Shown: in pieces, positions 1 to 35,688 of the stretch
How positions within the stretch are numbered: the stretch's first letter is position 1
How the letters are laid out: each line of letters begins with the position of its first letter
DNA from: Actinomycetota bacterium
Lineage (GTDB): Bacteria > Actinomycetota > AC-67
Assembly: GCA_040905475.1 (NCBI GenBank)
Contig: JBBDRM010000068.1
Span: forward strand, 1 to 35,688
Direction: 5' to 3'
DNA length: 35,688 nucleotides
Notes under the pieces: model-generated
Databases searched by the model: none
Told to the model about the DNA's origin: nothing
Seen by the model: only the letters and a program-made list of their open reading frames with translations
Program-made: the position numbers and the translations under genes

Positions 1-292
1 TCACGAGGATGTCGATCGAGCCGAAGTTCTTCACGGCGTCGGCGATGATCCCCTCGGCCTGGTCCCACTTCGACACGTCGCCGTAGTTGGCGACGGCCCC
101 ACCGCCCCCGGCCTCGATCTCCTTCACCACCTGGGTGGCCGGGTCGGTGTCGCTTCCGCGGCCGTTCACGTCGACGCCGGCGTCGTTGATGACCACCTTG
201 GCGCCCTCCTTCGCCAGCTCCAGCGCGATCCCGCGACCGATCCCGCGGCCCGACCCCGTGACGACGGCGACCTTTCCATCGAGAAGACCCAT
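1..292 (-). CDS. SDR-family oxidoreductase, N-terminal part (runs off the left edge)
   Basis: About 97 N-terminal residues of a classical short-chain dehydrogenase/reductase, an NAD(P)-dependent alcohol/ketone oxidoreductase. The Rossmann glycine motif TGSGRGIG follows KVAVVTG near residues 9-19, then an acidic-strand end (VVIND) and the DVS element around residue 73. The catalytic Tyr-x3-Lys lies beyond the window. The start is ATG at 292, preceded on the minus strand by AGGAGG (about 301-306). The residues after VVIND, with a glycine-rich insertion before the ATQVVKEIEAGGG helix, resemble multifunctional-enzyme-type (hydroxyacyl-CoA/HSD17B4-like) SDRs, but that is inference from a fragment. 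It is divergent from the HDO gene at 377, so the two share an 84-base promoter region. Family is certain; substrate is unknown. Confidence 0.9.
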   Translation of the reverse strand, partial: MGLLDGKVAVVTGSGRGIGRGIALELAKEGAKVVINDAGVDVNGRGSDTDPATQVVKEIEAGGGGAVANYGDVSKWDQAEGIIADAVKNFGSIDILV

Positions 293-321
293 GTGCGCTT
301 CCTCCTGTTGGGGTTGGAGCG

Positions 322-351
322 ACGCTAGCAACGAGCGAGCGTGACGTGCAA
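322..351 (-). promoter_or_regulatory. Predicted sigma-70-type promoter of the SDR gene
   Basis: On the minus strand TTGCAC (351-346) and TAGCGT (327-322) are separated by 18 bases, and the likely transcript start lies a few bases further on, giving a leader of roughly 20-25 bases that includes the AGGAGG ribosome site. This is a motif reading only. A plus-strand promoter for the gene at 377 is not clear; TGCAAT (348-353) is the best -10-like hexamer. Confidence 0.4.
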
Positions 352-376
352 TCATCGGTTGACCAAGGAGGTTCCG

Positions 377-1066
377 ATGACTCTCGACGCCGAGCGGGTG
401 CACAAGGAGCTCACCGAGGTCATGAACTCGGTGTGGTTCGAAGGGGGGCGGCCGTTCCTGGAGGACTTCGCCGACGGCAAGGTCCCCAAGGACAAGCTCG
501 CCCGTTTCGCGCCGTCGTACTGCTTCCAGGTCGACAACTTCAAGCGCTGCGTGGCCGCGGTCTACGCGCAGGCCGAGCCGCGCGACGTGCGGGAGCTCTT
601 GCTGGAGAACCTGTGGGAGGAGCACGGCGAGGGGTTGCCCGAGCGTGATCACGCCGAGCTGGTCGCGCGTTTCGGACGGGCGCTGGGCGCCGACATCGAT
701 AGTCCCTACGACCTCGAGCCGATCCCCGAGAGCCGGCAGTGGATCGACCGGATCCTCGCGATCTGCGCGAACGAGCACTTCGTCGTCGGTCTCGCCGCGC
801 TGGCTTACGGCATCGAGGCCCGGACACGGACGATGGCGTTCCTCGGCGCGCTGTACCGCGACAAGTACGGCTTGGCCGAGCAAGACCTCGAGTTCTTCTT
901 CATGCATCTCGAGGCCGACGAGGAGCACGCCGGCCGCGCGATCGAGCTGGTCGGGCGCTACTGCACCACTGAGGAGCTGCTCGAGCGCTCGAAGTGGGCG
1001 GTGGGCGAGGTGCTTGACGCGACCCGGGTCGTCGCGGAGGGGATGGAGCGCATCTGCAGTGGGTGA
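377..1066 (+). CDS. Heme-oxygenase-like diiron oxidase/oxygenase (HDO; TenA/PqqC/CADD-like)
   Basis: A 229-residue all-helical protein of the heme-oxygenase-like superfamily (iron-containing redox enzymes related to PqqC and CADD). The C-terminal metal motif H177-x3-D181-x2-H184 has the spacing of the CADD diiron site. E85-x6-H92 and E147 (in YGIEART) can supply the other ligands, so a di-metal oxygen-activating centre is likely; no TenA-type catalytic Cys is obvious. The start is ATG 377, because AAGGAGG lies just upstream (365-371); a longer reading from 341 would place the ribosome site inside the gene. The stop overlaps the GTG of the lipoate-ligase-like gene by 8 bases, indicating translational coupling. 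Substrate is unknown. HDO members catalyse N-oxidation, C-C cleavage or cofactor assembly, so any specific role here is speculation. Confidence 0.8.
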   Translation: MTLDAERVHKELTEVMNSVWFEGGRPFLEDFADGKVPKDKLARFAPSYCFQVDNFKRCVAAVYAQAEPRDVRELLLENLWEEHGEGLPERDHAELVARFGRALGADIDSPYDLEPIPESRQWIDRILAICANEHFVVGLAALAYGIEARTRTMAFLGALYRDKYGLAEQDLEFFFMHLEADEEHAGRAIELVGRYCTTEELLERSKWAVGEVLDATRVVAEGMERICSG

Positions 1067-2156
1067 TCGCTGGCGCTTCATCGACGTCGGAAAGACCGAG
1101 GCCCTCGCGGCCTACGGTCGCCTGCCCGCGATCGCGGCGTCGGTCGTCCAGGGCGGACCCGAAGTGCTCATGACGATGATCTGGGCGAAGGGCCATCTGA
1201 CGGTCGGCTGGTTCGACGATGTGGATTCGGCGATCGATCTCGACGCCGCGCGCGAGGTGGGGATCGACGTGTTCCGGCGCCCGATCTGGGGCGGCGGTAC
1301 CGCGTTCTACGACACCGAGGCGGTCGCGGTCTGGTCCTGGATCATGCGCGACGACCGGTTCCCGACCCTCGACGAAGCGTTGAACCATTTCCGGCCCGTG
1401 ATGGAGAAAGCGCTTTCCGATCTCGGGCTCGGCGAAGCGCATTTCGAGGGGTCCTCCGACATCCGTTGGCGTGACCGGAAGCTCGGTACGTGCATCACGC
1501 AGTCGGTGCTCGGCACCAAGGTGGTCGGCGGGTTCCTGAACCTGAAACGACCCGACCTCGAGATGTACCGGCGTGTCGCGCGCGTCCCGGAGGAGAAGTT
1601 CGCCGACAAAGTGATCAAGGACATCGTCGAGTACATCGTCACGCCGGACGACATCCGAGGCCGGTCCCTCTCCTACGAGGAACTTCGGGACGCGATCGCG
1701 ACGGCGACCCGCGAGGTCGCGGGACTCGAGCTCGATCCGTCGCCGTTCACGGCCGACGAGTCGGGGATCGTCCAGCAGTTCGTGGACTCGGTGACGTCGG
1801 AGGACTTCATCCGCCGGATCTCCTCCGGGCGCTTCCGTGCCGAGGCGCCGACGGGCACGAAGGTCGGTTTCGCGAACGTGAAAGGGAAGAAGCTCGTGCG
1901 TGCAGGCGTGGCACTCGACGATCGGGGGAGCATCGTGCGGGCGCTCGTCGCCGGCGACATGCACGTCTCGCCCCCGGAAGCGATCGACGGCGTCGCCGCG
2001 GCACTCGCCGGAGCCGACGTCGCCGACCGCGAAGAGCTTCTCCAGCGCGTCACGACCGTGTTCGCCGGGATCGAGCAGCCCGACGCCGCGGCGGGGATCA
2101 CGCCGAACGACATCGTCGAGGCCGTCCTGAAGGCCGCGAAGGAGGCGACCGCATGA
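1059..2156 (+). CDS. Lipoate-protein ligase A family protein with C-terminal accessory domain
   Basis: 365 residues of the BPL/LplA/LipB cofactor-transferase family. Around residues 73-85 the signature RRPIWGGGTAFYD matches the RR-x2-GGG-x3-H/YD lipoyl-AMP binding loop, and K141 in DRKLGTC sits where LplA places its catalytic lysine. Residues from about 270 (GFANVKGKKLVRAGVALDD) form the small domain that bacterial LplA enzymes carry at the C-terminus. The family adenylates lipoate and transfers it to lysines of E2 or GcvH proteins; octanoyl transfer is also possible. The GTG start at 1059 is inferred from the 8-base overlap with the HDO stop and an upstream GGAGGGGA. No lipoyl-domain substrate gene lies in the window, and neighbours are an HDO enzyme and an M20 hydrolase, so a role other than routine lipoylation is open. 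Confidence 0.8.
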   Translation: MGDRWRFIDVGKTEALAAYGRLPAIAASVVQGGPEVLMTMIWAKGHLTVGWFDDVDSAIDLDAAREVGIDVFRRPIWGGGTAFYDTEAVAVWSWIMRDDRFPTLDEALNHFRPVMEKALSDLGLGEAHFEGSSDIRWRDRKLGTCITQSVLGTKVVGGFLNLKRPDLEMYRRVARVPEEKFADKVIKDIVEYIVTPDDIRGRSLSYEELRDAIATATREVAGLELDPSPFTADESGIVQQFVDSVTSEDFIRRISSGRFRAEAPTGTKVGFANVKGKKLVRAGVALDDRGSIVRALVAGDMHVSPPEAIDGVAAALAGADVADREELLQRVTTVFAGIEQPDAAAGITPNDIVEAVLKAAKEATA

Positions 2157-3484
2157 GCGACCTCACGGCCGAAACCACCGAGCTCCTTCAGCAGATGATC
2201 CGCAACGGCTGCGTGAACGACGGGACGCCGGGTTCTGGGCAGGAGGTCCGAAACGCAGACGTGCTCGAGTCCTTCCTCGACGGCGCGGGCCTGGACATGC
2301 AGCGGTTCGAGGCCGTGTCGGGCCGCCCGAGCCTGGTGGCGCGCATGGAGGGCACCGAGCCGGATGCGCCGTCGCTGATGCTGATGGGACACACCGACGT
2401 CGTGCCGGTGAACCCAGACGGATGGACGCGGGATCCGTTCGGCGGCGAGCTCGTCGACGGCGAGGTGTGGGGGCGCGGGGCGGTCGACATGCTGAACCTA
2501 ACCGCGTCGATGGCGGTCGCGATTCGAGAGCTCGCCCACAGCGGCTTCAAACCCAAGGGAACGCTGATCTATCTCGCGGTTCCCGACGAGGAGGCCGCGG
2601 GAACGTACGGCGCCAAGTGGCTCGTCGACAACGAGCCCGACGCGGTGCGCTGCGACTACGTGCTCACCGAGATGGGCGGCTTCCGCTTCGCCGGTCAAGG
2701 CACGCCGAAGGTTCCGGTCATGGTCGCCGAGAAGGGCACCTACTGGTGCAAGATCCGCGTGAAAGGAACGCCGGGGCATGCCTCGATGCCGTTCCGGACC
2801 GACAACGCGCTGGTGAAGGCGGCGGAGATCGTGCAGCGCCTCGCGTCCTTCCAGCCCGAGCCGGTCATCCACGAAACCTGGCGCCGGTTCGTCGAACAGA
2901 TGGGATTCCCCCCCGAGATGAAAGAGTCGCTGCTCGACCCGGCGAAGGTGCGAGCGGTTGCCGGCGAGCTGCCCGACCTCGGGATGGCGCGGATGATCCA
3001 CGCTTGCACGCACACGACCTTCGCACCGACCGTGCTCCACGGCGGCGTGAAGGGCAACGTGATCCCCGACTCGGTCGAGATGCAGGTCGACATCCGGACG
3101 CTTCCGGGGCAGACCGCGGAGGACGTGCACGCGATGCTCCGCGAGGCCCTCGGTGAGTACTACGACATGATCGAGATCGATCCGACCAGCGCGATGGAAG
3201 CGAGCGCATCGCCGGTGGATTCGCCTCTGTGGGACACGCTGACCAGTCACACGCGCCGGCTCTCGGGCGCCGAGACCGTGCCGTTCATCATCGTGGGCGC
3301 CACCGATGCTCGGTTCTTCCGGAAGGTCGGCGCGACCTGCTACGGCTACGGGCTGTTCAGTGAGCGGATCTCGTTCGGCCAGTTCGCCTCGATGTTCCAC
3401 GGCGACGACGAACGGGTCGACACCGAGTCGCTGGGCTTGACGACCGAGCTCTGGGGGTCGGTCGTGCACGACTTCCTGGGGTAG
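2153..3484 (+). CDS. M20-family metallohydrolase (ArgE/DapE/ACY1/CPG2 type)
   Basis: 443 residues of the M20 peptidase/amidohydrolase family, cytoplasmic two-zinc enzymes that cleave N-acyl amino acids, dipeptides or related amides. The zinc-site residues are visible in order: H80-x-D82 in GHTDVVPV, bridging D112 in GRGAVDM, general base and ligand E146-E147 in VPDEEAAG, a later Glu in LTEMGG, and His in SMFHGDDER near the C-terminus. The dimerisation lid domain with GTPGHASMP lies about residues 200-330. ATG 2153 overlaps the preceding TGA in an ATGA junction, so expression is coupled to the lipoate-ligase-like gene. The physiological amide is not deducible. Given its neighbour, cleavage of a lipoyl or acyl amide is conceivable but unsupported. 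Length and residues are normal for an active enzyme. Confidence 0.9.
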   Translation: MSDLTAETTELLQQMIRNGCVNDGTPGSGQEVRNADVLESFLDGAGLDMQRFEAVSGRPSLVARMEGTEPDAPSLMLMGHTDVVPVNPDGWTRDPFGGELVDGEVWGRGAVDMLNLTASMAVAIRELAHSGFKPKGTLIYLAVPDEEAAGTYGAKWLVDNEPDAVRCDYVLTEMGGFRFAGQGTPKVPVMVAEKGTYWCKIRVKGTPGHASMPFRTDNALVKAAEIVQRLASFQPEPVIHETWRRFVEQMGFPPEMKESLLDPAKVRAVAGELPDLGMARMIHACTHTTFAPTVLHGGVKGNVIPDSVEMQVDIRTLPGQTAEDVHAMLREALGEYYDMIEIDPTSAMEASASPVDSPLWDTLTSHTRRLSGAETVPFIIVGATDARFFRKVGATCYGYGLFSERISFGQFASMFHGDDERVDTESLGLTTELWGSVVHDFLG

Positions 3485-3486
3485 CG

Positions 3487-4401
3487 ATGCGCTTCGGCTT
3501 GCTCATCCCGCAGGAAGGGGCTCCCTTCAAGGCCGTCCTCGAGCACGCCCGGCTCGCCGACGTGCTCGGCTTCGACTCGGTGTGGGTCGAGGACCATCTC
3601 CGCGTGATCGCGGTGCCGCCGGGCAGCCCGGCCTACGAGGGGTGGACGACGCTCACCGGACTGCTCGCCGGAACCGAACGGATCAAAGCCGGGCCGCTCG
3701 TGCTCGCCGAGGGTTTCCGGAATCCGGCCTGGCTCGCGAACGCGGCTGCGACGCTCGACCACATGAGCGACGGCCGGCTGATCCTCGGGATCGGTGCCGG
3801 CGGCTACGAGGCCGAGTTCCACTCCTACGGGTACGAGTGGCTCGAGGCCGCGGACCGGGCCGAGCGGCTCGCCGAGGCGCTCGAGGTGATCACCGGGATG
3901 TGGGAGCGACGCCCGTTCCGGGGGCGCTGGTACCGAGCCGACGGCTCTGCGGACTGCCCCCAGCCCCTCCAGCAGCCGCGGCCACCGATCTGGATCGGCG
4001 GGCGCGGGAACTCGCTGTTGCGCGTTGCCGCGCGCTTCGCCGACTCGTGGAACGCTCCGCTGCTCACCCCCGAGGAGGTCGCCGAACGCGCCGAGACGCT
4101 GCGCGGGTACTGCGAGGCCGAAGGCCGCCCGATGCCGGAGATCTCGTATTACGGGCCCGTGTGGGTCGACACCGACGAGGAGCGCATGGCCCGGCGGCTC
4201 GAGCGTGCGCACGCGAGCGAGAACCGCAACGTCCGCCTCTACGCGCGGGTGGCGATCAGCGGCACGCCCGAGCAAGCCGTCGCTCGCCTCCGCGAGTACG
4301 AGAAGATCGGAGTCACCCACTTCGTGTGCCACTTCGGACGCGCCGACGTGACCTCGGGGACCGAGGCGTTCGCGAAGACGATCCTCCCCGCCTTCCGGTA
4401 G
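3487..4401 (+). CDS. LLM-class (luciferase-like) oxidoreductase, probably F420-dependent
   Basis: 304 residues of the bacterial luciferase-like TIM-barrel family. The N-terminus MRFGLLIPQ, the SVWVEDHL strand, the TERIKAGPLV segment and DHMSDGRLILGIGAGG near residues 90-105 are characteristic; the last is the cofactor phosphate-binding region of F420-dependent family members. The family includes F420-dependent dehydrogenases and reductases and FMNH2 monooxygenases. In an actinobacterial context without a flavin reductase gene alongside, F420 is the better guess. ATG 3487 starts two bases after the M20 stop, so this is the last gene of the HDO operon. A 6-bp stem-loop follows the stop (4413-4429). 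Substrate is unknown; with HDO and M20 enzymes it may act in breakdown or tailoring of a nitrogen-containing compound, which is inference. Confidence 0.88.
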   Translation: MRFGLLIPQEGAPFKAVLEHARLADVLGFDSVWVEDHLRVIAVPPGSPAYEGWTTLTGLLAGTERIKAGPLVLAEGFRNPAWLANAAATLDHMSDGRLILGIGAGGYEAEFHSYGYEWLEAADRAERLAEALEVITGMWERRPFRGRWYRADGSADCPQPLQQPRPPIWIGGRGNSLLRVAARFADSWNAPLLTPEEVAERAETLRGYCEAEGRPMPEISYYGPVWVDTDEERMARRLERAHASENRNVRLYARVAISGTPEQAVARLREYEKIGVTHFVCHFGRADVTSGTEAFAKTILPAFR

Positions 4402-4412
4402 TCGAACGGTGG

Positions 4413-4429
4413 TCCCGGCCCGACCGGGA
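4413..4429 (+). terminator. Possible terminator stem-loop after the HDO operon
   Basis: TCCCGG (4413-4418), a 5-base loop and CCGGGA (4424-4429) form a perfect 6-bp GC-rich stem, 11 bases after the LLM stop. There is no following T-run, as is common for high-GC actinobacteria. The -10 box of the next gene begins only 3 bases later. Confidence 0.35.
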
Positions 4430-4432
4430 GAC

Positions 4433-4438
4433 TATCCT
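4433..4438 (+). promoter_or_regulatory. -10 box of a predicted leaderless promoter (ClpX-type zinc finger gene)
   Basis: TATCCT ends 7 bases before the GTG start at 4446, the spacing expected if transcription begins at or next to the start codon. No Shine-Dalgarno sequence lies between them. No convincing -35 hexamer is seen. Confidence 0.5.
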
Positions 4439-4445
4439 CGGCCCT

Positions 4446-4625
4446 GTGGAAGGATCCGGCAGCCGACGCGCGCCCGGCGGGACGCCCAAAGGGCCCGCCG
4501 GCGGGCGACCGCGATGCTCGTTCTGCGGGCGCAAGCCCAAAGAAGTGCAGTGGATCTACGGCGGCTCGATGGTGGCCATCTGTGACGGCTGCACCCAGCG
4601 CTCACTCGACGAGATGTTGGCCTGA
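4446..4625 (+). CDS. Stand-alone ClpX-type C4 zinc-finger protein
   Basis: A 59-residue protein with a Gly/Pro/Arg-rich N-terminal 22 residues followed by CSFCGRKPKEV and, 17 residues after the first pair, CDGC. This is the four-cysteine zinc-binding fold at the N-terminus of ClpX, which recognises substrates and adaptors (CxxC, a conserved IYGG-like turn, then ICDGC). The AAA+ ATPase that follows in ClpX is absent. GTG 4446 is chosen because it has a -10 box at leaderless spacing and gives a compact protein. The stop overlaps the ATG of the hydrolase-cyclase by one base (TGATG), so the two are probably co-translated. A ClpP-independent adaptor or dimerisation module is possible; function is unknown, although similar small ClpX-finger proteins occur in actinobacteria. 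Confidence 0.7.
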   Translation: MEGSGSRRAPGGTPKGPAGGRPRCSFCGRKPKEVQWIYGGSMVAICDGCTQRSLDEMLA

Positions 4626-5953
4626 TGGCGATGCCCAAGACGCAGTACGCGAAGTCGGGCGACGTCTCGATCGCGTATCAGGTGGTCGGGGAGGGCCCGT
4701 TCGACCTCGTGATGGTCCCCGGCTTCGTGTCCCACGTCGAGATGGTCTGGGACATGCCCCTCGCGGCGCGCGTTCTCGAGCGGCTGGCGACGTTCTCGCG
4801 CCTGATCCTTTTCGACAAGCGCGGCACAGGGCTGTCCGATCCGGTGGTCGGCGCGCCGACGTTGGAAGAGCGGATGGACGACGTCCGTGCGGTGATGGAC
4901 GCTGCAGGATCCGAGCGTGCGGCGCTCCTCGGCGTCTCCGAAGGCGCCCCGATGTCCATCGTGTTCGGGGCGACCTATCCTCAGCGCACGACCGCCCTCG
5001 TCCTCTACGGGGGCATGGCCCGAACGACCGAAGCCGAGGACTACCCGTTCTCCGCGCCCGCCGACGCGCTGATGCAGTCCTCGATGGAGATGGCCGAGTA
5101 CATCGGCGAGGGCATCATGCTCGAGGTGATGGCGCCGACCATCGCCGACTTGCCCGGTGCACGCGACATGTTCATGCGCTTCCAGCGCTACGCCGCGACG
5201 CCCGCGATGATGGTTCAGATGTTCATGATGTTCCTCGACATCGACGTGCGCGCGATCCTGCCGACGCTTCACGTCCCGACACTCGTGCTGCACCGCCGGG
5301 GCGATCGCGCCGTGAACCGCCACGCGGCGAAGTGGATGGCAGACCGGATCGCCGGCGCGACGTACGTTGAGCTCCCGGGCATCGACCACATGCTCTTCGC
5401 GGGGGACGCGGACGCGCTCATCGACGAGGTCGAAGAGTTCCTCACCGGGGAGCGACGCGCGACGGAGATCGATCGCGTCCTCGCGACGGTGATGTTCACC
5501 GACATCGTCGGCTCGACCGAGAAGGCCTCGGCGCTCGGCGACACGCTGTGGCGCGAGGTGCTCGAGCGCCATCACACGCTCGTGACCCGCGAACTGGAAC
5601 GCTTCCGTGGTCGGGAAGTGAAGCAGCTCGGCGACGGCTTCCTCGCGACGTTCGACGGCCCGGCCCGAGCCATCCGGTGCGGGCTCGCGCTCGCGCAAGC
5701 CAGCCGGGAAGCCGGCCTCGAGATCCGGGTCGGCCTCCACACCGGCGAGGTCGAAGTGATGGGCGACGACGTGGGCGGCATCGCGGTGCACATCGCGGCG
5801 CGTGTCGGCGCCAAAGCGCAGACCGGCGAGGTTCTCGTGTCGAGCACCGTCAAGGACCTGGTGGCCGGGTCCGGTATCGCCTTCTCCGAGCGCGGCACAC
5901 ACACGCTCAAAGGCATCCCCGACGAGTGGCGCCTGTTCGCCGTCCAGACCTAG
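4625..5953 (+). CDS. Alpha/beta hydrolase fused to a class III adenylate/guanylate cyclase domain
   Basis: 442 residues in two parts. Residues 1-275 are an alpha/beta hydrolase: nucleophile S105 in GVSEG, D227 in HRRGDRAV and H255 in GIDHMLF form the predicted triad. Residues 283-442 are a class III cyclase homology domain: metal aspartates D293 (FTDIVGST) and D337 (LGDGF), purine-specifying pair K333 and D382, and transition-state R393. The usual Asn at position 389 (VNxAAR) is His here (VHIAAR). The arrangement is that of mycobacterial Rv1900c/LipJ. It would couple binding or hydrolysis of a small ester to cyclic-nucleotide production. No membrane segment is seen. The start overlaps the zinc-finger stop by one base. 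The domains are secure; whether the cyclase is fully active is uncertain because of the Asn-to-His change. Confidence 0.88.
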   Translation: MAMPKTQYAKSGDVSIAYQVVGEGPFDLVMVPGFVSHVEMVWDMPLAARVLERLATFSRLILFDKRGTGLSDPVVGAPTLEERMDDVRAVMDAAGSERAALLGVSEGAPMSIVFGATYPQRTTALVLYGGMARTTEAEDYPFSAPADALMQSSMEMAEYIGEGIMLEVMAPTIADLPGARDMFMRFQRYAATPAMMVQMFMMFLDIDVRAILPTLHVPTLVLHRRGDRAVNRHAAKWMADRIAGATYVELPGIDHMLFAGDADALIDEVEEFLTGERRATEIDRVLATVMFTDIVGSTEKASALGDTLWREVLERHHTLVTRELERFRGREVKQLGDGFLATFDGPARAIRCGLALAQASREAGLEIRVGLHTGEVEVMGDDVGGIAVHIAARVGAKAQTGEVLVSSTVKDLVAGSGIAFSERGTHTLKGIPDEWRLFAVQT

Positions 5954-5980
5954 AGGCCGGCTCTGGCGATTCCCGGCCTC
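5953..5980 (+). terminator. Possible terminator stem-loop after the cyclase gene
   Basis: GAGGCCGG (5953-5960) and CCGGCCTC (5973-5980) form a perfect 8-bp stem with a 12-base loop, starting at the last base of the stop codon. There is no T-run. The next -10 box follows after 6 bases. Confidence 0.45.
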
Positions 5981-5986
5981 ACGGGC

Positions 5987-5992
5987 TAGCGT
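5987..5992 (+). promoter_or_regulatory. -10 box of predicted leaderless promoter for the thiolase/HyuAB operon
   Basis: TAGCGT ends 9 bases before GTG 6002. No ribosome site is visible in between. A TTG at 5993 in the same frame would sit directly against the box and could not be transcribed from it, which favours GTG 6002. Confidence 0.4.
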
Positions 5993-6001
5993 TTGAGCAC
6001 C

Positions 6002-7180
6002 GTGACTGACGCCGCCGTCATCATCTCGGCCGTCCGTACCCCGATCGGAGAGGCCGGACGCTCGCTCGCGACCGTGCCGGCCTGGGACCTGGGGATCCTC
6101 GTCGCCGAGGAGGCGATCGTTCGTGCGGGCATCGACCCGGCGACCTTCGACGACGTGATCTTCGGCGAGACGATCGGCGGCGGCGGGAACATCGGTCGGT
6201 TCGTGGGCCTCGCGGCCGGCGTCCCGCAGGATGTCCCCGGCATGTCGGTGATCCGCGCATGCGCCACGGGCCTCGAGGCGGTCACGCAGGCCGCGACCGC
6301 GATCTGGGCCGGCATAGGCGAGGCGTTCCTGACCGGCGGCGCCGAGAGCATGAGCCAGCAGCCGTGGCTGATGAAGAAACCGTCGAGCGCGTACCCGCGC
6401 CGGCCTCCCGAGATCGTCGTCGCCCCGCCGTCTCACCCTCCGGCCATGGCGTCGCTGTCGGTCGGGATCAACGTGGGCGAGTCTTCGGCCGAGCGCTTCG
6501 GGATCACCCGCGAGGATCAGGATCGTTGGGCGCTGCGCTCGCACCAGCGCGCGGTTCGAGCGATCGACGCGTGCGTCTTCGAGCCGGAGATCGTGGCCGT
6601 TCCCGTGACCCAGCGGAGGGGCGAGCCACGGATCTTCGACACCGACGAACGGCCGCGCCGCGACACCTCGCTCGAGAAGCTCGCGGCGCTGCCCCCCGCC
6701 TACGTCGAGGCCGGAACCGTGACCGCCGGAAATTCCTCCGGCATCAACGACGGCGCAGCATCGCTGGTCGTGACGAGCGCGAAGTGCGCCGAGCAACTCG
6801 GCCTCACGCCGCGCGCCGTGATCCGCGGATGGGCTTCGGCGGGCGTCGACCCGGCCTACACGGGAACCGGCCCGATCGAGGCCGTTCCCAAAGCTTTGAA
6901 GAGAGCGGGCATCGCGATCGACGATCTCGACGTCATCGAGATCAACGAAGCGTTCGCCGCCCAGACCATCGCGTGCGTGCGCGAGCTCGGGTTGAACCCA
7001 GAAAAGGTCAACCCCAACGGCGGAGCTATCGCGCTCGGTCATCCGGTCGGCGCGACCGGCGCGCGGCTCCTCGTGAGCCTGCTGCACGAGCTCGAGCGGA
7101 CCGGCGGCCGGTACGGCTGCGCCACCATGTGCGCCGGCGGCGGCCTGGGCTCGGCGGCGATCATCGAGAGGGTCGGATGA
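6002..7180 (+). CDS. Acetyl-CoA C-acyltransferase (thiolase)
   Basis: 392 residues, full-length thiolase. It cleaves 3-oxoacyl-CoA with CoA or runs the reverse condensation. Nucleophile C87 lies in [16 protein letters not shown] and [16 protein letters not shown] carry the catalytic Asn and His, and the second Cys is in MCAGGGLG near residue 380. All catalytic elements are canonical. GTG 6002 is preferred over TTG 5993 because of the leaderless-type promoter spacing; either changes only three residues. The stop overlaps the aldehyde dehydrogenase ATG (ATGA). As first gene of an operon with ALDH, HyuA, HyuB and a second thiolase, it probably takes part in degradation of a 3-oxoacyl-CoA intermediate. 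Chain-length preference cannot be read from sequence. Confidence 0.92.
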
Positions 7181-8613
7181 CGACGACCAAGCACTTCATC
7201 GCCGGCGATTGGCGCGCCGGCGCCGGTCCCACGATGACGGACCTCAACCCGTCCACCGGCAAGGCCGTCGCCGAGTTCCCCATCGGCACCGCCGAGGAGG
7301 TCGACGCCGCGGTCCGGGCCGCGCGCAACGCGTTCGACGGCGGCTGGCGAGACGCCACCCCGACCGTTCGCCGGCGGCTGCTGCTCAAGCTCGCGGAGCT
7401 GGTCGCCGGTCAAGCGCAGGAGCTCGGCCGGATCGCGACCGAGGACATGGGGATGCCCTGGGTGTTCACGCACGGCGAAGCGCTCTTCACCGCCGAGTAC
7501 GTCGAGTACTACGCAGGGTGGGCCGACAAGCTCGAAGGCGCGACGATCCCGTTGAGCGCGGCGAACACGTTCGACTACACCATCCATGAGCCGCGGGGCG
7601 TCGTCGCCGCGATCGTGCCGTGGAACTCGCCGCTGTCGCTCGCGCTCTGGCGCTTGGCGCCGGCGCTCGCCGCCGGCAACACCGTGGTCGTCAAGCCGTC
7701 GGAGCTGGCGCCGTTGCCGATCCTCAAGCTCATGGACCTCATCGCCGAGGCGGGGTTCCCGCCGGGCGTGGTCAACTGCGTCACGGGATCCGGCTCCGAG
7801 ACCGGCGCGCCGCTCGTCGAGCACCCCGGCGTGAACGTCGTCGCGTTCACCGGCTCGACCGCCACGGGGCGCGGGGTCGCCGAGGCCGCGGGACGACGCC
7901 TCGTCCCGGCCTCGCTCGAGCTCGGCGGCAAGTCGGCCAACATCGTGTTCGCCGATGCCGACCTCGACGCCGCGGCCGTCCAGGCGTGCGTCGGCTGCTT
8001 CGTGAACACCGGACAGCAGTGCATCGCCGGGAGCCGCTTGCTCGTCCAGGGATCGATCCACGACGACTTCATGGCCAAGGTCACTGCGTTCGCGCGAACC
8101 TTCGCCGTGGGCGATCCCATGGAGCCGACGACCCAGATGGGTCCACTGATCAGCGCGCCACAGCTCGAACGCGTGCTGGGCTTCGTCGAAGATGCCCGGA
8201 CGACGACGACGGTGGCGCTCGGCGGCGAGCGGCTCGGCGGCGACCTCGCCGACGGCTACTTCGTGCCGCCGACGGTGGTGACCGGCGTGCGGAACGACAT
8301 GCGGATCGCGCGAGAGGAGATCTTCGGTCCCGTGCTCAGCGTTATCCCGTTCCGCGACGAGGCCGAGGCGGTCGCGATCGCCAACGACACCGATTACGGG
8401 CTGGCGGGGGGGGTCTGGACCAACGACTTGAGCCGCGCCCATCGCGTGGCGCGAGCCATCCAGGCCGGGACGGTCTGGGTCAACGCCTGGCTCGCGGTGA
8501 ACGCGCAGGCGCCGTTCGGGGGATACAAGGCGTCGGGGCTCGGACGTGAAGGTGGGCGCGAGGCGCTCGACGTATATCTGCAGACGAAGAACGTGTACGT
8601 TCAGCTCCACTGA
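7177..8613 (+). CDS. NAD(P)-dependent aldehyde dehydrogenase
   Basis: 478 residues of the ALDH superfamily, oxidising an aldehyde to a carboxylic acid. Catalytic C282 is in GQQCIAGSR and the general base E248 in LELGGKS; N150 in the PWN motif stabilises the oxyanion, FTGST (around residue 225) forms the nucleotide-binding loop and EEIFGPV is the conserved C-terminal motif. The catalytic Cys is preceded by GQQ as in broad-specificity and betaine/2-hydroxymuconic types. ATG 7177 overlaps the thiolase stop by four bases. HyuA follows 15 bases later after GAGGGAGGG. Its aldehyde is unknown; in this operon it could feed an acid to CoA chemistry or oxidise an aldehyde made upstream of the HyuAB step. 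Confidence 0.93.
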   Translation: MTTTKHFIAGDWRAGAGPTMTDLNPSTGKAVAEFPIGTAEEVDAAVRAARNAFDGGWRDATPTVRRRLLLKLAELVAGQAQELGRIATEDMGMPWVFTHGEALFTAEYVEYYAGWADKLEGATIPLSAANTFDYTIHEPRGVVAAIVPWNSPLSLALWRLAPALAAGNTVVVKPSELAPLPILKLMDLIAEAGFPPGVVNCVTGSGSETGAPLVEHPGVNVVAFTGSTATGRGVAEAAGRRLVPASLELGGKSANIVFADADLDAAAVQACVGCFVNTGQQCIAGSRLLVQGSIHDDFMAKVTAFARTFAVGDPMEPTTQMGPLISAPQLERVLGFVEDARTTTTVALGGERLGGDLADGYFVPPTVVTGVRNDMRIAREEIFGPVLSVIPFRDEAEAVAIANDTDYGLAGGVWTNDLSRAHRVARAIQAGTVWVNAWLAVNAQAPFGGYKASGLGREGGREALDVYLQTKNVYVQLH

Positions 8614-8628
8614 GGGAGGGTTCGGGGG

Positions 8629-10734
8629 ATGGGCTACCGGGTTGGCATAGACGTCGGCGGAACCTTTACCGATTTCCTCGTCGTGGAGCCCGACGGGTCG
8701 TTCGCGCTATGGAAGAACCCGACGACGCCCTCGGACCAATCGATCGGGGTGATGGAAGGCATCGAGCAGCTGGCCGGCCAGCGCGATCTTTCGTTGAAGG
8801 CGTTCCTCGGGAAGACCGATCTGATCATCCACGGCACGACGACGGCGGACAACACGATGATCGAGTCGACCGGCGCGAAGACCGGGCTGCTCGTCACCAA
8901 AGGCCGTCGCGACGAGATCGAGCTGCGTCGCGGATACCGCGAGAACATCTGGGACCCGAGTGCGACGGCGCCGCCGCAGCTGGTGCCGCGTCGCTACCGG
9001 CTGACGCTCGGCGAGCGGCTCGACTATCAGGGCAACGTGCTTTCACCGCTGAACGATGACGAGATCCGCGCACAGGTGAAGCGGCTCAAGTCCGCCGGCG
9101 TCACCTCGGTCGCCGTGGTGCTGCTGTTCTCGTTCGTCAACCCGGCGCACGAGCAGCGGGTCGGCGAGATCCTGGCCGAAGAGTTCCCAGAGCTCGAGAT
9201 GGTCTCGCTGTCGCACCGCGTGCACCCGGCCGCGCCGGAGTTCGACCGCACGTCGACGACCGTCGTCAACGCGTACATCGGGCCGCGCGTGAAGCGCTAT
9301 CTCAACCACCTGATCGAGAAGCTCGCCGGCAACGGCTTCAAGCATCCGCTGCTCGTCATGCAGTCGAGTGGGGGTATCGCGGCGGCGCCGTCGGTGGCCG
9401 AACGGCCGATCGTCACGCTCGCGTCCGGCCCGGCCGGCGGCGTGATGGGAGCGTGCCGGGTCGCCGGCGAGGCCGGGATCGAGGACTTCATCTCCGTCGA
9501 CATGGGGGGCACGTCCTACGACGTCTGCCTGGTCAAGGGCGGAGAGCCGACGATCAAGTCGTTCTGGAACTGGGTTCACCGGTACCTGATCTCGCTGCCG
9601 ATGGTCGACGTGATCTCGATCGGCGCCGGAGGCGGTTCGATCGCGTCGGTCAAGGCCGGCGGCCTGCAGGTCGGCCCCGAGTCGGCCGGCGGCGATCCCG
9701 GCCCGATGTGCTACGGCCGCGGCGGCACCCGACCGACGGTGACGGACGCGAACCTCGTGCTCGGCTACTTGAACCCGGACGGCTTCGCCGGCGGCACCCT
9801 CCCGCTGAAGTCCGACGGGGTCGCCGAGGCGATCGAGGAGCAGATCGGAACGCCGCTCGGGATGGACGCGATCGAGGCGGCCTGGGGGATCCACTGGCTG
9901 ACGAACGCGCACATGAACCAGGCGATCGTCCGGGTCTCCGCCGAGCGCGGGAACGATCCCCGGACGTTCGCGCTGGTCGTCTTCGGCGGCAACGGCGCGG
10001 TGCACGCGCTCGCTCAAGCCGACGATCTCGGCATCCGCACGGTCTTGATCCCGCGCACCGCGCCGGCGTTCTCGGCGCTGGGTCTGCTCGTCGCCGATTA
10101 CCTGGTCGACAAGGTCCGCGCGACGCTCGTGACGACGGGAACCGTCGACCCCGGGAAGCTGGAGGAGATCTACAAAGGGATCGAGGACGAATCCGACGCG
10201 AGCGAGGCCGCGCACCTGGAAGACGTGTACGCCGCGCTCGAGAAGGAAGCCGACGAAGAGCTCTGGCAGGCGGGCGTGCCGACGAAGCGCTTCAAGCACC
10301 TGCGGTTCGCGCAGTGCCGGTACCCCGGCCAGACCTGGGATATCGACGTCCCCGTCGAGGGCAAGATCACGCTGAAGGAGCTCGCCGCGATCGCCGCGCG
10401 GTTCCACGAGATGCACTTCGAGGAGCACACCTACGACCGGCGCGACGAGGACGTGATGATCTCGGCGCTGCGGGTCCGCTCGCGGGCGCTCCTCGGTAAG
10501 CCGGAGCTGCGCAGGGTTCCGGGGTCGGCATCGACGCCGAGATCGTCGGGGACCCGGCAGGCGTACTTCGGAAGCGGCTTCGTCAAGGCCAAGCTGTTCG
10601 ACGGTCCGTCGATCCGTGCCGGGCAGAAGATCACCGGGCCCGCGATCATCGAGGAGCCGTTCACGACCGTGGTGGTACCGCCGAAATGGAGCGTGAAGCT
10701 CGACAGGCTCGGCAACTACGTGGCAACGAGGTAG
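8629..10734 (+). CDS. Hydantoinase A / 5-oxoprolinase / acetone carboxylase beta-type subunit (HyuA)
   Basis: 701 residues of the HyuA superfamily, the ATP-binding half of two-subunit enzymes that hydrolyse cyclic amides or carboxylate ketones through phosphorylated intermediates. The ASKHA-type phosphate loops are visible: DVGGTFTDFLVV at residues 8-19, GTTTADNTMIE near 83, SSGGI near 247, SGPAGGVMGA near 267 and VDMGGTSYDVCLV near 290. ATG 8629 has GAGGGAGGG upstream (8612-8620). HyuB follows after 13 bases, so the two form one complex as usual. Length is near that of acetone carboxylase AcxA and methylhydantoinase A. Nearby thiolases and an ALDH favour ketone or lactam catabolism over glutathione recycling, which is inference. 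No AcxC-like small subunit was found beside it. Confidence 0.9.
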   Translation: MGYRVGIDVGGTFTDFLVVEPDGSFALWKNPTTPSDQSIGVMEGIEQLAGQRDLSLKAFLGKTDLIIHGTTTADNTMIESTGAKTGLLVTKGRRDEIELRRGYRENIWDPSATAPPQLVPRRYRLTLGERLDYQGNVLSPLNDDEIRAQVKRLKSAGVTSVAVVLLFSFVNPAHEQRVGEILAEEFPELEMVSLSHRVHPAAPEFDRTSTTVVNAYIGPRVKRYLNHLIEKLAGNGFKHPLLVMQSSGGIAAAPSVAERPIVTLASGPAGGVMGACRVAGEAGIEDFISVDMGGTSYDVCLVKGGEPTIKSFWNWVHRYLISLPMVDVISIGAGGGSIASVKAGGLQVGPESAGGDPGPMCYGRGGTRPTVTDANLVLGYLNPDGFAGGTLPLKSDGVAEAIEEQIGTPLGMDAIEAAWGIHWLTNAHMNQAIVRVSAERGNDPRTFALVVFGGNGAVHALAQADDLGIRTVLIPRTAPAFSALGLLVADYLVDKVRATLVTTGTVDPGKLEEIYKGIEDESDASEAAHLEDVYAALEKEADEELWQAGVPTKRFKHLRFAQCRYPGQTWDIDVPVEGKITLKELAAIAARFHEMHFEEHTYDRRDEDVMISALRVRSRALLGKPELRRVPGSASTPRSSGTRQAYFGSGFVKAKLFDGPSIRAGQKITGPAIIEEPFTTVVVPPKWSVKLDRLGNYVATR

Positions 10735-10747
10735 AAGGAGCGCGCAT

Positions 10748-12583
10748 ATGGCCGTCGCGACCAAGAAGAAAGCTCCGAAGAAGCGTCCGGCGAAGCGCGT
10801 GCCGGTGGACCCGATAACCGCCGAGGTGATCCGCGGTGGGCTCGAGACGATCGCGTTCGAGATGGCGATCCACGTCTCCCGCACCGCGACGACGCCGATC
10901 CTCAATCAGTCGAACGAGCGCAACGCGACGATCATGGACTGGCAAGGGCGTCTGGCCGCGCTCTCGGTGGGCATCCCGCAGTTCATGCTGTCCTCGATGG
11001 GCCCGGTCCAGTTCGGGATCGAGTTCTTCGGGGCCGAGGGATTCCAGGACGGCGACGTCGTCGCGTGCAACGACCCGTACCACGGCGGGGGACACCTGCC
11101 CGACTGGAGCATCTTCTCGCCGGTGTTCTACGAGGGCGAGCTCGTGCTCTTCGCCTCGATCCAATGCCACCACGCCGACACCGCGGGTCAGACGCCCGGC
11201 GGCTACCCGGCCGACGCGATGGACATTTGGGCCGAGGGCTTCCGATGCCCGGTAGTGAAGCTCGTCGAAGGCGGCGTTGAGCGTAAGGACGTCATCTACC
11301 TGTTCCACACCAACAACCGCGTGCCCACCTACGAAGGCGATCTCCGCGCGCAGATCGGCGCGGCGCAGCTCGGCGCGAAGCGCTGCAAGGAGCTGATCGC
11401 CCAGTACGGCGTCGATGCGGTCAAGGGCGCGGTCGACTGGCTGCTCGAATTCTCGGAGCGACGCATGCGTGAGGAGATCTCCTCCTGGCCGGACGGCTCA
11501 TACGAGGCCGACGCGTACTTCGACCACGACGTTCGTGGGAACACCGACGTGAAGGTCCACGCCAAGGTCGACGTCAAGGGGGACGAGTTGGAGATCGACT
11601 TCACCGGCTCGGACGACCGGCCGTGGCTGCAGGCGTGGTCCACCCAGTGCAACACGCGCTCGATGACCTACGCGCAGCTGTGCTCGATGATCGACTCGAC
11701 GATCCCGCGCAACCAGGGTTTGTTCGCGCCGATCAAGATCCTGTATCCGGAGAACACGATCGTGAACCCGCCGGTCGGCAAGCCGGTGTCGATGGGGACG
11801 CATCATCCCGGGTGCGAGGTCTCCGAAGCGGTCGCGATGGCGTTGGCGAACGCCATCCCCGAGAAGTCCTGCCCGCAGGTCTACAAGGCCGCCATGCCGA
11901 CGGTGCTCTTCGGCATCAACCCGAAGTCGCAGAAGCTGTTCATCGACCACTCGGTCGACACGCAGTCGACCGCATCCGCGGCCGCGTACGGGACCGACGG
12001 CTGGGGCTGCGCGAACGCCGGATTCGGAAACCTGATCATGGCGACGGCCGAGATCAACGAGGCGATCTTCCCGGCGCGCCATCTCTCGAACGACCTGACG
12101 ACCGACACGGCCGGGCCCGGCAAGTGGCGCGGCCAGCCGGGCTCATTCTGGGTGAAGGAGTCGACCGCCGACTGCAGCCTTTACACCTTCGTCATGAGCA
12201 TGAAGTACACGTCGCGCGGGGTCGCCGGCGGCGAGAACGGGCCACCCGACAAGCTCGTCATCCGCGGCCCAAACGGGGAAGAGAAGCTCATCACCCACAC
12301 CGCCCTGTACGAGCCGCTCGGCGCCGGAACGCGGATCGAGTACCAGCGCGGCGGTGGCGGAGGGTGGGGCGATCCGCTCGACCGCGAGGCGGAGAAGGTT
12401 CGCGACGACGTGCTCGACGAGTACGTCAGCCGCGAGGCCGCCGAACGCGACTACGGCGTCGTCATGACCGGCGAGGCCGACGATTACTCGCTCGAGGTCG
12501 ACGCGGCGGCCACGAAAGCGTTGCGCAAGAAGATGCGGGCGGCACGCGCCAAGGCCAGGGGCGGGGATAAGGTGACGCCATGA
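10748..12583 (+). CDS. Hydantoinase B / acetone carboxylase alpha-type subunit (HyuB)
   Basis: 611 residues of the HyuB family, partner of HyuA. The conserved ITAEVIRGGLETIAFEM start lies near residue 24. It is followed by metal-site and core motifs CNDPYHGGGHLPD (around 104-116), SIQCHHADTAGQTPGG (around 137-152), the HHPGCEV segment near 352 and GGRGG-like PDKLVIRGPNG near 505. The C-terminus ends in a basic stretch. Unusually, residues 6-18 form a lysine/arginine-rich tail (KKKAPKKRPAKR) ahead of the domain. ATG 10748 follows AAGGAG. The stop overlaps the next thiolase ATG (ATGA). The function is shared with HyuA; which substrate, hydantoin, oxoproline or ketone, cannot be told from motifs. 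Confidence 0.9.
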   Translation: MAVATKKKAPKKRPAKRVPVDPITAEVIRGGLETIAFEMAIHVSRTATTPILNQSNERNATIMDWQGRLAALSVGIPQFMLSSMGPVQFGIEFFGAEGFQDGDVVACNDPYHGGGHLPDWSIFSPVFYEGELVLFASIQCHHADTAGQTPGGYPADAMDIWAEGFRCPVVKLVEGGVERKDVIYLFHTNNRVPTYEGDLRAQIGAAQLGAKRCKELIAQYGVDAVKGAVDWLLEFSERRMREEISSWPDGSYEADAYFDHDVRGNTDVKVHAKVDVKGDELEIDFTGSDDRPWLQAWSTQCNTRSMTYAQLCSMIDSTIPRNQGLFAPIKILYPENTIVNPPVGKPVSMGTHHPGCEVSEAVAMALANAIPEKSCPQVYKAAMPTVLFGINPKSQKLFIDHSVDTQSTASAAAYGTDGWGCANAGFGNLIMATAEINEAIFPARHLSNDLTTDTAGPGKWRGQPGSFWVKESTADCSLYTFVMSMKYTSRGVAGGENGPPDKLVIRGPNGEEKLITHTALYEPLGAGTRIEYQRGGGGGWGDPLDREAEKVRDDVLDEYVSREAAERDYGVVMTGEADDYSLEVDAAATKALRKKMRAARAKARGGDKVTP

Positions 12584-13749
12584 GCGAAGCGGTGATCGTC
12601 GGGGCGGTACGAAGCCCGATCGGCAAGAAGAACGGCAAGCTCTCCGGCACGCATCCGACGGATCTGCTCGGCATGGTCCTCAAGGCGCTGATCGAGCGTG
12701 CCGGCGTCGATCCGCTCCAGATCGACGACGTGATCGGCGGATGCGTGACGCAAACCGGCGAGCAGGGTGTCAACGTCACGCGCAACGCGTGGATCGCCGC
12801 GGGGCTGCCGTGGGACGTGCCGGCGACGAGCGTCGACCGCCAGTGCGGCTCCTCGATGCAGTCGGTCGCGTTCGCGGCGCAGGGCGTCATGGCCGGCGTC
12901 TACGACCTCGCGATCGGGTGCGGCGTCGAGGCGATGTCGCGGGTCGGGCTCGGCTCGAACGCGATCCAGCCGGGCTTCGCGTTCTCCGACGACTGGTTCG
13001 CGGCGGTCGGGGGCAACCAGAATCTCTACACGCAGTTCCAGGCCGCCCAAGAGATCGCCAGGGAGTTCGGGATCTCGCGGACCGACATGGACGAACAAGC
13101 CGCCGAGTCACACCGGCGTGCCGCGCAGGCGACCGACGATGGCCGGTTCCAGCGTGAGATCGTTCCGATCAAGGCGATGCAGGCCGACGGAAGCATCGAA
13201 GAGGTGACGACCGACGAGTGCATCCGACGCGGAACCACGGTCGAGCGCCTGGCAGCGCTGGCGCCGGTCCGCGAGGACAGTCCCGACATGACGCCGGGCA
13301 ACTCGTCTCCGATCTCCGACGGCGCGGCGGCGATCCTGGTCGCCAGCCGGGAGAAGGCGGAGCAGCTCGGTCTGAAGCCGCGCGCCCGCTTCAAGCACTT
13401 CGTGGTCGCGGCCACCGAACCGATCGTCATGCTCAAGGGGCCGATCCCGGCGACGCGCAAGCTGATGGATCGCACGGGCATCAAGCTCACCGACATCGAC
13501 CTGTTCGAGTGCAACGAGGCGATGGGGTCGATCGTGCCCATGTGGGAGAAGACGTTCGGCGTCCCGCACGACGTCGTCAACGTCAACGGCAGCGGGATCT
13601 CCCTCGGCCATCCGGTGGGTGCGAGCGGCGCTCGGATCATGACGACGCTGCTGCACGAGCTTGAGCGTTCCGGCGCGCGGACCGGGTTCCACACGATGTG
13701 TGAGGGGGGCGGGCAGGCGAATGCGATCGTCATCGAACGGCTGGACTGA
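12580..13749 (+). CDS. Acetyl-CoA C-acyltransferase (thiolase), variant active-site loop
   Basis: 389 residues, full-length thiolase coupled to HyuB by an ATGA overlap. C89 in DRQCGSSMQS is the nucleophile; SLGHPVGASGAR carries the catalytic His and MCEGGGQANAIVIER holds the second Cys. Two loops differ from the standard family: NEAFA reads NEAMGS, and the GGAIALGHP loop reads GSGISLGHP. Such changes sit next to the acyl pocket and fit a thiolase for a bulky or branched acyl chain, an inference from position only. Two thiolases in one operon suggest successive cleavages or distinct substrates. The DinB-like gene downstream begins inside its last 29 bases. Confidence 0.92.
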   Translation: MSEAVIVGAVRSPIGKKNGKLSGTHPTDLLGMVLKALIERAGVDPLQIDDVIGGCVTQTGEQGVNVTRNAWIAAGLPWDVPATSVDRQCGSSMQSVAFAAQGVMAGVYDLAIGCGVEAMSRVGLGSNAIQPGFAFSDDWFAAVGGNQNLYTQFQAAQEIAREFGISRTDMDEQAAESHRRAAQATDDGRFQREIVPIKAMQADGSIEEVTTDECIRRGTTVERLAALAPVREDSPDMTPGNSSPISDGAAAILVASREKAEQLGLKPRARFKHFVVAATEPIVMLKGPIPATRKLMDRTGIKLTDIDLFECNEAMGSIVPMWEKTFGVPHDVVNVNGSGISLGHPVGASGARIMTTLLHELERSGARTGFHTMCEGGGQANAIVIERLD

Positions 13750-14584
13750 GGTTCCCTCCGCGTCACACGGATCGGTCTTCGACTTCGACAAGGATCAGGT
13801 CCTGGCCGGCGTGAAGGCCCAGCGGGAGCGGACGGTCGCGCTGCTGCGCAGCATCTCCGAGGCGGACTGGGAGCGGATCATCGTGCCCCGGTGGCGCGTG
13901 CGCGAGGTCGCCGGTCACCTGGTTTCGAGCGATGAGGGAACGCTCACCGGGCGCCTCCTGACCGTCGGCTTCTCCAGGCGAGGCGACGAGGCGCTGTCGA
14001 AGATCGAGGTCTGGAACGACAAGCAGGCGGCACGCTGGGCAGACCGTCCGATCCCCGAGATCCTCAAAGGGCTCGAGGTGTGGGCCCGCCGGATCGAGCG
14101 GTTGAGCGGTGTGATCCCCGCCGGGCTCGCGCGACGCGTCATGCCGACGCCGTTCGGACGGGTCTCGCTGTCCTGGCTCGCGTCGCTCCGCATCTACGAC
14201 GAGTGGGTGCACTTGGAGGACCTGCGGCGGGTGTTCGGGATCCAGGCCGACGACGCGCCCCCTTCCGTCCTGCCGATCGCGCGCCAGATCCACGCCGGGA
14301 TCCCGGTCCAAACGTTCCCCAGGATCCCCGCCGACGCCTCGGGCAAGGTTTCGCTGGCGTTCAGTGACATCGACCTGCCGACGCTGGGGATCGATCTCGG
14401 GTTGCGGCGCTACGGCTACGGACTCGACGCCCCCGAGGCCCGGATCACGGCACCGACGGCGGCGCTCGCCATGGTCGCCGCCCGGCGCGACCCCTGGCAG
14501 GACGCCGAGGCTGCGGGTGCGCTCAAGGTCGAAGGGGATCGCAAGGCCGCAGACGCGTTACTCGGATCGCTCCTGCTCGTCTAG
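13721..14584 (+). CDS. MDMPI/DinB-like mycothiol-dependent enzyme family protein
   Basis: 287 residues resembling the maleylpyruvate-isomerase-type (TIGR03083) DinB four-helix proteins, many of which use mycothiol with a metal. The helix QRERTVALLRSISEADWE leads into P-x-W-x-V-x-E-V-A-G-H, whose His is the first expected metal ligand; a second helical metal site (YDEWVHLEDLRR) lies near residue 165. A C-terminal domain follows, with an SCP2-like beta pattern (SGKVSLAFSDID). ATG 13721 lies inside the thiolase end and has GAGGGGGGCGGG upstream; a far upstream start at 13661 would be mostly overlap. It is the last gene before a stem-loop. The reaction is unknown; the link to the operon suggests isomerisation or thiol-dependent processing of a pathway intermediate. 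Confidence 0.7.
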   Translation: MRSSSNGWTEVPSASHGSVFDFDKDQVLAGVKAQRERTVALLRSISEADWERIIVPRWRVREVAGHLVSSDEGTLTGRLLTVGFSRRGDEALSKIEVWNDKQAARWADRPIPEILKGLEVWARRIERLSGVIPAGLARRVMPTPFGRVSLSWLASLRIYDEWVHLEDLRRVFGIQADDAPPSVLPIARQIHAGIPVQTFPRIPADASGKVSLAFSDIDLPTLGIDLGLRRYGYGLDAPEARITAPTAALAMVAARRDPWQDAEAAGALKVEGDRKAADALLGSLLLV

Positions 14585-14586
14585 CT

Positions 14587-14604
14587 CCGGCCTCTCGGGG
14601 CCGG
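14587..14604 (+). terminator. Possible terminator stem-loop ending the HyuAB operon
   Basis: CCGGCC (14587-14592), loop TCTCGG and GGCCGG (14599-14604) form a perfect 6-bp stem directly after the stop codon. There is no T-run; the next -10 box is 15 bases on. Confidence 0.4.
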
Positions 14605-14619
14605 GCCGTTCGCGCGGGC

Positions 14620-14625
14620 TATCCT
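14620..14625 (+). promoter_or_regulatory. -10 box of predicted leaderless promoter (pilin-like protein)
   Basis: TATCCT ends 6 bases before GTG 14632 with no ribosome site between. It is identical to the hexamer at 4433. Confidence 0.5.
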
Positions 14626-14631
14626 GGCAGC

Positions 14632-15135
14632 GTGGACGCTGCCGCGCTGCAACGCCGTTTCCTCCTCGGGCCGCTGGTGGCTCTGGCGTTGCTCGGGCCC
14701 GCGGGGGACGTGCCCGGGCTGAACCCGCAGGCGTCGCCCATCGCGACGGGTTCGCCGACACCGCAGACCCCGGGGGAGATCGCGCGGACCGTGATCGTCG
14801 ACGCTCTCGAGGCTCAGCAGGTCTACTACGTCGACAACCTCTGGTTCGCCGCCGGTTCCGGAGGAGAGCTCGAGGTCCTTCGCTCCCTCGACCCAAGCAT
14901 CGCGTGGGGGACGGCCGTGATCGTTCAGGTCCCCGCGGAGGAGTTCGGGGAAAGCCCGGTCGTTGTACTGCAAGCGCCCTTGCCGGACGGTGCCTCGCTA
15001 TGCCTCGCGCTCGTCACGACGGAACTTGACGCGGGCCTCTGGTACGCCCGCGCGGCGACGGGCGCGAAGTGCCCGAAGGTACGCGCCGGGATGCGCGGCT
15101 GGGGCGCGGACGAGACGAGCTGGGGGCCGGCCTAG
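14632..15135 (+). CDS. Small exported protein resembling the soluble domain of actinobacterial type IV pilins
   Basis: 167 residues. Residues 9-27 form an N-terminal hydrophobic export or anchor segment (RRFLLGPLVALALLGPAGDV) after two Arg; a Thr/Pro/Ser-rich linker follows to about 45. The remaining part, from IARTVIVDALEAQQVYYVDN through a DPSIAWG turn and a late beta region with two Cys (SLCLALV and AKCPKV), looks like the globular domain of actinobacterial prepilins (helix, YYxDN, LxxLDPSxxW, Cys pair). The type III prepilin cleavage motif and hydrophobic alpha1-N helix are absent, so it is not expected to assemble as a pilus. The leaderless GTG start is supported by a -10 box. This is a fold guess by pattern; no pilus genes adjoin. 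Confidence 0.55.
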   Translation: MDAAALQRRFLLGPLVALALLGPAGDVPGLNPQASPIATGSPTPQTPGEIARTVIVDALEAQQVYYVDNLWFAAGSGGELEVLRSLDPSIAWGTAVIVQVPAEEFGESPVVVLQAPLPDGASLCLALVTTELDAGLWYARAATGAKCPKVRAGMRGWGADETSWGPA

Positions 15136-15163
15136 CCGTCGGCTTCTGTGCTCGCGCGTTCGA

Positions 15164-16045
15164 TCATGTGCCCGCTTCGACTTGCTCCGCCGGCGGGGTG
15201 AGTCCGTACATGTATGCGCGGCTCTCGTGCTCGAGCACGGTGGCCCGGGTCTTCGCGAGCTCGTCCGGCGATAGCGTGGCGAGCCTAACGAGCTCCATGG
15301 TCTCTCGCTCTTCGTCCTCCTCGCCGAGCCAGCCGATGCGCACGCTGCCCACCCCGCGGGCGTAGTACTTGAGCTGAGAGATGCCGGGGATGGCGGGTTC
15401 GAACTCCTCGATGACCAAGACATCGGAGTAGCAGCCCAAGCGGATGCAGGTCCTCTGACCGACCTGATAGACCCTCGCGTTGTCGTCCCAGTCCCACGGA
15501 GGTGGCGCGAACCCTTGCGAGTAAGGGGGCGCGCCCAGTTTCGGCGACGCCGTCATCTGGATACCGGCCTTTGCGCCCTCGAGATACCCCACGAGCCAGA
15601 GGCGGCCCCCCGCGAAATGGCCGCCCTCCTCGTAGTGCTCGACGTACTCTCCGAGATGCCAGACGTTCCCGTCCTTGTCCTGCGCGAGGAAGATGAGCTC
15701 CGACTCGGAGAGCTCGTTGTCGTTGTAGTCCCTGTCCCATCCGACGAGGACGCGGACGCCGGCGATGACCTTGGTCAGGTCGGTCACGGTGAACACCACG
15801 CGGCGACGGATCCGTTCACCGTCTTCGAAAGCACTGCCCTCGAAGGTCATCTGCGTGCCGGGCTTGAGCGGCCACCACTCGTTGTCGATCGTGGCCGACG
15901 TCTCGTCGAAGATGCTGGGATCGAAGTTCACGGGGTACGGCGGGGGTGAAGGTCGTTCGATCGTCGCGACCGTTCTGGCTCGGTCGCTGCATGCACTTGC
16001 GGTGACCAAGACAAGAGCAGCGCACGCGATGCGGATAGCCTTCAT
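15164..16045 (-). CDS. Uncharacterised lipoprotein
   Basis: 293 residues with a lipoprotein signal: Lys2, a hydrophobic stretch and the lipobox TASAC (Cys about residue 19). The start ATG 16045 has GGAGG seven bases upstream; an in-frame start at 16063 lacks one. After a Pro-rich linker the mature part has IDNEWWPLKPGTQMTFEG, VTDLTKVIAGVRVLVGWDRD, AQDKDGNVWHLGEY and QLKYYARGVGSVRIG, a beta-rich fold that I recall as a recurring hypothetical family with IDNxxxPLxPGT and DGNVWxxGE motifs. Acidic/His clusters (EYVEHYEEGGH, WDWDDN) could bind metal, untested. It lies 58 bases after the RND permease stop on the same strand, perhaps in the same transcript, and converges with the pilin-like gene. 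Confidence 0.7.
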   Translation of the reverse strand: MKAIRIACAALVLVTASACSDRARTVATIERPSPPPYPVNFDPSIFDETSATIDNEWWPLKPGTQMTFEGSAFEDGERIRRRVVFTVTDLTKVIAGVRVLVGWDRDYNDNELSESELIFLAQDKDGNVWHLGEYVEHYEEGGHFAGGRLWLVGYLEGAKAGIQMTASPKLGAPPYSQGFAPPPWDWDDNARVYQVGQRTCIRLGCYSDVLVIEEFEPAIPGISQLKYYARGVGSVRIGWLGEEDEERETMELVRLATLSPDELAKTRATVLEHESRAYMYGLTPPAEQVEAGT

Positions 16046-16103
16046 CTCAACCTCCGGACTCAACGTTTCGGTTAAAACCCTCCGCCCTATTCCTCGTGCG
16101 GGT

Positions 16104-19100
16104 CTAAGCCGCGATCTGGACCCGTCTCCCGCGTGCGAATCGCAAGTAGAGCGACGGTACGACGAAAAGGTTGATCAAGGTCGACGTGATGAGGCCGCCG
16201 ATGATGACCAGGGCCATCGGATACTCGATCTCTTGCCCGGGGATCTGGCCGGTGACGAGCAGCGGGACCAAGGCGAGGCCCGTGGTGAGCGTGGTCATCA
16301 TGATCGGCGAGAGCCGTTCCTTCGCGCCGCGAAGGACCAGAGCGGGACCGAAGGACTCACCTTCGAACCGCTCGAGATGCTGGAAGTGACTGATCATCAT
16401 GATCCCGTTCCGAGCGACCACGCCCAGCACCGTGAAGAACCCGACGAGGGAGCCGAGTGAAAGGACCCGTCCGCCGAAGTAGACGGTGAGGATCCCTCCG
16501 ACCATCGCCATCGGGAGCGTCAGGAAGGACAGTGTTGCGAGCCGGGGACTCCCGAAGGACACCATGAGCAGCATGAAGATCCCGATCGCGGCGACGATGG
16601 CCCAGCCGAACAGGCGCGTCTGTGCGGCCTGACGTTCCGTGTACTCGCCGAGCAGCTCGTAGCGATACTCGAGTGGGAAGTCGACCTCCGCCAGCTTGGA
16701 CTCGAAGTCGCGTACGACGGACCCGAGGTCTCGCCCTTCAACGTTCGCCTCGATCTGGATCCGCCGCTGGAGGCCTTGGTGTCTCACGAAGTTCGGAACG
16801 GTCCGGATGGCGACCTCGGCAACTTCGTTCAGGCGAACCTGGCCGCCCTCGGGGGTGTCGATGCGAAGATTCTGGATGTCCGTCAGGCTGTTCCGCGCCT
16901 CGGGGATGCTCCACACCTGCACGTCGTAGGCCCTGCCGGCGCGGAAGATATCGCCGACCTCTTCGCCGGCGATCATCGTGGAAGCGATCCTGCGCACGTC
17001 TCCGGGTTTGATCCCGTGGCGTTGCGCGGCGGCGAGGTTCACCTCGACCTGGATCTGCGGTTCTTCGACTTGGAGCTCGACGTGCTCCTCGATCGTGCCG
17101 GGGATGCCGCGGAGGATCTCTTCGATCTCGGCGGCCTTGCTGCGGAGGACTTGCAAGTCCGGGCCGTAGACGCGAACCACGATCGCGTCGGAGGATCCGG
17201 TGAGCACCTCCCTGATCCGCTCCTTGAGGTAGGTCTGCACGTCGCGGTAGATGCCCGGGTAGCCGTCCACGACCTCCTGGATCTTGGCGTGCGTCGCGTC
17301 GTAGTCGGCCTTGGGGTCGACGCTGATCCAGTTCTCACCGAAATAGACGCCGTACGGCTCGTCGCCGAGCAGCGCGTTGCCGATGTGTGCTCCGAAGTTC
17401 CGGACACCCGGGATCGCTCGAAGCTCCTTGCTCGACGCCGTCGTAACGCGCACCTCTTCCTCCAGCGACGTGCCCGGCTTGGTCAACCAATGCATCAGGA
17501 AGTCCCGCTCCTTGAACTCGGGCAGCAGCGACTGGCCGAGAGCTGGCGCGGCCACGATGCCTGCCAGCAGAACGACGGCGACGGCGCCGTACGCGGGACG
17601 CGGCGTTCGGAGGATCCGGCCGAGGATCGCCGTGTAACCGCGTTGGAGCACGCGCACGACCGGGGACTCGCGACGTTCGAGCGGTGCGTTCCGCAGCAGG
17701 ATCAGACTCAACGCCGGCGTGAGCGTGAGTGCGACGCTCATCGAAACGAACACCGCCAGCGCGTACGAGAAGGCGAGCGGCCGGAAGAACGAGCCGGTCA
17801 ATCCCTCGAGGAAGAACACCGGCAGCAGCGCCAGCGCCTCGATCAAGGATGCGTAGACGATCGCGCCGCGAACCTCCATCGAGGATGAGAAGACGATCGA
17901 CGCGGTCGACTGCGTGCTTCCTTCGGCACGTGCCTGTCGCAGTCGCCGGACGATGTTCTCGATGTCGACGATCGCGTCGTCGATGATCGCTCCTAAAGCG
18001 ATGACGAAACCGGCCAGGATCATCGTGTTGATCGTCGCGCCGGTCGCCTTGAGTACGAGCCCGGCAGCGACGAGCGTGATGGGGATCGTGACCGAGCTGA
18101 TCAGCGCGGTCCGCCACTCGAAGAGGAAGGCGCCGAGCACGAAGATCATGAGCAGGATCCCCAGCAGCAGCGACGTGCTGAGGTTCTTGATCGCGGTCTC
18201 GACGAACGTCGCCGGACGGAAGATCTCTGCGTCGATGTCGATCCCCGGGAGGCCGGGAGCCATCTCGGCGAGGGCCGCATCGACCCCGCGCGTCACTTCG
18301 AGCGTGTTGCCCCACGGCAGCTTCTCGACGATGAGCATCAGGCCGGGTCCGTCGTTGATGACGGCGTCGCCGCCGAGCAGCTGATGGTCCTCGACGAGGA
18401 CGGCGACATCGGACAGCCTCAGCGTCTTGCCGGCGTTGTTCTTGAACGTGACCTGACCCAGATCGGCCGGCGTGACGATCGGCAGCTCGTGGCGGACCGA
18501 GATCCGCTGGTTGGGCGTGTCGATGAACCCGCCCCTGCCGACGACGGCGCCGCTTGCGAATTGTAAAATTCCCTCGTCCAGCGCGTCGGCGGTGACCTCC
18601 ATGACCTGGTTGACGGACACGCCGTGCTTCTCCATCCGGTCCGGATCGATCTGAACCTGCAGCATCTGGAGGCGCTCCCCCCAGATGGGGACGTTGGCCA
18701 CGCCCGGGACGCGGAGCAGCCGTGCTCGGATCTTCCAGTAGGCGATCATCGACAGGTCGATGGTGCTCAGCGTCTCCGAGGAGAGCCCGATCTTCATGAC
18801 CCGGCTCGTCGACGACAGCGGCTGAAGCATGACCGGCGGAGCCGCCCAGGTCGGCAGCGTCGCTTTCACGAGCGCGAGCCGCTCCGCGACCAGCTGTCGC
18901 GCCTCCAGGAGGTCGGTGCCCGGCTCGAAGAGGAGCTCGATCTGCGACAGCTGCTCGAGCGATTTCGACCGCAGGACGTCGAGTTTCGGGATCCCGAACA
19001 GTGCCTGCTCCAAGGGGATGGTGACCAGCGCCTCAACTTCGGTGGTGGACAGGCCCACACAGATCGTGTGCACCTCGACCTTCGGAGGCGCGAACTCGGG

Positions 19101-19217
19101 GAAGACGTCCACGGGCATGGCCTTGAGCTGGCCGACGCCGAATATCATCATCGCCGCTGCTCCGGCCACGATGATGAACCGGAACTTGAGGCTCGACCCG
19201 ACGATCCAACGCATCAT
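16104..19217 (-). CDS. RND-superfamily efflux permease (CusA/CzcA-like), copy 1
   Basis: 1037 residues, the length of an HME/HAE-type RND pump with two repeats of one plus five membrane helices and two large extracytoplasmic loops. The N-terminus MMRWIVGSSLKFRF and MPVDVFPEF-PPKVE are of the heavy-metal-type branch. In TM4 the proton-relay pair is DD (GAIIDDAIVDIENIV); in TM10 the usual Lys is Arg (VARNGIMMISHF). It transports a substrate outward using the proton gradient. The two adjacent Met codons at 19217 and 19214 could both start it; GGGAG is upstream. Its partner is the mini-adaptor lipoprotein at 19240-19686, ending 22 bases before. No TolC-like gene is nearby. Metal versus hydrophobic substrate is undetermined; the usual CusA methionine relay was not verified. 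Confidence 0.9.
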   Translation of the reverse strand: MMRWIVGSSLKFRFIIVAGAAAMMIFGVGQLKAMPVDVFPEFAPPKVEVHTICVGLSTTEVEALVTIPLEQALFGIPKLDVLRSKSLEQLSQIELLFEPGTDLLEARQLVAERLALVKATLPTWAAPPVMLQPLSSTSRVMKIGLSSETLSTIDLSMIAYWKIRARLLRVPGVANVPIWGERLQMLQVQIDPDRMEKHGVSVNQVMEVTADALDEGILQFASGAVVGRGGFIDTPNQRISVRHELPIVTPADLGQVTFKNNAGKTLRLSDVAVLVEDHQLLGGDAVINDGPGLMLIVEKLPWGNTLEVTRGVDAALAEMAPGLPGIDIDAEIFRPATFVETAIKNLSTSLLLGILLMIFVLGAFLFEWRTALISSVTIPITLVAAGLVLKATGATINTMILAGFVIALGAIIDDAIVDIENIVRRLRQARAEGSTQSTASIVFSSSMEVRGAIVYASLIEALALLPVFFLEGLTGSFFRPLAFSYALAVFVSMSVALTLTPALSLILLRNAPLERRESPVVRVLQRGYTAILGRILRTPRPAYGAVAVVLLAGIVAAPALGQSLLPEFKERDFLMHWLTKPGTSLEEEVRVTTASSKELRAIPGVRNFGAHIGNALLGDEPYGVYFGENWISVDPKADYDATHAKIQEVVDGYPGIYRDVQTYLKERIREVLTGSSDAIVVRVYGPDLQVLRSKAAEIEEILRGIPGTIEEHVELQVEEPQIQVEVNLAAAQRHGIKPGDVRRIASTMIAGEEVGDIFRAGRAYDVQVWSIPEARNSLTDIQNLRIDTPEGGQVRLNEVAEVAIRTVPNFVRHQGLQRRIQIEANVEGRDLGSVVRDFESKLAEVDFPLEYRYELLGEYTERQAAQTRLFGWAIVAAIGIFMLLMVSFGSPRLATLSFLTLPMAMVGGILTVYFGGRVLSLGSLVGFFTVLGVVARNGIMMISHFQHLERFEGESFGPALVLRGAKERLSPIMMTTLTTGLALVPLLVTGQIPGQEIEYPMALVIIGGLITSTLINLFVVPSLYLRFARGRRVQIAA

Positions 19218-19239
19218 GGCTCGCGCGTCTCCCGGCTCG

Positions 19240-19686
19240 TCACTTCCCGAGCCCGAACTCGATGCCGTACAGCTCGGCGGCGCCGGCGGTCACGACCTGC
19301 GTGCCGATCGGCGGCCCTTCGGTCAGGTAGACGCTGTCCCCATCGATGAAGTCGACGACGATCGACGCTCGGACGTACACGAGCGGCTCCGGGCTCGTGT
19401 ACGTGAACGTCGCGCCTTTGGTGTCGTAGATGATCGCGCCGTACGGGATCACCTTCCGTAGAGCGCCGGCCGCGACGCGCGTCTCCGTCACCGCGGCCGT
19501 CGTCACCGCGAGACGCACGGCGGCCTGTTGGGTCAACCGTACGCGGCTCAGCCCCTGGGCGGACTCGTCGATGGAGTACGGCTCGACCGCCTTGTGCCCA
19601 GCTTCCTCGACCTGGCCGGCGCATCCGGCCAGCAGCGTCGCGGCGACCGCGGCTGCGAGCGTCGCCCGTCGGGTCTTTCGTCGCAT
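19240..19686 (-). CDS. Mini periplasmic-adaptor-like lipoprotein, copy 1 (partner of RND copy 1)
   Basis: 148 residues with signal peptide and lipobox LLAGC (Cys about residue 22 from ATG 19686). The mature part starts with the adaptor-like RVRLTQQAAVRLAVTTAAV strand-helix, then IPYGAIIYDTKGATFTYT, EPLVYVRASIVVDFIDGDSVYL and GTQVVTAGAAELYGIEFG, which match the membrane-proximal domain at the end of CusB/HlyD-family adaptors. The alpha-helical hairpin and lipoyl domain that reach TolC are missing. ATG 19686 with AGGTGA five bases upstream is preferred; GTG 19695 starts immediately at the stop of RND copy 2. It probably clamps the RND loops from the outer face of the membrane. Paralogous to the protein at 22942-23427. 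Confidence 0.75.
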   Translation of the reverse strand: MRRKTRRATLAAAVAATLLAGCAGQVEEAGHKAVEPYSIDESAQGLSRVRLTQQAAVRLAVTTAAVTETRVAAGALRKVIPYGAIIYDTKGATFTYTSPEPLVYVRASIVVDFIDGDSVYLTEGPPIGTQVVTAGAAELYGIEFGLGK

Positions 19687-19695
19687 CGCGCTCAC

Positions 19696-22600
19696 CTAGG
19701 TCGTTGGGTTGGGCTCGGTCGCGGTGATGCCGACGACCCCGCTTCCTGCCTTCGACGCCTCCTCCGGTTCCAGGGCGATGACGCGGCCCCGCGTCAGCTC
19801 GATCTCGTCGTCGAGCGACAGCGCTTCCGGCCGCGAGGCGAATCGGAGGTAAAGGACCGGCAGCGCGAGAGCGCTGTAAAGGGTGGAGGTCACGAGTCCC
19901 AAGACGATCACGGATGCCATGGGGCGCAGGATCTCGCTTCCGGCTCGATCCCCGAGGATCAGGATCGGAAGCAGCGCCACGGACGTACCGAGCGCGGTCA
20001 TGACGACCGGTCCGATCCGCTCTCGGGCTCCGCGAAGGGCGAGCTCGGTCCCCGATACCGAATCACGCTCGAGGTCGCGGTAGCGGCTCAACAGCAAGAT
20101 GCCGTTCCGAGCGGCGATGAAGAAGACCGCGAACAGCCCACCGATCATGCCGAGAGAGGCCGTCCGTCCGACCGCGAGCGCGCCCAGGAGCCCTCCCGTG
20201 AGCGCGACCGGCATGGAGAGGAACACCAGCGATGCGTTGCGCCAGCTGCCGAGCGCTGCTTGGAGGAGAAGCAGGATGCCGGCGGCGGCGGCAACGACCA
20301 GCGCCAGGGTGCGCCGGAAGTCGGCCTGGCGGGTCGCGGAGTCCTGGAGGAGGGCCGCGTGGTACTCGAGCGGGAAGTCCATCCGGCTGAGTGATTGCTC
20401 GATCTCGCCGATGACGTCGCCGAGTCCTCGTCCTCGGACGTTCGCGGTGACGTCGATGGTGCGCGAGACGGACTCGCGGTGGATGGTGTTCGGGTTGGGC
20501 TTGACGCTCACCTGAGCGACGTCGGCGAGCCGCACCTGGCCGCCGGCCGGCCGGTCGATCGGCAGGTTGCGGATGGCCTCCAAGCTCGACCGGATCTCCG
20601 GCGTCCCCCACACCACGACCTCGAAGACCTTGTTGTCCTCGAACAGGTTGCCGACCTCGAGGCCGGAGAGCAGCGTTGTCGCGGCGCGCCGCACATCGCC
20701 GGGCTTGATCTCGTAGCGCTGCGCGGCGGCGAGATCGACCTTGACCTCGATGGTCGGCTCCTGGATCGGGAGCTGCGCGAGTGGTTCGACGACGCCGTCG
20801 ATCCCGGTGAGCATCGTCTGGACCTGTTGCGCCTGGGCGGTGAGGACGTTGAGATCCTCGCCGAAGACGCGCACGACGACGTCGTTCTCGATCCCGGTCA
20901 GCAGATCGGTCACGCGCTCGTTCGAGTAGATCAGCACGTCCGAGTCGAGTCCCGGATACCCCGTCACGATCTCTTCGACCGAACGGATCGTCGCCGCATA
21001 GTCGGCGGCCGGGTCTATCGCGATCCACATCTCTGCCGTGTTGACGCCGCTCTCCTGATCGGACGTGATCGCGCGACCGACGTGCGATCCGACGTTGGCC
21101 ACGCCGGGGAGCGTGCGCACCTCCGCTCCGGCCTGCGCGATGATCCGCGTCATCTCGGGGTGGGACGTGCCCGGCGCAGCGTCGACGTCGACGAGGAGGA
21201 CCGGCTCCTTGAACGCCGGTAGAACGGGTCCTCGTTGGATGAACGGGAACGTCGCGAGTCCGATCGCCGCGACGGCGCCGAGCGCGATCAGCACCCGGCC
21301 CGGGCGGGCGATCAGAGTTTTAAGGGTTCGCTCCGAGGCGCCTTGCAGCCGACGCACGAGCGGAGGCTCCGACGCATCGAGCGGGGCGCCGGCGAGCAGA
21401 AGCATGCCGAGTGCGGGAGTCACGGTGAGTGCGACCGCCATCGAGGCCGCCACCGCGAGCAGGTAGGAGGTCGCCAGGGGCGGGAAGAACGCGCCGGGGA
21501 TACCCGTGAAGAAGAACAGCGGCACGACGGCGAGAGCGACGACGAGGGTGGCGAAGAACGTCGCTTTGCGCGTCTCGAGCGTCGCGTCGAGGACGTTCAA
21601 TATGGTCGACTTCTTGCTCCCCTCGAGCCGCGTGCGGCGCAGGCGCCGAACGATGCTTTCGACCCCGACCACTGCATCGTCCACCAGAGCGACGAGGGCC
21701 ATCGCGAGCCCGGCCACCACGATCATGTTCACCGTCACGTCGCGCATACGCAGCACGATCAGCGCGACCGCCAGGGCGACGGGCATCGCGACGGCGCCGA
21801 TGAGCGCGGTACGCCAGTCGTAGAAGAACGCGCCGAGCAGCAGGATGAGGAGAACGGCCCCGATGATCAGGGCCAAGCCGACGTTGTCTATCGAACGCTG
21901 AAGGTAGTCCGCCGGGCGATACATGCTCGAGTCGAACCGGACGTCTGCCATGCCCGGCTGAAGCTCCGTCAGGGCGTCCTCGACGGCTTGGGTCACCTCG
22001 AGCGTGCTCGTGTCGGGGAACTTCTCCACGACGAGCATCAGTCCGGGGCCGCTGGGGAGGACGGCGTCGCCGATCAGCGGCTGGTGGTCCTCCACGACCT
22101 GTGCGACGTCGCCGAGGCGAAGTGGTACCTGCCCCTCCCTCGACACCGTGACGTTCGCGAGATCGCCGGCGTTCTGGATCGGAAGCAGATGCTGGATCCC
22201 GAGCCGCTGGTTGGGCGTGTCGATGAAGCCGCCGGTGCCGGGGGTGCTCGCCTCGAGGAAGCTCAACGGCGACACCCACAGCGCGTTGCCCGTCGTTGCG
22301 ATGACCTCTTGGAGGGTTACGCCCGTGTCGGAGAGGCGGCGTGGGTCGACGCGAACCTGGAGCTGGCGTTCACGCTGTCCCCAGATCGACACGTTCGCGA
22401 CGCCGGGCACGCCTTGCAGACGAGGCTTGATCGTCCATCGGGCGAGGACGGACATGTCGATCAGAGACAGGGTCTCCGACGTCATCCCGATCATCAAGAC
22501 CCGGCGGGTCGAAGACGTCGGCTGCAGCATCGTCGTGGGCTTGGAGACGTTGGGAAGCGCGTAGGCCTCGGTCAAACGCTCCGAGACCAGTTGCCTGGCC

Positions 22601-22917
22601 CTGAGGACGTTCGTGCCGGGTTCGAAAACGAGCTCGATCGACGAGAGACCCGGGGTCGACTCCGAACGGATCTCGTCCAGCCAGGCGATCCCATTGAGCA
22701 AATCCTGCTCCAAGGGAACGGTGATCAGCTGTTCCACCTCGTACGCGGAGAGGCCGAGCGCTTCCGTCTGGAGCTCGACGGTCGGCGGCATGAACTCGGG
22801 GAGGACGTCCACGGGGGTCTTCGTGAGCTGCATGAAGCCGACCGCCATCAGGCCCGCGGCCGCGACAACGACGACCCGTCTCAACCTCAAGCTCGATCCG
22901 ACGATCCAGCGCATCAT
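19696..22917 (-). CDS. RND-superfamily efflux permease (CusA/CzcA-like), copy 2
   Basis: 1073 residues, paralogous to copy 1 over its whole length (same MMRWIVGSSL start, TPVDVLPEFMPPTVE, SSTRRV, and GGFIDTPNQR motifs). The TM4 relay is VDDAVVGVESIV and TM10 is IAARNGILLLSRY, again Arg in place of the Lys seen in AcrB-type pumps. About 45 C-terminal residues after the last helix (PEALSLDDEIELTRGR to the end) form a charged tail absent from copy 1. ATG 22917 (or 22914) has GGGGAGGA upstream. It follows the mini-adaptor at 22942-23427 and precedes that of copy 1 with zero spacing, so all four genes should be co-transcribed. The two permeases may assemble together as MdtBC do, or act independently; unknown. 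Confidence 0.9.
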   Translation of the reverse strand: MMRWIVGSSLRLRRVVVVAAAGLMAVGFMQLTKTPVDVLPEFMPPTVELQTEALGLSAYEVEQLITVPLEQDLLNGIAWLDEIRSESTPGLSSIELVFEPGTNVLRARQLVSERLTEAYALPNVSKPTTMLQPTSSTRRVLMIGMTSETLSLIDMSVLARWTIKPRLQGVPGVANVSIWGQRERQLQVRVDPRRLSDTGVTLQEVIATTGNALWVSPLSFLEASTPGTGGFIDTPNQRLGIQHLLPIQNAGDLANVTVSREGQVPLRLGDVAQVVEDHQPLIGDAVLPSGPGLMLVVEKFPDTSTLEVTQAVEDALTELQPGMADVRFDSSMYRPADYLQRSIDNVGLALIIGAVLLILLLGAFFYDWRTALIGAVAMPVALAVALIVLRMRDVTVNMIVVAGLAMALVALVDDAVVGVESIVRRLRRTRLEGSKKSTILNVLDATLETRKATFFATLVVALAVVPLFFFTGIPGAFFPPLATSYLLAVAASMAVALTVTPALGMLLLAGAPLDASEPPLVRRLQGASERTLKTLIARPGRVLIALGAVAAIGLATFPFIQRGPVLPAFKEPVLLVDVDAAPGTSHPEMTRIIAQAGAEVRTLPGVANVGSHVGRAITSDQESGVNTAEMWIAIDPAADYAATIRSVEEIVTGYPGLDSDVLIYSNERVTDLLTGIENDVVVRVFGEDLNVLTAQAQQVQTMLTGIDGVVEPLAQLPIQEPTIEVKVDLAAAQRYEIKPGDVRRAATTLLSGLEVGNLFEDNKVFEVVVWGTPEIRSSLEAIRNLPIDRPAGGQVRLADVAQVSVKPNPNTIHRESVSRTIDVTANVRGRGLGDVIGEIEQSLSRMDFPLEYHAALLQDSATRQADFRRTLALVVAAAAGILLLLQAALGSWRNASLVFLSMPVALTGGLLGALAVGRTASLGMIGGLFAVFFIAARNGILLLSRYRDLERDSVSGTELALRGARERIGPVVMTALGTSVALLPILILGDRAGSEILRPMASVIVLGLVTSTLYSALALPVLYLRFASRPEALSLDDEIELTRGRVIALEPEEASKAGSGVVGITATEPNPTT

Positions 22918-22941
22918 GGCGAGCGTCCTCCCCGGGTCCCG

Positions 22942-23427
22942 TTAGAGACCGACTCCAAGCTCGATGCCGAGTAGCTGACTCGCGCCGACGGTTACGACCG
23001 AGGCACCGGCTGCCGGGCCATCCGTCAAGATCACGCGATCGCCTTGGATGGACGCCACCCGAAGGCTGTGGCGCACGAACGTCAGCGGGGCCGGGTTCGT
23101 GTAGGCGAATGCATCGCCCTTTGTGTCGTAGACCAGGGCTCCGTACGGGATGGCGGTGCGCTGAACGCCCCCGGCAACGACCGTTTCGACGGCTGCCGTC
23201 TTGATGCCGATGCGTTCGACCGCCTTCGGAACGAGAACGACGTGGACGGCGCCGTCCACCTTCTCCAGCTTGGCCAGTGGGTCTCGTACCGCCGCGGTCG
23301 GCGGCGCCGCACAGGCCGATGTGAGGGCGCCGACGATGAGCAGCAGGGCGAGACGGACACCCGTCGATCGGGCGGGCGGCGCACACCCCGGAACGGCCGC
23401 ACGACGTGTCGGAAAAGAGTCCCCCAC
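22942..23427 (-). CDS. Mini periplasmic-adaptor-like lipoprotein, copy 2 (partner of RND copy 2)
   Basis: 161 residues from GTG 23427, with an Arg-rich N-region, hydrophobic core and lipobox LTSAC (Cys near residue 39). The mature part has VPKAVERIGIKTAAVETV followed by IPYGALVYDTKGDAFAYT, APLTFVRHSLRVASIQGDRVIL and GASVVTVGASQLLGIELG, aligning with the mini-adaptor at 19240 and the membrane-proximal domain of RND adaptors. The hairpin and lipoyl domains are absent. GTG 23427 is chosen because AGAGGGGG lies upstream; an upstream reading to 23553 would add about 40 unlikely residues running through the promoter. It is the first gene of the RND operon, 24 bases before the permease start. Confidence 0.7.
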   Translation of the reverse strand: MGDSFPTRRAAVPGCAPPARSTGVRLALLLIVGALTSACAAPPTAAVRDPLAKLEKVDGAVHVVLVPKAVERIGIKTAAVETVVAGGVQRTAIPYGALVYDTKGDAFAYTNPAPLTFVRHSLRVASIQGDRVILTDGPAAGASVVTVGASQLLGIELGVGL

Positions 23428-23472
23428 GGCGCGGCACCCCCTCTTAGCCGATGACCGATCCCCGGCAAGGCG

Positions 23473-23500
23473 AGCGTAGTGGCGGCGGCTGGGTGCGCAA
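23473..23500 (-). promoter_or_regulatory. Predicted promoter of the RND operon
   Basis: On the minus strand TTGCGC (23500-23495) and TACGCT (23478-23473) are 16 bases apart. The leader of about 40 bases includes AGAGGGGG before GTG 23427. This sits in the 122-base gap after the PhoX stop; no other signal is clear there. Confidence 0.4.
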
Positions 23501-23549
23501 TCAGGTTGGGGGGTGAACTTGACTACGCTTTTCGTTCGATTTGCCCGTC

Positions 23550-24956
23550 TCAAACAGGGCCGTCGTTCCTCCGCCGTCGTACGAAGCGTGTCGCGCCTGC
23601 GACTGCAGCGGCCGCTCCGCCCAGGGCCAGCGCACCAGAAAAGACCGCCTTCCAGGCTGAGTTGTCGGACGACTCCACCGGCGAGGCGGGCGTGGGTAAG
23701 AGCGAGGAGCCGGCCACAGCCGACGGCCCGGTGGACGGCGCGTATGAGGCGGGAGGCGTCACGCTGGGCGTCGTGGTGCGGTCCGTTCGGAACGGTCCCG
23801 TCACCTCGTAGGTGGCCCCCTTTCCGAAACTACGCTGGGAGCTGAAGTAGAAGCGATCTCCTGCCGGATTGAGCGCGGGACCGGCTAACTCCGAACCGTC
23901 GTGAACCGATCCCACCAGCTTGAGCAACCGGGCGACCCGACGCTCGGGCGTGATCATGACGATGTCGAGGTCGCCGCCGTCCTCGGCCACGAACACGTCA
24001 CCCGACCGCGGTGCCACATAGACGTTGTCGACCCCCATGAGGACACGCTGTGTGGTGGTGCCGTCGTACAACAGTTCGAGGGTCTCGTCGGCGGTACGGT
24101 AGGACCACACGCGGTCGTCGCCCTTGGTGGTGAAGTAGACGTTGCCCGAGTCGAACCAGCATCCCTCGCCGCCGTCGAAGGGCGTGCGCTCACTTACCTG
24201 CCGCCGCGTGGGCTCGGCGCGGAAGTATTCGGGATCCGGGATCGGACGCCAGGTGACGGCGCTCGCGGCCCCGGCATGCACGCGCGCGATGTCCTCGACT
24301 CGAGCGATCTCGAGCACGCCGGCGGCGAGGTTCGGGTAGTTCCTGGGCGTGAACCGATAGAAGCCCCCGTCGTCGCGGTCTTCCGTGAGATAGACGCGCC
24401 GCCCCTCGGGATCGACCGCGGCGGCCTCATGGGTGAACGTTCCCAGCTTGGAAAGCACGACGGGCGCGCGCTTCCCGGTGGGGTCGCACTCCCAGACCCG
24501 GCCTCGCGCGGTCTCTTCACACGAAAGCCACGTTCCCCACGGGGTGGGACCCCCCGCGCAGTTGCGCGAGGTGCCCTCGAGGATGCGGTACGCATCCGCG
24601 ATGTTTCCCACACTGTCGAAGCGAACAGCGCCGACACCGCCCGTGTCGTTCACCTCGCTGTTGGAGACGTAGATCCACCCGCCTTGATCGGCCGGATAGG
24701 TTGCGCCGCCGTCGGGGAAGTCGTGCCAGGTGTATGGGGTGTGGGCGACCCTTTGCCGGCTCAGCGCGATCAGACGGGACGTGAATCCTTCGGGAAGCAT
24801 GATCCCGTTCGCATCCGGATCCTTCAGATCTCCGTACGGCCCGGGGCCCGGCTGCGCGGGCGCGGCCAGCGCCGCACGCCATATCGATGGGCCGGCGATC
24901 GCGGCTCCCGTCGCGATCAGTCCGCTCCGGAGGAAGTCTCGCCGACCGACCTGCAT
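23550..24956 (-). CDS. PhoX-like alkaline phosphatase (DUF839), Tat-exported and membrane-anchored
   Basis: 468 residues. The Tat signal GRRDFLRSG is followed by a hydrophobic segment to about residue 32. The beta-propeller shows the PhoX signature NCAGGPTPWGTWLSCEE; C133 is where PhoX bridges its two irons, and E147/E148 match the calcium/iron ligands. Further propeller motifs include YLTEDRDDGGFYRFTP, EGCWFDSGNVYFTTKGD and VAEDGGDLDIV. A Pro/Thr/Ser linker then leads to a C-terminal transmembrane segment and RRRR near residue 461, with no LPxTG, so the protein is probably anchored outside the membrane by its tail. PhoX enzymes hydrolyse phosphomonoesters using Fe and Ca. Its start, 6 bases after the methyltransferase stop, has GGAGGGGGG. 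It is last in a three-gene operon. Confidence 0.8.
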   Translation of the reverse strand: MQVGRRDFLRSGLIATGAAIAGPSIWRAALAAPAQPGPGPYGDLKDPDANGIMLPEGFTSRLIALSRQRVAHTPYTWHDFPDGGATYPADQGGWIYVSNSEVNDTGGVGAVRFDSVGNIADAYRILEGTSRNCAGGPTPWGTWLSCEETARGRVWECDPTGKRAPVVLSKLGTFTHEAAAVDPEGRRVYLTEDRDDGGFYRFTPRNYPNLAAGVLEIARVEDIARVHAGAASAVTWRPIPDPEYFRAEPTRRQVSERTPFDGGEGCWFDSGNVYFTTKGDDRVWSYRTADETLELLYDGTTTQRVLMGVDNVYVAPRSGDVFVAEDGGDLDIVMITPERRVARLLKLVGSVHDGSELAGPALNPAGDRFYFSSQRSFGKGATYEVTGPFRTDRTTTPSVTPPASYAPSTGPSAVAGSSLLPTPASPVESSDNSAWKAVFSGALALGGAAAAVAGATRFVRRRRNDGPV

Positions 24957-24962
24957 TCCGGA

Positions 24963-25760
24963 TCAGCCCCCCTCCGGTCGGCGACCGATCGCGTAGACGA
25001 CCTCCGAGCGTTCCGCGAAGTCTTCAGGGGCCAGGGCGTCGAGCCGTTCGCGGATCCGGCGCAGGCTTTCCATCTGGCGGTCGGGCTCCAGCCGGTCCAG
25101 CCGGCGCCGTACCGGCCCGCCGGCCATGAAACGGAAGTAGTCGTCCACCGGCCAGATGAGGTCGAGCCGGTTGGTCCAGGTCTCGACGTCTTCGAAGCCT
25201 GCCGCACGGAACAGTCCTGCGAGCTTCTCGGTCGTGTTCGAGAGGTCGCGCCGGTTGAGCGGCGATCCGGGATCCGGCGGTGCCCCGGCCGCATCGAGCT
25301 CTGATCCCCAGACCCGGTCTGCGATCACCTCGGGCTCGTCGCCCCACGTAGCCACCCCGATCCGCGCCCCCGGTCGCAGCACGCGATGGGCCTCGGCGAG
25401 CACGCCGGGCGGGTCGGGCACCGTGAAGATGACGAACGCCATGACGGCCGCGTCTACCGACGCCGGCTCGAGGGCGATCGCCTGGGCGTCCATCACGGCG
25501 AACATCGCGGGATGGGAGGCCTGCCGGATCATGCCCTCCGAGCGGTCGATCGCGACGATCCGCGCCCGTGGAGCGAATGCGGCGATGTCGGCGAGGAGCG
25601 TCCCCGTCCCGGTGCCGAGGTCGAGGAAGGTCGTCGCATCGCTCGGCTGCAGCCGTTCGAGCAGTTGCCGCCCCATCGGCTGCAGCACCGGAGCCCATAG
25701 CTCCGCGTAGTCGAACGCCCGCGCGCTGTACGCGTCTGCGAGCTGGCGGACGGCGTCCAT
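24963..25760 (-). CDS. Class I SAM-dependent methyltransferase
   Basis: 265 residues. Motif I is LDLGTGTGTLLADIA near residues 52-66; then IVAIDRSEGMIRQA (acidic end of strand 2), MDAQAIALEPASVDAAVMAF (motif II) and EAHRVLRPGARIGVATWG. This is the UbiE/Methyltransf_11 type for small-molecule substrates. ATG 25760 overlaps the upstream stop by one base (TGATG), giving the start; a longer open frame reaches 26069 but is upstream-gene overlap. The C-terminal third is a substrate-binding cap with WPVDDYFRFMAGGPV. The substrate is unknown; neighbours are a CGSGG/CAHC protein and PhoX. Confidence 0.88.
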   Translation of the reverse strand: MDAVRQLADAYSARAFDYAELWAPVLQPMGRQLLERLQPSDATTFLDLGTGTGTLLADIAAFAPRARIVAIDRSEGMIRQASHPAMFAVMDAQAIALEPASVDAAVMAFVIFTVPDPPGVLAEAHRVLRPGARIGVATWGDEPEVIADRVWGSELDAAGAPPDPGSPLNRRDLSNTTEKLAGLFRAAGFEDVETWTNRLDLIWPVDDYFRFMAGGPVRRRLDRLEPDRQMESLRRIRERLDALAPEDFAERSEVVYAIGRRPEGG

Positions 25761-26410
25761 CAAGGCAACTTTTCCTTCCCGATGCGCCGGAAGATCTCCT
25801 GCGGGATCGACGCCGGATCTTTGTAGACGTGATGAACGCAGCGCTCGCCGGGACGCTCCGGCGGGAACTCGATGGTGACGGGCACGCCGGTGGATTCGAT
25901 CGGCTCGATCTCGTTGTTGACGGAACAGTGCGCGCAGTAGACCGGCAGCGTTTCCCGGCCGAACGTGACCGGCGTCGGTCCGTGGATCGTCAGGTAGTCC
26001 CGCGGCGCAGCGTAGGCGCCGTCGTCGATGAGCTTCCCGCCCGAGCCGCATCGGAACGAGGCCACCCACTTCTCGTCGTCCTCCGACAGCTCGACGTCGG
26101 CGCCGTTCGCTTTCATGGCTCGCACGAGCCCCTCGAGACGCACCCCCGGCTCCACCGCCGCGTAGCCCGCCCGGCGCTCACGCAGGTACCGCTCGCCGAA
26201 GTCGCGCAGGGCCTCCTCGACGGCAGGCTCGCCCATGCGGCGCCCGATGAAGGACAGGAGCGAGGTGATCCAGTTGATCGAGTAGTCCTTGTTCCGGAGC
26301 CAGTCGGCTTCCATCGCCTTCAGGAGCTTCTTCGCGCCTTCTGCGTCGCCGCGGTCGATCGCCTCCTCGACGAGCGTCCGGGTCGGCGTCTCCAGATCGT
26401 GCCGTTCCAT
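25760..26410 (-). CDS. Conserved protein with CGSGG and CAHC motifs, unknown function
   Basis: 216 residues, soluble, no signal. An N-terminal helical part (DRGDAEGAKKLLKAMEADWLRNKDYSINWITSLLSFIGRRMG) leads to SFRCGSGGKLIDDGAY, TPVTFGRETLPVYCAHCSVNNEIEPIE and a C-terminal HHVYKDPASIPQEIFRRIG. The three cysteines, in CGSGG and CAHC, plus the HH pair are suited to bind a metal; I recall the same three-part pattern in proteins of unknown function. ATG 26410 follows GGTGAGGGG; GTG 26416 is two codons upstream. It is the first gene of an operon with a methyltransferase and PhoX-like protein, divergent from the thiolase-like gene. Confidence 0.65.
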   Translation of the reverse strand: MERHDLETPTRTLVEEAIDRGDAEGAKKLLKAMEADWLRNKDYSINWITSLLSFIGRRMGEPAVEEALRDFGERYLRERRAGYAAVEPGVRLEGLVRAMKANGADVELSEDDEKWVASFRCGSGGKLIDDGAYAAPRDYLTIHGPTPVTFGRETLPVYCAHCSVNNEIEPIESTGVPVTIEFPPERPGERCVHHVYKDPASIPQEIFRRIGKEKLP

Positions 26411-26444
26411 GTACACCCCTCACCCTTGTGCCCGGCTTTCGGAC

Positions 26445-26450
26445 ACCCTA
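26445..26450 (-). promoter_or_regulatory. Predicted -10 box of the CGSGG-protein operon
   Basis: TAGGGT on the minus strand (26450-26445), 34 bases before ATG 26410 with a ribosome site in between. The -35 region would fall inside the dyad at 26459-26482. Confidence 0.35.
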
Positions 26451-26458
26451 GACCGCAA

Positions 26459-26482
26459 CCAACTGACACGCGGGTCAGTTGG
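26459..26482. promoter_or_regulatory. Operator-like dyad CCAACTGAC-N6-GTCAGTTGG in a divergent promoter
   Basis: Perfect 9-bp inverted arms with a 6-base spacer, between divergently transcribed 26410 and 26503. It overlaps the candidate -35 (CTGACA 26463-26468) of the plus-strand promoter, whose -10 TACACT (26487-26492) is 18 bases on. A repressor of TetR type is the usual reader of this architecture. Confidence 0.5.
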
Positions 26483-26486
26483 GACC

Positions 26487-26492
26487 TACACT
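26487..26492 (+). promoter_or_regulatory. -10 box of the thiolase-like/acyl-CoA dehydrogenase operon
   Basis: TACACT ends 10 bases before ATG 26503. There is no convincing ribosome site in the short leader, so initiation is leaderless or nearly so. Confidence 0.45.
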
Positions 26493-26502
26493 TTCCGACG
26501 GG

Positions 26503-27663
26503 ATGAGCATCTCGGGGAAGACCGCGATCGCGGGGGTCGGCGTCACGGCTTTCGGGAAGCTCCCGGGCCGCAGCGCGTGGAGCCTCCAGACCGAAGCCGT
26601 GAAGCGCGCGATCGACGACGCCGGGTTGACCAAGGCGGACATCGACGGCTTGCTGACCGCTCCGCCCTTGGCCGAGCCACTCCTTCTCCATGCCGAGCAG
26701 CTCGGCGGGAAGCTCGGCCTGCGCACCAACTACCTGTCTCAGAAGTTCATCGGCGGGGCGACCGCCGTCGCGCTGGTCGCCGAGGCCGCCCTGGCCGTCG
26801 AGGCGGGGCTCTGCGAGGTCGCGGTGTGCGTCTACGGCGAGAACGCCAAGACCGGCCTGCCGATGCTTTTCGGCCGCGCCCAGATGGGCCGCGGGCAGGC
26901 GCCCTCGGACGACATCGCCTACGGGCTGGCCGGCGGCCCGATCATGGAGGCGCGCGCCGCGAAGCGATACATGAACGAGTTCGGCGTCACCGAGGAGATG
27001 CTCGGATCCGTCGCGGTCGCCTTCCGCGAGCATGCCTCGCGCAACCCCGGCGCGACCTACCGCGATCCGCTGACGATCGAGCAGTACCTCCAGAACCGGT
27101 ACGTGTCCGAGCCCTTGCGGGTCCTCGACTGCACGATCGGCGCATCCGACGGCGCGGTCGCGGTCGTCGTGACGAGCAGCGAGCGGGCGCGAGACCTCGC
27201 CAAGCCGCCCGCCGTCATCGCCGGCGCCGGCGTCGCCGCCAACCTCCAAGGCTTGTCGGACCCCGATCACTACACGAGCTACCCCGGCGCCCGCTCCGCG
27301 GCGACCGCCTATCGCATGGCCGGCCTCGAGCCCGAGGACGTGGACGTCGCGCAGTTCTACGACTGCTTCACCTCCACCGTGCTGATCACGATGGAGGATT
27401 ACGGTTTCTGCAAGCGCGGCGAGGCGGGCCCGTTCGCGCTCGAAGGAAATCTGAAGCGCGGCGGCGCGCTGCCCTCGAATACCAGCGGTGGGATGCTCTC
27501 CGAGGCGAACCTCGTCGGGTGGAACGTGCTCGCCGAAGGGGTGCGCCAGATCCGCGGTGAGTCGACCTCGCAGGTGGACGACGCCGAGGTCTGCGTCGTC
27601 GCCGGGCAGGGCGGCTTCCACGCCGCGCACGCCACGCTGCTCCTCACGAAAGGCGCCGCCTGA
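26503..27663 (+). CDS. Thiolase-fold protein lacking the nucleophilic Cys (SCP-x/Ltp2-like)
   Basis: 386 residues of the thiolase-like lipid-transfer family. The fold is intact (AIAGVGVTAFGK start, IDGLL, YDCFTSTVLITMEDYGF near residue 286), but where thiolases have the nucleophilic Cys the sequence reads KFIGGATAV (residues 81-89), and the GGxxxxGHP loop reads GGMLSEANLVG, so His is lost too. This is the state of Ltp2-type retro-aldolases, which cleave C-C bonds of acyl-CoAs using Tyr residues and need a DUF35 partner; that partner follows immediately. ATG 26503 is chosen over an upstream TTG because of the -10 box spacing. The stop overlaps the next ATG. A role in steroid-like or branched side-chain cleavage is inference. 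Confidence 0.8.
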   Translation: MSISGKTAIAGVGVTAFGKLPGRSAWSLQTEAVKRAIDDAGLTKADIDGLLTAPPLAEPLLLHAEQLGGKLGLRTNYLSQKFIGGATAVALVAEAALAVEAGLCEVAVCVYGENAKTGLPMLFGRAQMGRGQAPSDDIAYGLAGGPIMEARAAKRYMNEFGVTEEMLGSVAVAFREHASRNPGATYRDPLTIEQYLQNRYVSEPLRVLDCTIGASDGAVAVVVTSSERARDLAKPPAVIAGAGVAANLQGLSDPDHYTSYPGARSAATAYRMAGLEPEDVDVAQFYDCFTSTVLITMEDYGFCKRGEAGPFALEGNLKRGGALPSNTSGGMLSEANLVGWNVLAEGVRQIRGESTSQVDDAEVCVVAGQGGFHAAHATLLLTKGAA

Positions 27664-28106
27664 TGCCGCACACGCTTACCGAGCTGGTCGCCGGCGCCGC
27701 GCCGATCGTCGTCGAGGAGACGCGCGGCTACTGGGAAGGCACGCTGGCCGAGGAGCTGCGGGTGCAGACGTGCAATGAGTGCGGCAACGTGCAGATGCCG
27801 TGGGGACCGTGCTGCACGCGATGCCTGTCGCAGGATCTCGGCTCGATCGTCGCGTCGGGCCGCGGACGCGTCTTCTCGTTCACCGTCGTGCGCCAGGCGA
27901 TCCACCCGAACTTCTCGGCGCAGGTCCCGTACGTGATCGCCGACATCGAGCTCGAAGAAGGGCCGATCATGACTTCCAACGTCACCGACTGCCCGGTCGA
28001 GGACGTCAGGATCGGCATGCCCGTGCAGCTCTGGTTCGACAACGAGATGGAAGACGCGTTCCATACCAAGCTGCGACTCCCGAAGTTCCGTCCGGCGAAG
28101 GGTTAG
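27663..28106 (+). CDS. DUF35 OB-fold zinc-ribbon protein, partner of the thiolase-like protein
   Basis: 147 residues. An N-terminal helix (GYWEGTLAEELRVQ) leads into a rubredoxin-like zinc ribbon: C37-x2-C40 and C51-x2-C54, followed by an OB fold (GRGRVFSFTVVRQAIHPNF, PYVIADIELEEGP, VGMPVQLWF-like RIGMPVQLWFDN). DUF35 proteins bind acyl-CoA and are required by partner thiolase-fold lyases and hydroxymethylglutaryl/acetyl-CoA enzymes. ATG 27663 overlaps the thiolase-like stop by one base, the typical gene pair. It is likely to form a heterocomplex with it. Confidence 0.88.
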   Translation: MPHTLTELVAGAAPIVVEETRGYWEGTLAEELRVQTCNECGNVQMPWGPCCTRCLSQDLGSIVASGRGRVFSFTVVRQAIHPNFSAQVPYVIADIELEEGPIMTSNVTDCPVEDVRIGMPVQLWFDNEMEDAFHTKLRLPKFRPAKG

Positions 28107-28108
28107 TC

Positions 28109-29251
28109 ATGGACTTCACGTTCACGCCCGAGCAGGAAGCGTTCCGCGAGATGCTCCGCGACTTCATCAAGCGCGAGTGCCCGCCCGACCTCGACCGCCG
28201 CCTCGACGACGAAGGGCGCTACCCGTTCGAGCTCGTCGACAAGGTCGTCGAGACCGGCCTGCTCGGGCTGCCGTTCCCCGAGGAGTACGGCGGCACCGGC
28301 GGCGGCGTGATGGAGTTCGTGATCGCGATGGAGGAGGTTTGCTACGGGAGCGCCGCCGTCGCGTCGATCTTCATCCTCCCGGCGTTCTTCGCCGGCGAGA
28401 TGATCTATTACAACGGCTCGGAGGAGCAGAAGAAGGAGTGGCTCCCGCAGATCGCGCAGGGGAAGGTGCGCGGCTGCTTCGGGCTCACCGAGCCCAACGC
28501 CGGGTCCGACGCCGTTCACATCGAGACTCGCGCGACCAAAGACGGAGACCACTACGTCATCAACGGCCAGAAGACGATGATCTCCGGCGTCGACATCGCG
28601 ACCCACATGATGCTCGCGACGAACACGAGTCCCGGCGGCGACTACTCGGGGATGACGATCTTCATGCTCCCTATGGATACTCCCGGGATCCGCTTCCGGC
28701 GGCTCGGCAAGATCGGCAGCGAGATCATCGGGCTGTTCGAGGTCTTCTTCGACGACGTCCGGATCCCCGAGGCGATGGTCATGGGCGGGCCCGAGATGGT
28801 GAACCAGGGCTGGCTCCAGCTCATGAAGCAGCTGGATCTGGAGCGGATCATGATCGCGGCGCAGTACACCGCGATGGCGCGCAAGGCCACCGACGATGCG
28901 ATCGCGTACGCGAAGCAGCGGGTGCAGTTCGGCAAGCCGATCATCGGTTATCAGATGATCCAGCAGCTGCTCGCCGACATGACGATCGGCGCGCAGACCT
29001 GCCGGCTGATCACCTACTACGCGGCATGGCTCAAGGCGACCGGCCAGCCGTGCAACGTCGAGGCGAGCCAGGCGAAGGTCTACGCGACCGAGACGGCGCG
29101 CAAGGTGTGTATCGACGGCATGCAGGTGATGGGCGGCTACGGCTACCTGAGGGAGTTCGACATGCAGCGGCTCGTGCGCGACTCGCTCCTCGGCCCGATC
29201 GGGGGCGGGACGAACCAGATCCAGCGCCTGATCATCGGGAAGAACCTATGA
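28109..29251 (+). CDS. Acyl-CoA dehydrogenase, catalytic Glu in the isovaleryl-CoA-dehydrogenase position
   Basis: 380 residues, FAD-dependent, oxidising acyl-CoA to 2-enoyl-CoA. The FAD/substrate motif FGLTEPNAGSD is around residues 124-134, with KTMISG and VQFGKPI later. At the site of the MCAD base the sequence is GGGTNQIQR (Gly for Glu), while E245 in LDLERIMIA matches the base of isovaleryl-CoA dehydrogenase, so it should be active. ATG 28109 lies two bases after the DUF35 stop; no clear ribosome site is required because of coupling. It overlaps the second dehydrogenase by four bases, suggesting a heteromeric pair like the alpha2beta2 enzymes of steroid side-chain degradation, which is inference. 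Confidence 0.92.
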   Translation: MDFTFTPEQEAFREMLRDFIKRECPPDLDRRLDDEGRYPFELVDKVVETGLLGLPFPEEYGGTGGGVMEFVIAMEEVCYGSAAVASIFILPAFFAGEMIYYNGSEEQKKEWLPQIAQGKVRGCFGLTEPNAGSDAVHIETRATKDGDHYVINGQKTMISGVDIATHMMLATNTSPGGDYSGMTIFMLPMDTPGIRFRRLGKIGSEIIGLFEVFFDDVRIPEAMVMGGPEMVNQGWLQLMKQLDLERIMIAAQYTAMARKATDDAIAYAKQRVQFGKPIIGYQMIQQLLADMTIGAQTCRLITYYAAWLKATGQPCNVEASQAKVYATETARKVCIDGMQVMGGYGYLREFDMQRLVRDSLLGPIGGGTNQIQRLIIGKNL

Positions 29252-30396
29252 ACCACAACGTCTCCGACGACATCAAGCAGCTCCTGCAGGGAGTGCGTGC
29301 GTTCGTCGCGCGGGAGATCACGCCGCTGACCGACCAGCACGCGCAGCTCCTCGCCGGCGAGGAGATCACCACCGAGATCTTCGAGCTCTGCCGTCAGGTC
29401 CAGCGCGCGAGCCTCGCCGCGGGCTACTTCGCCATGTTCATGCCGTCGGAGATCGGCGGATCGGACCTGGGCGAGTACGAGATGTGCCTCGTCCGTGAAG
29501 AGGTGTCCCGCTCGGCGCAGAACCACCTGGCCATGCTGATGCTCGGCGATCTGCCGTTCGGTCCGAACAAGATGCTCCACGCGCTCGCGACCGAGCACCA
29601 GCGCGAGAAGTATCTGATGCCGCTCATGCGCGCCGAGGTCACGACCGGCATCGCGCTGACGGAACCCGAAGCCGGATCCGACCTGGCGGCGATCCGCACC
29701 ACGGCGCGGGCGGTCGACGGTGGCTGGGTCCTGAACGGCGGGAAGCACTTCATCTCCAACGCGCCGTTCGCCGACTTCCTCCAGGTGCTGGCGAAGACGC
29801 CCGAGGGTGGCTTCTCGATGTTCCTGGTCGACCGCGACGCGTACCGGATCGGCTCGGTCCAGCACACGATGGGCGGCGACGACCTGCAGGCCGAGGTCGT
29901 GTTCGACGACTCTTTCGTGCCCGAGCAAAACATCATCGGCGAGCCCGGTAAGGCCTTCGCGTACGCCGTGCAGTTCCTCGGAAACGAGCGGCTGGCGATG
30001 GCGTCGTTCGCGATCGGGATGGCCGACCTCGCGCTTCGTCTGATGAAGGATTACTCCAAGCAACGCGTCACCTTCGGCAAGCCGTTGTCCGAGAACCAGG
30101 CGATCCAATGGATGGTCGCCGACTCCGAGACCGAGCTCTACGCCGCGCGTTCGATGTGCTACGACGCCGCGCAGCGCGCCGACCACGGCGAGGACGTGTT
30201 CAAAGAGATCGCGATGGCGAAGCTGTACTGCTCGGAGATGGTCGGCCACGTGGTCGATCGCGCCGTCCAGGTGTTCGGCGGGATCGGCTACACGCGCGGG
30301 CACACCGTGGAGCGACTCTACCGCCTGGCGCGCGTCATGCGGATCGCCGGCGGATCGTCCGAGATCCAGCGGATGATCATCGCGCGTATGAGCTAA
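29248..30396 (+). CDS. Acyl-CoA dehydrogenase, second of a coupled pair
   Basis: 382 residues. ALTEPEAGSD (residues 136-145), KHFISNA, QRVTFGKPLSENQAIQ and a C-terminal GGSSEIQRMIIARMS mark the family. The base at the C-terminal site is again Gly (AGGSSEIQR), and E247 in LGNERLAMA occupies the alternative position, so both members of the pair can be catalytic. The ATGA overlap couples it to the preceding dehydrogenase. It is the last gene of the thiolase-like operon; the next gene starts 63 bases later with its own ribosome site. Confidence 0.92.
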   Translation: MNHNVSDDIKQLLQGVRAFVAREITPLTDQHAQLLAGEEITTEIFELCRQVQRASLAAGYFAMFMPSEIGGSDLGEYEMCLVREEVSRSAQNHLAMLMLGDLPFGPNKMLHALATEHQREKYLMPLMRAEVTTGIALTEPEAGSDLAAIRTTARAVDGGWVLNGGKHFISNAPFADFLQVLAKTPEGGFSMFLVDRDAYRIGSVQHTMGGDDLQAEVVFDDSFVPEQNIIGEPGKAFAYAVQFLGNERLAMASFAIGMADLALRLMKDYSKQRVTFGKPLSENQAIQWMVADSETELYAARSMCYDAAQRADHGEDVFKEIAMAKLYCSEMVGHVVDRAVQVFGGIGYTRGHTVERLYRLARVMRIAGGSSEIQRMIIARMS

Positions 30397-30459
30397 AGGG
30401 CAGGAAGCCGAAGCCCCGGCGGCGAACCAAAAGGCGTCATCCCCAATCCAGGAGGTTCC

Positions 30460-31974
30460 GTGCGCCGCGTCCTCATAGCTCCAGCACTACTGATCGCTGT
30501 GGTTGCCTCCCTGACGCCGGCGCGTTCCGCCGTCGGAGCGGTCTACCTGGTCGGCGCCGCCGCGCGTGACATCAGCCCGATCGGCTGGGGAGAGATCAAC
30601 CTCGGCGGCTTCGGGTTGGGCGATGGGACGTCGCCGGTCAGCCAGGCGATCGGGCCGGGCCGCAAAGGCTCGTTCGAGGGGGAGCACATCGGCGCCCGGG
30701 CCATCGTCGTCCAGGACCAGGAGACGGGGACGGCCATCGCGATGGCGACGGTCGAAACCCAGGGCATGTTCGCCGCATACGAGAACGACCCCGACGCCGG
30801 CCTCTACGCGATCGAGCAGCGCGTCGCGGCCGACATCCCGGACCTCCCCGTGTCCAACATCGTCATCTCGAACAACCACACCCACTCTGGGCCCGACGCG
30901 ATCGGAGCCTGGGGCTTCATCCCGCACGACTATCTCGCCTTTATCGCCGATCAGATCGTCGCGGCGATCGAAGAGGCATACGCGACGCGCCGGGCCGCGA
31001 CGATCGTGGCCGGTGCCGACGACGCGCCCGACCTCATCTACAACATGACTTGCACGGAGGCGCTCAACCAAGACGCCGAGAGTAACTTCCCGAACAACAT
31101 CTGCACCCCGTTCGAGGATTCGAAGGACTCGTGGATGCGCGTGCTGCAGGCGCGCGATGCGACCACCGGACAGGTCATCACGACCGTGGCGTCGTACGCG
31201 GCGCACGCGACTCTGGGCGGTGGTTCCGGCGTGCACGGCGACTGGCCGCAGTTCCTCTCCGAGGCCCTGACGGCCACATACGGCGGCGTGGGGATCGCGT
31301 TCCAAGGGACGAACGGTCGCATCCAGCCCTGCCGCCCGCGCTGCTCGTTCACCGACCCGTCGAAGCCCGGCTACGAGATCGCCGACCGACGGACCGCGTA
31401 CTCGACGATGCTCATGTACCACGTCGGTAAGGCGCTCGCAGGTGCTCCGCCGGTGAGCGGTCCCGTTTCGGCAGCGAAGGCGCTGATCCGGCACGAGGCG
31501 GTGAACCCGTTCCTGCTTGCGCTCCTACTCAAGGGCGAGGCGGTCGGCGCGCCGATCCAACGCGCGCGGAGCGCCCCGTGGCTGGTCGGCAACACCATCG
31601 GTACTTTCGTCTCGGCGCTGCGCATCGGCGACCTCCTGATCAACGGCGCGCCGGGTGAGCCGTACCCGAACATCGCGGCCGGTGTGGTGGAGGCGACCAA
31701 CGTCCCCGCCCAGCGGCATTGGACCTTGGCGCTCGCGGACGATCAACTCGGCTACCTGATCGCTCCCGCAGAGGCGTATCCGGCGATCGCCGCGCAGATC
31801 GCGGTGAACGACAACGCGATCTTCAACGCGTCACCGACGATCGGCGATCACGTGATGTGTGCCCAGATCCGGCTGGCGCGCGAGATCGGGTTCGTGTTCA
31901 AGCGGCTGCTTCCGGATCCGCGATGCCTCGTCTGGGACGCCGTGGACTCGCTGGGCGACCCGCTCGGCGGTTAG
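30460..31974 (+). CDS. Secreted neutral/alkaline ceramidase-like hydrolase
   Basis: 504 residues from GTG 30460, which follows a perfect AGGAGGT. Residues 1-26 form a Sec signal peptide (hydrophobic LLIAVVASL, Ala-rich end). The zinc motif NNHTHSGPD (H140-x-H142) and SYAAHATL match the ceramidase N-terminal domain, and GAPGEPYP near residue 390 and QLGYL follow family order. In ceramidases a Ser before Asp is the nucleophile (SSD); here the segment reads VHGDWPQ, so that Ser is absent. It may therefore be another amidase or phosphoesterase-like enzyme. The Ig-like C-terminal domain is not clear. It converges with the AMP ligase, their stops overlapping by three bases. Confidence 0.6.
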   Translation: MRRVLIAPALLIAVVASLTPARSAVGAVYLVGAAARDISPIGWGEINLGGFGLGDGTSPVSQAIGPGRKGSFEGEHIGARAIVVQDQETGTAIAMATVETQGMFAAYENDPDAGLYAIEQRVAADIPDLPVSNIVISNNHTHSGPDAIGAWGFIPHDYLAFIADQIVAAIEEAYATRRAATIVAGADDAPDLIYNMTCTEALNQDAESNFPNNICTPFEDSKDSWMRVLQARDATTGQVITTVASYAAHATLGGGSGVHGDWPQFLSEALTATYGGVGIAFQGTNGRIQPCRPRCSFTDPSKPGYEIADRRTAYSTMLMYHVGKALAGAPPVSGPVSAAKALIRHEAVNPFLLALLLKGEAVGAPIQRARSAPWLVGNTIGTFVSALRIGDLLINGAPGEPYPNIAAGVVEATNVPAQRHWTLALADDQLGYLIAPAEAYPAIAAQIAVNDNAIFNASPTIGDHVMCAQIRLAREIGFVFKRLLPDPRCLVWDAVDSLGDPLGG

Positions 31975-33401
31975 GGCAGAGAAGAAAGCGCGGCCTTGTC
32001 GACCTTGAACATCGACGTCAACGGGAGCTCGGAGCGGAGCTCGACGACGTCGGGGACCTTGTAATCGGCGATCCGTTCCGCCACGAAGGACTTCAGCTCG
32101 TCGTCGGTCGGCGGGTCGGATGGGTCGGCAGCAACCACGAATGCCTTCCCCCGCTCGCCGAGCACGTCGTCGGGGATGCCGATGACGCCTACGAGCGCTA
32201 CTTTCGGATGCTCGCGAAGAACGTTCTCGACCTCGAGCGGGTACACGTTGTACCCCCCGCGGATGTACATCTCCTTGGTTCGCCCGGCGAGCCGGAGGTT
32301 CCCGTCTTCGTCGATCCTGCCGAGGTCTCCGGGATGGAAGAAGCCGTCCGCGTCGATCGCCTCACGCGTGGCGTCGACGTCGTTCCAATACCCGCGCATC
32401 ATCGCGGGAGAGCGGGCGACGACCTCGCCGATCCCATCCTTGTTCGGGGCGAGCACCCGGAGCTCCACCTCCGGCAGGGGGCTCCCAACGGTCTCGGCGA
32501 CCGTGGCGTCCGCGTCGCCGGGCCGCGTCGCGGTGCACAGCGCGAGCTCGGTCGAAGAGAACCGGACCTGCACCGGCACGCCGAACGTCTCGCGGATCTG
32601 CCGGACGAGGTCGGGCGACGCCGGCGCGCCGCCGATCAGGATCGACTGGATGCACGAGAGGTCGAAGCGCCCGAACTCCGGGTCCATCATCATGAGCGCG
32701 AGCTGGGTCGGCACGCCGCCGATGTGCGTGATCCGCTCCTGCGCGATCAGCTCGAGCGCGGACCGAGCCGTCCACCGATCGGACATCAGAACCGTCTTCG
32801 CGCGTCGCTCGATGTGCGACGCGATCTTCGTCATGTACCCCATGTGCGTCATCGGCGTGGCCTGGAGACCGCTCGTGAGTTCGAGCGAAGGCTCCAAGGC
32901 GGATTCGATCCGGCGCACCGCGTCCAGAGCCGAGACGGTGAACGTGGCTCCCTTCGGCAACCCCGTCGTGCCGCTGGTGTAAACGATCGCGACCGGATCC
33001 GCAGGTGCGGCCTCCGCGTCGGGCGGCTCGGGGTCGGCGTCACCGAGCGACATCGGCGACAGCCGCGGCGTCGAGCCGGGCGCCTCGAGGTCGGACACCA
33101 ACACGCGTGCATCCGAGCTCGACAGGATGTGTTCGATCTCGCGCGGCCCGAATCGCGGGTTGATCCCGGCCGTCACGCAGCCGAGCCGCGCGACCCCGAC
33201 ATACGCGATCGGGTACCAGAACGACGGTTCCATCAGCAGCGCGACGACGTCTCCCGGGCGTACGCCCGCCTCCCACAGCCGGGCCGCGGCGCGGTCGGCC
33301 GCGAGGTCCCAGGCGGCGTACGTCAGGCGCCGGTCGCCGTGGACGAACGCGACCGCCTCCGGCTCTTCGGATGCCACACGGCGGAGCAGTTCCCCGATCA
33401 C
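31971..33401 (-). CDS. AMP-dependent acyl-CoA synthetase/ligase
   Basis: 476 residues of the ANL superfamily, activating a carboxylic acid as acyl-AMP and then acyl-CoA. The P-loop VYTSGTTGLPKGA is near residue 140; SSTELALC is the A5-like motif, GYWND and GRTKEMYIRGGYNVYPLEVE are A7/A8, and the C-terminal Lys lies in MFKVDKAAL. The protein is shorter than typical (about 500-550) but complete. GTG 33401 is supported by TAGGCT 6 bases upstream; no other start is close. It most likely feeds CoA-thioesters to the adjacent acyl-CoA dehydrogenases and thiolase-like enzymes; acid preference is unknown. Confidence 0.9.
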   Translation of the reverse strand: MIGELLRRVASEEPEAVAFVHGDRRLTYAAWDLAADRAAARLWEAGVRPGDVVALLMEPSFWYPIAYVGVARLGCVTAGINPRFGPREIEHILSSSDARVLVSDLEAPGSTPRLSPMSLGDADPEPPDAEAAPADPVAIVYTSGTTGLPKGATFTVSALDAVRRIESALEPSLELTSGLQATPMTHMGYMTKIASHIERRAKTVLMSDRWTARSALELIAQERITHIGGVPTQLALMMMDPEFGRFDLSCIQSILIGGAPASPDLVRQIRETFGVPVQVRFSSTELALCTATRPGDADATVAETVGSPLPEVELRVLAPNKDGIGEVVARSPAMMRGYWNDVDATREAIDADGFFHPGDLGRIDEDGNLRLAGRTKEMYIRGGYNVYPLEVENVLREHPKVALVGVIGIPDDVLGERGKAFVVAADPSDPPTDDELKSFVAERIADYKVPDVVELRSELPLTSMFKVDKAALSSLP

Positions 33402-33407
33402 GGCTGC

Positions 33408-33413
33408 AGCCTA
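33408..33413 (-). promoter_or_regulatory. -10 box of predicted leaderless promoter (AMP ligase)
   Basis: TAGGCT on the minus strand ends 6 bases before GTG 33401, the same spacing as at 14620. No ribosome site is seen. Confidence 0.45.
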
Positions 33414-33458
33414 TGACTCGACCCGCCGGCGAGCTGGTTCCTCGGAGGTGCAGGGAAT

Positions 33459-33497
33459 GTGTACCTTTGCGGTCGTTATACGACCAGAAACGTACAC
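33459..33497. repeat. 39-bp nested inverted repeat between amidohydrolase and AMP ligase genes
   Basis: GTGTAC (33459-33464) pairs with GTACAC (33492-33497), and inside it GGTCG (33471-33475) pairs with CGACC (33481-33485); both share the centre at 33478. TTT/AAA also pair, so 14 of 17 arm positions match. It lies 29 bases after the amidohydrolase stop, so on the minus strand it may be that gene's terminator, or an operator for the ligase promoter about 45 bases further on. Confidence 0.5.
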
Positions 33498-33525
33498 GCC
33501 TTCGGCTCGAACCCGGTCGTGGGCT

Positions 33526-34686
33526 CTATTTCGCGCCGTTCAGCTGGAACACGCGCGCCGCGTTCCGCCAGAGGATCTTCTCGCGATCCTCCTGCGAGAT
33601 GTCGCCCATCTGCTCCTTGATCACGCGCTGCGTGTCCGGCCACGACGAGTCGGTGTGCGGATAGTCGGTGCCGATCATGATGTTGTCGACCCCGATCAGG
33701 TGCCGGCCCTCGACGCCGGCACGATCGGAGATGAAGTTCGCGTAGATCGACTGCCGGAACAGATCCGACGGCATCACGTCGATGTTCGAGCCGGTCCAGA
33801 AGCGGTGCTTGCGGTGCGCGTAGTCGGCGCGCTCGATGAAGTAGGGGAGCCAGCCGATCCCGGACTCGGCCGAGATGAACTTGAGCTTCGGCCACTTGCG
33901 CAGGATCCCGCTGAACAGCAGCACGGCCACCGTCTGCATGTTCGTGGACGGCGCCAGTGCGACGAAGATCTCCGCCCCGACCCCGAGGCCCCCGAGTGCC
34001 GACACATCGGCCTTCCCGGAGACGATGTGGATCTCCGCCGGCAAGCCTGTCTCGCTCATCGCCTCCCACACCGGTGCCCACGACTCGTCGTGGAAGCCCG
34101 GCACGCCTTCGACCGAGCCCGGCGTGGACGGCAGCGAGATGCACTTCAGCCCTGCAGACGCGATCCGACGGATCTCCGCCGCGGATGCCTCCATGTCCCA
34201 CAGCGGCAGGATCCCCGCACCGAGCAGGCGCTCGGGATCCGGCGCGCACCATTCCTCGATCAGCCAGTCGTTGTAGGCGCGCATCAGGGCCGACGCGTAG
34301 GGCTTGTCGGCGATCTCGATGAACGTGATCCCCGCGAGACCCGGCAGCGTCGGGAAGCAGACCTGCGCGTCGACGCCGTCGATGTCCATGTCCTTGAGGC
34401 GCTCGGCCGGGTCGTAGCAACCCTTCCGCATCGCGTCGAAGGTCTTCGACTTCGGGCTGAACTCCTCGACCTTCTGGCCGGCGGCTGTGGAGAGACCGCT
34501 CATCTCGACCGGCTTCTCGGAACCGTCGGGATTCAGCACACCTGGGACGCGCCACGCCGCCAATTCTTCGGTTTCGATCAGCTTGGGAGTGCGGTCGTCG
34601 AACTCCTTCGGAAGGCGTCCGTCGAACATGCCGTATGGCTCGATGATGTGGTCGTCGGTCGAGATCACCTGATAGTCGCGGGCCAT
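33526..34686 (-). CDS. Amidohydrolase-2 family metal-dependent hydrolase/decarboxylase
   Basis: 386 residues, a TIM-barrel amidohydrolase of the ACMSD/decarboxylase-like Amidohydro_2 group. The first metal motif STDDHIIEP is at residues 9-17 (D11-x-H13); LPAEIHIVSG carries the strand-5 His, and GTDYPHTDSSWPD the catalytic strand-8 Asp. Similar actinobacterial proteins occur in lipid and aromatic catabolic clusters. ATG 34686 with GAGGAGG upstream is chosen; an open frame to 34752 runs into the promoter. Separate from the AMP ligase by 124 bases holding a 39-bp dyad. The substrate is unknown, possibly a carboxylated ring or cyclic CoA intermediate. Confidence 0.88.
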   Translation of the reverse strand: MARDYQVISTDDHIIEPYGMFDGRLPKEFDDRTPKLIETEELAAWRVPGVLNPDGSEKPVEMSGLSTAAGQKVEEFSPKSKTFDAMRKGCYDPAERLKDMDIDGVDAQVCFPTLPGLAGITFIEIADKPYASALMRAYNDWLIEEWCAPDPERLLGAGILPLWDMEASAAEIRRIASAGLKCISLPSTPGSVEGVPGFHDESWAPVWEAMSETGLPAEIHIVSGKADVSALGGLGVGAEIFVALAPSTNMQTVAVLLFSGILRKWPKLKFISAESGIGWLPYFIERADYAHRKHRFWTGSNIDVMPSDLFRQSIYANFISDRAGVEGRHLIGVDNIMIGTDYPHTDSSWPDTQRVIKEQMGDISQEDREKILWRNAARVFQLNGAK

Positions 34687-34721
34687 GGCGCTCGCCTCCT
34701 CGTTCCGGAACCCCACAAGCA

Positions 34722-34758
34722 AGTCTACGCCGGAGCCAACGACCTGACACATCCGTCA
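34722..34758 (-). promoter_or_regulatory. Predicted amidohydrolase promoter overlapping TGAC-N6-GTCA
   Basis: TAGACT (34727-34722, minus) is a good -10. A GTGTCA -35 candidate lies 17 bases upstream (34750-34745). It is covered by the dyad TGAC (34745-34748)-N6-GTCA (34755-34758). The same TGACAC....GTCA pattern occurs in the dyad at 26459-26482, in both cases overlapping a -35. Confidence 0.4.
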
Positions 34759-34830
34759 CATGGGATCTGAAGCCCTGGGATCCGGCGGCCTCTCGCGTGA
34801 CTGGATCTGCTCGTTCTAGCGAAGCGTGTG

Positions 34831-34859
34831 CCGGAACGTACGCGAGGCGTACGTTCTGG
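34831..34859. repeat. 13-bp-arm inverted repeat upstream of the last acyl-CoA dehydrogenase
   Basis: CCGGAACGTACGC (34831-34843), loop GAG and GCGTACGTTCTGG (34847-34859) pair at 12 of 13 positions, the other being a possible G-U pair. The core AACGTACGC-GAG-GCGTACGTT is perfect. It ends 51 bases before the -10 box at 34911. It could be an operator or an RNA hairpin of an upstream transcript. Confidence 0.5.
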
Positions 34860-34910
34860 ACCCCTATCGAGTGAAGGCACGGAACGGCTGCCACTATCTC
34901 CGGGCTCGGC

Positions 34911-34916
34911 TAGCCT
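34911..34916 (+). promoter_or_regulatory. -10 box of predicted leaderless promoter (last acyl-CoA dehydrogenase)
   Basis: TAGCCT ends 7 bases before ATG 34924; no ribosome site lies between. Confidence 0.5.
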
Positions 34917-34923
34917 TCCCGCC

Positions 34924-35688
34924 ATGGACTTCGACCTCTCGCCCGACGATGTTGCCTTCCGCGACGAGCTACGCGGCTGGCTCGCCACGCATACTCCGCC
35001 GGACATCGACGTCGCCGCCACCTTCGACGAAGCCGAGAATCTGCGCGACTGGCAGCGCACGCTCCACTCCGGACGCTGGGTCGGCATCCACTGGCCCACC
35101 GAGTACGGCGGCCGCGGCGCGTCCCTGCTCCAAGTCGCGATCTACAACGCCGAGTTGGCCCGGGCGCGCGCGCCGCAGATCCTCGGCCGCGCCGGCGTGA
35201 ACCTCGTCGGACCGACGCTGATCACACACGGCACCGAGGAGCAGCGCCGCCGCTGGCTCCCGAAGATCCTCTCCGCCGAAGAGATCTGGTGCCAGCTCTT
35301 CTCCGAGCCCGGCGCCGGCAGCGATCTCGCCGGCCTGTCGACGAAAGCCGAGCGACGCGGCGATACCTACGTCGTGAGCGGCCAGAAGGTATGGACGTCC
35401 TACGCGCGCTTCGCCGACTTCGGGATCGGGCTCGTCCGCACCGACCCGACGGCGCCGAAGCACAAGGGCATCTCGATGCTCGCGATCCCGATCAAAGCTG
35501 AGGGGATCGACATCCGGCCGCTCCGCCAGATAACCGGCGAGAGCGAGTTCAACGAGGTGTTCTTCAGCGACGTGAACGTTCCGGTGGAGAATCTGATCGG
35601 CACCGAGAACGACGGGTGGCGCGTCGCCGGCACGACGCTCGCCAACGAACGCGGCACGAGCTTTGTCTGGAAAGAGCAGGTGCTCCAC
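34924..35688 (+). CDS. Acyl-CoA dehydrogenase, N-terminal part (runs off the right edge)
   Basis: 255 residues visible. MDFDLSPDDVAFRDELRGWL is the usual helical start; LFSEPGAGSDLAGL (around residues 124-137) is the FAD/substrate loop, and KVWTSYARFADFGIGLVRTD and the ITGESEFNEVFFSDVNVP strand follow. ANERGTS near the edge has Glu where isovaleryl-type enzymes have their base; the C-terminal site is outside. The helical and TSYARFAD patterns resemble the FadE-type dehydrogenases of actinobacterial lipid and steroid catabolism. The leaderless-type -10 at 34911 fixes the start. Confidence 0.9.
   Translation, partial: MDFDLSPDDVAFRDELRGWLATHTPPDIDVAATFDEAENLRDWQRTLHSGRWVGIHWPTEYGGRGASLLQVAIYNAELARARAPQILGRAGVNLVGPTLITHGTEEQRRRWLPKILSAEEIWCQLFSEPGAGSDLAGLSTKAERRGDTYVVSGQKVWTSYARFADFGIGLVRTDPTAPKHKGISMLAIPIKAEGIDIRPLRQITGESEFNEVFFSDVNVPVENLIGTENDGWRVAGTTLANERGTSFVWKEQVLH

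Follow-up and report, generated by a model that had tools for sequence, protein, structure and literature searches.

The central finding of this analysis is that an HDO gene and a gene for a lipoate ligase-like (LplA-like) protein are conserved as neighbors within one class of Actinomycetota, and that the LplA-like protein belongs to a distinct clade whose genes, in Actinomycetota and haloarchaea alike, lie among genes of CoA-type catabolism. The DNA analyzed (the window, 35,688 nucleotides) is contig C68 of a 4.24-Mb genome. Given that the clade ligase is embedded among genes for the breakdown of CoA-bound acids, it was probably recruited for degradation and not for the making or attachment of lipoate. 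We hold with some confidence the narrower claim that the clade serves CoA-dependent catabolism. That the window encodes a catabolic adenylating enzyme together with an HDO protein acting as pathway oxidase, in a locus for CoA-dependent degradation, is in our judgment, from sequence, about an even proposition. More tentative, and on the doubtful side, is the full scenario, in which a clade of the lipoate ligase fold (found in several actinobacterial families and on haloarchaeal plasmids) would have been reused as an acyl-AMP to acyl-CoA enzyme of degradation and, in one class, would have been joined by an O2-using HDO acting on the same substrate. The families are known and the setting is new; this is not a new kind of system.

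Gene content and conservation of the locus

The original prediction described four closely coupled genes on one strand, and both their layout and their spacing proved exact. The HDO gene (positions 377 to 1066, + strand; 229 aa) begins with ATG, with AAGGAGG just upstream, and its product matches Haem_oxygenas_2 (PF14518, 3e-26). It overlaps by 8 bases the gene for the LplA-like two-domain protein (1059 to 2156, + strand; 365 aa, GTG start), which matches LplA-B_cat (PF21948, 8e-15) and NF053749 (4e-8) and in turn overlaps by 4 bases the gene for an ArgE/DapE-like M20 metallohydrolase (2153 to 3484, + strand; 443 aa; Peptidase_M20, PF01546, 2.7e-29). A gap of 2 bases then leads to the gene for an LLM class (F420-type) oxidoreductase (3487 to 4401, + strand; 304 aa; Bac_luciferase, 1.5e-51; TIGR03560, 1.7e-62, below cut-off). 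The family names given to all four were thus borne out by profiles.

The cluster runs on past these four genes to about 13.7 kb. Beyond the LLM gene, all on the + strand, come genes for a small protein with a ClpX-type zinc finger (4446 to 4625; PF06689, 1.6e-8), a LipJ-like alpha/beta hydrolase-adenylate cyclase fusion (4625 to 5953; NF058673, 2.9e-133, below cut-off), a first thiolase (5993 to 7180; TIGR01930, 5e-128), an aldehyde dehydrogenase (7177 to 8613; PF00171, 3e-177), HyuA (hydantoinase A; 8629 to 10734; PF01968, 5e-88; nearest NCBIfam model caprolactamase alpha, below cut-off), HyuB (hydantoinase B; 10748 to 12583; PF02538, 4e-129), and a second thiolase (12580 to 13749; PF00108, 2.7e-66). 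Divergent from the HDO gene, the window holds the 5′ part of a short-chain dehydrogenase (SDR) gene (1 to 292, − strand), 72% identical to the SDR of a class relative, G001 (tblastn).

Our class sample comprised five genomes (G000 to G004, G000 being that of the window) from one family of uncultured soil Actinomycetota, of which three relatives are MAGs. The HDO and LplA-like genes are neighbors in G000, G001, G003, and G004, that is, in four of the four class genomes having either gene; G002 lacks both. The co-occurrence in relatives on which the original prediction had staked its case was therefore found. Identity to the window genes in the three other genomes is 77 to 80% for HDO and 60 to 62% for the LplA-like protein. 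A pattern scan of genome contigs with the HDO alignment returned only the three class relatives, and one with the window ligase (P0002) found nothing. The two genes overlap in G001, as in the window, and an opposite-strand enoyl-CoA hydratase gene lies between them in G003 and G004, so the pair does not always form one operon. An SDR gene is found upstream of the HDO gene and divergent from it in all four genomes. In G001, the HDO and LplA-like genes are followed directly by genes for a thiolase (72%), an aldehyde dehydrogenase (63%), and HyuA (80%; the contig stops within this gene), and the same thiolase-aldehyde dehydrogenase-HyuA order is repeated in the window at 5993 to 10734, after the M20, LLM, zinc-finger, and LipJ-like genes. 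This shared order points to a conserved unit consisting of the divergent SDR, HDO, ligase-like, thiolase, aldehyde dehydrogenase, and HyuA genes, which HyuB follows in the window. The thiolase, aldehyde dehydrogenase, HyuA/HyuB, and divergent SDR belong to the core of the locus.

The four-gene unit as such did not hold up in the relatives. Orthologs of the M20 gene (62 to 65%) are unlinked in G002, G003, and G004; the G003 and G004 copies are on other contigs, and G002 has no pair. We therefore rejected the M20 hydrolase as an amide-releasing partner of the ligase. An LLM ortholog (59%) lies 3′ of the LplA-like gene in G003, the only genome besides that of the window in which the two are linked, and LLM proteins form a large paralog family, with about 34 matching stretches in the window's genome. 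The zinc-finger and LipJ-like genes are missing from the G001 cluster. We conclude that the M20, zinc-finger (in this case, probably), and LipJ-like genes are later insertions and that the LLM gene is an optional part of the locus.

The ligase-like protein and its clade

The window ligase combines an LplA-type catalytic domain with an LplB-type C-terminal domain (NF053749, 4.2e-8 at residues 274 to 359, below the curated cut-off). It went undetected by PF03099, although PF21948 does detect it, and it scores far under the curated equivalog cut-offs (38 versus 280 bits for TIGR00545; 56 versus 550 for NF053751). By Foldseek, a weak model of the protein (mean pLDDT, 67) matches LplA structures; the models of both HDO and ligase are weak, also in the substrate loop, and too weak for pocket analysis. 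Homologs were found among proteins of other actinobacterial families (42 to 46% identity) and, near full length, among haloarchaeal plasmid proteins (25 to 28%), the haloarchaeal sampling consisting of plasmid records. Together with the window ligase, these make up a monophyletic clade of 19 sequences from Actinomycetota and haloarchaea (SH-aLRT/UFBoot, 98/98), apart from 24 canonical LplA sequences; an earlier 10-member tree of the same clade gave support of 95.8/96.

The original prediction had the ligase keeping RR, GGG, and K141, and it does keep all three; its loop, however, is RR-PIW-GGG, which has one residue more than the loop of canonical LplA. This is a property of the whole clade, with a loop of the form RR-xxx-GG(T): at least three residues separate RR from GG in 19/19 members (with RV for RR in one), compared to two (RR-xx-GGG) in 24/24 canonical sequences. 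Similarly, the Asn preceding Asp134 (the ND motif) is missing from every clade member and present in 22 of the 24 canonical proteins, and Lys278 in the C-terminal domain is found in all 19 members but in only 2 of the 24. Asp134 and Lys141 are kept throughout the clade, as is the LplB-type domain. The altered RR-GG loop is the part that we take to hold the acyl-adenylate in LplA structures, and a changed substrate is the natural reading of such a sequence. Adenylation itself is most likely retained, given that Arg73, Asp134, Lys141, and the LplB-type domain, which is needed for adenylation, are all kept in the window ligase. We infer that the enzyme would convert a carboxylic acid and ATP to an acyl-adenylate in a remodeled acid pocket, and that CoA or some other acceptor in a β-oxidation-like pathway, and not a lipoyl-domain lysine, would then receive the acyl group.

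One alternative is that the protein is a genuine lipoate- or octanoate-protein ligase with an unusual target. Its LplA catalytic and LplB domains and its catalytic Lys would fit such a role, and LplA-like ligases with a single partner are known, namely, those of sulfur oxidizers that act only on LbpA (PMC6067878). However, such enzymes are encoded beside a lipoyl-binding protein, and the pair's contig yielded no lipoyl domain in any class genome; moreover, the substrate loop and the Asn are changed in the entire clade. The genome also has E2-LipB-LipA genes on contig C73 and, on contig C162, a second LplA gene whose neighbor is a LipS-like radical SAM gene; GcvH-like genes lie on the latter contig, and a set of the kind found with sLpl(AB)/LipS or sHdr/LbpA ligases seems to be present there. 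(BirA is encoded on contig C12.) With this machinery elsewhere and no lipoyl domain on the pair's contig, ordinary lipoylation has no need of the window ligase, and we regard a genuine protein ligase as unlikely. The separate LipB-LipA and second LplA, the lack of a lipoyl domain on the pair contigs, and the occurrence of the altered-loop clade in CoA-catabolic clusters likewise leave without support the original suggestion that the locus may modify, release, or remake a lipoyl-like cofactor. The other suggestion, the breakdown of a molecule, fits better. The M20 enzyme is not a conserved partner, and the LLM enzyme is one only in part.

Genes around the clade ligases

CoA-type catabolic core genes are linked to the clade ligases above chance. 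Around seven clade genes from beyond the class, their density is 2.9 per 10 kb; in 24 control stretches, placed at arbitrary but fixed offsets in the same three actinobacterial genomes, it is 0.3, a difference of about tenfold; the three actinobacterial clade members outside the class exceed the controls (Mann-Whitney P = 7e-4). Near canonical LplA genes, no CoA-type gene was found at four loci, nor at four further loci. For most actinobacterial clade members from beyond the class, an SDR gene lies just 3′ of the ligase gene (G133, G321, G501, G533, G568, G427, G521, G586, and G648, of which G321, G586, and G648 belong to a single genus and are not independent; the wider SDR counts used a query from one clade cluster). 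The two genes touch, with a 4-bp overlap in G133 and a 1-bp gap in G321. In G219, the clade gene overlaps by 4 bp a gene for an Ltp2-like thiolase and is accompanied by genes for a ChsH2-like OB-fold protein, an enoyl-CoA hydratase, and HyuA (48% to that of the window), and in G399 an aldehyde dehydrogenase gene is near. Among the haloarchaea, the ligase gene of Haloterrigena is flanked by enoyl-CoA hydratase and SDR genes, with genes for acyl-CoA dehydrogenase, 3-hydroxyacyl-CoA dehydrogenase, and CoA ligase around them; an enoyl-CoA hydratase gene adjoins the clade ligase in G003 and G004 as well. The clade ligase of Natrinema is near MaoC, AMP-binding, and HyuA/HyuB genes, and that of Natronosalvus is near AMP-binding and MaoC genes.

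Several actinobacterial clade clusters also contain AMP-binding ligases and acyl-CoA dehydrogenases. Since ordinary AMP-binding CoA ligases are encoded in many clade clusters, activation of the acid may already be covered, which weakens the CoA-ligase reading and makes an acyl-transfer role possible. It may be that the clade has abandoned adenylation and acts on acyl-CoA intermediates as an acyltransferase, amide synthetase, or acyl hydrolase, a view in keeping with direct neighbors that handle acyl-CoA (SDR, enoyl-CoA hydratase, and thiolase) and with the related LipB, LipM, and LipL, which are transferases. We nevertheless think this rather improbable: all clade members keep the LplB-type domain, which is missing from the LipB/LipM transferases (PMC6067878).

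If the window ligase is instead a catabolic adenylating enzyme, the SDR, hydratase, thiolase, and aldehyde dehydrogenase would process the acyl chain, and HyuA/HyuB, an ATP-using pair nearest to caprolactamase, might open an amide or take a ketone as substrate. HyuA/HyuB genes accompany the clade ligase gene in three distinct settings (the window's class, G219, and Natrinema). This recurrence, the β-oxidation-type genes, and a fold that natively binds lipoate would also suit a pathway for lipoate or biotin degradation, in which the ligase would activate the vitamin, β-oxidation would shorten its side chain, HyuA/HyuB would open the cyclic urea or amide, and the M20 and LLM enzymes would act on the fragments. 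However, the haloarchaeal clusters resemble those for the degradation of steroids/terpenoids or aromatic acids (OB-fold/thiolase pairs, P450, and PaaK), M20 and LLM are not conserved, and our literature search turned up no gene precedent; we consider vitamin degradation quite unlikely.

The HDO protein and comparison with known systems

The six metal ligands of the window HDO (E82, H92, E147, H177, D181, and H184) are all kept, align with those of CADD, and are invariant in orthologs; they make up a putative dimetal site of three His and three carboxylates in a heme oxygenase-like fold. Foldseek groups a weak model of the protein (mean pLDDT, 58) with CADD, PqqC, BesC, and UndA, and its sequence matches in the PDB are 4-aminobenzoate synthases. 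CADD consumes its own Tyr27 and Lys152, the latter as the amine donor (PMC11965152). In the window HDO, the position of Tyr27 is L28 (Leu or Met in orthologs) and that of Lys152 is a gap, and the CADD-type model TIGR04305 scores 77 bits against a cut-off of 200. The same genomes have a second, CADD-type HDO that keeps both residues; in the window's genome, it is encoded on contig C12, between sdhA and sdhB, and is likely the pABA synthase. The loss of Tyr and Lys from the window HDO and their retention in this paralog indicate that the window HDO has another substrate, and we rejected it as a self-sacrificing pABA synthase. That it is nonetheless a second pABA synthase or some other cofactor-building HDO, in an accidental neighborhood, has in its favor that the closest solved relatives are 4-aminobenzoate synthases; we consider it very improbable in view of the missing residues, the presence of the paralog, and the conservation of the pair in the class. 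As a pathway oxidase, the window HDO, a putative dimetal oxidase or oxygenase, would make one O2-dependent change on the same compound as the ligase-like enzyme.

As far as searched, the window-type HDO is confined to this class. HDO genes are present in 56 of 396 Actinomycetota genomes (the class included), with no LplA-like gene in the stretches examined outside the class, and no HDO gene was found beside a clade ligase outside the class. To our knowledge, the HDO enzymes described so far have mostly biosynthetic roles; a firm tie to a catabolic cluster would widen the role of the family. The known task of LplA, LipB, and BirA is the attachment of cofactors to proteins; a conserved branch of their fold that lies amid CoA-catabolic genes in both bacteria and archaea would, if our reading is correct, represent a new use of that fold. 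It would also correct an automatic label: the haloarchaeal members are annotated as "lipoate--protein ligase family protein" or "hypothetical protein." In literature that left most subscription journals outside coverage, we found no description of the HDO-LplA-like pair or of the ligase clade, and no precedent for LplA with CoA catabolism or for biotin/lipoate degradation genes. The clade is directly testable, as a cultured haloarchaeon, Haloterrigena turkmenica, carries the gene (WP_012944908.1 and WP_012944923.1).

With regard to known systems, the window HDO shares its fold and six metal ligands with CADD (it is about 27% identical to the CADD-type paralog of its own genome) but differs in the missing Tyr27/Lys152 equivalents and in a longer E82-H92 loop. 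UndA, BesC, FlcD, and PqqC share the fold by Foldseek; the PDB search brought up no close sequence match to them. The best matches of the window HyuA and HyuB are the caprolactamase CapAB models (NF050156 and NF050157), although the scores of 608 and 315 bits fall short of cut-offs of 1,000 bits. Canonical two-domain LplA, or LplA plus LplB (TIGR00545, NF053750, NF053749, and PF21948), resembles the window clade in its fold, domain order, RR, GG, Asp134, and Lys141 and in an LplB-type C-terminal domain with a GD motif. The clade differs from it in the one extra residue of the RR-GGG loop, in W/Y/A/F/V/S in place of T/V, in lacking the Asn before Asp134, in a KxxKL motif in the C-terminal domain, and in having no lipoyl-domain partner nearby. 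The LplA-like ligases associated with sLpl(AB)/LipS and sHdr/LbpA (PMC6067878, PMC10332631) are similarly LplA relatives that work outside central metabolism; however, while those have a canonical loop and are encoded with LbpA/GcvH-like proteins and LipS1/LipS2 or Hdr genes, the window clade is found with CoA-catabolic genes.

HDO genes outside the window

The genome from which the window derives also carries a CADD-type HDO gene on contig C12 (stretch L074, 17040-17711, + strand), where it is flanked by sdhA and sdhB. The self-sacrificing Tyr and Lys are present in its product, as they are in the CADD-type HDOs of stretches L075 and L076, and the C12 protein is probably a 4-aminobenzoate (pABA) synthase. 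The sdhA/sdhB interval is an odd location for such a candidate. Outside the Actinomycetota, a Pantoea agglomerans plasmid (NZ_CP143422.1, 34753-35328) holds an HDO-like sequence matching the window HDO at 27%; this stretch falls under a gene annotated as the diaminobutyrate transaminase ectB.

Other genes of the window

Two AcrB-type RND transporters (PF00873) are encoded on the - strand at 16104-19217 and 19696-22917, adjacent to each other in this actinobacterial genome. A LipJ-like fusion of an alpha/beta hydrolase with a class III adenylate cyclase (4625-5953) is preceded immediately by a gene for a tiny ClpX-type zinc-finger protein, and the product of 30460-31974 bears weak similarity to neutral/alkaline ceramidases (PF04734, below cut-off).

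LplA-like genes in other settings

In Haloterrigena, two differing copies of the clade ligase lie in one large catabolic island of pHTUR01 (15-48 kb; L148, L111), which also encodes an ABC transporter of the branched-chain-amino-acid type and contains genes of the beta-oxidation type. The Natronosalvus plasmid unnamed4 carries an island that resembles it. The LplA-like gene of G003, a genome of the window's class, is disrupted (L035, 2049-3030): its C-terminal part is in a different frame and about 30 codons are absent, reflecting either sequencing error or genuine decay.

A second LplA locus occurs in the window's own genome (contig C162; L097, 6719-15682). There, LplA adjoins a LipS-like radical SAM gene, accompanied by ETF-like genes, two GcvH-like lipoate-binding proteins and a large gene whose product may be an Hdr-type Fe-S protein. 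This locus looks like a lipoate system linked to an Hdr-like pathway, in an actinobacterial host.
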